NCBI GenBank assembly: GCA_900095095.1
Contig: FMBT01000328.1
Coordinates: 248,001-312,000 of the forward strand
Length of the DNA: 64,000 nucleotides
DNA from: Fragilariopsis cylindrus CCMP1102
Lineage: Eukaryota; Bacillariophyta; Bacillariophyceae; Bacillariales; Bacillariaceae
Direction: 5' to 3'
Positions within the stretch are counted from its first letter, which is position 1, and every line of letters starts with the position of its first letter. Both the position numbers and the translations under genes were made by a program. Of this stretch, positions 1 through 64,000 are shown piece after piece. The notes beneath the pieces are model-generated. The model saw only the letters and a program-made list of their open reading frames with translations, searched no databases and had not been told where the DNA came from.

Positions 1-2894
1 TTTCGTCGTCAACAGAAGTATCAGGGGATGCCGTTTTATGTGACGATGATTCCGATACTTTACGATCCAAATCATTCTTTGTCGAAGAAGCCTCTACTTT
101 AACATTTGTATCACCTGCTTTTCGTTTCGGTGACATGAACTTCTTGAGAAGATTTTTCTGTGGCGTTTCGAATTGATCATCTTCAGCACGAATCGTTGCT
201 TCTGGTGAGCAATTTTTTTCACTGCCATAACAATCACTGTTGTTCTGACGATTATTAAGTGGCGGCGAAGACGTTGCAGCCGTTGCTGCTGTGTCTTTCG
301 CACTGGTAACAGCTCTATTGGTCGTTGAAGGTGAAGAATCATGTCCTGACATTTCTGTCATAGCCATCGCTGCCATCAGTAAAGCATTAACGGCTGTCTT
401 TTCTGATGATTTCAAGGCATCGACAGCCGCTCTTTCTGCTGTACTAGGAGCTGGTATACTCCTAGCTCCATTGGCGATAATATTTTTCGTGCGCAATGAT
501 TTATTATTGATATTACTACCAACTACCGGTGATCCTTCCGAGGACGATGCCAAGGATGGCATTGATCCAGCTTCCGATGGTGCCCTTGAAATTATTCTCT
601 TTGGTTTTTCTGCAGATCCATGTTTTAAGAAAGCCTGATAGATGGAATTTAGATTTATTAGAAAGAGTGAGTGGAATACGGGCAAGTCAAGAAGAAAGTT
701 AACGACAGTATAGTAAATTTCAATGTAAAGGTGCACCACCACAAAATGGCCTCTAAAATTGCAGGAAAGAGATAGAGATATAGTTACTTACCAAATTTTG
801 TGCCGCATCCATCATCCAGGATGGTTCTTTTTTAGTAGGTGTGGTGACAACACTACTGTTCTTTGTAGGTGTTCTAGCATTATTTGTATTAACGTTTCCA
901 TTTCCGGTCGCAGGAGGTGCATCTCCTCTTCCGAGATCACCCACACCGCCGATGGGCATGTTTTTACATCCCACACAACGACAATTCGACGAGCACTTCA
1001 CATTCCCCGCGTAGCACTCACAATATTTTTTCATACAAGCTGACTTTCGACATTTACACCCCAATTTGTGTGATATCGTCCGAGCATGAGGGATATCTGA
1101 AAATAGTCCAAGTCCCCCTCCTCCTGCTGTTGTTGTATTTATTCCACCACCACCGCCACCACTTAGTAGTTTCGCCTTTTGAAGTTTCTGAAATTTAGTA
1201 TCAAAAGCTGACGGATTTCGTGATAATATTCCCCGAATCGCATCCTGTCGTTCACTTTCGTGTATGGGATTATTACTACACGTCAAACATCGACAATTAC
1301 TACCGCAATATATTTTAACAGCAAAACATTGACAGTATAGTTTAAGACATTTAGTCTTTTTGCATGTACAACCCATGGTAGTAACCTCCTCTCTATGAAA
1401 ATCTTCAATTTGGGAAGGAGACGTTGCACCCTCAGCACGAGCTTCCAATTCAAGCATGTGTAAAGTGGCTGGGTCGGTAGGAGAATGGTTGTTATTATTA
1501 TTATTATGAGCGCCACCAGAACCACCAACACCTCCACTTTTTGTTGCTGATATCGGCGATGAAGGACTACCGCCATTATTGGGTGGCATCATCATCGAAG
1601 TGGGACCACCACCACCACCATTACCAATATTATTTTTACTATCTGGTGTACTTAATCGTGATAGTGCATCTCTTCTAAGGGTAGGATCAGAATACCGATA
1701 CGGTCCTGCAGAAGGAGATCCATTATTATTATGAGGATAATGATGATGGGTAGAAATACGAGGAGGAGATCCCACTACTCCCGATGCTGATGCTCCTGGT
1801 ACTGTCCCTTTCGTGGGACTACTTCCATGATCTGATCCTTTAGTTCCTTTTGAAGAAGAAGCAGCAGTAGAAGCAGCAGCCTTCGACGCAGCAGTAAGGT
1901 AAGCTTGATGTGAGGCAGCGTAAGCCTCAGCATTCCACACGTGATGACCTGGAGGTGGTGGTAGTGGAGGAGGAGGTCCACCATGGTATTGTGGATGCTG
2001 TTGTTGTTGTTGTTGTTGCTGTGGATGTTGCTGTTGTTGCTGTGCGTACCGATATGCTGCCCATGCATGATAGGCATGATGATGATGTGAAGGAACCCCG
2101 GCGGGTGGTGGCGGTGGATACAAAGCAGGTGGTCCAGCAGGTGGTCCAGCAGGTGGTAGTACAGGTACAGGTCCTCCAACAGCAGCACCTTGTTGTTTGG
2201 CTCGAGCAGCAGCCTCACCAACTCCTAATTTCTTATATTGTGCCGAAGTATATGGAGCAGCAGCAGTAGTAGCAGCCGCTGGATTATTATTATTATTATT
2301 GTTATTAGTAGACTTGGCATTATTACTCTTCTTGTGATCAGCAGCAGCTGCTGCAGCAGCAGCGTTGGTAGCTGCCATATGATGATGGTAGGCGTAATAG
2401 TGATGATGAGCATACGGATGATGAATCGGATGAACAGGAGGAGGAAGAGGAGGCACTCCAGCCTTATTGGTCTTGGTCTTATTGTTATTATTGATGGTAC
2501 CTGTATTACTAGCGTAGGATGAAGCAGTACTAATACTCGCGGAAGTAATAGACGCTGCTGATTTTGATGTTGATGGTAATGACGAAGATGTTCCCGTTTT
2601 TTTATTAGTCACCGATGTAGTAGCTGTAGTATTCCTATTGTGGGTAGTGCTATTACCGGTACTAGGAGTAGCTGATACTGCTGGCGATGGTTTATTCGTA
2701 GACGATGAGCTACTTGCAGAAGCCGTGGCAGTTGTAGCCGTCGTCGCCATACTTGTAGTAGTAGCAACAACAACAACAACAACAGGAGCAATAACGGCGG
2801 CAGCAACAGTAGTAGCAACTACTGGCGGTGCCGAAGCCTTGTTATTATCGGCGGGTTGCGATAATTCTTCTACTTGCGATAGTATATCCTTCAT
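1..2894 (-). CDS. CXC/tesmin-domain (LIN54/TSO1-like) DNA-binding protein, 3' end outside window
   Basis: Exons on the minus strand are 2894..792 and 634..1; the gene runs off the left edge. The donor is GTAAGT at 791 and the acceptor TATCAG at 635, phase 0. The second exon stays open to position 1. Two cysteine-rich CXC repeats lie near residues 507-545 (begins MGCTCKKTKC) and 610-650 (HKLGCKCRKSACMKKYCECY), joined by a linker with the conserved RNPSAF segment. This paired CXC (CRC) arrangement is known from LIN54, TSO1 and tesmin, which bind zinc and CHR-type TTYGAA promoter elements to control cell-cycle genes. The first 500 residues are low-complexity Ala, Thr, Asn, Gln, His and Pro runs, so only the CXC core is alignable. 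The start ATG is the first in frame. The domain call is secure; the precise orthology is inferred. Confidence 0.9.
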
Positions 2895-3694
2895 ACTGTA
2901 TTATTATCACGATTGATTGATGTACTTCTATTTTCTTAGTAAATAATAATATTTCAAAAAAAAATACCTCACTGCGCTCAATTTTTCAAAATCACGCCAG
3001 TGAATAATGAAAATGAGCAAAGAAAATAAATGAATCAAACGTCGCAATAAGACAAAGAAAAAACCTTCACTTTCTACCCTCCCTTTGGATGCTTTGATTA
3101 GGAATTGTTTCGTATTAATCAATGACACAGCTTCGTTGATACTATTTGTAGGGCTACCAAATAGAGTTTATTTGAATAAATACCGGTATTCGTTGGATGA
3201 ATGAGATCCTACTGTCTGTGGGTAACGTCTGGTCCGAGGCGTTGTGTGGTCTCCTTCGCGGAAAAAATACTCAATTTCTTCAGTTGAGATAATCGCGCTT
3301 GCCAGATTTTTGTTTAGTCAGTTGCGTCGCAGTTTTTCGCAGTTGCCGGTAGGCAGGCGCGTATAAAATTTAAATTTTGATTTTTAAAATCTATAGAGCT
3401 AGTTTAGTTCTCATTTCATTTCAACCGTGTATCACTTTACCAGTCTCAATTTTAATTAAAATTCAAAATGCACTTGAAACTGCTAACAAAATCCCGTGCT
3501 ATTTATCACGATTTATTGTACAGTAGCATAGTAGCAGCATACAGGACCCAGATCGATTATTTCAAATACACATAACTTGAATACCAGTAAACAAAGTCTC
3601 AATCCTACGGAAGTTTCGACCATAAGAATTGTTACAACCTCGCCAATAGTCAAGATTAGTGTTGTGTTGTTCGTCGGACTGTACAACGGGCAAG
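2895..3694. other. Divergent intergenic region (800 bp)
   Basis: This stretch lies between the divergent CXC-protein and NBAS-like genes, so it must hold both promoters. I see no ORF with family resemblance, no RNA gene and no clear repeat. Short AT-rich runs are present, but no motif I would defend. Confidence 0.5.
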
Positions 3695-6600
3695 ATGACG
3701 TCTTCGATTCGACGGATAGATCTCAAAGATGCATTGGAATGTTATCACCAAAATCATCAAAATTGCGTTCGTCGTCGTCGGAATGATGGTAGTGATGATG
3801 ATAATGATGATGCTGATAACAACGATACTATTGACAGCACACTTATGCCGGGTGGCTGGGACGAAACCTTTGTCGATGATTTTTGTTCTACCGAGGATGG
3901 TAATGATGCTGATGATGCCGCTGAAGACGCCTTGTTGCATCAACAATCATCACATATCAAAGCTACATCCATAACGCCACATGCATTGGCTTATAAGTCT
4001 TGGATCTTTGGTACTACCGAAAAGGTAGAATCATTAGAATCATTAGAATCGGAAGATGATGGTGATGATGATTATAGTAGTAATAATAACAACATCCGTC
4101 CACCACCATCACAACAAGATTGGAAAATCCGATGGAAAACATCATTAGCACCTCATCGGATTCATCAGATAGTATCAAATCCTTCTGGAACTATTATTGC
4201 CGCTACGACCGATAATGGTACCGTTAGCATTATACGGGGAAGTGATGGACGGGTCTTGGTTACTCGAAGAGTTGTGCAAGATTCTTCTCCTGATCATCCT
4301 TTATTGTCTTCATTGGAAGTTGCACCCGAGGCGTCATTTATTACATCATCATCAACAAGTGAAGGTGGTACTTGTAGTAGCGGTATTGTCAGGAGGGATG
4401 CACTATTGGTACAAACTCCCGATTACCCAACACTACTTGTTTCTAACATTCAAGGAGATCGACTTAATGACAATAATGATAGTGTTGTGACACGAGCAAC
4501 GAAATCTATGAACTTACAGGTTGTACAGATTCCATCAATTCAATCTTCTGATATTCAATGCTTACGAGGATATTACTACTCAACGTCATCATCAAGTCGC
4601 CCTTCTACTTCTTCTTCTTTGAACCACGATGACAACGACAATGAAAATGAAGAAAAAAATAACTACGATACGAAAATTCGTTTGGTATTAATCCATAACG
4701 ACTTTAGTGGAGAGGCGAGACTGGCATTAGCAGAATATGATCTAGGGAATCAATCGTGTCGTCTACTTCAAAAGGAACTATCTTTGGGGTGTAGTTGGGA
4801 GATTGACACAATAACGGGTCTTCGATTAATTCCATTTGTCGATCGATTTATTCTAGCCTTAGTGGCACACTCGACATACCACCAATCAAAACGTCAAAAG
4901 ATTAACCAAAAACAACAACAGCAATCTAGTAGCAAGATTATCTGGCTTGATCCAGATCATGATTTATTGGACGAACAACAACCAGTAGTTTCGATTAAGG
5001 AAGAATTTCCATTAGTGGCCGGTCTTAAGGAAAACGATGCCATTCAAGATCATCTTAAGAGGTATCAACGTCGTCGTATCCAAGCACTCGAATATGTCCA
5101 GGCATGCAATTCAAAAGAAGCGATAGCCATGGTTGTCGTGATTGAAGGTGAAAAGAAGTCATCAGATGTACAAATCTTGCAAACTCAAGTTATCCTCAAA
5201 GATGATAGTAATGGAATTCAGCTTGGACGCGCCCATTTGGTGTATCAAATCAACATGCCTTCTACTAATGTTAAGACGATACGATCAATTTGTCTTTGTC
5301 AACTCGACAAGGAAATCTATGGTCCCTATTCATTTCGCTCCAAGACCTCACTGGGATGGAATCGTGATGAAGAAATCTATGCATTTCAAACAAGAAGAAC
5401 TGGAACTGGGGATGACTTTGGTGATGTTTATAACCGTCATGATGGCTCTGCTATTGGTGCTATTCGTCTCCTTATTACGAAACAAGAATTTGTCCAAGCC
5501 CGTGCTTTAGTCCATGAAGTTGGCATGGAGATTTTACTGCAGGATGAATACGCTAAGTTTCATCCCGCCGAAATTGTCCTCGAAAAACTTCGTCGAAGTC
5601 TTCTATCTAGTAGTGGTGGTGGTGGTGGTGGTACATCGTCGGTGGAGGAGAAATCCATTTCTAACGACAGCTGGAACGATTCATTGACCGGTCTTGAAAG
5701 GAGTACAGGGAATGAAAAAGGGCAACGTGTTGTATTAGAGGCGGCCGATTATATCCTTAATTGGCACCCGGATTCCGAAAGCAGTGACACTACAAATGCA
5801 TCCTTTCAAGTAAGTTCAAAGCAGTTGGTTTCATATCTTTCTTCTTTTGTCAAGACCATGAGAAATGTTTCGGATGATTTTTTGGATCAAGACGTGCCAT
5901 CCTGGATAACTACTGCATACCAAAATAGGGTCCATGCACTCGAAGAAAGAATGATCGCGATGCAGTACCTGAATACTTTACTCGATGATATCAAGTCCGA
6001 TGCTGATGCTATCGTAGATCCTAAATCTGAGATCAACAGCATGAATTCGATGTGTAGTCCTCAATATTCATCTATTGGTTCCATCGATGATCTCTTTTTT
6101 TGTTTTGTGCAAAATGGTAACTTCACTGCTGCAGAGAAATTATGGGGATCTACTATGCGATCAAAAATCAAAGCAGAGACAATGGTATCTTCAATACTTC
6201 AGATCCCTTCTACGATCCACCCTCGTGAATATGCTAACTTACTAGATGATATCGTATTACCGAGTCTTTCGATCAATCACGAACTGGTCCCTTCGATTTT
6301 GGGCTGGTCTTGTAAGATGGCAGATAAATTTGACAATGAACACGAAGATGGACTAGATCGGTCGATATTTCTATTGGAGACCATTGAGAGAGCAACAAAA
6401 ATCCTTCGATTAAAGGTTCATTCTTCCTTTGCCTATTATTCTCCGTTTATAGACCAGACAAACAGTGGAAATTCAAAAGCAAAAGTTCGTCTAATTTCAA
6501 CCAAAGAACGTAATACTAGCAATATTTCAAGTAGCGGGATTTTCTCTCTAGATTCGAGTTTTGGAAGTGAAGGTCCTTCTCTTGTCTCTCACCGCAGTGA

Positions 6601-9600
6601 CGATTTAATTTCCTTTGACAACCGTTTGAAGAAAGGTTCATCTACGAACAATGATAACCAGCGCCCTAATCCAACAATATTGGAACTGGGACGGATGAAG
6701 AGAGGCGCTACAAGACTGGGTCAATTACCATCACTTAGAGTGGAAGCGATTGACGAAAACGAAGAATCGGTTGAAACGAAGCTTGAAACAGCACGATGGC
6801 TGAAGCTCGCACGGTCTCTTGGTCTGAGTCACGAGCTTGTTAGTCTCTGTAACTTTGTTGGTCGTGGAGGGGCGGAGTACGTTTCGAAAGAACTCATTCG
6901 GTACTACTCATCCTCTGCCACTTCTCATGAACAGAGATACGAGGGATTAACCGCAGACGTTCGGAAATTTTGCAATAAAACACGCGCAGGATACGACAAA
7001 GCACTCATGGCATATGCCAAAGAGCTTTGTGGAGGAAAAATCACGAGTCCCCTAGCGATCGAAGAGATTTCATCAGTAGCCCGATGCTGTTTGAGTCCAA
7101 CATCAAAGTGCCAAGTTACCAAGATCGCACTTCAGGCGTCCCTCTTTTGTCGTTTTTCTCCCAATTGGCTTACTGTCCTTAGTAAAGATGCTATTGAATG
7201 GTCTGCTGGAGATTCATCTCTTCGGTCTGAGTTGGAAGAAGCTTCTCGTCTCCTTTTGATCGACTGTATTGTTGGTCGTTATTGTGGGAATGGTGCGAAG
7301 GAACTTTTCCATGTCGATAATCCTCTCCATGCGACAAATCTTTTGGACTTTGTTTCGAAACATTTAGACCATGATTCTGTGCTCTCCGACATACTTGATT
7401 TATGCGAAGCTTTCCATCATCTATCTGTCGAAGATGGCTGTGGTAGGCTCATACAAAATACCATATTGAAGGGGGATCAAATCAAGGCCGAGGGATTTCT
7501 ATTGGATCTATACGACCGAAACGTAGCCTCTGCGCATAATGTTTTTTCACGTGTGATTTCTTTTTGCATTGATCTTATTGAAGATAACTCATCATATCTT
7601 GGGAACTTTCCAGATGTAAGTAACGATTTCCGATCCTCCATACACAAAGAAGAATCTAAGATAGTGACGTTATGTGCATATGATTTGACTAAGATTGCAT
7701 TGGAACATGCTGGGATGATTATTTCTGATCGAATCGGGGGTGGGTTTACAGCATCACATTACAACGAGCCAAAGCTACAAAGCCTTCTGCATGATATAGA
7801 ACAGGTGAAAACATTGCAGCAAGATCACAATATTTTTGTTTCTTTGACTGACCTTAATAATCCAAAAGTGATGGTTGGCATCTCATCGAAGCTCTTGGTC
7901 AGTCTTGCTGGTTTATATATGAAGGGAGAATTCAACGCTGCTAGCACAATTGCAACGCAAACAAGAAGAGCATGCTCACTTCTTTCGAGACCTCCTCTTT
8001 TGACAGAATCTGATTTGCTCTTCACTTCGGCTACTCCCGTAGCATGTCAACTAGCCTTAAAAACGAATGGATTAGAAGCCCTTGATTTCTTAAGTGATCT
8101 TCGAATCCTGGAAGCTTCGCAATCTGATCTCGCTGCTCGTTGTTGCCTAGCAGTTGCTCTGTCGTACTGTATGAAGCTATCGAAGAAGTCTGAATCATGC
8201 TTAGTGGATAAGATGAAAGGCCTTGTAATGGCCTCATCACTCCTACAGGATTATATTCTATCACATTGTCCCCCTCAAATCCTCGGAAAAGCGGTCAATT
8301 TATCGGAATTATGTAGTATTGTCTCGCAGGTTCTTGCTAGGGCAGATGAAGGAGTTGGGGAAGAACTTGACGTCTTTCGAAAGGTTTTGCTCGAAAGAGC
8401 AGCAGAAAAACGATGGTCATTTGCTCTTTCAAATACCATAAGCAGAAACGATATCGGGGAGTCTTTGAGGATAAGTCAGCCAGTGCTGCATCCTTCCTGG
8501 TATGTCGGGGATGGTCTTCTACTCCCTCCAGAAGAAGCCCTAAGGAAAGGGATCGACTACTGCAAACAATCCATGGGGCTGCAGATCATGGACGACCCAT
8601 CGATGGGTTTTCACGCATTTGTTGCTAGTAGAGGCGCACATGCGTTGGCACTTAGAGTTTTATCTCATTCGACTATGATACAGATATGCCTTCCACAAAG
8701 CGAGTGCTCTTTCGAAGAGCTTGAAGACTTCAACCAACAGATTGGAATTGCATTGGTTGAGCGATATCTAGGAGGAGCGGGAAACGGAATCACAAGCGGT
8801 GTTGTGGATTCTCAACTGGCTGCATCATTCCTTTTATCGTTGAAACTGAAACTTGCGTTTAAAATCTACAGATCTTCGTTACCAACTGCAGTTAGTACTA
8901 GAGACTTTCCTAGAGTTGTCACTCTTGCAACCATTGGTAAAGTTTCTGGCTCAAAGGAATCAATCATGTCTCCAACTGGTGCTCGAATCGGGAACTGGAC
9001 CCGTCAGACTAAATTTGTATCACAGTGTGATCGCCTTGGTACAAAAGCTAGTTGGTGGAGCATATTGGAGCAATGTGATGTAAATTTCAATCCTCATAAT
9101 TTTGATGATGAAGAAGAAATCAACAATTTAGAGGATTCGTACACTGCATCAATGATCCCAGCTTTGATTTTCAATATGATGTCAAGGAAAGATGGAGTTA
9201 TTGATTCAACATTAGCACTGGCCGTAAAGTTCGCAGATGCCTTTTCGCTGCCAAAAGATCTTCCTTATTGCTGCTTTATTCAATATTTACTAAGTCCTAC
9301 CGAGTCTAACCATGGTCAGAATGCCCGACAGAAAATATCGTGCCTAGATGACGCCGTTCGAAGACTGCTACGTCTCCTTGATTGCTCTTCAAAACGTATT
9401 GGAATTCTTCGTAAATGCTTGGTCCAATTTGAGATACAAGAAAATTGTGTTGACTACGAGAGACTTTCTGTAGTATATGCGCTGTACCAAACAGAGATAA
9501 ATATGGTGTTATCAAAAGACTCGATGGATGAGAATGGATCGATGGACAATTTTTATGTGGAAATAGAGGCTGTTGACAGACGGCGAGATGCCATTGCAAT

Positions 9601-12085
9601 GTTATCGTCATATTTCCAAGGGGATAAGAAAAATGAACGGCCGTCGTTCTCGAGGTTCTTTGCGCCTCTGAATGCTTCAATTGATGACAATACGAACACG
9701 AAAATCTCATCCAAGATGCCTTTTAGTAGAATCCTTGGTTGGGAGATGACGCAGAGGAAAGGTACATTTGATCCATTGGACCCATTGGAGACAATTCTTC
9801 GTGCTTCGTGTAGCTCCGCAGTCACGTCTGCATTGTCTCCAATTTGTCTTACACTTGGTGTTCCGAGAGGGTATATACGAGTGAGATCGTTGATTTCAAG
9901 ATTTCAGATATCGAAGGCCGAGGGGGCGTCTTTGCCTGCATTTGAAGATGACGTACTTCCTATTTTAAATCAGTTGAGAGCACCGTCTGATGTTGCAGAC
10001 CTTGCGGAGTGGTGTTCCAAAGAATATGGATTAGATGCATCAGAAAATAAACTTAAATGCTTAGATCATGCTCTAGATTTTGCTATTAAAGCTTCAACAG
10101 AAGTTGAACGTAGTGTTGGTGAAGAGAACCAGAACCAGAATAGCAGAAGGGATGACGACGACGAAATTTTGTTGGCACTGACTCGGGTCAAACGCATTAC
10201 TTCAGGGAAAGACCTTCTTGCGGACCGGTTAGAGATTACTAAGATTCTAATGTTAGAGACAAAGGTGCAAGGCATTTCCAAAGTATTGGAAAAGCTCAAT
10301 AAGAAGCTGGAAACAGAGGTGTGGAGTAAATACGATTCTTTTGTTCCGGAGCGCTTTGTCGATACTCTTTTCATCGAAGCTTCTTTGTTAGTCGCCGAGG
10401 CTACGTTGTGCGAGAACGAGTCCTTATCCGTGGGACAATTTAGACAACTTTCCCATTTGATACATCGTGTGTGCAATCTAATATCTTGCAAATATTCTCA
10501 TGTCCAAACTTCGTACCTTGCGCGACGCCTGACAAGACGTTGGCTTTTCCACGGCGATACGCAGGCTAACGAGACGGATAAGGAGAAAAATGAAAATATG
10601 ATCCCGATGATTTCGCAGCAGAATAATCTTATCGGCATTGATGACATCGACGAGGATGATACGATGAACTTTCAAATGGATTTATCGATTCTCAAAGGAG
10701 ATACAGGGTGGGCGACTGATTTTAGTTCAGGCGCAACTAACTCAACGAAGGAAAAGAAAAAATTAACTTCGGAAGAGGAGCCTTCTAGTCTTGAAGCTAC
10801 GTCCGAACGTGAAATTTCTGAGCTTGCAAGCCACCGTTCGTCGCTACGAATTGCTTTTGTAGTGGCTTTTGCGGACGGATACCATCGATCATTGTATGAT
10901 GATCCCAACGACGAAAATAATGAAGAGAACAATGAGAATTCAAAAACAGTTTTGAATCGCGAATCGAACACGTCCAAAACGCCGCGTCAAGGTCTGCTAT
11001 CGAAGATGAAGAAGACAAAAATGAACGATCAAAATGATCAACATCTATCTGTTCTAGAGCACGCTAGAGAACTTGTTCGTATCGTTTTTGCCAAATCTAC
11101 TTCTGCAGATCGTGTTATGAAGGGACTGAATGAATCATTTAACTCCATCAGCGTTAGTGGATCAAACCGTAGCAGTCCAGCAACGTTGACTTTTGCCATG
11201 CGGCATCGATGTCTAAGAGTTGCATCTATCCTTGTTCCCCAGGAAGCACTAGAAGAAGTATTGAATGAGGATGACTTTGCTCCGAATTCATCCTTGAAAT
11301 TATGTTCGTTCGGGTCCTTCTGCGCGAAGGAACTGGAAGAAATGGGTCTTCCAATTCCACACTCAGATTTGTTGCAATTATCTCAGATGCATTTTCCATC
11401 GTACGCGCGAGCACTTTGGAGGCATCATCGAGACATCAAGGGAGCAAAAGGGCGACTCTTACTTCTCATCCTTGAATTATATCTAAAGGAAAACATTTCT
11501 GATAATGCTTTCTTCCTATCTATTATTCAAGAAATCGAAATGCTGAACCTTCCCCGAACATTACTCAATGCCTTCGAGTGTATTGTTCGATACATGGATA
11601 AAATTGGACTAGAGGCTGCTCATTCTTTCCATGAAGCTAACATGGAACTACACAGAATCTCTAAAAGGTTGCTGCAGCACGTTTATGCCGACTTAAAAAG
11701 AAACATCGATAAGTCTAAATCGGATTCGGACGAAGATGACATCTGTAAAGAACGTAGTAGTATGATGAACACAATTACTCGCCTAGGAAGATTCATTGGA
11801 GCATTCTCTAACACATCCGAAGGACAGCTTGTATTAGTTGGATTTAGTCAAGAGTTACTTCTTCGACTTTTGACGTCACTGCCTTCGCTCGCCGTTGATG
11901 AGCGTCAGGGTCTACGTGTCATACTAGAGCATACAATTTGTAGAGTAGTCGACCGGGGCTCTCGTAATGATCTATTTGATAGACTCTCAAAGATGTTTGA
12001 AGTTGATACCAGGGGAGAAGAGAATGGGAATATAGATTCTTTTGTGATTCCCTCGTTGCTATCACAAGAATATGAAACGAAATAA
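3695..12085 (+). CDS. Giant NBAS/Sec39-like protein, putative ER tethering-complex subunit
   Basis: Single exon of 2796 codons. The open frame extends upstream to a GTG, but the first ATG is at 3695 (MTSSIRRIDLKD). An Asp-rich N-terminus leads into a beta-rich, WD40-like region (about residues 100-420, containing HRIHQIVSNPSGTIIAATTD). A very long alpha-helical body follows, with segments such as WLKLARSLGLSHELVSLCNF and HPSWYVGDGLLLPPEEAL. A beta-propeller followed by a long helical solenoid at this size fits NBAS (plant MIP2), the Sec39-domain subunit of the NRZ/Dsl1 complex that tethers Golgi-to-ER vesicles. The call rests on architecture and remembered motif style, not alignment. Alternatives with a similar layout are KNTC1/Rod and spatacsin. 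An intronless frame of 8.4 kb is unusual among its intron-bearing neighbours. It converges on the PHPT1 gene, 111 bp away. Confidence 0.5.
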   Translation: MTSSIRRIDLKDALECYHQNHQNCVRRRRNDGSDDDNDDADNNDTIDSTLMPGGWDETFVDDFCSTEDGNDADDAAEDALLHQQSSHIKATSITPHALAYKSWIFGTTEKVESLESLESEDDGDDDYSSNNNNIRPPPSQQDWKIRWKTSLAPHRIHQIVSNPSGTIIAATTDNGTVSIIRGSDGRVLVTRRVVQDSSPDHPLLSSLEVAPEASFITSSSTSEGGTCSSGIVRRDALLVQTPDYPTLLVSNIQGDRLNDNNDSVVTRATKSMNLQVVQIPSIQSSDIQCLRGYYYSTSSSSRPSTSSSLNHDDNDNENEEKNNYDTKIRLVLIHNDFSGEARLALAEYDLGNQSCRLLQKELSLGCSWEIDTITGLRLIPFVDRFILALVAHSTYHQSKRQKINQKQQQQSSSKIIWLDPDHDLLDEQQPVVSIKEEFPLVAGLKENDAIQDHLKRYQRRRIQALEYVQACNSKEAIAMVVVIEGEKKSSDVQILQTQVILKDDSNGIQLGRAHLVYQINMPSTNVKTIRSICLCQLDKEIYGPYSFRSKTSLGWNRDEEIYAFQTRRTGTGDDFGDVYNRHDGSAIGAIRLLITKQEFVQARALVHEVGMEILLQDEYAKFHPAEIVLEKLRRSLLSSSGGGGGGTSSVEEKSISNDSWNDSLTGLERSTGNEKGQRVVLEAADYILNWHPDSESSDTTNASFQVSSKQLVSYLSSFVKTMRNVSDDFLDQDVPSWITTAYQNRVHALEERMIAMQYLNTLLDDIKSDADAIVDPKSEINSMNSMCSPQYSSIGSIDDLFFCFVQNGNFTAAEKLWGSTMRSKIKAETMVSSILQIPSTIHPREYANLLDDIVLPSLSINHELVPSILGWSCKMADKFDNEHEDGLDRSIFLLETIERATKILRLKVHSSFAYYSPFIDQTNSGNSKAKVRLISTKERNTSNISSSGIFSLDSSFGSEGPSLVSHRSDDLISFDNRLKKGSSTNNDNQRPNPTILELGRMKRGATRLGQLPSLRVEAIDENEESVETKLETARWLKLARSLGLSHELVSLCNFVGRGGAEYVSKELIRYYSSSATSHEQRYEGLTADVRKFCNKTRAGYDKALMAYAKELCGGKITSPLAIEEISSVARCCLSPTSKCQVTKIALQASLFCRFSPNWLTVLSKDAIEWSAGDSSLRSELEEASRLLLIDCIVGRYCGNGAKELFHVDNPLHATNLLDFVSKHLDHDSVLSDILDLCEAFHHLSVEDGCGRLIQNTILKGDQIKAEGFLLDLYDRNVASAHNVFSRVISFCIDLIEDNSSYLGNFPDVSNDFRSSIHKEESKIVTLCAYDLTKIALEHAGMIISDRIGGGFTASHYNEPKLQSLLHDIEQVKTLQQDHNIFVSLTDLNNPKVMVGISSKLLVSLAGLYMKGEFNAASTIATQTRRACSLLSRPPLLTESDLLFTSATPVACQLALKTNGLEALDFLSDLRILEASQSDLAARCCLAVALSYCMKLSKKSESCLVDKMKGLVMASSLLQDYILSHCPPQILGKAVNLSELCSIVSQVLARADEGVGEELDVFRKVLLERAAEKRWSFALSNTISRNDIGESLRISQPVLHPSWYVGDGLLLPPEEALRKGIDYCKQSMGLQIMDDPSMGFHAFVASRGAHALALRVLSHSTMIQICLPQSECSFEELEDFNQQIGIALVERYLGGAGNGITSGVVDSQLAASFLLSLKLKLAFKIYRSSLPTAVSTRDFPRVVTLATIGKVSGSKESIMSPTGARIGNWTRQTKFVSQCDRLGTKASWWSILEQCDVNFNPHNFDDEEEINNLEDSYTASMIPALIFNMMSRKDGVIDSTLALAVKFADAFSLPKDLPYCCFIQYLLSPTESNHGQNARQKISCLDDAVRRLLRLLDCSSKRIGILRKCLVQFEIQENCVDYERLSVVYALYQTEINMVLSKDSMDENGSMDNFYVEIEAVDRRRDAIAMLSSYFQGDKKNERPSFSRFFAPLNASIDDNTNTKISSKMPFSRILGWEMTQRKGTFDPLDPLETILRASCSSAVTSALSPICLTLGVPRGYIRVRSLISRFQISKAEGASLPAFEDDVLPILNQLRAPSDVADLAEWCSKEYGLDASENKLKCLDHALDFAIKASTEVERSVGEENQNQNSRRDDDDEILLALTRVKRITSGKDLLADRLEITKILMLETKVQGISKVLEKLNKKLETEVWSKYDSFVPERFVDTLFIEASLLVAEATLCENESLSVGQFRQLSHLIHRVCNLISCKYSHVQTSYLARRLTRRWLFHGDTQANETDKEKNENMIPMISQQNNLIGIDDIDEDDTMNFQMDLSILKGDTGWATDFSSGATNSTKEKKKLTSEEEPSSLEATSEREISELASHRSSLRIAFVVAFADGYHRSLYDDPNDENNEENNENSKTVLNRESNTSKTPRQGLLSKMKKTKMNDQNDQHLSVLEHARELVRIVFAKSTSADRVMKGLNESFNSISVSGSNRSSPATLTFAMRHRCLRVASILVPQEALEEVLNEDDFAPNSSLKLCSFGSFCAKELEEMGLPIPHSDLLQLSQMHFPSYARALWRHHRDIKGAKGRLLLLILELYLKENISDNAFFLSIIQEIEMLNLPRTLLNAFECIVRYMDKIGLEAAHSFHEANMELHRISKRLLQHVYADLKRNIDKSKSDSDEDDICKERSSMMNTITRLGRFIGAFSNTSEGQLVLVGFSQELLLRLLTSLPSLAVDERQGLRVILEHTICRVVDRGSRNDLFDRLSKMFEVDTRGEENGNIDSFVIPSLLSQEYETK

Positions 12086-12196
12086 AATATGGATATACAT
12101 GTATTAAAAAGGGCAATAAGTAGTAATTAACTTTAGTACAAATTGGTTTTATCCAGAGAAACATAGCTGATTCGATCTAAGTTAGGTAGTTACTAA

Positions 12197-12682
12197 CTAG
12201 TACCCTTCGTTGGACCACGTTATCGTGTATTCTTTCCAATCTGGATCCATTTCGATGATGGATTTTGATAAGGCGTGATCTGCCAACCCAAACCCATAAC
12301 TATACCCGTATATAGATATGGTCTTTTTCTCTTTGTCCAAAGCGATACGTCCACCACCAAGGATCGATATCGATTTATATCCACTTCGTTCCAATGCTGC
12401 CACCATCGGTTCAGCAGCATTACGGTGATAATCTGCATTTTTCTTTGACACAACAAAATGTTGTCGTTCTCTGTTGTTTCCATTATTATTTGAACCTGCT
12501 GGAATCACACCAGTAATCAGGACGTATTTATGAGCCCCCTCTGCTATTGTTACATTGGGTATACACTGAAAAACAACATCGTCATCGTCATCGTCATCGT
12601 CGTCATTATTGTCGTGTCTTAGACGAGCCTGTAGTTTTTCTGCCTCTCTCAAATCTTCTTGGTTCGTTGTGAAATTACTCAT
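12197..12682 (-). CDS. PHPT1: 14-kDa phosphohistidine phosphatase (Janus/Ocnus family)
   Basis: Intronless, 161 residues from the ATG at 12682; the frame continues two codons upstream to a TTG, which I do not use. Family hallmarks are in order: HKYVLITGVI (residues 51-60), ADYHRNAAEPM with the probable catalytic His86, the LGGGRI loop (109-113), and ISIYGYSYGFGLADHALS (122-139), ending in TWSNEGY. Human PHPT1 has the matching segments KYVLIRV, AEYHADIYD (His53), LGGGRI, VYGYSMAYGPAQHA and TWANDGY. The enzyme removes phosphate from phosphohistidine, and in some members phospholysine, in the cytosol. A nine-residue Asp run (27-35) sits in the variable N-terminus. The gene is convergent with the NBAS-like gene. 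Confidence 0.95.
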   Translation of the reverse strand: MSNFTTNQEDLREAEKLQARLRHDNNDDDDDDDDDVVFQCIPNVTIAEGAHKYVLITGVIPAGSNNNGNNRERQHFVVSKKNADYHRNAAEPMVAALERSGYKSISILGGGRIALDKEKKTISIYGYSYGFGLADHALSKSIIEMDPDWKEYTITWSNEGY

Positions 12683-12944
12683 GGTCAATGTTTGTACTTT
12701 TACCTAGGAGTGCTTATTTATTGTTCCCTTTAGCTCACGGATTTCCCTCTTGCTTTGTTCCTCTTCTTTCGATGATGCATTGTGCATGGTGAATATTGTT
12801 TGTGTTGTGTGGATTTCTTGATGATGATAGATTCATCGATTGTACCGTACGGTAAGCGAATATCGTTTGTTTGATTTGATTGGTTGATTCATTTATTATT
12901 GTATATGAACGTAAATATCAGGTGCAATTTTAACAGCAATAAGC

Positions 12945-13017
12945 TCCGATATGATGTAGGTGGTTAGCATACTTGCCTTTCACGCAGGATACCAGGGTTC
13001 GAGTCCCTGTATCGGAA
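12945..13017 (+). tRNA. tRNA-Glu (anticodon TTC)
   Basis: A 73-nt cloverleaf. The seven-base acceptor TCCGATA pairs exactly with TATCGGA. The D-arm contains GGTGGTTAGCA. The anticodon stem-loop CTTGC-CTTTCAC-GCAGG places TTC at the anticodon. The T-arm is CAGGG-TTCGAGT-CCCTG and the discriminator base is A. No intron. The tRNA itself matches the minus-strand copy at 27350-27422, and similarity continues into both flanks. Confidence 0.97.
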
Positions 13018-13188
13018 CATCTTTTTATATTTTTGTCCGATCATGCCGGTATATATTTCGAGATCGCAGAAGTATAAGAAGCGAGTGATTTATTGTCGTC
13101 AATTACAATGTAAGGCTTCCAAATAATAAGAGACAACAGTCATTTTTTTAAATTGTCTATGAATTGCTACTAGTAATAGTATATAAAG

Positions 13189-14916
13189 TTAAGTAGATTC
13201 CTTGTCGATCCTCCTTCGCCAGTGAGAAAGGACCTTATGCTTTGTTAACAATAGATCTTTGAATTCTTCGTGTATCGGTGAACATATTTTCTTGACTTGA
13301 CGAAGTCCGAGGAGTGTACTGAAACACAAACTTTGACTTTCCTGTCTTGGTTTTATCTTATCATCGCTATCGTCGTTATTAATGCTAATACTCTTGGCGC
13401 CATCAATATTAATACTGTTAAAGTTCGTTGCCAAGTTGTAGGCTTGTACGAATGCTGATGTCAACTCTTTTGTACTCACTCGTGGAGCAACGGTACTATT
13501 CGTATGATGTCGCTGTTGTTTCTGTTGTTCGTCCGACGGCAAGTTTGCCAGCAAACCACTTGTACTGTCAATGCACTCCACTGTTCCAATACTTATTGTA
13601 TTGTTGCATTCATATGATCCTAACCACCAAACCCATGAAACAGCAGAATGAAAACGTACATCCTGTCCTGTGACATCAACATTACTGCCTGTATCTACTA
13701 CACCCGTATCCAAGTACACCGAGGTCCCTATAACGGCAGGGTGGTTGATACGATATTTGTTAATCTTGTTGTTAATTATTGTGTATGATGATTCTTCCAG
13801 GGTCGGTTGACGACAGCGTGTATCTAATCGACAGCAAATAGCACGTCGACAGACAGATCCTGAAAGTTTCCTACCGACCGTCAGAGTCGACATATAAATT
13901 GGTTCTTCTAATAGACTAGCAAGGAGAGATCCCTGTAAGCCCAAATAATTCCATCGACATATCTTATCGGAACAGGTATGAATTGATCCTTTATCTCGAA
14001 ATCCAACTATAGTTGTTCCAGGTGGCGTCCAATCGTCCGATACATTTGCCGGCCATGGTTTACCCGCCCGTCGTTTTGAAGATTGCTTTACTGGATTGTC
14101 ATCACCATCGTTACATTCCATTCTCGTTCGTTTCTTTTCTGTGATGAAATCCGTAGTACTTGTACTTGTAGTATTGGGCACTGAGGATGACGAGGGTGGT
14201 GATGACAATGATTGGGATGGTATTTTATTTTTATCTTTATCTGCAACTTCGATACAAATGCTATTACTATTACTAGTAACATTATTACTGCTACGAATGT
14301 TATCATTATCTTTTTTCAATAGTAAAGCAAATTCTCCCAATTTGATACTATGACCCGGTGGACGTTCGTGGACTAAATCTGGCCATTCATCGGGTCCTAA
14401 ATCTTCACGGAAACGTTCCTTTGTCATTTTACAAAACTTCTTCAATGTTGCATTCCCACATGGAGCAGAACTTGTATACATATGTATGGTAACGCCTTTC
14501 CGTAGCTTGTATCGAATGATATTATTATTATTATTGTTATTGTTATTGTTATTGTTATTGTTGTTATCAGTATCATTATTTTCATATACGTTGTTGTTGT
14601 TGTTGTTGCCAGACCGAACCAAAATGGATCTGGATCTTTTGCCGTTAGTATTATTATTATTGTTTGCTATCTTGTTTGTCCCCTCTCTTTGTTCTTTTTC
14701 TTGAAGATCATTAAATATTTCTAGTGTCAATTGTCGACGAAATGCTCGTCGTGCCAAGACTTCTGCGTGCATATCTCGAACACGGTACCCATAACTTTCA
14801 TTTTCAACTTCTTCATGCAAACAAGCTTCCGAAAGAAATTTAGTTCCTACTCCCATACTTAATACCCATAATTTTCCTTCATTGTTACCATTGTTATCAT
14901 TGTCATCATCATCATT

Positions 14917-14948
<32 letters not shown>

Positions 14949-15189
14949 AGACAGTGGCGGTACAGTGTGCCAAAATAGTTGCGATACAGGTTTGTGGTGG
15001 ACGGTTTTCGATTTTTATAGTCGATTTGTAATGATCGACTGAAATTTTCGCAACTCGATCTGCAAATATACATGTCGATGTTCGACGTTTTTCAGCGTGT
15101 CGAATAGATGGTTTCTTCTTCTTCTTCTTCTTCTTCATTTCTTCTGTTGTAGTACAAGTGTTACCATTATTGTCGTCATCATCGTTCAT
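13189..15189 (-). CDS. ADAT1: tRNA-specific adenosine deaminase (ADAT1/ADAR editase domain)
   Basis: Intronless, 666 residues. The zinc-deaminase signature is complete: HAE at 141-143 (His ligand and catalytic Glu), PCG with Cys245, and SIHTCSDKICRWNYLGLQG with Cys407. The last segment, with LLEEPIYMSTLTVG after it, is typical of the A_deamin (editase) domain of ADAT1 and ADAR. No double-stranded-RNA-binding domain is visible, which favours ADAT1, the enzyme converting A37 to inosine in eukaryotic tRNA-Ala. The domain is swollen by species-specific inserts: Asp run 82-91, Asn run about 209-224, and a roughly 100-residue polar insert between PCG and the last cysteine. A Lys run lies at 19-26. 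It is divergent with RPS16, with 341 bp between start codons. Confidence 0.9.
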
Positions 15190-15530
15190 CTTATTAGTGT
15201 TGTTATGAGAAGATTTTCGTCATTTTTCACACAAATTGCTTTTCTTTGTGACGCAAATCTCTAAATCGGGGGACGCACATCGAAATGAACACTCTCCCCT
15301 TTAATTGAACATGAACCTATTTTGCTTCCCCCAAACTTCAAACTCCTTTTGTCGATAATTATTTTTCTTACCACTTACTTGAGAAAAGACATGAGTTAGT
15401 CCCAAAATACGAAGTAAAACATTCACATACCACTCACGATAAATCACTCGCTCATGTACTACTTCCCGCAACCAGCACGTCTAAGAAAGCGTCCAGAATA
15501 ACATTATATCAATAAATAAATATATTCACC
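15190..15530. promoter_or_regulatory. Shared divergent promoter region, ADAT1 / RPS16
   Basis: The 341 bp between the two divergent start codons must carry both promoters and both 5' leaders. It contains no ORF of interest. No specific TATA box or initiator is claimed. Confidence 0.45.
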
Positions 15531-16286
15531 ATGGCGCCTGTAAACTCTGTACAAGTATTCGGAAAGTAAGTACATCAATTTTAATATTACCAATAGTAGG
15601 AATATGGTTTAGAGAGAGAGAGAGAGTGGGATAGAGTGGTGCAACTTGTGATTGGAAATTTTCAAGATGCAATTCGCAATGAGATATTCCGATCGGGTAA
15701 TGAAAAGAAACGTCGATCGAAAGAAGGCGTCCTATTGATATCACCTGCCACGACGAAAGAGTATAAGATAATTTTTTAAATTAGTGGCGATGAATAGTTC
15801 GACACATGCATATTGTACTCGACCTTTATCTTTAAGATATTCGTTTTACTTACTTATTAATTTTTTTCCCATTATTATTACTATTACAGGAAAAAGACGG
15901 CAACTGCCGTGGCTTTTGCCAAACAGGGACGTGGTCTTATTAAGGTCAATGGTCAACCTATTGAGAATATTCAACCTGAATGTATGCGATTGAAGGCATT
16001 CGAACCTGTTCTTATTATCGGACAAGACAAATTCTCCAACCTTGATATCCGTATCAGAGTTAAGGGTGGAGGTATCACTGCACAAATTTATGCTATCCGA
16101 GCTGCCATTGCTAAATCGATTGTTGCCTACCATGCCAAGTACGTTGATGAATCATCAAAGAATGAACTAAGAAAGACAATCCTTGAATATGACAGATCTT
16201 TACTTGTCAGTGATCCTCGTCGATGTGAACCAAAGAAGTATGGTGGACGAAGTGCCCGTGCCCGATTCCAAAAATCATACCGTTAA
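15531..16286 (+). CDS. RPS16: 40S ribosomal protein S16 (uS9)
   Basis: Exons 15531..15565 and 15890..16286; the intron has donor GTAAGT and acceptor TTACAG and is 324 bp long. The split falls inside the Lys codon of VQVFGKKKTATA. The product is 143 residues, the usual cytosolic S16 length. Conserved segments include GLIKVNG-type [54 protein letters not shown] and the C-terminal RARFQKSYR, whose terminal Arg reaches the decoding site in known ribosomes. An early intron directly after a short first exon is common in ribosomal protein genes. The intron carries a short GA run near 15613. Confidence 0.97.
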
Positions 16287-16580
16287 ACAAAAAATAATAT
16301 AGATTTATAATACCATACGATATCGTTTAACTGGGACTTTTCTTTTCTTTCCTATACACCACTGTGAATTTATGGGTACTTGTACTTCCAATCCTTTCAT
16401 ACTGAGAGAGATAAAAGAGTTTCTGAAATAAGTTGTAATACTCTCGGATACATTTCCTAGCTCTAGTAGCTTATCAATGTACACTGCCACTATCGGATAC
16501 AGAATATAAGTGATAAGGGTAAATTATACAATTAGTATAGATAGCCGTCACCAGTCGATGTTCCGCTAACTCAACATGGG

Positions 16581-16840
16581 TACTCTGTACGATCGATGCG
16601 GTACCATCCATTAGAAAGGATACAGAATTGATCGAGTGCTGCTTACGAAACACTGTAGAATTCATTAATTTGCCACTAGTTCCAGTTGATACGTACTACT
16701 AGTTCAACCCGATTATTGTGTACGATCGTTGTGGTTACCATTCATTGGAGAGCATACAGCAATGTTTACGACTGCTGCTAACGCAACAATATTGAATTCA
16801 TTAAGTTGCCACAAGTTCCATTTGATACGAACTGCTAGTT
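16581..16840. repeat. Diverged tandem duplication, two units of about 125 bp
   Basis: Unit 1 (16581-16704) and unit 2 (about 16714-16840) share ordered blocks: GTACGATCG, TACCATyCATT, a central GCTGCT, GAATTCATTAA, TTGCCAC and TTTGATACG-like endings before CTAGTT. By eye roughly a quarter of positions differ, so the duplication is old. No coding potential is seen. Confidence 0.7.
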
Positions 16841-17589
16841 GGAAGTTCCTTTGTCCCCTTTCAAAACTTAATCATCCACAGCCACAATTATGTCATCAAC
16901 TATAGTATACTTTTATACCCTTCCTACAGTACAATTTGATCTACTCATCAACATTCTCAATTTCTTCAATTCTATACTTAGTTTTTCTCCTAGGCAACAT
17001 TCATATATTGTTTGCTCCTTTGTTCTCCTCCTGTGGACTTCTTCATTTCTTTGTTCCCATAGATCATCAATGGATTGATATGTTGTGTGAGTGTCACTTT
17101 TTCCAGGATCAAAGCTCCCCAATACAATGTTACCATACTAGTACATCAGAGCTGAGCTGTCTGACCTGTTGGTAATAGGTCATTGCATACCTCTGACAAC
17201 AACGAAAATGAAAACTTGGGGACAGGAGGACCAAAATCAGGTGCTTGGAAAAGAAGATTAAAAATATATCTATTGTATGTTTGCATGTTTACAACTTGTT
17301 GTAGACGTGTCCTTTTTTCTACTATTAATTATTGTAACGCTAATATATCAGTAGTCATCCACTGTGTTTATATTCATCAAATGAATCAATCAAAACAACA
17401 GCAAACCAAAGGCAGTAAGAAGATAGGATGAAAATGGATAGTTGGCATTTTCTATCCTGCAGCTATTGAGAGGAACAAAGATGGAAGAAAAATATTTAGC
17501 TCATGCTTCAACCCACGAGGATTGCTAGTGCACAGGATGGCACCTCTTATCAACAACAAAAAAGTAAGTTATTAATGCGCTGATTTCAA

Positions 17590-17629
17590 CACATACACAC
17601 ACACATACACCCACACACACCCACACCCA

Positions 17630-17665
<36 letters not shown>

Positions 17666-17685
17666 TACACCCACACACACACACA
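17590..17685. repeat. CA-rich microsatellite, interrupted
   Basis: About 96 bp of (CA)n interrupted by CCA and TACA variants. Antisense it reads as a Cys-Val repeat ORF, which is an artefact. Confidence 0.9.
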
Positions 17686-18500
17686 GTGGAAATTTCTTCA
17701 ACAAGACAAATTGGGTAGGTAGGTCGACTGGTTGTATCAGGCAAGAAAAGTGATCTACCAATTGCCCCTATAATCATTAGGCAGAAGAAATAATTTCCCC
17801 CTAGTATTTTTTGACTAGGATTATCTTCTGATCCAAAATGAGTCTTTTCTACGAAATTTATCGTGAATTGGATTCTATTTAGCCTTGAGCACATTCAAAA
17901 CTTGTTAAAACTAGAATTCCTTGTTCTGGTACCATGATTTTTCCTGGAAATAATACCCCCACCCCCAATGGAATTTCCATATGATACTTCATAGTTGTGT
18001 TACAATAAAAATGAGATGTGCTTATCAGCCAAGAGCTTTTGGTTTTGAGTAGCTGAATATTCTAAATATTCTGATATTTCAGATTGACAATTGATTCCCA
18101 AATGAATTGTAATCATTATTTCTAAGCAAATAGGAAGGTAAGGCTGAATTTATACAAAATCAATCATATAGATACAGTCAGTTAAGACATAGCTATACTA
18201 TAGAATATTGAGATATATATTTCATCTGAATTTGTAGTCCATTTAAAAGAATCTAATTTTAACAAAGAGGTACATTGATTTTGATCAGACTACTTCAGTG
18301 GTTGTGGTTATTGCATATTGTTGCAATTCGTATCCTTTTGGTTTATCTGACGAACGGACCATTCATCAAACCACTTTTCAGTGAACAAAGTTCAGATTCG
18401 ATTCACTTAAAATTGAAGCACACAGGCAAAACAGCAACTGTGTGACGATACTACTGTATCATAGCGCGATGTATTCTGTAGCATTTTCTATTGTGTTTTT

Positions 18501-20120
18501 TTAGAAGTCTGCATCGAAATTGTAGCTCCCACGTGTTCCCGCCGAGGAAGACTGATCGAGAGAGGCCATGACACCACTTTTTTGATACTCTCCTACTCGC
18601 TTCTCGAAAAAGTTTGTTTTGCCTTCCAAACTAATCATGTCCATCCCTGTCGTGAAGTAAATGCGTTATTAAAGAAAGAAAGAACGTTAGAAAAATGGAT
18701 AGGAAGAGAAAACGATCGAGAATCATATCAATATGAGACGATCTAGTTCGTATTCAACAGAGCACATAACAGCAACAACAAAAAGAAACTTACAGTCAAA
18801 AGGATTTTTGCTTCCATACAACGGTCTGTATCCCAGGTCCCGCAAAAGTCGATCGGCTACGAACTCAATGTATTGTGCCATCAGAGACTTATTCATTCCA
18901 ATTAAACTAACAGGAAGAGCATCACAAACAAATTCCTTTTCAACTGTCACTGCTTCTCCAATCAGTCGATGGATATCTTTTTCGGAAAGCTTCCTCTCTA
19001 ATTTGGAATATAGCTGACATGCAAAGGAACAATGCAGACCTTCATCACGACTTATAAGTTCGTTGGAAAATGTTAATCCGGCCATTAGACCTCTTTTTTT
19101 AAGCCAATAGATGGCGCAGAACGAACCGGAAAAGAAAACACCTTCAACAGCAGCGAATGCAACGAGTCGTTCCGCAAATGAGGCATCGGATCCAATGTAC
19201 CGTTGAGCCCAATTAGCCTTCTTCTCAACACTAGGCACAGCGGTATGTGCTGTAAAAAGCGTCTCTCTATCTTTGGGATTGGTAATATAGGTATCAATCA
19301 ACAAACAGTATGTTTCCTGATGAATACTTTCCATAGCCATTTGAAAGCCATAAAAGCACCTTGCCTCGGGAACTGTTATATCTCGACAGAATCGTTCTGC
19401 CAAGTTTTCCACAACAATCCCATCGGCTCCTGCAAAGAATGCCAGGACCATACTGATAAAATGTTTCTCGTTTTCGGTAAGGTTTTCTTGCCAATCAGTT
19501 AAGTCTGCCGATAAGTCAATCTCGTCTGCTGTCCAAAAGGACGCCACATGTTGTTTGTACATACTCCAGAGATCGGGATGTTCGAGTGGAAATAACGAAA
19601 ATCGTGCTCCATCATCATCTTTGCGGCAAATCGGTTCAACAAATCCATCGGGGTACGACATAGTTTTTCTGCACCAAGTAGAGGCGCTTACTTCGTCTTT
19701 TATGGTAGAAATTTGTTGCTGTTGTAGTGGCTCTCGTTGCATTGTTGAGCCACCCCGCAACGGTCGCTGCTGAACAGTATCATTAACATTGGCGTTCACA
19801 GTAGTACAATTGTCTTGATTTTCAGACAAAGGGTTGTTACTATTTGCCTCATTCGCATCCCCTCCTCTCAATCTTTCGTCTACAACGTCCTGAATAGTGA
19901 TCGCGTGCCTTCGATTACGGCGCTGACGATATTGTTGATATTTACTGCTGGATGATGGATAGAATGGAAGATTGTTTCTTTTGATATTATTAGAAAAGCT
20001 TGGCTTTCCTCCCCAAATCCCAATACCCTCTTGTGATAATGGGATAGATGATGAACATGAAACGTCCACCAGAAGTACAAGAAGCCAATGTAATCTTTTC
20101 AGTGAGCGTATGGACGGCAT
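18501..20120 (-). CDS. Ribonucleotide reductase small subunit (R2), N-terminally extended
   Basis: Exons 20120..18794 and 18646..18501; the 147-bp intron splits the Trp codon of NPFDWMDM. 490 residues. The class I R2 diiron site is complete: Asp233 (GADGIV), Glu264 and His267 (MESIHQETY), Glu326, Glu360 and His363 (RDEGLH), with the radical Tyr271. The C-terminus ends NFDADF, the tail that docks on the R1 subunit. R2 supplies the tyrosyl radical for making deoxyribonucleotides. The odd part is about 155 extra N-terminal residues before [10 protein letters not shown]. They begin with a hydrophobic run ([13 protein letters not shown], 10-22) and are then Asn/Gln-rich with no known domain. This could be an organelle-targeting extension, or translation may start at Met154. 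Confidence 0.95.
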
Positions 20121-21772
20121 CTTATGAAGGTGCTGTCGTTTGTTTAATGAATAGAATAGTTTACCGATTCGTTAAACCTCTATCTTTGTTTACAATAACG
20201 GCGGAGCTAGGAGGTTACTCTGCTGGTATTGATGGGTATTCAGTTTGGAATTATTAAGTAGCTAGCAGCTAGCTAGGAAGCCAATGTATTTGTATCTTAA
20301 ATTAGTGAATGAATGGATGTATGTGCATGTTGTCAAGACGCAATCAAATAAATACTGTACATAATAACGGAACGTAATGATCTCGCACGGTGATATACGC
20401 GGCGTTCAAAAATGATTGGATACAAGCATGAGACGACAGAGTGTCAAACAGAATCCAGCAGTAAACCGATGCGCTGGTACGCGCATGAAGTGTGAACTGC
20501 CTTCTCTGTGCACGTGATTCTTGGATAATGTGTACTGCATGCGCTTTCTTACGCGCGTTTAAAAACAAAAACAATTTTATAACCTTTGTTGCTCTTCTTT
20601 GTTTACAATGATGACTCACACACATACTACCGGTATTATCAGGGGCCATACATATTAGTATTATTTCCGGTCAATTTATGAATGTTTAGTAGAGTAGTAG
20701 ATGATAATATAATATACCAGGAATGATGCAGATGGTGGGGTGTCAAGTTCCAGGCATGGCAACTGACTGGATTAGCTGTTAAAAACACCACTCTTCATCT
20801 TCTAGTGTTCCTCCTCCAATTTAGTGGCTATATGTATATATATACACATGTTGATGTCTCTGTTGTAATGGTTATAGCTAGCAGTAGTGAAGGAGAAAGT
20901 CAAGATAATGAATGTTGGTTCCGGTATGGTGGTACTGGAAGTGAATTTTTCCTCTTCTTTTGAAGATCCGGTTTCACATGCTTTATTGCATGCAGCATTC
21001 AAACAAAAACACCCCCACATTCTCCAATAATCGTCATAACACACCATCAAATACTCTTTTAATATTTAATGACTGTATGTATATTCATATTCCTAAAACC
21101 TAGTTGTTTAAGGACCTACTCTCTAGATATAGTAGAGACCAGATGATACAACAGATTACGGCATGAGGGCAGTAAGTACACCTACACATTGTAAGGCTTT
21201 ATATAGGCTTTAGCCTAAAAGTATAGGAAAAGATATTTGATTAGATAGTAGGCTGAACCCAAAATCTTAGGAAAAAACTGCCCATTCATTATATTCTATG
21301 CTAGCTACTTGAATCTTAGGCCCTATTCTACACTTATCCAGTCAGAATCAGCTCAATACAACGACATAAGAACTTGTTTTTCTTTAATTCAGGCCCATCC
21401 CTGGACAGAAATGTCATTGAAATTATTGTACCAGCTATTCAATAAAGTTTATTTAGCACGGTGTTTTGTATCTAGAAGATGCAGATATAATTCTATGGGT
21501 GTATTGATAAGCGAGGAGTTACAGATTCAAAGATTATCATTCTTTATCTTTGCACACTAACTATGCTCCTACCAAGAAGGAGCATTTCGAAAGAATAAAT
21601 ATCTAAAAGACTTTTTGATCAAAAATTAACCAAATGTTTACCAGGATGATAGAGGTCAATTAAATCCTATTATCAAAGATATACCGTATGCTGCACATTT
21701 TCTATATTGTACTCGTTCCTGTTTGTTGTTGTGACCATTATTAATCACGGTAAGGGTAATTTTTTTCATTTT
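20121..21772. other. Intergenic stretch (1.65 kb), nothing recognised
   Basis: No ORF with family resemblance, RNA gene or long repeat was found. A small palindromic cluster of AGCTAGC units sits near 20262-20275. Confidence 0.5.
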
Positions 21773-23251
21773 CTATGTCGAGGCTTGTTTGGATTCACCC
21801 TCCTCGTCCACCTCAGATGTTTTTATTCTCTTTGTTGGGGGCTCTTCAGCGTAATCTTCGTCGTCATCCTCGTCCTCGTCCTCCTCGTCGTAATTACCTA
21901 AGGAGCGCGCGACATCATCTGGATCACTATCAGACTTGTACTCGTTTGGATCCGGAGTATATTCTTTCACTGTATCCTTTTCCGAACTGAACATAATCTT
22001 CTTTGCAGACGGTATGGAGTTGGCATTCGCTTTCTTATCCCAATCCCCATCAAGATCATGAGCAATGTCTACATCCAATTCCCTAGCGATATTCGATCGA
22101 AGCTCTAGCAGTTCTTGTGTATTGGGACCCCTACCATTTTCTTCCCTATATTGTCGTAATACTTCATTCATTACCAAGTTGAACATGGCCGACTTGTCTG
22201 TTTCGTCGATTTCTTCATCATCTCCGTTATCCCCCATTATAAAGGCCTCTCCATCTCCCCCTCCTTCGACCTCGCCATCATCATTATCAGCAGCAGCCGC
22301 GTCGTTTTCATCTTCTTCTTCTTCTTCATCGTCGTCGTCGTCGTCGTCGTCGTCGTCTTCAGGGATTTCAATTTCATGTTCTGGAATATCCGTACGTGAC
22401 GCGAACTTGACGTACTCGGTCTTAGTGTAGTTCAAAAAGAATTCTTCATTTGTTGGGACTGTCACCGTTTTGATTTCTTTTTCATCGTCGCTGTTGCTCT
22501 TTCCTTCTATTTCATCGTCATCGACGTCCAATTCTTCGTTCGTTTCGGCAACTTTCATAATAACAATATCTCCCCGAACTCGAGCCTTGTGCAGTGGTGA
22601 TTGCAACTGATGAGTATTGTAAGGTGGCAAATGGGATTGATAATCTATAACTGCCTTAATAAGATCTGATTTTTCAACCATCCCCTCTATATTTATCTGT
22701 CGTTGGACACAAACCGCCTTAAGAGCTTTAATGTTGAAGTTTTTTGAAAGTTCTTCGGGAAATGAAAAACTTGTACACTTTTTATTACCGTCGTTATCGT
22801 CATCGTCATCGTCGTCGTCGTCTTCCTCGTTGCTGTTGTTGTAAATATTTTCTAAAACTTCTTCCAAATCGTCTGGAAATTTGCGAATCATTAAGACAAC
22901 CCCTTCATCCTCATATTGACCCAAAAACGTAACGGGTCCACCCAATACCTCTGCTACTTTTGATTTACTAGGTGTCGTATCAATTTTAGCTTCTTCAATC
23001 AAATCAGTCAAAACGACTCGTGGTTGTGGTTGAGTTACATCAGCTGAAGGCGATGTGTTGTCGTCGTCATTTTCATTCTTCTTTTCCGTTGTCGTTGCAG
23101 TCGGTACAGCTGCCGGTTTGGAATCTTCCTGTTCGTCTTTGTCTTCATTTTTGCTTACTGGACAACGGAGAATGACGGTATTTACGATCGGTCCATTCGC
23201 CGTCATTATATTGGCAATATCGACGCCTCCGATTGCTGCTGCTGCGTCCAT
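21773..23251 (-). CDS. Highly acidic protein of unknown function with a SAP-like helix
   Basis: Intronless, 492 residues, ATG at 23251. I do not recognise the family with confidence. The N-terminal third holds VVLTDLIEEAKIDTTPSKSK and a compact block GGPVTFLGQYEDEGVVLMIR. Around residues 172-205, NIKALKAVCVQRQINIEGMVEKSDLI resembles a SAP-like helix-turn-helix motif. The following SPLHKARVRGDIVIMKVAET and FFLNYTKTEYVKFASRTDIP look conserved rather than low-complexity. The rest is runs of Asp and Glu, and the tail PPTKRIKTSEVDEEG is a plausible nuclear localisation signal. Composition suggests a nuclear histone- or chromatin-associated role, but that is inference only. A DUF5880-type domain was considered and cannot be confirmed here. 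Confidence 0.75.
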   Translation of the reverse strand: MDAAAAIGGVDIANIMTANGPIVNTVILRCPVSKNEDKDEQEDSKPAAVPTATTTEKKNENDDDNTSPSADVTQPQPRVVLTDLIEEAKIDTTPSKSKVAEVLGGPVTFLGQYEDEGVVLMIRKFPDDLEEVLENIYNNSNEEDDDDDDDDDNDGNKKCTSFSFPEELSKNFNIKALKAVCVQRQINIEGMVEKSDLIKAVIDYQSHLPPYNTHQLQSPLHKARVRGDIVIMKVAETNEELDVDDDEIEGKSNSDDEKEIKTVTVPTNEEFFLNYTKTEYVKFASRTDIPEHEIEIPEDDDDDDDDDDEEEEEDENDAAAADNDDGEVEGGGDGEAFIMGDNGDDEEIDETDKSAMFNLVMNEVLRQYREENGRGPNTQELLELRSNIARELDVDIAHDLDGDWDKKANANSIPSAKKIMFSSEKDTVKEYTPDPNEYKSDSDPDDVARSLGNYDEEDEDEDDDEDYAEEPPTKRIKTSEVDEEGESKQAST

Positions 23252-23621
23252 TTTAATCTTTATCTTGTATTGTTTCGTTTAATTTTCAATTTGTTTGTTC
23301 GTTTGTTTTGTTCCCTTTCGTTAGCTGTTTTGTATTCGTCCAACCCCTTTTAATATTTATTAATGCACATCGAGCATACAAACAATAACAGTGAATGAAC
23401 TCGGTAAAAATGGCGCGACAATCCGTCGGTGAGTTCTTCCTCTTCGTGTTGAAGCGCTATCCACCAAAAAAATGACATACTGTAGGACCCGGTACTTGTA
23501 TGTCATTTAGATTTCTTCGCTCTCGCGTATGGTACTTCTCGTGTTAATATAATGCGAAAATCAAAAATGAATTTGTGTAGTGAAAAATCATCATATAAAA
23601 TACGTTAGCAATACAATTCAT

Positions 23622-23694
23622 TCCGATATGATGTAGGTGGTTAGCATACTTGCCTCTCACGCAGGATACCGGGGTTCGAGTCCCCGTATCGGAA
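23622..23694 (+). tRNA. tRNA-Glu (anticodon CTC)
   Basis: Same body as the two TTC copies but with anticodon loop CTCTCAC, giving CTC, and T-stem CGGGG/CCCCG in place of CAGGG/CCCTG. Acceptor TCCGATA/TATCGGA pairs fully, discriminator A, 73 nt, no intron. Together with the TTC genes it decodes both Glu codons. Confidence 0.97.
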
Positions 23695-24340
23695 CGCTTT
23701 TGCTTCAATTCGTTGAAACTTTTTTTTAATATTTTATACAGCACAACACATTATCAATCACTACATTAAATACAATATTATTTATTATCACTACTACATC
23801 ATACTCAATGCAAGCGAATCCTGTCCGTTCCTGACTTCAAAACTTCATCTTCACATTATTTGTTGAAACTCTCCTTTGAAAGTCATGGTTAGATGTAGCC
23901 TGATTCAGTGTGATGTATGTAAATACATATTATATATGATGATGAATTATTTTTGTGCCTTTCAATGTCCTGACTTATACCCTCATATATTATATCATAG
24001 ACTAATCAGGTACTGTCCCTAACGAGACTGTACTTACTTCTACTTTTTATCAGATCTTTAGTTATATTGTATTCTAGAGTATTCAATGCTACATTACATA
24101 TTATGGGTCTTTATTCACGAAGAGAAACATATTTTAGATAATATTGTTGGATGAGATGGGTCTCAAATATCTTACTATAATTAGGAATGAGTCCCCATTA
24201 CCAAAGCATCATGGTGTTTTTCTTATAAGAGTCACTTTGATTAATGACATTTTATTGTCTTATAGTGCATGTACTTTAGAAGAATTAAACAAACCTCAGA
24301 AAAGTGAGTGGACCCCCAATGACATTAAAACCTCTAATTG

Positions 24341-24395
<55 letters not shown>

Positions 24396-24954
24396 GGTCA
24401 GGAAGAGGAAGAACCAATTGACAACATACATTTCTTCTTTATAGGGATATAATACAATTACCAACAAGTATTCTGGATTGATGTGATTTTTTGCACTGTG
24501 GATTATAATCAAGTCAATTGAATGTCTTTGAAATTAATAGCCTGTGAATAGAGAAAAAATACTATGTACCGGTAGCCCAGGCATAAATTACTACTGTAGT
24601 ATAACTTCAGAAAGGAGTTGTTATATTTTTATTTTACAAAATACCATTGCAATGTTCATTTCCCCAACACACCCTACAAATATAATTATGACCCCATACG
24701 TGCTTTGCCCTCCACCACAGCTTTGTTTATTTATTTTTGAGCCACGGCGAATTCGAATTATCGAATTAAAAAGTGCTGCTATGCACTCGTACACCTTGAT
24801 GGAAGTTCTATCATCCCTCTATCATCTAAATCATACGATCGGCCAAGCAGAAGTGAAATATAGCTTTCAGCATCGAATCGAATCGAATCGAATTGAATCA
24901 ATATTATCTCTTTACCATCTATCTGATATATAACAATAGTATCGTCAGAAAAAG
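23695..24954. other. Intergenic stretch (1.26 kb) with GT and G tracts
   Basis: Apart from the microsatellite at 24342-24397, this AT-rich stretch shows nothing I can name. It ends in the PP5 promoter region, where an ATCGA-type short tandem (near 24871-24895) occurs. Confidence 0.45.
24342..24397. repeat. (GT)n microsatellite joined to a 19-base G run
   Basis: About 37 bp of GT repeats (24342-24378) pass directly into 19 consecutive G (24379-24397). The complementary strand is CA plus poly-C. Confidence 0.95.
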
Positions 24955-26807
24955 ATGTCCTCCTCGGGTGACAGTAGTGACAACAACGACAATAGCAACA
25001 ATGGCGTCGTCGACCGAGATGACACAACCGCCAATGAAGCTGAAGCTGCGGCGCTGAAACTCAAAGACCTAGGAAATGAACAACTAAAAATTGGACACTT
25101 CTTGCAAGCGATCGGATTTTATTCGGATGCATTGCAACATAGTCCAACAAACCATATTATTTTATCTAACAGAGCGCAAGCATATATCAAAGTTGAAAGT
25201 TATGGATTGGCCATGTCCGATGCGACATCTGCATTAAAATCTGATCCGAATTATGCCAAGGCGTACTACCGCAGAGGTTCGGCACAGTTCGCTTTAGGTC
25301 ACCTAAAGGATGCTAGAAAAGATTTTCGCAAGGTTTGTCAACTGAATCCAAAATCCAAAGATGCACGAGCTAAACTCAAAGCCTGTGAAAAATCAATTCG
25401 ACAAGACCTCTTTCTCAAGGCAATTGAAAGTGAAAAGACAGCTCCATTATCAGCTACCTACGATCCAAATACAATTGTTATAAGTCCTGATTCTTACGAG
25501 GGGCCCAATCCAATCGTATCAGGCCCGACCGACGACATGGAACTAGAAACCTCTCAATTTGAACCGGGAAAGCTACCACGAGAATTTGTCCTGGTAAGTA
25601 TTTTTCTATTCCAAATCCTTTTAAAAACAATATTGTATCGGATGCCATCCTGTAATAACTGCGTCAATAGTGAATTAATTACATCTTACTTCTTACCTTT
25701 TGTCCCTGACTAATTTATATCATATGGTATTTTTTAGGCTGCGATGGATCATTTTAAAGATCAAAAACTCATCCATAAACGATACGTTGCCCGACTTTTA
25801 CTCAGCTGCAGAAAGTACTATGAATCTATAAGTTCCCTTACGGAAATCAACATTCCGACCGATCCACCAGAACACGATCCGACGACGGAACCAAGGGTTA
25901 CGGTTTGCGGTGACACTCATGGTCAATATTACGATGTGTTGAATATTTTTGAAATGAATGGTCATCCCTCCGCTACAAATCCGTATTTGTTCAATGGAGA
26001 TTTCGTAGATCGTGGAAGTTTTTCAGTAGAAGTTATACTAACGTACTTACTATGGAAGTTGCATGATCCTGCTTGTATTTATTTATCAAGAGGGAATCAC
26101 GAAACGAAAAATATGAACAAAATATATGGCTTTGAGGGGGAAGTCAAGACCAAGTACGATGACCAGATTTTTGAACTGTTCTTAGAAGTCTTTTCCTATT
26201 TGCCCCTCGCAGCAGTTATCGGCAAGTCAGTGTTTGTCGCTCACGGTGGCATATCTACGAACGAAAAAGTTATGCTGGATGACATTCGAAAGATCAAACG
26301 GGGCATAGAACCACCCGAAACTAGCCTTATGAGTGATTTGCTATGGAGTGATCCACAACCATTTCCAGTACGTAAAAGAAACTTAACATTCCTCTTTAGT
26401 TTTTCCAGGACGATAGTAAAACTTAATATTTGTACGTTGAAATTCTCTCTTACGCTTAAAACTTTATCTTTCGCTGTATAACTTCACAGGGAAAAAGTCC
26501 TTCGAAACGTGGTGTAGGTTTTGCATTTGGACCGGATATCACTGAACACTTTCTGGAACGTAATGGACTATCTCTTTTGGTTCGTTCTCACGAGGTAAAA
26601 GAAGATGGATATCTTATAGAACATGGCGGCAAGACGATAACAATATTTTCGGCGCCTAACTATTGTGACACCATGGGTAATAAGGGAGCATTTATTCATT
26701 TCGATAAGACCTTGAAACCCAATTTCACGCAGTTTACCTCTGTTCCTCATCCAGATGTTAAACCCATGGCATACTCGGCCGGAATGGGCGGTCTATTTGG
26801 TTTGTAG
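24955..26807 (+). CDS. PPP5C: Serine/threonine protein phosphatase 5 with N-terminal TPRs
   Basis: Exons 24955..25593, 25738..26367 and 26490..26807, all phase 0 with GT-AG borders; 528 residues. Three TPR repeats (about 34-135, with NEQLKIGHFLQAI and YAKAYYRRGSAQFALG) precede the PPP catalytic domain. Metal and phosphate motifs are GDTHGQ (271-276), GDFVDRG (300-306), RGNHE (331-335), AHGG and RSHEVKEDGY. The ending GMGGLFGL is close to the PP5 C-terminus. PP5 binds Hsp90 through its TPRs, which also inhibit the phosphatase until released; this is family knowledge. Length and domain order match PP5 of animals and plants. The gene lies between two tRNA-Glu genes. Confidence 0.96.
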
Positions 26808-27349
26808 ACAAATTATGGTATGCGCCTTTGAAAGAAGGCGGAGTGTCGATTTAGAAATTTTGATGATTCACGAGAAGAAATCGTTGATGGAAAAGAAGAA
26901 AAAGAGGATGACATAGATACGTTCAACTTTTTAAAACAAATAGAAATAAGCATTCATGCTCCAAACTAACTTACTGGCTAGCTAAAGGTCTTGCTTAAAA
27001 CGTAGGAACTAAAATAGTAGTAGTGATGTAAAGAAAGCCAAAAAGCTATAACCAACGACAAACACGATGAGTGTGGATAGAGGGACTCGATTATGAAACA
27101 AAAATATAGAATTAACCATTTATACTCCACACTACGGCTTGCAAGTAAACATAGGGGTCAAAACATTAAGTTGTAACTTGCAAGTACTTTTATATGAAAG
27201 AGTACTGAACGTGTACGTTGTAGAAACTAACTTCCTAAATTATCAAGCAGAAGAAATCAATGTAATACCGGCATCTCGATGATACAGTATCAATTAAAAC
27301 ACAATACAGTACAACGCCAGCATCACCGGGCAAAATATAAAAAAAGATG
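26808..27349. other. Intergenic stretch (542 bp), nothing recognised
   Basis: Presumed 3' region of the PP5 gene up to the minus-strand tRNA. No repeat or ORF of note. Confidence 0.4.
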
Positions 27350-27422
27350 TTCCGATACAGGGACTCGAACCCTGGTATCCTGCGTGAAAGGCAAGTATGC
27401 TAACCACCTACATCATATCGGA
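27350..27422 (-). tRNA. tRNA-Glu (anticodon TTC), second copy
   Basis: Reading on the minus strand, the 73-nt body repeats the tRNA at 12945-13017: acceptor TCCGATA/TATCGGA, anticodon loop CTTTCAC, T-arm CAGGG-TTCGAGT-CCCTG. The 3' flank (AACATCTTTTT, then TATATTTT) and parts of the 5' flank (TTGATTCATT, AATAAG) also resemble the first copy. Confidence 0.97.
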
Positions 27423-28378
27423 AACTTATTACTCTTACCACAATGTCAGATATTTAACATCATAAACAAAGAATTAATGAATCAAACAAATTCTTATACA
27501 ATTGTACGGTAACTGTTGACAAACCTTTCCTAGCTTGCAGAGTAGCGACATTAATCAGCATTCAAGTTTTAATACCGTATTGCGTAGTAGAATCAATGTA
27601 TGAAATAACAAACTCAAAGCATCAGAATTTTTCCTGGCTAACCAATGGAACTGGTGCGGTGGTGGAAGTCGTATACTATCAGGTTTTATAAAATTATCTT
27701 AAATGTTGCTTATCTGCTGCATGGCTTAGTCGCAAAGCATAGTTTAACAGCAATGGGTCACCTCTATAAGAGAAGACAGAAAAATTACAGAACGTAGCAC
27801 TACAATAGTATCCAGTAGTAATTTAGCTATTGAACCTTCAAAGTTCAAAGAAGTAATTAATCGATTGTTTGTGGAGGAAAAAACACATATTAGACTTTTT
27901 GATCATACGGTACCACCAATTGCTAAACCAAACAAAAAAACTGACACAAAATTAAAGATATTTATCACTTTACAACTAAAAAACACTGATTACAGACACA
28001 ACATGAATGTTTTAACAACCGTAAGATTGACACAAAAAAAACGAGAAAAAGCTTCTAGAGTCAAAAATAGTAGTAGCTGTAACTTAATAAAATTTTCTTT
28101 CCGAATTTCTCCATACATACATACATACATACATACAATCTTTTTGATGCGATATATCTACCTTCAGAAATATTCATTCAGTTCTTGATAATGATAAAAC
28201 GATCATTTTTATTTTCTTTCCTTCGCGTTTAATCTATTATTCACTTATTCCACGATACTAGTATTGTTTTTATGGGAGTTTTCCGTGGGAGTTTAGCTGG
28301 AGCTCCACACTCATATCAACTATTTTTTCCACACCTTTTGAATTGCTTGACTTTTGATCATTTTTTCTACATGTTATT
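27423..28378. other. Intergenic stretch (956 bp) with a short CATA repeat
   Basis: AT-rich, no recognisable ORF. A (CATA)6-type microsatellite occupies about 28112-28136. Confidence 0.5.
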
Positions 28379-28791
28379 TTATGGAGCTGGACAGGATCTC
28401 TCGCAATTGAAGATTGCTCGACCCAAATCGCGAGGCCATGTGACGAATTTTTCTATCGATATGTCGTTGATCGAAAAAAGAGTTTAGTATTGAATACGTT
28501 ATCAGAATACGTTACAAAGGATATAAAATGGACAAACAATATCGAATTAGTGTATCGTCAAGCTCCAGTGAGGTAGTAAACAATTCTACGTTACGAGCCT
28601 TTTTTTTCTCTTCGATGTCTTGCAATTAACTTACCAAAAAATCTATTTATACTTTTGAATGGGTCTGGAAAGCATGCTTCAATCGGTTGGATTAAGATCC
28701 ATACAATTGAACAAGCAATAGCTAAAGGCCATCCAATAAAGATAAGAAGAGCGAGCCAAAGAATAGCAAATATCGGATTTTTTGATGCCAT
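28379..28791 (-). CDS. Mini membrane protein, EKxxxWPRD family, copy 1
   Basis: Exons 28791..28635 and 28452..28379; donor GTAAGT, acceptor CGATAG, phase 1 within the Glu codon of FFEK; 76 residues. The reconstruction is supported by two paralogues in this window. Residues 7-36 are hydrophobic (IFAILWLALLIFIGWPLAIA and on), probably one long or two short membrane segments. Then come PIEACFPDP (36-44), FEKFVTWPRDLGRAI (52-66) and a tail with paired cysteines, ending CPAP. No function is known to me and no named domain is recognised. Reading straight through the donor gives a false basic tail. The start follows the paralogues: MASKNP lines up with MGNNN of copy 2. Confidence 0.8.
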
Positions 28792-29428
28792 GGTTAACAA
28801 ATTAAATGCTGTACAACTACAAATACGGTACTGTACTAATAGTATGCTGGATATATTTTTAAATGGATATCCAGAATTCGAAACTGGCTGTACTGTACGC
28901 AAGCAAAACTTCAAATCGAAGAAATTAGCTTGCAAAGCATTGGAAAAAATACAAAATAGCTCCTGTATATTATCGGATTTTTTCGTGACATGCTCGCGAA
29001 GCTATATTACTTAGAACAATTGTCATCGTTAGGGCATATATAAATTTGAAATTCCAGTATCGAAAAGTATGTTGTGATGTGCATGTAATAAGCTGAGAAA
29101 GAAGAACTTATCACGTAACAAACAATGGGAATTGAAAATCTAATACTAAATTGCAGTAGTTAACTTGTATACCAAAACTGTAAAATAGTATGTGGTTATC
29201 TTTATTATACAAAGGGAATTAATTTCGTTCTATATTAGTTGTCGTTTTCTCGATCTATACAAATCGAAAATCCAAGCGGAATGAACGAATCTGCCCATGT
29301 GACGAAATATTTTGTGCCTTTTTTCCATCACTTGAAAATTCCAGTCCGTTTTTTTCTGTCGTAGTATCCGTTCCATTCATTAGAAATCAATCCTCGTTGA
29401 TCATGTGATTACTATTTATTGAAAATAT
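28792..29428. other. Intergenic stretch between mini-protein copies 1 and 2 (637 bp)
   Basis: Contains the promoter of copy 1 and the 3' region of copy 2. No further copy of the family or other feature was seen. Confidence 0.4.
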
Positions 29429-30002
29429 CTAAAACGGGGCAGGGAAACTGCTTTGACCTTTAGAGATAGCATCTAGTAGTGAGGGTGCAAAACGATTTAG
29501 TTATTGAAGGAAAAAAAGAAAAGAATATTATTAGCAGTCATCGTTCTGGTTCAGCGACATCGGCAGTAAATTATGAGTATGTAACTTACAACCCAAATCG
29601 CGTGGCCACGTTATCAATTTTTCAAGGAATCTGGTGATACTCTTGGTAGGATCTGGAAAGCATGCTTCGATCGGCTGTGTTGTACAAATAAATAGAATAA
29701 AAAGAAAATATGACGTTATCGGTTAGAGATATAGATAAGAGTTTTCTTTTTTTGTTCTTTTCTTAAAAATCGACGGCATAAAAACATAGAACCGCGAGAC
29801 GCAACATGTACATCATGATATACTCGTCGTCGATCCCGAGCGGAGGCAGCTTCATCCGTCCGAAAGGTACCAGTACGTAACTTAGTACTGTACTTACTTG
29901 AAGAAGAATCCAAAGCCAGCTACACGCCCAAGCTATCGGCCACGCAAGGAAGACTAGTAGCGCAAGCCAGATGACCGAAAATATAAGGTTATTATTTCCC
30001 AT
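29429..30002 (-). CDS. Mini membrane protein, EKxxxWPRD family, copy 2
   Basis: Exons 30002..29898, 29674..29590 and 29472..29429; introns of 223 and 117 bp with GTAAGT donors, phases 0 and 1; 77 residues. It closely matches copy 1: IWLALLVFLAWPIAWACS (11-28), WILLQPIEACFPDP (31-44), then FLEKLITWPRDLG (51-63). The third exon was chosen because it restores AI and a terminal PAP as in copy 1, so it is the least certain part. The paired cysteines in the tail of copies 1 and 3 are absent here. Tandem, same-strand arrangement with copy 1, 637 bp apart, points to local duplication. Confidence 0.75.
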
Positions 30003-30915
30003 TATCCAGTACTTTTACGATGTTGTCGTTGATTGGCAATAGTAGAAATTATGTGTTGTGAACTTGTAACGATTCGATTTGATTTTTTTTTCATTTTTTC
30101 ATTTTCGCTTTCGTTCGAATTTGCCAATGAAAGTCTTGTCGCGAGCCAATAACCGCGCAGGAACCAAAAGACGGGATCCCCGCCCTCCTTTTCAATAATA
30201 CATTGTACATACTAACTTTACAGTGGTACTTGTATCAGGTAACAATTATAAAAAAACATTCATCCAGATATATATTAGTAGTAAACTAAACAATATACAA
30301 TTGTAGGACCTAGATACGATGATGATGATAGTGGTATTATATATAAATTTTCTTCCCATATAATAGTTAGATTTAAGTGCTTCAAATCAGATCACCATTG
30401 TTGCTTCAATTTTGTGTTGTCATCACAGCTTGTTACAATTTCAGTAGGGACAGAATTTCCTAGAGTGTAGTTACCGCTGCATCAAAATCTATGCAAAGAA
30501 AACTGTATCTAGTTCTGTTTTATATACCACAATTTAGATGCTCATAAGTCAGGCACATTGCCTACCAATTTCTGGGGGGTAGGTTGATACAAAATATTAA
30601 TTCAATTGCAGACTAAATTGGTCTAATTTTCAAGTCAGTTAAATGTAAATAGGGCCCTGATTATGTCACTTTTTACAGTTATCTACAGTATTATCAATTA
30701 TCAATTATTACATATATTTGATTTCTAAACTAGTAAATTTGTCCTATAAACAATTCTTTGTTGGTGACACATCCCTTTGTATATTAGATTTCTATTGCTT
30801 TGACTAACCTCTACAATCATTGGACACTGATACATCACTAACTGAATCTTTATAGCATCCATAATCAATTTTCAAAAATGTCATCGAAGTCGATAGGTCT
30901 ATGATTATGTTTTAT
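30003..30915. other. Intergenic stretch (913 bp), nothing recognised
   Basis: AT-rich spacer between mini-protein copy 2 and the PDI gene; no ORF or repeat worth naming. Confidence 0.4.
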
Positions 30916-32352
30916 TTATTTGTCCTTTTTTGAATCTTCGTTCTCCATTGACCCCTCATCGCTTTCTGATCTTCTTTGAACAAAATGTTCAGAAGACGGT
31001 GTTGCTAGATAAATAATAACACCCAGTAGAACAACGATAGGAACGACACTAAATGGCATGAATTGAACAAATTTATTAGTCATCCATTTAAATGGATCAT
31101 CACTGAACTTAGTTCTTTCGGGATTTCTTGGAGGAATAGTTCCGTCGTCTACAGCTACCAAAAACTCGGTCAATTTTGTGTATGTCTCATTCCTCCAGTA
31201 CGTCTTTCCTGGTTGGTCAAGTGGAGCAAGGATCAAGAACTGTGGATTGTTTTCTTGTTTCACTCCGAATTGTTGTAGGAATTTTTGCCATTTTTTCCCA
31301 TCAAATATCCCGTAATAATGCTTTTGTACTATATCTTGTGGAGATCTCAAAATGTAATCCATCATATGATTTTTAGTACCTTCGACTAGTTGTTCATCTT
31401 CCATGTCAACAATTCCCATAACCAATGGCCGACCGTTTCTACTAATACGAGGAAAATTGTGAGGTGTTAACATTGAAAGAGTTGGAACATTTTGATCTTT
31501 GATCCAAGAAGTCAAATTTTCCTCCGTTAATTCCGTTGCATCCCATCGTCTCGGTTCTCTAACCCCTGACTCGATTCTTTCGATGTATGCATTATCCCTT
31601 CCATCATCGGTTGGCCCTTCTAATTGATCCAGCCATAAAAAGTAGACCGACGCTTGATTCTTTCTTGCCACCTGTGAGAATAGCTTGTACAGTTCTGAAT
31701 CTTTCGGTGACGATCCCAAGAAAACAATCCCCTCATCTGCTGTATTCTTTGCAAACTTCATAGCCTCCTCCAATCGACGAATGTGAGTAATGGGAGGCGA
31801 AGACATTTTTTCAGCGAATGCAACAAGCGATTTTTCATCACGACCACCCGAGTAATCAAAAACTTCTCCATCGATAGAGTATTTAAGCGTTGGGAATCCC
31901 TTAACCTTTTGTTCTTTACAAACAGCCTTATGCTTTGTACAGTCAATTTTACCAATTGCCATTTTTCCTTTCAATGTTGGAGCGATAGCTTCCAAAACTG
32001 GGGCCATCTTTTTACTGTATATAGTTGCATCAAACGTAAGTATAGCAATGCCATTAAATATGAGTTGCGTCATTATAAAATAAAAAGCGAAGGCGAACTT
32101 TCTGTTCTCCCCTCTTCTAGATACAACAAAGAAATCAACTTACCAATGTCCACACCAAGGAGCATAGAATTTAAGAAACCAAATTGGATTGGCTGTGTCA
32201 GTGATCGCCCCCGCGAAGGAATCGTCGTCCAAGTCCACAGGTGCCGTATGAGGAGTCCCTCCAACATACTCTGCAACAACAACAGTCGATGACACCAGAA
32301 GCCAGCTTGTGCTTGCCAGGATACAAATAATAGGAAATTTGAGAGAATTCAT
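30916..32352 (-). CDS. Membrane-anchored protein disulfide isomerase (one thioredoxin domain)
   Basis: Exons 32352..32144 and 32014..30916; donor GTAAGT, acceptor TATACAG; 435 residues. The intron splits the codon of the second active-site cysteine, so only the spliced product shows APWCGHCKKMAP (CGHC at 67-70). A signal peptide (FPIICILASTSWLLVSSTVV) precedes the thioredoxin fold, which also has GFPTLKY with its cis-proline. A long, mostly thioredoxin-like region without a second CxxC follows. Near the end is one membrane span (about 391-406, FSVVPIVVLLGVIIYL) and a short acidic tail ending KKDK, which fits the KKxx ER-retrieval signal. This layout matches TMX3-type or plant PDIL5-type oxidoreductases that act on folding proteins in the ER lumen. 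Confidence 0.9.
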
Positions 32353-32590
32353 ACTGTTATCAGAACTTTCTTTGTGGATAGAATCGTTTTCACCTACGCT
32401 ATACCGGTACGCCGAGAATAGGTTTGAAGATTTCTTGATGACTTTTATTATGTGTTGCTTGTTTGTTTGATTCGAATCTTCTTGAAAAAGTTTCTTTTAA
32501 AATTTGAAAAAATTCTCGTCACAAACATTGAAGAACTGAAATAGTTCTTTAAACTGAATCATTATTACAGTATTATGAAAGAAAATATGA

Positions 32591-32780
32591 TGCAGTGCGT
32601 ACATATATCACGGGACTAACACTAGTGATTCATCGCTAAATCAATCGCTAACGAATCAAATGAACTGCCTCCATTACGATGGAAGCAGCTCTCTAGAATA
32701 GAACCCAATACTAATGCTTATAATATACATTATCTCACAATAGAAAGCCTCTTCCCTATATACTAGTCTAGGGCATGGCA
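32591..32780 (+). repeat. 5' LTR (190 bp)
   Basis: TGCAGTGCG...GGGCATGGCA, identical by eye to the 3' copy. It begins about 240 bp upstream of the divergently oriented PDI start codon. Confidence 0.96.
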
Positions 32781-33429
32781 TGATTTTAAAATCTTACTAA
32801 TAAGTTATTGACAATAAGATAGGACGTAATATTTTATCTAAAATGAAGTACTACGTACCTCTTGTTCGAAACAAGTAGGCATCGATAACACCAAGAGTGA
32901 TATCGAATGGACGACAACAACCATGGTGGAGAGAAAGCTCCTATACCAGAACGTTGAACAATGATAAGATATGGAGGAGTCTAAGAGCTCCATCGTATCG
33001 CTTCAAGGCAGTATCAACCATCGTTGATATCAACTTGGAAGAAAATCACATGATATGATGAAGCGAAATAGAATTAGCTATTCTAATCGAATGAGTCATA
33101 TATTGATTGAGGTGCGCGCAAGCACACATTCAATAAAGCACGACAGCCAGAAAGGCATGCGTGTCTAACTTCCAACGCTTAAGTAAAATAAGTCGTTGAG
33201 AGTATTATACAAAAATACATAACAATGTATGGATATATTAAAAGAAATAATTAGAGGATTAGCAACATGTGTAAGGTACCCATTACACAAGCCTAACTAA
33301 GTAAATGTCATTTTAAATGAACTGACACTAACTGACAGGTGCCCAACGGGTTAAATACAGCGATCACTGTCTCTAGCACTGAGTATTCAATATTGAAAAT
33401 TCAATCGCACAAAAATTATAGGAATTGTA

Positions 33430-34824
33430 ATGGAAATATTACAACCACACAACCACAAACACGTTCGATTTAATATTAAAAATATTGATTTGACCATGGC
33501 AAAATCCAACCGTAACAACGCTGAAGAGCCAGCCAAGGAGGCAGCCAAGGCAAAGAGGGTCCATAGAATCAGCGGGTTCAAACCGTTCCTCTATGACGCA
33601 GAAGAATGGGATACGAAATCCCCATCTCAGATCCTCAAGACAACTGAAAATGGAAATAGAATCGATAATAAGATGTACATTTTACAGGGTGATGAAACAC
33701 CTGAACAGTTAATGTTATGGATCAAGAACTACAATGACAAGATCAATGTAGCTCTTGCACCAGCAGCACGATTAACCTTCCTCAGAAGAATCGTGGACAA
33801 GGAAGCACAAACCATCGTAAGCAATGTGGAAACAGCCTTTGAAGGCTATTCCGATGCTGAAGATATTGACCTTATTGAAGATCAAACTATCAGAGATGAG
33901 ATCAGAGACGACTGTCCTGATGATGCTACCATTGATGCGTACTTCAACGCTGGTAATGCAGCGCAGAAGAGAAAGAAGATAACACATATCATCCGTGAAT
34001 GTATGTATCATCTTAAGCTCAAGATATTTGGTAATGAAACTCTTGGAAGATCAAGCTTCATTCAACTAAAGAGATCCATACGTAATATGAAGATCTCACC
34101 ACAACTGGGAGTAGCAGCATGGAGCAAACGTTTCGATACGTTCCAGCTATACCTTCCTATGTGCTTGTGGGATGCCGGCGCGAAGAAAGGACTTTATCCT
34201 ACAAAGTATGATGAAGAGAACTGTCGAGAGATATTAGAGTACGCTCTATCTCCAGTATACCTCACGAAACTTCACGATGATGGGTGGTGCTTACAAAGCA
34301 ACACATACGTCCAATCAATCACCAAACTCAAGGAGATTGAACCGGGTATTCTTAAACAATTAAAATTTGTAAAAGAACAGTTGCAACAAGCAAAAGATAT
34401 TGCTGAATTGCAGAAAGGAAAAGGAAAATCTTCAAGTACTGCTTCATCTTCTTCAAATAGAAAGCAGAATGGTGGAGAGAAGCGCAAGCGCGAATGCGAC
34501 ACCTGTGGCAAGAGGCATGCAGGTGAATGTTGGAAACTCCAGAATGGAGGAGGGAACAACGGTGGTCGTAAGGGTAATAATTATAATACCTTCAACAAGG
34601 AAGCTAAGCAATACATGAAAGCCATGTTTGCAAAGCACACCGGCGCAAGCTCCGATTCAAGTGATTCCGATGACGAAGAGCCTTGGAAGAAGGGATTGAA
34701 TCAAGCAGAACAGATGCATGTACTAGCATCAGCTGGCTTTGATCCTAGTGAAAGAAATATCAATTTCGATCCGTCAGATCTTAAAAGATACAAAAAGCAA
34801 GCAAAGAAGTACTTCAAGGGTTGA
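33430..34824 (+). CDS. Retrotransposon Gag-like protein
   Basis: First large ORF of the element, 464 residues. A helical capsid-like region (with FIQLKRSIRNMKISPQLGVA and AWSKRFDTFQLYL) is followed by a Lys/Ser-rich linker and a short zinc-knuckle-like CDTCGKRHAGECW. This is the position and content expected of Gag in Ty3/gypsy elements. A second ATG at 33496 is an alternative start. Confidence 0.85.
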   Translation: MEILQPHNHKHVRFNIKNIDLTMAKSNRNNAEEPAKEAAKAKRVHRISGFKPFLYDAEEWDTKSPSQILKTTENGNRIDNKMYILQGDETPEQLMLWIKNYNDKINVALAPAARLTFLRRIVDKEAQTIVSNVETAFEGYSDAEDIDLIEDQTIRDEIRDDCPDDATIDAYFNAGNAAQKRKKITHIIRECMYHLKLKIFGNETLGRSSFIQLKRSIRNMKISPQLGVAAWSKRFDTFQLYLPMCLWDAGAKKGLYPTKYDEENCREILEYALSPVYLTKLHDDGWCLQSNTYVQSITKLKEIEPGILKQLKFVKEQLQQAKDIAELQKGKGKSSSTASSSSNRKQNGGEKRKRECDTCGKRHAGECWKLQNGGGNNGGRKGNNYNTFNKEAKQYMKAMFAKHTGASSDSSDSDDEEPWKKGLNQAEQMHVLASAGFDPSERNINFDPSDLKRYKKQAKKYFKG

Positions 34825-34881
34825 AGTACAACAGCAACAAAGAAGCCGCGCCGAATCCTTCATAGGCCTACGCCGGTACTC

Positions 34882-37800
34882 GTGGGTACTGTTGACGGTA
34901 CGCTATATCCAAGCCGAGCTAAACCACTACATGGCGCTAGACGCTACTGTGAGGTACTGCTCTCAATAGTTAATGACAATGGTCATGAAACTATGGCTAG
35001 ATGTCTCCTAGACACTGGATGTACCAAGTCAATGATACTGAAACAGTTCACAGATAAGAAGCGACGAACCAAGTTGTCAAAAGAGAATACTATCAAGTAT
35101 GAGACGTATGGAAGTACCTTTCACTCTGCAATGACAGCTAGCGTGGGCTTCAAGATGATTGAATTCGAAAATCAGAAGAATCAAACCATCGAATACAAGT
35201 TCCAAGTGGATGAGACATCTAACCCAAGAAAACAACAGTATGATGTTATTATTGGGAATGATCTCCTATGGAATATGGGTATCAATATCTTATTCAAGGA
35301 ACAAGAAATTCATTGGAATGAAGATAAGATCCCTCTTAAGACTATTGGTCAGTTGCACAACCGTGCAACCTGTAACATGCTCTATAGCATGCACACTGAT
35401 AGCCCTCTTCTACAAGATGCAGAAGAGAGACAAAACAAGATGCTGGAATGCAATTACTCCAAGGTCAACATAGATGCTATGGTTAATGATCTAGATATTG
35501 ATTCGAACAACAAAGAAAAGCTGAAAAAGACCCTCCGTAAATTCGAAAAGGGTCTCTTCGGTGGAGGTTTGGGTACACTCAAACACTGCAAGCCCGCACA
35601 CATCAAGCTCAAGCCTGGTGTGGTGCCGTATAAGGGAAGGTACTTCAACCTTCCTAAGGCTTACGAATATATCGCGAAGAAAGAAGTGGAAAGAATGGTC
35701 AGCATTGGTGTACTACAAGAGTTACCATGGCATGATGATAGCCCTTGGGCTTCTCCATCCTTTGGCGTATCAAAGAAGACTGGTGATATACGTATCGTAA
35801 CAGACTTCCGCGAGTTGAACAAGTGGGTTGAAGTGGATCCTTTTCCACTTCCACGAATCAACGAAACACTGCAGAAACTTGAAAAGTTTAAATCTGCAAC
35901 AGCTCTTGATCTATCTCTTGGTTTCTATACGATTCCACTTGATGAAGAGAGTCAAAAACTATGTGCGACTATACTACCCTGGGGGAAGTATAGATATCTA
36001 AGAATGCCTATGGGTGTCGCGTGTGCTCCATCAATGTTTCAGTCAATCATGACCGAAACACTTAGAGGACTAGATGTACTTGTATACATAGATGATATAC
36101 TGGTGATTCAAAGAGTGAATGAATCAACAGAAAATCACTTACAAAAGGTTGAGCAAGTTCTGCAGCGTCTACAAGATGCCGGATTCAAAGCTAATCTTAG
36201 AAAGAGTTTCTTCATGCAAAAGAGTGTGGAGTATCTCGGATACCAGCTCACTAGTGATGGTATAGGTCCACAGCCAAAGAAAATTGAAGCAATGGACCGT
36301 ATATTACCACCCACTAGTGGAAAGCAACTAAGAAGATTCTTAGGAATGATCAATTTCTATAGAGATCTCTTCAGGGGTAGAAGTCATATTCTAGCCCCAT
36401 TGAATGAATTAGCAGCAGCTTCAACAAAGAAGAAGAACAGTACCAAACGTCCTATTCCATTTCTTATGTTGGAAAAGCATCTAGCTGCATTCAACAAAGC
36501 CAAGGATATGATAAAAACAGATGTACTGTTATCATTTCCAGACTTTGACAAGCCCTTTCACCTGTACACAGATGCAAGTGACATCCAACTGGGCGCAACG
36601 CTCGTCCAAGACGGCAAGCCACTTGGATTCTATACAAGAAAACTAAGTGATCCACAATTGAACTACACTGTAGGTGAAAAGGAACTCCTTGGTATCGTGG
36701 AAGGCCTGAAGGCATTCGCGGGTGTTATTCGTGGGCAGGACCTGACAGTCCACACGGATCATCTCAATCTCCTCTATGCCAAACTGCCTAGTCAAAGAAT
36801 GATGAGGTGGAGAAATCTTGTAGAAGAATATAATCCTAAAGTGGTCCACATTGCAGGCATTGATAATGATGCTGCAGACGCTCTATCAAGATTAGATCTT
36901 AACGACAAGGCTGATGACTTGAGAGTGTGGGAACAGAAACAGAAGAGACTACAGTATGAAGACGTAAAGATGATGAATCTTTGCATGTTTATGTCAGAAT
37001 CAAACTTCACTGAAGATGGTTTTGACTCTGATAACGACATACTGAAGACTGCAACAACCAACAACCAATCGTCATATCCATTAGATCTACAATCAATGCA
37101 AACAGCACAGCTGGACGATGAAAGCTTAGTAAATATGGTCGACAGCCACATTAAAAGCAGTACAAGTTCAACAACCTACACATATAAATCTGTGGAAGGA
37201 ATTGAACTGATACACAAGAATAACAGAATATTGGTACCCCAATCAAAACAACAAGTTGTATTAGAGTGGTATCATAATATCTTAATTCATCCAGGTGAAA
37301 AACGTATGATTGATACAATCAAGTTAGTATTCACTTGGAGTGGTCTTAACAAGCAAGTAAAGCAACTTGTAAAGACCTGTCATGAATGCCAGATGTACAA
37401 GAAAGCTGGCAAGAAAAAGTACTCACTACTTCCACCAAAAGACGCAGAATCTATCCGATGGAATAGAGTCAATGTAGATCTATGGGGACCAAAGTCAGTA
37501 GTGAATACAAATGGTTTTACATATGAAATCCATGTAATGACCATGGTCGATCCAGTCACTGGGTGGTTTGAACAACAACAGTTATATGGTCCTCCAACAG
37601 CATACCGATGCCAACAAATCCTTGACAGCGTGTGGTTGTCAAGATACCCACGCCCAAAAGAAATTGGATTTGATAATGGAACAGAATTTAAAGCAGAGTT
37701 TGCAGAACTCTGTGATAATATGGGTTTAAAACAAAAACCAAGTAATGCTTGGAACCCTCAATCAAATGCTATACTAGAACGTATACACCAGGTATTAGGT

Positions 37801-38277
37801 GATGGTTTAGCAACATTTGATTTAGAAAATACACCAATCGATCTTGAAAATGAAGATCCATTTGATGAATACCTCTCTTCAGTGGCTTATGCAATTAGAT
37901 CATCGTATCATCAATCGCATGGACACTCACCAGCACAGCTAGTGTTTGGAAGAGATATGTTTTCACCAGTATCAACTGAAATTGACTGGAATGAAATCAA
38001 AAATAATAAACAAACAAAAATAAACAAAAATAATATTAGAGAAAACTCAAGCAGAGTACCTCACATCTATCAGAAGGGTGACCTCATCACCCTGAAGAAG
38101 CCAGGCATCCTTCGCAAGCTAGCAATACCTCGTGAAGGACCTTACAAAGTTATTAAACATAACAACAATGGATCAATATTAATTGAAAAATCCCCAACAA
38201 ACATCAAAAATGTCAATGTTAGGAGGGTTGCTCCATACTATCGCAAACTTGAAACTCCTCCCACAACAGTTGAATGA
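34882..38277 (+). CDS. Retrotransposon Pol polyprotein (PR-RT-RH-IN)
   Basis: Second large ORF, about 1130 residues. Landmarks in order: aspartic protease LLDTGCTKSM; reverse transcriptase with VTDFRELNKW, ALDLSLGFYTIPL and YIDDILV; RNase H with LYTDASDIQLGATL and the downstream Glu and Asp; integrase with the HHCC zinc finger, the Asp of NVDLWGP, the Asp of IGFDNGTEF and the Glu of NAILERI. A GPY/F-type module (REGPYKVI) follows integrase; no chromodomain is seen. Confidence 0.93.
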   Translation: MGTVDGTLYPSRAKPLHGARRYCEVLLSIVNDNGHETMARCLLDTGCTKSMILKQFTDKKRRTKLSKENTIKYETYGSTFHSAMTASVGFKMIEFENQKNQTIEYKFQVDETSNPRKQQYDVIIGNDLLWNMGINILFKEQEIHWNEDKIPLKTIGQLHNRATCNMLYSMHTDSPLLQDAEERQNKMLECNYSKVNIDAMVNDLDIDSNNKEKLKKTLRKFEKGLFGGGLGTLKHCKPAHIKLKPGVVPYKGRYFNLPKAYEYIAKKEVERMVSIGVLQELPWHDDSPWASPSFGVSKKTGDIRIVTDFRELNKWVEVDPFPLPRINETLQKLEKFKSATALDLSLGFYTIPLDEESQKLCATILPWGKYRYLRMPMGVACAPSMFQSIMTETLRGLDVLVYIDDILVIQRVNESTENHLQKVEQVLQRLQDAGFKANLRKSFFMQKSVEYLGYQLTSDGIGPQPKKIEAMDRILPPTSGKQLRRFLGMINFYRDLFRGRSHILAPLNELAAASTKKKNSTKRPIPFLMLEKHLAAFNKAKDMIKTDVLLSFPDFDKPFHLYTDASDIQLGATLVQDGKPLGFYTRKLSDPQLNYTVGEKELLGIVEGLKAFAGVIRGQDLTVHTDHLNLLYAKLPSQRMMRWRNLVEEYNPKVVHIAGIDNDAADALSRLDLNDKADDLRVWEQKQKRLQYEDVKMMNLCMFMSESNFTEDGFDSDNDILKTATTNNQSSYPLDLQSMQTAQLDDESLVNMVDSHIKSSTSSTTYTYKSVEGIELIHKNNRILVPQSKQQVVLEWYHNILIHPGEKRMIDTIKLVFTWSGLNKQVKQLVKTCHECQMYKKAGKKKYSLLPPKDAESIRWNRVNVDLWGPKSVVNTNGFTYEIHVMTMVDPVTGWFEQQQLYGPPTAYRCQQILDSVWLSRYPRPKEIGFDNGTEFKAEFAELCDNMGLKQKPSNAWNPQSNAILERIHQVLGDGLATFDLENTPIDLENEDPFDEYLSSVAYAIRSSYHQSHGHSPAQLVFGRDMFSPVSTEIDWNEIKNNKQTKINKNNIRENSSRVPHIYQKGDLITLKKPGILRKLAIPREGPYKVIKHNNNGSILIEKSPTNIKNVNVRRVAPYYRKLETPPTTVE

Positions 38278-38310
38278 CAATAGGATCTATTTGAAATACT
38301 AATATGGATC

Positions 38311-38319
38311 GGAGGAGAA
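38311..38319 (+). other. Polypurine tract of the retrotransposon
   Basis: GGAGGAGAA lies immediately before the 3' LTR, the expected place for plus-strand priming in LTR elements. Confidence 0.7.
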
Positions 38320-38509
38320 TGCAGTGCGTACATATATCACGGGACTAACACTAGTGATTCATCGCTAAATCAATCGCTAACGAATCAAATGAACTGCCTC
38401 CATTACGATGGAAGCAGCTCTCTAGAATAGAACCCAATACTAATGCTTATAATATACATTATCTCACAATAGAAAGCCTCTTCCCTATATACTAGTCTAG
38501 GGCATGGCA
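38320..38509 (+). repeat. 3' LTR (190 bp)
   Basis: Second copy of the 190-bp LTR, followed directly by the TATGA target duplication. Confidence 0.96.
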
Positions 38510-39427
38510 TATGAGCAACCAAACTATATATTTATTTTCGTACAACGTATTCCTTTTGTTCTACTATTACACAATAAACTGTATTGTAAACTCATGTGTT
38601 GTTATTCTTCCATTGGCTACGTTCGCATCATAGTATTCCTTCAAATAATAATCATAATAACAACATTGTTGAAAAATGTAACTGTATAAGAAAAACAGTA
38701 GCAAAAAGAACTAGTTTTATAATGAGGTATGGATATCTTGGCCAATCGTATTAATACAAATTATTCCTCTACAATTTATATGTAATTTTCTGTCCAGGAA
38801 CGGTAACTTCAATACTAATATTTCCTATCACATACAAAAATCTTATTTAGACTGCATTCCGATCAGGCAAGTCTCCCCAATGCAATGTTGATTGACAAGC
38901 TAAATGTCCAGTGGCACTCTATTAACAAAACTCAATTATTATCTTCAGGGTCAGTAAATGTTACATTTTTTGTACTGTAGATAACATACTTTAGTACCAT
39001 TTTCCATCAGAGTGAGAACAAGTGTAACGTTAGTGGCTTGCTAAATATTTTAGTAGTTTTTTTTATTTACGATTGTTTTGACATTGTACTGATATAGTCC
39101 TTTTATTTTGTTCCGCTTGCATGCTCGATTTTCAAAATCTCACGAACAGAACAAACAACAGTACTGTAACACAACAATAACACAACAACAAGACAACAAC
39201 GACGACACAAGCAACAATAAGTGTCGCCAACAAACCAAGTACAAACTTCCCCTATTTCATTGGTGCTACGCTTGTAATCTAACGATCTGTGTCCTATAAT
39301 TCCAACTGGCAATCGGATTTTGATCATCGATCTTTCTGAATCAGAAATTCCATCGAATTGAATTGAATTGAATCGAATCGAACGCGCCAATTTATACAGT
39401 ACGTGATAAAGCTTCAATTTTGTTAAC
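38510..39427. other. Intergenic stretch (918 bp), nothing recognised
   Basis: Between the retrotransposon and the APC3 gene. Only simple ACAAC-rich and GAATT/GAATC-rich stretches (near 39150-39200 and 39350-39380) stand out. Confidence 0.4.
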
Positions 39428-42400
39428 ATGGGAGCTCCAATAACATCGTCTCGACTACCACCAACGTCACTTCAACAACAGCACCAACAACAAAGCATTC
39501 CAGGAATAAAGAATGGCATGACAACACAGCAAGAAATGGATCAACAAAGTTTGGAGACAACATACACGTCTTTGATTCAAGAATATCTCCAAGTGATGTG
39601 TCTAGACAATGCAACATTTTTAGCGGAACGCATGGTTGCAAGTTGTCGAAGTACCAACGCATACTATCTATTAGGTGTTTGTCATTATCGGTCTCGGGCG
39701 CCTCAACGTGCTCTAAGTGTCTTGGCAAATAACATCCATCAGTCATCGAGTGGCAGTGGTGGTGGTACGAAATATCATCATTCCGCTACTGCCTATCTGA
39801 TAGCCAAATGCTGTTTTGAGTTGCAACAATATGGTCGTGCAGAAGAGGCTCTTTTAGAGGCGGCGCGTTCCGACTATAAGGAGTACAAATCTAATCGTAA
39901 TCAAGGCAATAATGGCAACGGCATAAGTAATAACAATAATAATAACAACAACAAAGACGGAAATGGAAATGGAAACGCTCTTATGAGTATGGACGAATGG
40001 TTAATCGAAACTTCACCATGCCCGATTCCAAATGGAGCGGCGGGACTTTACCTGTTGGGAAATATTTGTAGACGGTCTAATCGTAGACGTAGGGCGATGG
40101 AATATTATCGCATGTCGCTTCAGGTACGTTACGTTACATTATATATTATTATTTGATTTGATTTGTGCCAAATATTGTCGACGTCGTCGTGTTAGGGTGG
40201 GCTGGAAAGAATTAATTACTTGCATTTTATTTTACAATGATACAAACTTAACCCGTCCTGTTTGAACTTTTAAATCTGAATCTTAATTCTCTACACGAAT
40301 TCGAATATTTGCTAAATCTTGTTTATGAAAAAAATCTGCATTACTATCATCATCTGCATATTACGTACTGTAGCTGGATCCTCTTATGTGGGTAAGCTAC
40401 GAGGCTTTATGCGAAATGGGAGCTGTAGACATCGACCCAACATCAGTCTTCGGTGTAAGACCAGCTGAGATTGACCTATTACAAGAACAACGCATGAAAA
40501 ATCAACAAACCACAGGTAACGGTGCACGAGGAGAGACTATGCCTCTTCAAGAAAAACCGATACACATGACACCTCATCATCATTTCACTCCACCCACAAC
40601 AACGATGGGAGCGATTGCCACCGGTTCTGCGCGGCCTATGGAAGTGGTGGGGACCCCTCAATCCATTGGACCGAAGGCTTCTCTTTTTCAAACGGCTCAA
40701 AAATCTTCTATTAAACTAGGAACAGCGGCAGATACAGGGGGTGGGGGTGCCATTCTTCCGAATCAACTTCAATTTGGTACTCCAAATCTAACACCAATTC
40801 CAATGCAACAAGACGCCTCGTTTGTACACCCTCATTCAGTAATTTCGCTAAATGAGAGAAGGTGTGGTGCCTCTACGACTGTCGGTTTCGTCGACTCGCA
40901 CAATCCTCATACCATTCGACGTGCAAAGCACGTTGCAGCACGATTGTATTACCAGCCCACTCCCGAAACTCCACAATATTCTGGATTAATGACGATAGAT
41001 CCGTCTACCAGTGCTAGACATCATATGAAATCACCTGCAGTCGAAATTGGAGCAATGGGGGGAATTGGCGCCGCTTCTTCAACTCGTAGGTATTTGCGTG
41101 GTAAGTCGGCATTGCCCATCTCTCTACTAGAATCATCAACCATATCCGAAACGCCATTACGAGGAGGACGACGACCGGATATATCCACGACGCGAAGACC
41201 ACGAGCTCTATTTTTGTCAGAAAAAAGATCCGCGAGACAAACTAAGCATACTACTGCCGGTACAGATGAAGATGATCAGTTGGTAGTTGAAGACGAAGAG
41301 AATTACCATTATCGTAGCATAACTGGTCGTCCTTTACTTGGTCGACTAGAGGGAGAAGAGAATGTTGTAATGGATCATCATGGTGTTAATCAACACCGTA
41401 CCGACGATTCTGAGCAACCAAATATCATGATGATGACCGAAGATGGCAATAGTGATAACCAAATTTTAGCCGAAAATGAAAAGCCGGCAACGGCTATTTC
41501 AGAAGCTAATAATAATGCTGCTTCCCATAGGGAACTGACCATGGCTCTCGAAGAAGATATTGTAATGGAGAAGCACGATGGTGCCGTTCAAAGTATCCTT
41601 GAATTGTTTTGCTTGTTGGGAGCTGGTTACTGGAGGTTATGTCAGGTAAGTATTATTGTTATTATTATTATTATTATGCATAACGATATTTCTTATCTTG
41701 TTTTTGTTTCTGTACCGTATACAATCTTTTTTATTTTTGCTCACCGCTTCATTACTTACTTGATTCATTCTGGCTTTTAATGATACTCTACTATTGAAAT
41801 AGTTCCGATGCCGAGAATCATTGCAACTCTTTAGCGTTTTACCGCATGTTCAACACAACACAGGATGGGTTCTTCACCAAGAAGGAAGAGCTTACTTTGA
41901 AATGGCCGAGTATCAAAACGCTCAACGTTGTCTCGAATTGATGCAGGGGGTTGAGCCACATCGCATGAAAGGTCTTGATCTTCTGTCAACCGTTCTTTGG
42001 CAACTGAAGAAGGAAGTCGAGCTTGCTCATTTGGCTCAACGCACTGTAGATTTCGACCGATTGGCACCAGAAGCTTGGTGTGTAGTTGGTAATTGCTTTT
42101 CCCTGCAAAAAGAACACGAAACTGCGTTGGTCTTCTTTGGTAGATCTTTGCAATTGGACCCATCGTTTACGTACACGCATACTCTATCTGGATATGAATA
42201 TATGGCAAATGAAGACTTTGACAAGGCCATGGCATGCTTTCGAAATGGGATTCGATTGGATGAACGTCACTATAATGCTTGGTATGGGATGGGAGCTATT
42301 TATCACAGACAAGAAAAGTACGACCTTGCAGAATATCACTTTCAACGTGCCGTTCAGATCAACCCACAAAGCTCGGTGTTGCGTTGTAACCTAGGTATGT

Positions 42401-42753
42401 CCCAGTATTCTAATGGAAAGCCAGTTGAGGCATTGAACACATTGGCAGAGGCCTTCCGGTTGGACCCTCACAATCCACAGGCACGATTCCAGCGTGCAAC
42501 GATCTATATTGCTCTGAATCGTCCTGAAGAAGCATTGAAGGAGTTAGAAAAGGTGAGGGATGCTGCACCACGAGAGGCAACGGTACACTTTGCAATGGGA
42601 AAAGTTCTGAAGCGGCTTGGAAGACCTGAACAAGCCATGCGATGCTTTTTGACAGCCCTTGACCTTGACCCAAAGGACAACCAGCTTATTAAATCGGCAA
42701 TGGATAAACTTGAGGAACCTGACGTTTTAGAAGAGGCGGAGGGAGCGTTTTAA
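39428..42753 (+). CDS. CDC27: Anaphase-promoting complex subunit 3 (CDC27), TPR protein
   Basis: Exons 39428..40123, 40374..41645 and 41803..42753, all phase 0; 972 residues. N-terminal helices (FLAERMVASCRSTNAYYLLG, HHSATAYLIAKCCFELQQYG) match the APC3 dimerisation TPRs. The splice rebuilds SLQLDPLMWVSYEALCEMGA, close to the LDPFLWSSFExLCxxG segment of CDC27. A polar linker of about 350 residues follows, then nine or so C-terminal TPRs starting at NTGWVLHQEGRAYFEMAEY, with YNAWYGMGAIYHRQEKYDLAEYHF-type units. APC3 binds the IR tails of Cdc20, Cdh1 and APC10 in the ubiquitin ligase that drives mitotic exit. Length is in the normal range. Confidence 0.93.
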
Positions 42754-43574
42754 AATTAAAAGTAACCTATATAAAAGCACCGTCTTTTTGAATTTATCTA
42801 ACTTTGGTTGAATTAAATTAATTTCCAATCAATTTTTGATTCAACTACGTGCCTTGTCTTGCTCTCCTCTCATTATACATCTATCATATGATAACTCACT
42901 TTGTCCAAATACTAGTAGGGTATTGTTGTTATTTGATTACTCTGGAACTTGGAATGCTCTGCAGTGAAAGCATTCCGATAGCATGAACAACTATGAGAAA
43001 AAATTGAACCTTATTGTGCGATTCATTTGAGTCTAGCTATAATTGATCCTGCACGTATAAATAATGTACATACATGCATGAATGCACACATGCACGCACA
43101 CACACACACATTGTTAAAATTTCAATCCCAATTGATGTGTAGCACAGGGATAACTGGACTGATCAATTTGTTGCTTTTCTGGTTGGAGAAAGATCTGTTT
43201 ATAATCTAATGTAGATTTTCCAAATTGAACTACTAAGTTTTATCTCTGTACTGTAGATACATTGTACGGTAATTACAGTTACATTTTGTTTGTTTTTTGT
43301 TTTTTCATTGTAAAAAAAAAATCATCTTAACTTCTGTCGTAAGTACGTCACTGACGTTTCGTTTTTGTAGAGTCGGATGAGTCACAGTGCGAAAATATCG
43401 ATCTTTATTCTTTACTATTATTTGTTCTTATTGGCACAAAGTGCGGAACATACAAACTTATTTTCATAAATTATTCATTGTATTACAGTACACATCATCC
43501 AAGTCGTTGCTGCTATCATACTTGAATTGTAGTTTACTTACACCCTAACGAAAGATAACGAGTTTACGAAAACC
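42754..43574. other. Intergenic stretch (821 bp) with a CA microsatellite
   Basis: No ORF recognised. A short (CA)n tract lies at about 43090-43111, and a T-rich/A-rich stretch near 43275-43322. Confidence 0.45.
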
Positions 43575-44452
43575 ATGAAGTTTTCAACGATTTTTGTTGC
43601 ACTAGCTCTTGCTTGCAGTGCAAATGCCTTCTCTACCCGTACGTGAAATTGACATGACACGCCGATTACCCATTTTGACTGACAGAGAGTTTCTTTCGGT
43701 TTAATATCAATTCAATCACTCATCGTACTTATTTCTTTCACCCCCCCCCCCCCCCCTCTTTCTCTATGTTCTGGAATTGATAAAATGATATAGAGACGAA
43801 CAAGGCTACCACCAACAAATCAGTCATGAGAGATTTGAAGAAGCACGCTGTCAACACCATGGCTGCAATCGCTATCGGTTCGAGTGTATTAACAACTCCG
43901 ATGGTTGCTGATGCCCTTGAAACTCAAGCGTTCTTTTCTTCGACTACTGTTGTCGCAGAAAAGGTTGTTCGTGAAGGAATTTACAAAGAATATGAAGCTC
44001 TTATTGACCAAGATGTTGATGATGCTCGTTCAACATTCAAGAGCGCCAAAGAAACAAAATCGAAGAAAGGTTAGTACACGAGAAAAATAGACTACTGAAC
44101 AAAAAAATGTGAATAAAGATGGTGGATTATTTATTATATTTACTATCATTGGGATCGAAAAAATACCATTTCTATTTTCATTTCCTGCTTTATGCGTGAT
44201 TTGCTCACATTTGTTCCTACTGCGCATTAATACTATACTATTACTATAATGCAATCAATCATTATTTGGTGACTAGGTAAATACACTGCTATCCTTGCTA
44301 TCCTTGTGGTCGGATCGTTCATCATTCCTATGGCACAATACTTTTGGTACGTCCGTGATGACGATTCTTCTGATAGATTCTTCGGCAAAGCTCCTGAACC
44401 GCCACCACCACCACCACCTCCAAAGAAGAAGGGTTGGTTTGGAAAAAAGTAA
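43575..44452 (+). CDS. Probable thylakoid membrane protein with bipartite plastid targeting
   Basis: Exons 43575..43638, 43794..44069 and 44277..44452; GT-AG introns in phases 1 and 1; 171 residues. The N-terminus MKFSTIFVALALACSANAFS is a signal peptide ending in an ASAFAP-like site (Phe19), the signature for import into secondary red plastids. A Lys-rich transit-like part follows. A second hydrophobic stretch (about 44-60) ends in ADA before LETQ (cleavage after residue 62), typical of thylakoid-lumen transfer. The mature part has a charged helix (KVVREGIYKEYEALIDQD), one membrane span (about 117-135) and a stromal tail with eight prolines and KKKGWFGKK. I do not recognise the family. A small photosystem-associated subunit is a reasonable guess only. 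Intron 1 has a 16-base C run. Confidence 0.85.
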
Positions 44453-44880
44453 AGAATATGATTCTGTATGATGTATTTAGCGTAAAAATGATACGATTTA
44501 TTCTATCGCGCTATGTAAATGCTAATTAACAACACTCATCATAGTATATACGCAAAATCGAATACCACCCTATAGACATACTGATGCATTCCTACTAGAT
44601 GGAGAATGTGTGATTAATCTATTCGACAAAATAATATAGCGAGATGCAGGTAAATTATTATAAATACATTTTTTATTTTTATTGTTCTAATATTTTTCCG
44701 TACTCATTACGAACAATTGTTATGTCAGTGTGGTTGCCGCATGGGGACGGTATGTTGTCACGATGTTTCATTACTTAATCTCTTCGTTATGTAATTTTTT
44801 GAAAAAGTCGTCGGACAGTGATGTCCATACAGAGATACTTCTTATATCATCCCCGGAAGACCGGATACTGTATTGATAAA
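44453..44880. other. Convergent intergenic spacer (428 bp)
   Basis: Shared 3' region of the thylakoid-protein gene and mini-protein copy 3. No other feature seen. Confidence 0.4.
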
Positions 44881-45254
44881 TTAAGGTTGCGGACAGCTAC
44901 TGCTGCAGTTAGCGATTGCGGAACCCACGTCGCGTGGCCATTTTACGAACTTTTCTAGAAACCCATTGCAGTCAGCGAAAATTGGACAAAGACCTTCGAG
45001 GGGCATTAGAATAAGCCACAAAGGGGCGACGATGAAAGAAATCGGCCAGGCGATAAAGAAAAGAAGAATAAGCCCTATAATGAACGATCCCGTGTGAGAG
45101 AGTTATTGGAAGTTGTGACGAAGTAGTGAATGCGGAATGAGTGAGACGAGAACGTGTGGAATGTGAATTTGTTCTTTCTTATATCACAGAATACTGAGAA
45201 GGTATGACATGGAATATACGTACAACATAGCGAGTAGCACGGATTTCCTCCCAT
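44881..45254 (-). CDS. Mini membrane protein, EKxxxWPRD family, copy 3
   Basis: Exons 45254..45227 (28 nt) and 45074..44881; the 152-bp intron is GT-AG (donor GTTGTA, weak; acceptor TTATAG), phase 1; 73 residues. The longer open frame lacks any ATG and meets a stop upstream. The short exon supplies MGGNPCYSL and rebuilds the Trp of WLILLFFIAWPI, matching WLALLVFLAWPI of copy 2. Conserved parts are PLEGLCP (34-40), FLEKFVKWPRDVGSAI (48-63) and a cysteine-bearing tail ending CPQP, as in copy 1. The join is inferred from paralogue alignment, so exon 1 is the weak point. It sits 428 bp downstream of the thylakoid-protein gene, convergent with it. Confidence 0.72.
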
Positions 45255-46110
45255 CTTTCTTTTTTTACTTTAGAATGTTTAGATGAAACGGAATAAAATT
45301 AATCCTCATCGACGCTTCTGACATTCGAAAATTATGTGGAGCTAAACCACGGCGTGGCGAATATGCATGCCAAAGAAAAATATGTAATATCAGTTCCGAG
45401 GTGTAGTACTTCTTCAGGAAATTACCATTCAATGTGCCTACGACATCGCTCTTTTCTCTAGAGCATAGTTGTTAAGAAAAGAAGATAACTAAATCGAATG
45501 GGTTCATTTGTCATCGCCAATGGTTGTTCGATCGTCATACTAAAAACTTGAAATCTATTGATTTTCTCGTATTTTGCAGGTTGCCGCCACCATTAAATAA
45601 TGCAATAGCGATAACGCCTAGAATTAATCGCCAGAATATGGATTTCTTTCGCTATTCTTGTTTTCGATTGATTTTTGAGATTGGAAAAGAAACGTAATTG
45701 AAAATAGTTTTTCGCGCGCGCGCGGTTTTGAAATCATAAGATGAGACTGTAAAAATTACTACAAAGTAGTTTCGAAGTTTGTTGAACGACAGCACATCAT
45801 TAAAACATACTAATAACGCAACGTTACCGCAAGAACAACCACCAATAAAGTTAACATCATCATATCAAATCACCGACCTCCTACCTTGCATCTTCACCCA
45901 AATATACTGTGCAACTTTTTTGCTGCGACGAATCGACTCACTTTAAGACTTCGTCAATACTACTGCGACCCACTGGCATTTGGATTGTAGACGTTTTATC
46001 TCGACCAAGTCAACACGTTAACCGCGTGTCGTCGACATATACATTTTAGAAGTTCGAAAATATCGAACGCGGAAAAAGAAAGGAAAGAAAAAAGAATAAA
46101 AATTGAAAAC
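45255..46110. other. Intergenic stretch (856 bp)
   Basis: Between mini-protein copy 3 and uL23m; a GC dinucleotide run (CGCGCGCGCGCG, about 45713-45724) is the only striking element. It holds the divergent promoters. Confidence 0.45.
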
Positions 46111-46488
46111 ATGATTGCTGGAGCGGCTAGCTACGCTAAGCAATTTCGCATGTGGATGCCGAACATGCCCATGCTCATGGTATCAGCGAAGAATGCAACC
46201 GCAAGACAACCGGCGCGAGCTACCTTCCGTGTTTTGCCTCGAATGACGAAACATGAGATCAAAGAATATTTAACGAAAATTTATGGTCTACCCGTTCGAC
46301 AGGTCAATACGTCAAATTATATGGGAAAACGTAAGATTGTTCGAGGTTCCTCTGCCGTTATACGGTATAAGTACGCAGATTTCAAGAAGGCGGTAGTATC
46401 ATTCGATAGAAGTTTCACTGATGTAGGCAGGGGAATGCGTATACCAGAGATTGACGACGACGAACCTGAACCTGAACCCCAAGTATAG
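46111..46488 (+). CDS. MRPL23: Mitochondrial large-subunit ribosomal protein uL23m
   Basis: Intronless, 125 residues. The core ATFRVLPRMTKHEIKEYLTK followed by IYGLPVRQVNTSNYMGKRK and YADFKKAVVSF is the uL23 fold as found in mitochondrial members (TKxEIKEYLxKIYGLPV). Bacterial and plastid uL23 end differently, and the cytosolic protein has a long basic N-terminus that is missing here. The first 35 residues (MIAGAASYAKQFRMWMPNMP and on) are basic and amphipathic, fitting a mitochondrial pre-sequence. The acidic tail ends in EPEPEPQV. In ribosomes uL23 lies at the polypeptide exit. Confidence 0.88.
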   Translation: MIAGAASYAKQFRMWMPNMPMLMVSAKNATARQPARATFRVLPRMTKHEIKEYLTKIYGLPVRQVNTSNYMGKRKIVRGSSAVIRYKYADFKKAVVSFDRSFTDVGRGMRIPEIDDDEPEPEPQV

Positions 46489-47558
46489 TTCTCTAGTAGA
46501 GACAAGAGAAAGATATATCAGTATTTTACTTTAGAAACCAAACATACAGATGATATCCTTTTTCTGCAACTACGAATAAATGTCGGAAATGATAGATTAA
46601 TGATAAAGGATATACATTGAGAGATAAATGTTACTAATGGCGGTTCTTCCATTTAATGTAAATGACAAAAAAGCCTCTTCACATATGACTAACTTTTAAA
46701 ATGTACTGGAGATAAATTTTAGAACCGTTTACTTGGACTGAAATTTACCTCAGTAGTGTCTTATATACAAATGGCAATGAGTAGTACATACAGTATCAGA
46801 GAAAATGCCATTTGTATTGTATTGTATTGTATTGTGTGTGTGTGTGTGTGTGTGTTGTAATAGTCTTGAGAAGTACTTCTCAGCTATAATATTAGTAGTA
46901 GTAGGGCATTAATATGCATATTGTAACAGGGAGAAGAAATACTGTTGATCAGAAATGTACATCTGGATGCCCAACAGTCACGTGAGTGAGGATGTATGCC
47001 GCAATGTACAAGTGTACTGAAACTTTGCTCTGTATTTTGTATGCATCTCTTCCACAGAAAATAGTCCTCACTCCATGCCAATAATATTTCATAGTTTTTT
47101 ATGATTTAGAGAAGAAGTTACTATTATTCCTTAGCTCTGATTTCAAGATCTACGATAGGGAATTCTAGTGTGGAGGATATCTTGATATTATTTTTGATTC
47201 AGTACGTACTGCACCACTAACATGTAAGTTCCGGTGATACGATTTTTCATAAATTACAATAATCAATCGCGCCTTGTTTTTTTGTTTACGTTCAGCTGCA
47301 TGCACGCGTCACCATTCCTTTCTTACGGTACGTTGAGCGTGACATTCATTCATTTATTCGATTCATTCGACTCGAATTTTTGAAATTAGAATTTTTGAGT
47401 CATAAATTTTTAGTGATTTTCACACCAATTCACAAACCCATTTAAGCAGTGCGAAAAAGCAAAAAATATTCTTCTATTATCATCATTGATTGGAGACATA
47501 AAAGGACTGAAGGTATATAGATTATGCTAGTAGGGTGGTGCTGCGTTCTGTTAGAAAA
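46489..47558. other. Intergenic stretch (1.07 kb) with TATTG/TG repeats
   Basis: (TATTG)n followed by (TG)n occupies about 46811-46855. Otherwise AT-rich sequence without recognisable genes. Confidence 0.5.
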
Positions 47559-50500
47559 ATGCCACCGTTTGCACAGGATATCGAAATCATGAAAGAAGAC
47601 GACGATGATGGTAGAATCGACCAAGAGGAAGTATTGCAAGCTGAAAATGACATAGATAATACGACCGAAGATGAGGAGGAGGAAGAAGATGAATGTAGAG
47701 TTTGCCGAGGACCGGCCGAGGAAGGGTAAGTGTTAGTTATTGATCTTATCTTATCTTACATGCATATATATAGCGGTGTGATACGTTATCGGTGATAGAA
47801 ATTTTGCGTTGTTGTATATGGAAGAACTTTGGGATGGTATACCAGCTCTCGATGCGTTTAGGGTCATTCTGATTTCAAATAACTTTTTTTGAGCCGTCTC
47901 GGAATTGTGCTAATAGATTCTTTCTTCTTTCTTCGGATATTACAACAGGAGACCACTTCTACAACCGTGCAAGTGTTCTGGGTCTATGGGCATGACTCAT
48001 CAAGACTGTTTGATATCATGGCTGGAATTAAAAAGAGGAGATGGTGAGTTATTTTGTTTTCAACAATCCAAATTTGTTCCACCTTTTTCTTTCTTGCTAT
48101 GATGCGCATGTTGTGTCGATAGGTACAGTATCAAAGATTGTACTTCCTATTTCTAATTTGTTCTTTTTGATTCCTTTTTCTATCCATCAATCAAAACGAT
48201 TAGGAAAATGTGAGATTTGTAAAACCAAATTTCGTTTTGATCCTATATACGCAGAAAATGCGCCGACTCGTCTACCTGCACATGAAGTTATATTGGGATT
48301 ATCTAGTCGATTCTGTGCTAAGTGGCTACCATTGGCACTTCGAATTGTATTTGCTGCCTTTTTGTGGCTAGTACTTGCACCATATCTAACAAACTGTCTA
48401 TATCTGGGTTGGATTATCAAACCATCATCGATTTTGACACGAAGAGAAGTGATTCTTTCGGACATAGTTAGCGGTGCCGTGATGGGTGCAACCATCATCA
48501 TAAGCTTTTTAAGCTTAATGAGCTTTGCTGACTTCCTACGAGTTCTATGGCAACGACCGCCAGAAGAACAGGATGAAGTAGAAGATAATGGAGGAAGAGA
48601 AAATGTAGGCGCTGGTGGGAACGATAACAACATCAACGTCAACATCAACAACAACGAAGATGAGATCGACAACGATAATGATAATGCTAGCGATGAAAGA
48701 ATTGTAGAGATAATGAAGAAAAAACACCAACAAATAGAAGATGACAATGACATAGACGCTATAGAGAACGATTCATTAGCTCCGGATGACAGTAATAAAA
48801 AGCAGTCACACGATGTAACACAGATTGGCACAGATCAGGAAGTTTCAGATGATCGTGGTCATGAAGCAGAGCAATTATTAAGGGATCAGGCAACCGAACT
48901 GCGGAATCTAGCACTCGAACGAGAATCTCGACGACATAATGGAAATGTCGAGCAAGAACGAATACCTTTACATGATGTTCTGAATGAAGATATACAAAAC
49001 GGGGAAGAGGACGATGACGATGACAACGATTCAGTTGTACCTCCTGTAGACGTCATCAATGCTAGACTAAATGACGAAATTGAAGAGGAAAATGATGACG
49101 ATGACGACGACAGTGACTATGTTGACGATGGTAATGATAATGACAATGTGGATATTGATGAGGCTGATCAAAATGAGATTGACGAGGAGGATGCCTGGAT
49201 GGACGAGGTTGAAGATGAAGACGAAAACGAAAACGACGCAGTGCCACCTTTGGAGCAACCTCCAGGGGGCGATGTTGCGTTTGACCTATTAGATCCTGTC
49301 CTTCAAGATGATCAAGTGGTAAGTGTGTGACCTCCCCCCCCCCCCCCCCCCCCGGTGTATATTCCATTGTAAGCTTGTGCAGTTGCAGTTGACTCACGCA
49401 TATTTCCTTTGTCTCCTTGATCTTTAATTTTAGGATATGGAAATCAACGTCGCATTGGATGAATTACTCGGTCTTCGAGGCCCTATTAGCACGTTGGTTC
49501 GCAATCTGCTTTGGCTTTTAGCATTCAATGCAACTTATCTTGGCATCTTTGGTTTTGTTCCCAAGACAGTTGGTTCTCTGTTTTATTCAAGCATTTTCAA
49601 CACTACATTATGCGACAATGTGTTGAATTCTATCCCGTACGTTTCTTCAATCGACAAAAACCAAACAACGGTGGTGAGCTTACTATCAAGACTGGAAGAA
49701 GAGAGTAATAATAGAAATACAACATTCAAGTTATCGGATTTCGCTACAGTTACCCTGGGATACCTGACCATTGCAAGCTTCGTTGTATTGGTACGATATG
49801 GACTTATCGTTGTACAGAAAGGAGGAAGAATATTCCGTCGTAATTCATTGACTGCAGCTCAAAATAATCGTGACGAGGCTCCGAATTTGCAACGTGTACA
49901 AGCACAAAGAATCCACAATATACAAAGAGGCCTTGGCGGCGAAAACGCGAACGACTTTGGGGATGATGACATCATCGTTGGTTTAGGAGACTCGATAGGG
50001 ACCGCAATGGATGCAACAGTTGCAATCATCAAAGTATGTGTACTCCTATTTATGAAGATGTTTTTGCTTCCCCTGTCGCTAGGGCTCTGGTTGGATGCAT
50101 CTACTACACGTTTTTTCGGACACGACATTGCCAGTCGTTTAGCATTTGCAGGCAGTGATCTATTTTCTTTTCTTTTGCTACATTGGGTCGCTGGGATTAC
50201 GTTCATGCTACTCGTGACTGTTTTCCTTTTACAACTACGGGAAGTGATTCACCCAGACATACTAGCAAGGTTGATACGCCCACAAGAACCACAGCCGGAT
50301 CTTCTTGGCAATCTAATGCACGAAACAGTGTTGACGCATATGAAACGAATGCTTCTATCACTTGCTATTTATGCGCCTCTACTAACGCTTCATGTGACAT
50401 TGCCAATAATGCTCTTTCAGGCGAGTGGCTTGGAGAAGATTTTCACATTCTTTCACCTCAATTTTTATCATATATTGACACCTCAGCTTCAGATTCCACT

Positions 50501-52223
50501 TGAACTAATTACGTTTCACCTATCAATGTTGGCTTTGCTTGAACGTCATAAAAACACGATTGGAGGGCTACAACACCGTTGGATGAAATTTATGTGCCAG
50601 AAAATGGGACTGACTGAGTACATCTTACCACGACGTATCAAAGAGTTTAAATTGATTGGGACGAAGTCTGTTTTCCTCCCACACGACAAGGAAGAAGATG
50701 TAGAAATCGACCCATTTTTTACATCACTAGCCACAAAGGAAGAGGATATTGATCAATTTATTTTGTTTAACATTAACAAGTCTTCCATAGAATCATCATC
50801 GATTGTCCTAGGAGAAGAACGTTTAAGTGGTGAACGTGTTCTTTGTATCGGTATTCGCTCTATTTCTTTTCCTTCAAAGGCAGCGCCAGAGAATGAGAAG
50901 AATAAACTACTTCTTCCAACCAAGATCGGTAGATATCGTCTTCGTATCGATGATGGCAATACTACGCGACCTCTAGATATGAAGATTGAATTCTTTCAAG
51001 AGATCCAAGGTGACGAAATTGAGCGTCCTCCTGATGGTTGGGATGATCTCGGTGCAGGGGGTGCTTTTGTGCAGGGACGATGGGCTTGGACAAAGGAGCG
51101 AAAGTCGACAGTAGAAGAAGGTTTGGCTAAACGTACTCCTCTTCGAACTTCTTCGAAAGGACGAAGACCAATAAATTTGATAGTCAAAGTGGTCATTTTG
51201 ATTTTCCTTAGTTGGTGTGCAATCATTGGTTCTGGTCTCGCTATCCTCAGTTTGCCGTTATCTGTGGGAAGGTCCTTTTACTATCTCCTACGTATCCCAG
51301 AAGAGTACATACACGACCCTTTAGCATTTTGTATTGGCGCTGGTCTTTTCTTCCCAATGGTTTCTTTATTGACTCGAAGCGTCAATGCAGTTGATAAAAG
51401 CGTAGTGCAAAGATGTCGTCGATGGATGGCACGATTTCGACGACCGCCTACTGGGAAAATCCTGGTTATTTTGGAAACATTCCTCCTCTGGATTGTAGTT
51501 GCACCGCTAACATTCGGACTTTCTTACGAGTTCGTATTTGTCAAGTCATCAAAGTGGTTTTCGAGAGAAGAGGCTTTTCTTGACGTGAAGACTCTTGCAA
51601 TTTCGTGGTTGATGGGTTCTGTCGTCTTGAACACGTGGTCGTTTCTGTTGTACTTCAAGTTTTTCACTCGTCAGTTCTGGACAAATATTGGGAACGGAAT
51701 TCTAGAACCACCGTTCAACGAGGACGGTAATCCTAATCCGAATGCGAGGAACAGAGAAGATATAAACGACGAAAACGCACTAGTCTGGCAAGGAAAACGA
51801 GGCCGTGTAGCAAATTTTTTCAATATCTTGAGGTCTGTGTTAATCGATTGGGAATGGGATGCTATTGATCGGACAGTTCTAATTGATGACTTTGCACGAC
51901 CAACTACTAAGGAAATCGCCAGTGCTCTCGTTGGATCCTGTCTCTCGTACCAATTGGCACTGTATGGTGTCGTTGTAATATTCAAATCTCAACAACATGG
52001 TGGTGTTTCTTTACCGCTAGTAGGGTTTGTAGAGCATGGTGTCTACCGCAAGTTTCTATTCGATCTTTGCATGACTTTACATGTACTTTTCCAGATTGGT
52101 TCTCGTTCTCGTGCTAACATTGATAGTTGGTTTGAAGCTGCTCATGAAGCAGCCAGAGATGATAGATACCTCATCGGGGAATTACTAATGAATTACGCGG
52201 AGCATACTGCTCATACCATCTAA
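47559..52223 (+). CDS. MARCHF6: Doa10/MARCH6-type RING-CH ubiquitin ligase, multi-pass ER membrane
   Basis: Exons 47559..47725, 47949..48043, 48204..49318 and 49434..52223; all GT-AG; 1388 residues. The frame extends upstream to a GTG, but the first ATG is 47559. The RING-CH (C4HC3) finger is rebuilt only after splicing three exons: Cys46, Cys49, Cys63, Cys65, His73, Cys76, Cys90 and Cys93, ending CEICKTKFRFDPIY as in MARCH6, Doa10 and plant SUD1. Many hydrophobic segments follow (for example LALRIVFAAFLWLVLAPYL and LRVLW), broken by a 200-residue acidic Asp/Asn-rich cytosolic loop. The C-terminal half carries further membrane spans. The family ubiquitinates misfolded and sterol-pathway proteins in ER-associated degradation. 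The last intron contains a 20-base C run. Confidence 0.94.
49334..49353 (+). repeat. 20-base C run inside an intron
   Basis: Homopolymer between the donor at 49319 and the acceptor at 49433 of the Doa10-type gene. Confidence 0.95.
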
Positions 52224-52749
52224 AAATAAAGTAACGCAGAAAGTAGAGATGTAGTATTTTTTGACCTAGAATAAAGAGATGCAGTATCATAGATATACTT
52301 AACTATCGCAAACGCTTTCGTTCTTTCTCTAGAATTTTTGTACGATTACAATGCAATGATGTATTATTAGTTTGTACCGCTATAGGATACAAATAATAAG
52401 CTATTATTTATTTTATCCACGGTTCAGCCAATGATAAAACGAAATCTAAGCCATATGTTAGGGGTTATATAAAATATTATAGTAAAAAATGAGACGTAAA
52501 ATATAGCCGTTCATTCTGCAGTTTAGGGAGCTATGCCCGTTATAATGTTGTGAAAGTGAGTCAGTCAATAATTGAAAAACATAACGGCTCTATCTGTGCG
52601 ACTACGAAAAAACGTAGGCATATTTAAATGATGAATTGAAGAGCTTCACAAAAAGCACATAATATTATTATACTGTAGTATACAATTGTGCTGTAATATA
52701 TTTGAGGACTCAAGTGAACAAACAGCGCCGCATCGTAACGACGACGACG
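52224..52749. other. Intergenic stretch (526 bp), nothing recognised
   Basis: Spacer between two plus-strand genes. AT-rich, no repeat or RNA gene seen. Confidence 0.4.
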
Positions 52750-55175
52750 ATGATGAACAGGTTGCAAACAGCGATTAAAAGTCACCGTAGGACCGTGGCG
52801 TTTGCCACTGTTGTAGCAGGTGGCATCGGGTATAGAAAATACAAAGCAGAAGAACGTTTAATTGAGGATTCAAAGAAGAAGAAGGTTTTGGTTTTGCCAT
52901 TTTATAAGATGAAGATCGTCGAAGAAAAAAAGTCGTCTCCCAGTGCTTTACTTGAGAATTTGGCAGTTCGCTTTGGGGGTACTAATGGTGCTAGTAATAA
53001 TGTCATTGAGATGCAAGCTGATGAATTAATAAGAGTAATTCATGAGGCTGCTGACGATCCTACCATTGAAAGTATGTACGGAATCTTTGGTAATGGTGGT
53101 ACTATTTCTACAGGTGGATGGGCTCATCTTGAAGAAATCCGAAATGCGTTGGAAGTGTTTGCGATAAAGTCAAACCAGCAGCAAGAGGACGGTGGCGGCA
53201 AGAAGGCAATGTATGCATATTCCAACACCTTTGGAGGTCCACAGAGCATGAAGGAATATTATTTAGCGAGTGTCTTCCAACAAATACATTTACAATCTCA
53301 GGGTGATTTGAATTTATACGGTCTGCATGCTACCAACGCATTTTTTCGTGATTTTTTGAAAAAATATGGTGTAACTGTCGATGTCTGGAAGCATGGCGTA
53401 TACAAGAACATGGCCAACGTATTCACACATTCCAACTATAGTAAGGAACATTATGAAAATACCGCGGGAATACTATTACCCATACATCAACATGTATGTA
53501 AAGCTATTTATACCAGTCGACATGAGCAACTAGGAAAGTATGACTATAATTTTACCAAGTTTTGGACTATGGTAGAAAACGCTGGATCTCTACCAGCGTT
53601 AGTTGCTCATCAAATTGGATTCATTGATTATCTCCCAAGGAAAAATCCACTTGATAAATTGATAAAAAATAACAAGCAAAGAATCAAAAAAGAAAAAATG
53701 ATCAATATTGATGTTGATGCGGATTCAGATGCGGATACAGTACCTACTACTACTGATGAAGATGACGACGTAAATGTTAAGAACACACACCAAAAGTTGG
53801 TTACAACCAAGAAAGATGTCATCGCAGAAAAATGGAAACTTGACACGGATCCAGATAACTTTAAAGCAGATTCTAAGATATCTATTGATGACTATGCTCG
53901 TCAAAGAGCCAAACTTAGACGAAAGGAGGCCAAACAATGGAACTTATTTCAATCGCTTCGGAAAGAGGCCAAACAATGGAACTTATTTCAACCGCTGCAA
54001 AGTGCCCTCGTGGGATACGGTTCGCCTGAGGTAAGTTCAGATTCCACCTGAACGGCAGGATAACAAAAATTACAGAGATGATTTGTTTCGTTGAGACTAA
54101 CTTTTCACTATTTGTTCCTTTCCTTCTTCAAATTATCTCGCAAACGACCATACAGTCATTTTATACCGAACAGGAAGATGACTCTGAAGAAAAGATTGTT
54201 ATCATAAAAATCAACGGAACAATTGGAGAAGCAACGGCGCGAAAGGCAGAAAAAGCACTACGAAAAGTTAAGGATCAAAAAGATATCAAATGTGTGGTAT
54301 TGAGGGTGGATTCTCCTGGCGGTAGTATAAATGCATGTGAATCTATCTACCAAGAGATTCAAGATCTACCCCAAAAGGTTGTCGTTAGCTTCGGTAATGT
54401 TTCTGCGAGCGGAGGGTATTACATATCATCCAATGCAGAGCGAATATTTGCGTCATCTACTACCGTTACCGGTTCTATTGGAGTAGTAATGATGAGAATG
54501 GACTTCAGGGAATTGGCTAAACGGTACGGAGTTACTTTTGATTCGATTCCAACAAGTGCTTTATCGGGAAGCAATGATCCCTTTTATCCCATCAACCGAA
54601 AAATGAATGAAAATTTTGTAAATGCTGCTGATCGTTCCTATCATCGTTTCAAATCATTAGTTAGCGACGGACGAAACATTGATATGAAAACAGTGGAGAA
54701 AATTGCGAGGGGACGCGTATACACGGGAGATCAAGCGCTACAGATTGGTTTAGTGGATGAATTAGGGGGACTCGATAGTGCAATTGATTTCGCTCAACGA
54801 AACTATACATCTAGTGGCGATGCTCAGGTTGTGAATTGGCCTCCAAAGAAGTCGTTGTGGGAATTGATTTTTACAAACCGTGGGGACAAAGAAGATGACA
54901 CTAATGACTACGACAACTTGGATCTACCAGATGCTTTACACCTAGCATTCGGTAGTTTATTGGCAGGGATTAATTGGACTTCGTCTTTGAAGACTGCCGC
55001 CTCCGATCAAATCAACAGTGGTTTTTTGTTTGGTAATGGTGATTTTACCCCTCCTTCTCTGCCTGTGACCTCTGGTGTTATGCTCACAGCAGACGAAAAT
55101 TCTGCAATTCAATGTATTTTAGAGGACATGAATATTCCTCAATTGAAACTTGTCGATGATAGCACCTCACTGTGA
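52750..55175 (+). CDS. sppA: SppA-type signal peptide peptidase (S49 family)
   Basis: Exons 52750..54030 and 54156..55175, phase 0; 766 residues. The open frame starts at a TTG; the first ATG is 52750. Two S49-like halves are present, as in SppA: the first has the Lys of VWKHGVYKNMANVF (Lys219, likely general base) and the second has the nucleophile in SFGNVSASGGYYIS (Ser512), with VLRVDSPGGSINA before it and GRVYTGDQALQIGLVDELGG after. The Ser-Lys dyad across two halves is known from bacterial and plant SppA, which degrade leftover signal peptides in membranes; plant SppA is in thylakoids. An N-terminal hydrophobic segment (about 16-28) may anchor or target it. The C-terminal side of the first exon carries a 13-residue tandem duplication. 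Confidence 0.93.
53928..54005 (+). repeat. 39-bp tandem duplication inside the SppA coding sequence
   Basis: Two 39-bp units encode KEAKQWNLFQSLR and KEAKQWNLFQPLQ back to back. Only a few bases differ, so the duplication is young and frame-preserving. Confidence 0.85.
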
Positions 55176-55505
55176 TCAAATAAAACGAGCCATTACCATT
55201 GCGTTAGTCACCAAGATATAAATTATATGTAAAGTATTGTTTGAGGCAGCATAAATAATAAATGTTTAGTACAGTATCTTCTTATTGTAACCAATCGAAT
55301 TCTAGCTAAAATACGATACTGAATTTATCTTCCCGGTTATAAAGGGCATATTCTGAATATGTTACTAAGATGATTTAATTATCATCAGCTCATCTACGCA
55401 ATCTTCTAAAAAAAGCACACATTGAACATGAACAGTTCATCATTAATCCATAGTCTCAAATCGTACGTACAAAAACACAAACAGAACCACTACTGAAAAA
55501 TCGCG
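55176..55505. other. Intergenic stretch (330 bp), nothing recognised
   Basis: Spacer downstream of the SppA gene. No feature found. Confidence 0.4.
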
Positions 55506-56210
55506 ATGGACGATGAATCAACTGATATTATTAGTAGTGCGGCTACTATTTTATTCGAAATGCAATGGCCGACTTATGAAGTAGAGAACTACTATAACAT
55601 GTAATTATGTACATTCTACATTCTACAGGGAAGTTCTGGATCAAATTCAAAATAAATATGCTAATTTGATGCAACTTCAAATTATAGAATATAATATAGA
55701 ATATAAACTTACAGAAGAAATAATGAGTAAGGATGAGTCAACATTAAATTCCTTATATGATGTTGCTAACTGGGAATTGGATATCAATAAATCGTCTTCA
55801 TCTGAGTCTACCGAGCTACAGGATTTGACGACAAGATTCATGTCTTGAAGTTGTGGGGCAACCTATCGGATCACCTAAGCCAATGTTTGAGGTCAATGAT
55901 TCCGTTTACATATTTATCCCTCTGGTGGAAAGCTGGATGGCAAGAGCATGCATTTACGATTAACGACTATCACAAAAATCACAGTGAAGTCGAGTCATTA
56001 ACTGAATCAATAAAGCGGGAACTTAGTATAATTGAAAAAGAGAATCCGTCAAATCGCAGAAAAAAATTGGAAGTTAGTCTCAAAAATAATGATACTACTA
56101 GAACTTTTGCTGCCACTGCAAACCCCACTTCAACAACACCAACAACAGATGAAACAGAAAAGAAGCAGGCTGCAGCACTGGCTGTAACCGAATCCACTCC
56201 TCCAAGATAA
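55506..56210 (+). CDS. Unresolved gene or gene relic, model uncertain
   Basis: Three open stretches lie in different frames. First: ATG at 55506 (MDDESTDIISSAATILFEMQ, 31 codons). Second: 55629-55849, a coil-like segment (VLDQIQNKYANLMQLQIIEY and on to TTRFMS). Third: a polar, helical then Thr-rich tail ending at 56210 (VESLTESIKRELSIIEKENP, then KKQAAALAVTESTPPR). The first two can be joined by removing a 28-base GTAATT...CTACAG piece (55601-55628), far shorter than other introns here. Between the second and third, a further frame reads KPMFEVNDSVYIFIP, which looks protein-like. I do not recognise a family; a prefoldin-like coil was considered. It may be a real gene with tiny introns, one with sequence errors, or a decaying gene. 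Confidence 0.35.
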
Positions 56211-56360
56211 AAAAAATTCAAAGTCAATAGTAGTCGAAAGTAGTATGTCAAATATAGAACCGTTACAAAAAGTATTATTTTATAATATATCTGTCTCCTC
56301 AATCCGTATTAATTTTACTCTCGTACCGTTTCAATTATACTTTAGAATATGTTACGATGA

Positions 56361-57489
56361 CTATAGTTCTAGCCCGTAAAATTTGAAAACATAATTTGCG
56401 ATCATAAAGTACCCCATAAGTCCCGCGACGTCTACAAGACTTGTCATAGCGGGTGCAGCAATCACACTCGGATCGAGACGGACGAGGACACAAATGAAGG
56501 GAATTATTGCTCCCAAAGTTGATGCAGTCATCGATAGCAACGGTAGGGTAAAGAAAAGAACGGCGGCAACATGAAAGCTAACACCCATCATCTGGTAGGC
56601 TATCGGAGCGACGAAAGCCCCCAATATCGAACCTGACATTAAACCAGCAAAAGCTTCCTTCCATATAACCCTAGGTGCATCCGATACTTTTACAGTCCCT
56701 GCGCTCAGTGCCGAAAGAATGGTTCCTACTGTCTGACCTCCAGTATTACCTCCGTGACTATGTTGAAGAAAGAAGAAACATTATTTGAAATTGGTTAGGG
56801 TGATGACCGATCACTTGCAAAACTAGGCACACAACACACAAACAAAGCACGATCACGGATCTTTACTACTTCACTTACCCAGCAAGAAGGGGAACGAATA
56901 AGGCTAATTCGATATGTTTTTCTAACGTTTCCTCGAAAACGTTCATAATTAATGCCGTAGCAGACAGAGACGCCAAAAATATGCCTAACCATCCTACGCG
57001 TTGGTATGCAACCATATAAAATGGATCATTAAGGTACTTTGCCAATTCTTCTTCGGTAAGTTCACATTCGCCACCATGACCTCCACCACCACCACTAGAT
57101 GCAGCTTTCTTCTTCCCATCACTACTACTGCCACTGCCACTACCGACTTTTGCCTTTAACCGTTCGATTTCCTTCGCCTGTGATCGTATTGTTTCTTTCA
57201 ATTCGCCAAGGGCGGATGCCGATTTTTTACTATCGTTTGGAGACATTTTTTTTCTTTGGTGGAGGAGACTAACTAAAGGGACGGAAGCAGTATATCCGGG
57301 ATTTATTCCTTTTACAAAACAACTACTAGTAGGAGATGATTGATGACAATAATCACAGCACGTCAAGAAAAAGAGTGCGATGGCGATGTATAATACCTGT
57401 TTGAAAACTGTTTTTGATGCTGTTGTTTTTATTGTTGCTCGGGTTGTCGATGACGTTCTTTTGGAACGACAGGCTGGGGCGATTGGCAT
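56361..57489 (-). CDS. MgtE-type (SLC41-like) magnesium transporter domain protein
   Basis: Exons 57489..56879 and 56757..56361; donor GTAAGT, acceptor ACATAG; 335 residues. Splicing rebuilds VPLLAGHGGNTGGQTV (about 199-214), the hallmark PLxAGxGGNxGxQ of MgtE channels. WLGIFLASLSATALI before it and DPSVIAAPAMTSLVDVAGLMGYF near the end match the C-terminal transmembrane domain, where Asp and Asn line the Mg2+ pore. Bacterial MgtE N-terminal and CBS domains are missing. Instead there is a coiled-coil (LGELKETIRSQAKEIERLKAKV) after a hydrophobic N-terminal run (VLYIAIALFFLTCC, 32-45) that could be a signal or anchor. Met82 is an alternative start. Divergent with RsmG. Confidence 0.9.
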
Positions 57490-58092
57490 GAGATAAGAGA
57501 ATCGTCAGGGTGGATAATGTTCAATGCTGGCTAAATGGGTACCGTAAGTTCGTCTACTGCTGTCTATGGTTTTATAAAAGCTTTCAATTTGTGCATGAAA
57601 AAAGATTTTCGCCCAATTTCTTGTTTGATGTGTGCATGTAACTTTTTACCGTTGCTTATTATAACGTAACTTCAAAATGACACATGAGGACTGTGACGTC
57701 GTTGAAGGCGAAAGGAGGGCAAAAAAGTATGAAAGAAAAATTAAATGATGGAATGTACCAAATAATTCCCCCGAATCTAGTCGCCATCAATCTCACACAT
57801 CATCAATAAAAAAAATGTACGAAGGTAAAGAAATCTCATTTTTAATTTCCAATTCTTACTACAGTGATATCACATCACATCACCAACAACTAACATCATA
57901 CCCATCGACTATTGCTACGGCATCACTCTGTAACAGACTCACACCGAATTTACGATACAAGCCTCAAAAATAATCATACTCATCTTTAACGACACTACTC
58001 CATCGAAAAAAGATTAACCGAAGGTCGACTCGTTCTTCGATATTCTCAGCGCATAGAATAGAAAGAAACAGAAACAGCAGAAGACGACAATC
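57490..58092. promoter_or_regulatory. Divergent promoter region MgtE-type gene / RsmG (603 bp)
   Basis: Holds both promoters and leaders by position. No conserved motif is claimed; CATCACATCACCAAC-like short repeats near 57869-57890 are the only pattern seen. Confidence 0.4.
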
Positions 58093-59403
58093 ATGATGTC
58101 ACTACGGATAAATCATTATCGGCAAAACAAGGAGAATCATGGTCATAATATATCTATGCTTGGCTGGTTCCTCTTATCTTTTTCTCTCTTTTCTTGGTCA
58201 TCGTTCAGGGAGCACAATCACAAACGTGGTGACAATGATATAATTTCCCCGGTAGTAGTCGGTGTTTCGGCTTTTCAACCAAAAACCATCACCACGTTAA
58301 CATCATCATTATCCGCCAATCAGCAATACAAGTATTTCCGTCACGGGGCTATCGGTTCTATAATAATAACATCAATCGATGACAAAACTTCTACACGTTC
58401 TTTTATGTCCCTCATCGATGACGAACAAGAGACCTCGTCGTCGTCAATGTCGTCGTCGTCGTCGTCTTTATCCTTTGCTATGGATCCTACCTCCGAAATG
58501 GCAAGAACGATCGTCCGTGATAAGTTAAAACTATCATCGGAACAACACCAACAACTGGCCAAGCTTGCAGTTTTGGTGAACGACTGGAATTCTCGAATAA
58601 ATCTTATTTCACGCAAAGATTGTTCTAAAGAAGTTGTCTTTGGTCGACATATCCTACCGAGTCTCGCTCCATTAGCAATGCTGACGGACGACGATCCCGA
58701 CGACGATACTTTAGTATTATCAGCGGGACAGCGAGTTTGTGACGTTGGAACTGGGGGAGGATTCCCAGGACTTCCGTTAGCAATAGCCCGTCCTGACGTA
58801 GATTTCTTGTTAGTCGATAGTGTAGGGAAGAAAATTACAGCTGTTCAAGACATGGCCGATCAACTCGGTTTGACTAATGTCAAAACGTATCATGGAAGAG
58901 CTGAATCTGTTTCAGGTTTTGAATCGGACGATAATAGAAAAGGTGACAAATTTTCCTGGGTTGTCGGTCGAAGTGTCACTTCTCTACCAACATTCGCCTT
59001 TTGGATTCAACATTTGTTACAAAAAAATGACGGTCGTTTAGTATATTTGATTGGTGGAGATGTCGATGACACAGTTTCCGATCAAGCAGTTTTAGATGAA
59101 GACATCGAAAATGTACTCGATGTACCAGGAATTTCTGATAAACGAGTCCTTGTTTTCTCTCAACAATCAGTCAACTATCTGGCCAAAAATAGTGGTGAGA
59201 AACTAAGGGTACCCAAGAGGGGTAGTGCTGCTGGCGTTGGCAGCGGTAAATCAGGGAAAGATAAAAAAGATGCAGCCGGTAGTCGTCGTCAACGGAACAA
59301 AAAGAAAGATGCAGCAAAAGGACAATGGGCGAAACGAGATTCTTCTACTTCGAAGCAAAGAGGATACGAGAACTTTCAACGTTTTGATAGCCTAAATAAA
59401 TAG
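58093..59403 (+). CDS. rsmG: RsmG/GidB 16S rRNA (guanine-N7) methyltransferase, probably plastid
   Basis: Intronless, 436 residues. LVNDWNSRINLISRKD, the SAM-binding RVCDVGTGGGFPGLPLAIA (about 214-232) and VDFLLVDSVGKKITAVQDMA are classic RsmG segments; GRAESV and the VVGRSVTSLP block also fit. RsmG methylates G527 of bacterial-type 16S rRNA, so the target here should be an organellar small-subunit rRNA. The roughly 150-residue N-terminal extension has a hydrophobic run (MLGWFLLSFSLFSW, 22-35) and VSAFQP at 59-63, which resembles the ASAFAP plastid import site, though it lies further from the start than usual. A Lys/Gly-rich basic tail (about 375-436) is extra compared with bacteria. Confidence 0.93.
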   Translation: MMSLRINHYRQNKENHGHNISMLGWFLLSFSLFSWSSFREHNHKRGDNDIISPVVVGVSAFQPKTITTLTSSLSANQQYKYFRHGAIGSIIITSIDDKTSTRSFMSLIDDEQETSSSSMSSSSSSLSFAMDPTSEMARTIVRDKLKLSSEQHQQLAKLAVLVNDWNSRINLISRKDCSKEVVFGRHILPSLAPLAMLTDDDPDDDTLVLSAGQRVCDVGTGGGFPGLPLAIARPDVDFLLVDSVGKKITAVQDMADQLGLTNVKTYHGRAESVSGFESDDNRKGDKFSWVVGRSVTSLPTFAFWIQHLLQKNDGRLVYLIGGDVDDTVSDQAVLDEDIENVLDVPGISDKRVLVFSQQSVNYLAKNSGEKLRVPKRGSAAGVGSGKSGKDKKDAAGSRRQRNKKKDAAKGQWAKRDSSTSKQRGYENFQRFDSLNK

Positions 59404-60042
59404 AATAGCAGGGAATGAAACAAAGGAAACAAACAAACAAATATGTATTGTTTCAGAAGAACCTTTGGCTATCCAGGTAAAAAAAGTCGATGAATGCGGT
59501 GCGATGCGAGGGATGTATACAAAATAATTTTATAATAATAATACATCATAACAGTACCGATCTCAGTAACTATGTATTTGAGAGTCCCGTGTTGTGTCAT
59601 TTTTGTTAAAAACTCACTTTACGCGGTGTTGTTCGTAAATCATCGTAAAACAAGTGAAATTGTACTATAGCAGTTGTTTTGCATAGTGTACGTACTGTAT
59701 GTGTATTACTACTAAATAAAATTTGTCAAATGCACCCCGAAAAAGCTATAATATAATTATAGAATGAGTATTATACAAGTATGTGTTGTTGCTTATTGAT
59801 GTTGTATATGTATATATATATGTATGTATTTATGAATTATATGCAGCCATTTGAGTTCATTCGTTGCCGTTGCCGTTGCCGCTCATGCATCAGTTTTAAT
59901 AATCCGTATCAAAAGTACTAATGTAGTAAAGAATGATACTTTGAACTTTCATCAACTTTTAAAAACATTGATGGATCAATTCTATTGTTCTTTCTCTTTA
60001 TCTGTGTGCGTGCGTGTTTTATTATATTATTTTATTACAGTA
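59404..60042. other. Convergent intergenic stretch (639 bp)
   Basis: Shared 3' region of RsmG and the EGF-protein gene. AT-rich with (TA)n and GCCGTT short repeats (near 59865-59880). Nothing else recognised. Confidence 0.45.
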
Positions 60043-61083
60043 TTAAAGAAGTTCATCTGGATTATCAGAATATCTACCACCATTCCCATTCATTCCAACC
60101 TCAACAGAATGATCATCAGATGATCTATTAGCAATCATCGCATCAAAATCACCTTCTATAGTCGAATTGGGTGTCCTTGAAAATGATTGCATAACTTCTT
60201 GTAAAACAGATCCATCTGCTTCTAATTTTAATCCCTCACTTGGATCACGTGTAGCATTTTGTGCTGAATCAGGATTTTTTGAATTGAAATTGCTGCTGCC
60301 ACGAATTTTACGAATCACAAGTAATGATGTTAATAGAACAAATGCCAATACGACAATAACGATTGTAATTGTAACACCAACATGTAGACCACTTTCACCA
60401 TTTTGTTGTTTCGAGGAAGGATTAGAAAGAGTTGCCGTGGCAGGGTCAAAATCGAATCCCGGCCATTCTCTTGGGACATTGCCTTGGACGAATTGACAGT
60501 GCTGTAGTGAATTGATTGATTGATTGATTGATTATTATTATTATTTACATTAATGATAAATTATAGAATCATGAACGGAACGGACATGGACGTGAGGATG
60601 ATAATAATAACAATAGAAATGATACTATTGAGTTGTGTATAGCCGAGAGAGACAAGATATAATTCCAAACCAAAACGAGAAGTGACAACAGACAGGAAAT
60701 ATTTTATAAAATATCTCAAATATTTCAAATTGCAGTTTTTTTTTGGACAGAACTACTTTAAATATAGATATCAAACTTACCGGTCCATCAAAATCAGTTG
60801 GACAATCACATGTCCATTGTGCTGCGTCCCCACCACTACCACCACCACCAGTCGTCGATAGGACACATGTTCCTTGATTGGAACAAAACCAATCCGATGT
60901 AGTTTCTTGTTGTAATTGACAATACGTTTCTGCTTCGTATTCACAATATAATCCAGCAAAGTCACCGGGACTTGTTTCACAATCACAATAGTATGTCCCT
61001 TCTTCCAACGGATGTTGAGCACAACTTGATCCATTTTCACAACGGTGTCCATCTGGACATGTTCGGAATGTTGATGATGACAT
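60043..61083 (-). CDS. Single-pass membrane protein with EGF-like repeats
   Basis: Exons 61083..60781 and 60501..60043; donor GTAAGT, acceptor CTACAG, phase 0; 253 residues. The first EGF-like unit spans CPDGHRCENGSSC to GLYCEY. A second runs from YCQLQQ through CSNQGTC and WTCDCPTDFDGPHCQF, completed across the splice. One membrane span follows (HVGVTITIVIVVLAFVLLTS) with a basic stop KIRG, then a 90-residue polar cytosolic tail. EGF units normally face the outside, yet no signal peptide precedes the first cysteine. The frame closes 30-40 bases upstream without an acceptor site, so the real start may lie in an exon I cannot place. The role is unknown; adhesion or cell-surface binding is inference. 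Confidence 0.82.
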
Positions 61084-61605
61084 TATTATAGTATGATATA
61101 ATATGTTATTATGATTATTATTTATTGTTATCTTTTATTTTTGTTTTTGTTATGAATTATGTGTATGTAGAACGAACGAATCGAATGTCGAATCTTAAAA
61201 AACGTGATTCCTTCCTTATTTTTTTCCTTTTCTAATATGCCGTGAATATATCTATCAATCCTACGCTAGTTATTATACTACTTTCTTAATCTTGCTGTTG
61301 TCTAAAGGCGAACGATATTAACTTTTAATTTCTTGTCTGCTCTTGAATGTAGCTAATTAATTTTAGGGCAAGTTGGTTGCTTATAAATATATTTACTATT
61401 TACCTGGTAGTATTCAGTACTGTATTGAGTATGTTTCGATACTACCGTAGTACATACCGGTAGGAGTAGGATTTTGTTGTTGCTCTATATTACACACCGA
61501 AGCATTCGCATCATTGGAGCGTCATGCATCGACTCCGAGATAAAAAAATCATAGTATCATGTGCGTTTAGCGCGCGACATAAAAATTGAGTCTTGTAAAA
61601 GAAAC

Positions 61606-61858
61606 GAATCTACTTCGCCCAATTCACGTGCGCCGTCTCGGCTGGTCTGCTCCTACAGAATGCATGGCATGTGCTGGAGGCACTATTTCTAGCTATGTGA
61701 TCTACCTATGGTCCTATGAATACTATGTTTAGTACATAGGAGTGATTGGCAGGTTAACTAAGCTGCTAGAGAGATAGTGAGTGATTACTGTAGAGATTGC
61801 ATTTCGGTATTCGGGTTTGGGGATCCCGAAATTGCGATCGTTGCAGGAAGCGCGATGC
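61606..61858 (+). repeat. Direct repeat copy 1 (253 bp)
   Basis: Identical by eye to 62210-62462, from GAATCTACTTCGCCC to GCGCGATGC. It contains hairpin-capable segments (CCTATG...CATAGG and TTCGGG...CCCGAA). Confidence 0.95.
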
Positions 61859-62209
61859 GAGGTGTGGGTGGGTGGGAAAAAGAAAAATCCCATGGTGAGA
61901 TCCTGTTAGCTAGATTAGCTTGATAGGAATCGCAACCCATGGAAACAGACATCAGAAGAAACAATGGAACGAGTGAGTTTACGTTCCGTCGTCTGATTTC
62001 CCTATCCTTCCTCTCTTGGCGATTCTGCTTTGCCGGATCGTCATATCCTGTACCTTAAGGGTACTGCCTTACTCTACCTACGAATCTTATCTACGTATCC
62101 TACTAGTATGCTTCGTTGGTAACGGCGCGAATCTTCAAGCGTGGTTCGGGGTAAACGGACGGACTGTGATTGTCCTTCCGTTGCCTGTTGCCTGGAGTCT
62201 TGCACTGGA

Positions 62210-62462
62210 GAATCTACTTCGCCCAATTCACGTGCGCCGTCTCGGCTGGTCTGCTCCTACAGAATGCATGGCATGTGCTGGAGGCACTATTTCTAGCTAT
62301 GTGATCTACCTATGGTCCTATGAATACTATGTTTAGTACATAGGAGTGATTGGCAGGTTAACTAAGCTGCTAGAGAGATAGTGAGTGATTACTGTAGAGA
62401 TTGCATTTCGGTATTCGGGTTTGGGGATCCCGAAATTGCGATCGTTGCAGGAAGCGCGATGC
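62210..62462 (+). repeat. Direct repeat copy 2 (253 bp)
   Basis: Second copy, starting 604 bp after the first in the same orientation; 351 bp of different sequence lie between them. Confidence 0.95.
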
Positions 62463-62650
62463 TCCTAACACCGCCACTAATGGGCTGCGACTATAATGAG
62501 TCGGTTGATGGTGTTTGTACCAGTAATCGGTGAGTTCGTAGCCGCCATGTAAATATAGTGGCAGGCCAGCCGGATAAAAAAGAAAAGAAAAGAAAGTTTT
62601 TTTTTTTTTTTTTTGAAAATTTTTTATATAGTTAATATTATACTTTGTTG

Positions 62651-62726
62651 TATGTTATTTGGCATAATCGGGTATAGATGATGCCAGTTATGTTATTTGG
62701 CATGATCGTATGTAGATGATGTCAGT
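62651..62726. repeat. Tandem repeat, two units of 38 bp
   Basis: TATGTTATTTGGCATRATCG followed by GTAGATGATGYCAGT-like sequence occurs at 62651 and again at 62689, with a few differences. Confidence 0.8.
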
Positions 62727-62781
62727 TGTAGTATAGTGGGACGTATTTGTATGTACGCTCACGGTATGTATGTATTGTTAT

Positions 62782-62921
62782 TGTATAGTGAGTCTGTCGA
62801 GGATCAGTGCTCACGGATCGTATGTAATGTAATGTATAGTGAGTCTGTCGAAGGATCAGCGCTCACGGATTGTATGAAATGTATTGTATAGTGAGTCTGT
62901 CGAAGGATCAGCGCTCACAAA
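62782..62921. repeat. Minisatellite, three units of about 51 bp
   Basis: Units start at 62782, 62833 and 62885 with TGTATAGTGAGTCTGTCGA and continue GGATCAGyGCTCAC. Units 2 and 3 are closest; the third is cut short before the 338-codon ORF. Confidence 0.88.
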
Positions 62922-62941
62922 TGTATTGGTGGATTGTATGT

Positions 62942-63958
62942 TTAACCAACTCTAGTCCCAGTTTTGGCAGCGATAGTCCACGCCTTGAGGTATTTCAATT
63001 CGCGGATCTGAGAACGCTTTGCATTGGCCTTTCCAGGTCGAATGTCCACAACAGGACAGATCTTGTTGTGCAGGCAGGTGTTAATATAGTTTTTGAAACC
63101 TTTTCGATCCCAATCTTGCTCCAAGAATTGGGAACCAAGAATAAGACCGGCACTGGTGTCGTTGAAAGGGAGAAGGAGTCGTTCCTTTCTGAATAAAATG
63201 CAGAAGATGGGCCAATAATGGGGGCCAGCCTCATCTTCAAATTTGTGTTTAGTCGCGCAATACTCGATGATGATCGGTTTTGTGTGGTCAACTGACAATA
63301 GGGCTTCGTAAGTCATCTTTGGAACCTCCCACGTTTTAACGCCGTTTTTATTGAGGAAACGTATAACGTCGTCTGCTGGCATGTTATCACCGCGATCACG
63401 CGGAATATGGTTAGCGAATTGTGTGTTGACACTACTGATGACAGCGTCCGTAGCCTTCGTCATCTGGAATACTGTGTATAGCAGCTGCATTGCGTTGAAT
63501 TTGTAATACGGGTGCGGTCCGGTACTCAATTCCTTCACGACGACCTCGATCGTGGGTGAAGAATACTTCTTTAGATAGTGGTTGATAAGCGCATTGCCGA
63601 AAATGTGGTGGATTCCATATTCGTCCTTTTCCGACAACATTGCGTCGAGTGCCGCTTCGTTGGGTGGAGCAAAGTCGAGTCGACGTCTTACGTTACGATC
63701 CGATTCAGGTGTGACCCCGACGATGCTCGTTTGTGCGGTTGCTACCGGAGTCATTGTTCCACTAGCAGCGGCGTAGGTTGTTGTACCAGCCGCGGCAAGC
63801 CCGGAATACAATCGCTTGATATGTCCAAGGACCATGAATTGTTGCGCTACTGGTAAAGCACCCAACATATTATAGTACGATGGATCAACCGGAGGAGGTG
63901 GGACAATCGGAGGAGATGGTGCCTTTTTAGGAGACATGAAGCCGAATAGACTTTTCAT
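62942..63958 (-). CDS. Orphan protein of 338 residues, unknown function
   Basis: Single open frame from the ATG at 63958. I do not recognise it. The N-terminus (MKSLFGFMSPKKAPSPPIVP) is basic then proline-rich. An Ala/Thr-rich stretch leads to a globular part: FGNALINHYLKKYSS, YKFNAMQLLYTVFQMTKATD, IIIEYCATKHKFEDEAGPHY, LLLPFNDTSAGLILGSQFLE and a Lys-rich C-terminus. Codon use looks less AT-biased than in neighbouring genes. Minisatellites lie directly beyond its stop and 253-bp repeats about 500 bp further on, so it may belong to a mobile or virus-like element. There is no diagnostic motif to prove that. The rest of any element would lie beyond the right edge. Confidence 0.6.
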   Translation of the reverse strand: MKSLFGFMSPKKAPSPPIVPPPPVDPSYYNMLGALPVAQQFMVLGHIKRLYSGLAAAGTTTYAAASGTMTPVATAQTSIVGVTPESDRNVRRRLDFAPPNEAALDAMLSEKDEYGIHHIFGNALINHYLKKYSSPTIEVVVKELSTGPHPYYKFNAMQLLYTVFQMTKATDAVISSVNTQFANHIPRDRGDNMPADDVIRFLNKNGVKTWEVPKMTYEALLSVDHTKPIIIEYCATKHKFEDEAGPHYWPIFCILFRKERLLLPFNDTSAGLILGSQFLEQDWDRKGFKNYINTCLHNKICPVVDIRPGKANAKRSQIRELKYLKAWTIAAKTGTRVG

Positions 63959-64000
63959 TGTAATCGGTAGTGTGTATTTGAACTCGAGGATTGATTTGTC

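Follow-up and report, generated by a model that had tools for sequence, protein, structure and literature searches.

Phospholamban, sarcolipin and stannin are regulatory microproteins that cross the membrane once and carry an amphipathic helix, and reticulon and caveolin are hairpin proteins that shape membranes, the reticulons with paired hairpins. The proteins described here, which we call the WPRD family, resemble the first group in their length, below 100 residues, and in pairing an amphipathic segment with a single hydrophobic stretch, but neither Pfam nor the PDB offers a credible match to their sequences, and they carry features of their own, a WPRDxGxAI block and a W-P-W span. They resemble the second group in that a hydrophobic stretch of 33–37 residues adjoins the amphipathic segment; unlike that group, they have one stretch rather than paired hairpins and no Pfam match, and a weak structure model favours one helix. 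Some small uncharacterised animal proteins may have the pattern WP...P(F)ExC...LPxxCAxNM, putative candidates being the fly genes CG34330 and CG34331. In such proteins the elements would come in a similar order: WP within the hydrophobic part, P-hydrophobic-E-x-C, then a helix with E-K and a proline. To our knowledge, no known family has the WPRDxGxAI block or the W-P-W span.

We analysed a window of 64,000 nucleotides from the diatom Fragilariopsis cylindrus CCMP1102, in which three loci (wA, wB and wC), all on the minus strand, encode such proteins. In wA, exon 1 (28635..28791) starts with the ATG at 28791 and encodes the hydrophobic stretch and PIEACFPDPFKSINRFF; an intron of 182 nt (28453..28634; GTAAGT...TAG, phase 1) splits the first codon of exon 2 (28379..28452), which encodes EKFVTWPRDLGRAIFNCERSCPAP and ends in a stop codon. 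The wB gene has three exons. Exon 1 (29898..30002, ATG at 30002) runs through ...WILLQ and is followed by intron 1 (29675..29897; 223 nt, GTAAGT...CAG, phase 0); exon 2 (29590..29674) encodes PIEACFPDPTKSITRFLEKLITWPRDLG; and intron 2 (29473..29589; 117 nt, GTAAGT...TAG, phase 1) splits the first codon of exon 3 (29429..29472), which encodes YAISKGQSSFPAPF and the stop. In wC, exon 1 (45224..45254, ATG at 45254) is joined across an intron of 149 nt (45075..45223; GTACGT...TAG, phase 1) to exon 2 (44881..45074), which encodes the hydrophobic stretch, LEKFVKWPRDVGSAIANCSSSCPQP and the stop. All four introns are thus of the GT-AG type, 117–223 nt long, with GTAAGT or GTACGT as the donor.

Joining the exons gave full open reading frames of 76 (wA), 77 (wB) and 74 (wC) amino acids. 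The preliminary description, made from the letters of the window, had reported three spliced minus-strand loci encoding proteins of 73–77 residues; all three proved to be full ORFs, and the one splice site to be revised is the wC donor, which had been placed at 45226. The donor lies at 45223 (GTACGT) instead of 45226 (GTTGTA); the change adds one residue (74 versus 73), and the 45223 model scored 99.8 bits against a leave-one-out profile of the family, compared with 92.0 bits for the 45226 model, which ranked second. The three proteins align end to end, as had been claimed, with 64% (wB) and 47% (wC) identity to wA. Between wA and wB, the similarity is confined to exons and is not shared by the introns: the two nucleotide matches at E < 1e-4 are both exonic, one of them extending three bases into an acceptor site.

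None of the three loci contains a single uninterrupted ORF in the window, as had also been noted, and this is what would be seen if splice sites had been fitted to unrelated stretches or if the loci were pseudogenes. We asked how strongly the models are determined by the DNA. For each region, all intronless, one-intron and two-intron GT-AG models with introns of 50–400 nt and proteins of 50–130 amino acids were enumerated, and the distinct proteins were scored against a profile of the remaining family members (leave-one-out). The adopted model ranked first in every case: 1 of 159 for wA, 1 of 3457 for wB, 1 of 317 for wC and 1 of 1812 for a spliced gene outside the window (C312, below). Because leave-one-out profiles contain our own splicing of the other members, we scored the models a second time with the protein of an intronless member (C414, below) as the sole reference, and the adopted models again came out on top for all four spliced genes. 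Together with the intronless paralogues described next, these results confirm wA, wB and wC as genuine spliced genes of one family. Very small membrane proteins split by introns are easily missed in annotation; the earlier claim that none of the three loci would be picked up by standard gene calling is too strong, as eukaryotic gene callers model introns.

A search of the genome (67.9 Mb in 818 contigs) by single-protein and exon-by-exon queries and with the WPRDxGxAI DNA pattern, an approach that distant members may escape, found six loci of the family, five of them distinct. What had been presented as a three-member family is accordingly larger. The three further copies lie outside the window: C312 is a spliced gene of three exons encoding 74 amino acids, and C414 and C295 are single uninterrupted ORFs of 75 amino acids each that differ by one residue. 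These two collinear intronless copies were recovered with the wA protein as the query at E values of 5.3e-21 and 5.9e-21, which argues against fitted splice sites. Their DNA is 90% identical over 2 kb and 79–88% identical, with many gaps, over longer flanks; C414 and C295 are therefore two haplotypes or the products of a recent duplication. We took as members those proteins that align end to end and share W-P-W, P-x-E and E-x(4)-WPRD-x-G-x-A-I, and all of these features were present in wA, wB, wC, C312 and C414, with the near-identical C295 in agreement.

The WPRD block was also compared with chance expectation. With one mismatch or none allowed, the degenerate DNA pattern for WPRDxGxAI occurred at 5 places in the 67.9 Mb, compared with 0 for the reversed control, and with zero mismatches it occurred twice in the window, compared with 0 in 100 shuffles. 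The wB locus is absent from these matches because an intron splits the block there. The shorter WP[RS]D pattern is common (105 places in the 67.9 Mb genome versus 43 for the control) and is no evidence on its own. A chance origin of the family is thus very unlikely.

Substitution patterns point the same way. We used 14 of the 15 pairwise comparisons, setting aside C414 against C295 and comparing each of these two with the other four loci. Synonymous differences exceeded non-synonymous ones in all 14, with pS at 0.64–0.91 and pN at 0.22–0.41; between C414 and C295 themselves, 5 synonymous changes and 1 non-synonymous change were counted. The proteins are therefore under purifying selection, and, as they have stayed alike despite near-saturated synonymous sites, the family has a real function. 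Set against this selection, the top-ranked splice models and the intronless paralogues, the idea of fitted or decayed genes is very improbable. Intron positions add some history: intron 1 of wB and intron 1 of C312 fall in the same alignment column and have the same phase, and the remaining introns are differently placed. This suggests that the family predates the local pair in the window and that introns were gained or lost among the copies.

The proteins share one order of elements: an uncharged hydrophobic stretch with an invariant W-(9)-P-(8)-W leads into P-x-E, after which come a segment that is amphipathic in most copies and, last, the WPRDxGxAI block. Residues invariant in the five distinct proteins include, in wA numbering, W12, L16, P22, W31, P36, E38, E53, W58-P59-R60-D61, G63, A65 and I66. 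Two motifs described earlier need adjusting: P(I/L)ExCxP holds for wA and wB, with PLEGLCP in its place in wC, and the EK before WPRD takes the family-wide form E[KR]. C414 and C295 have YP in place of WP at positions 21–22, the proline itself being invariant throughout the family. The hydrophobic N-terminus of membrane type was borne out, the uncharged stretch being 33–37 residues long with a mean hydropathy of 1.5–2.0. In the 15 residues preceding WPRD, the helical moment was 0.60–0.75 in five of the six copies (four of the five distinct ones), values reached by 7–92 of 10000 shuffles; the amphipathic signal is weak in wC, where a moment of 0.45 was reached by 483 of 10000 shuffles.

A stretch of this length with an invariant proline at its centre could be a hairpin that is bent at (A/G)WP and returns to the same face of the membrane, and such a hairpin, together with the strongly amphipathic segment adjoining it in five of the six copies, could act as a wedge and bend the membrane as reticulon and caveolin do. 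To look at the fold, structure prediction was run on exon 2 of wC together with four window exon pieces (five partial rows). The resulting low-confidence model (mean pLDDT 63.2, pTM 0.30) has helices at residues 2–26 and 35–58 of wC exon 2, the long one continuous through WP and the second containing WPRD. The model leans towards a single helix over a hairpin; the conserved hairpin proposed earlier thus finds no counterpart in the sole model, although at pLDDT 63 that model is too weak to settle the question. Two tryptophans 19 residues apart also suit a single span, the invariant R, D and E would exceed what lipid wedging needs, and neither the reticulon nor the caveolin family was matched in Pfam at E values up to 10. 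We consider a membrane-shaping role unlikely.

The hydrophobic start might instead be a signal peptide whose cleavage frees a short mature peptide rich in cysteine and proline. The proteins are short, carry 2–6 cysteines each and end in a P-x-P tail, as a secreted peptide might. However, no cysteine column is invariant across the five distinct proteins, few signal peptides would be expected to have an uncharged stretch as long as 33–37 residues, and the would-be signal peptide contains the invariant W12, L16, P22, W31 and P36, for which there would be no need in a segment that is cut off. For these reasons, we regard secretion as highly doubtful.

We favour a different reading, with a probability of roughly 0.42: that the family consists of nuclear-encoded integral membrane microproteins of about 75 residues that serve as single-pass accessory or regulatory subunits docking on a larger membrane protein. 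Judging from the sequences, the hydrophobic helix between the invariant tryptophans, 19 residues apart and with the invariant proline midway, would span the membrane once; the chain would leave the bilayer at P-x-E; and the amphipathic helix would lie on the membrane surface and display the invariant WPRDxGxAI block. The microprotein could then dock on its larger partner with its membrane helix and with the surface that bears WPRD, by analogy with phospholamban or stannin, and the paralogues may differ in the partner, membrane or conditions to which they are tuned. Invariant charged residues in the WPRD block would fit a specific contact better than generic binding to lipid. The specific membrane partner envisaged in the preliminary description is plausible. 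The signalling or stress role that it offered as well found no evidence in the present sequence analysis.

Library searches agreed with the earlier remark that no described family with this signature is known, there being no credible match in Pfam, NCBIfam or PHROGs. In Pfam, wA, wB and wC matched 0 families at E values up to 10, and searches with five members gave single-member matches only (Nramp, 0.0034; DUF2749, 1; ITAM_Cys-rich, 4), none of them credible. Nramp (PF01566) is a multi-span metal transporter, whereas the proteins here have 74–77 amino acids and one hydrophobic stretch; its match to one of five members at E 0.0034 is taken as noise of hydrophobic composition. None of the five members matched NCBIfam, and one PHROGs family matched one of the five at a non-credible E of 0.37. 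Against PDB sequences, a profile search at E values up to 10 had a single match, at E 1.1, to the splicing protein 3id6_A, which we take as chance; no solved regulator of the phospholamban or sarcolipin type was matched. As far as sequence comparison goes, the WPRD proteins are a real small family that is undescribed in the libraries searched (Pfam, NCBIfam, PHROGs and PDB).

In viral contigs, a profile scan matched 51 stretches and a single-protein scan 11, with 0 confirmed in either. The DNA patterns matched 2, then 2 and 1, and then 3 and 3 stretches of viral contigs, and the WPRD pattern matched 53 stretches of prokaryote genomes, the translations being unrelated throughout. All 64 viral and prokaryote pattern stretches were rejected as relatives on inspection by eye of their translations around the match, many of which contained stops; the best of 55 pattern stretches (viral and prokaryote) scored 16 bits, a value attainable from the imposed pattern alone. 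WPRDLG, four variants of it and the phrase "WPRD motif" were not mentioned in the open-licence literature, where it is rare for a protein sequence to be printed as text, and the open-licence papers listed for small diatom proteins likewise yielded nothing on the WPRD family. Proteogenomics in another diatom reported 1235 novel protein-coding genes, and the portions of that paper examined contained nothing on the family (PMC10077189).

The subunit reading can be extended, in a form we think somewhat unlikely, to an ancient family of eukaryotic membrane microproteins of about 75 residues, as yet undescribed, of which the WPRD proteins would be the diatom branch and in which WPRD, or an LP variant elsewhere, would dock on one conserved partner, and which would have stayed out of Pfam because its members are tiny and split by introns. 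Should the family also occur outside diatoms, a conserved family would so far have been missed. Its signature, a W-P-W span followed by WPRDxGxAI, is a clean marker for locating the family in other genomes and for finding its partner.

Around the genes, no word of 6–9 bases was present in all five upstream stretches (300 nt each). Words present in three or four of the five somewhat outnumbered those in crude block shuffles (28 7-mers in three of five versus a mean of 14.5, and 18 6-mers in four of five versus 15.2), many of them A+T-rich. There is thus no clear co-regulation motif upstream of the family, though a weak one may exist. In ORF lists inspected by eye for the window and for 7.6–10 kb around the outside copies, no neighbour that would point to a partner recurred at the window loci, C312 and C414, and no Rfam family reached its gathering score in 27500–46500. 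Separately, the light-harvesting proteins agree with a diatom origin of the genome, in which the chlorophyll a/b-binding family has 104 matches. Of two such proteins compared with PDB sequences, one is closest to FCPI-7 of 6ly5 (1.5e-87), an entry from the diatom Chaetoceros gracilis, and to a fucoxanthin chlorophyll a/c protein of 6l4u; the second has one PDB match at E values up to 1e-40, LHCI-11 of 9vfj.

Between wB and wC, two of the spliced WPRD microprotein genes, repeat comparison together with a reading of ORFs and Pfam matches identified an LTR retrotransposon (32586-38514). The repeat comparison detected a 192-nt exact repeat at the two ends of the element, which we trimmed by eye to identical LTRs of 190 nt each (32591-32780 and 38320-38509), starting with TG and ending with CA. 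As the LTRs are identical and TATGA adjoins the element on either side, the insertion is probably recent. Internally, a 1131-aa ORF matched reverse transcriptase, RNase H and integrase in Pfam; the Pfam search returned no match for a 464-aa ORF.

The ORF listing also included a hydrophobic-rich ORF of 928 aa (49437-52223), for which a Pfam search at E values up to 0.001 gave no matches. Ahead of it lies another ORF (48041-49330), whose product ends in an acidic tail, and the two may be pieces of a single gene. Such a gene (48041-52223) would perhaps encode a MARCH6/DOA10-like ubiquitin ligase, a guess based on inspection of the sequence.

Contigs C414 and C295, which lie outside the window, are 79-88% alike across their intronless WPRD microprotein copy and longer flanks, and several light-harvesting genes occur as equal-scoring pairs with members on different contigs. 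The assembly may therefore contain uncollapsed haplotypes.

TPR and phosphatase domains mark a serine/threonine phosphatase 5 gene (24955-26481), apparently divided by a short intron near 25700. The ribonucleotide reductase small subunit (18723-20120) was assigned by a Pfam match that starts at residue 173, preceded by a low-complexity N-terminal extension. By eye, this extension begins like a signal sequence.
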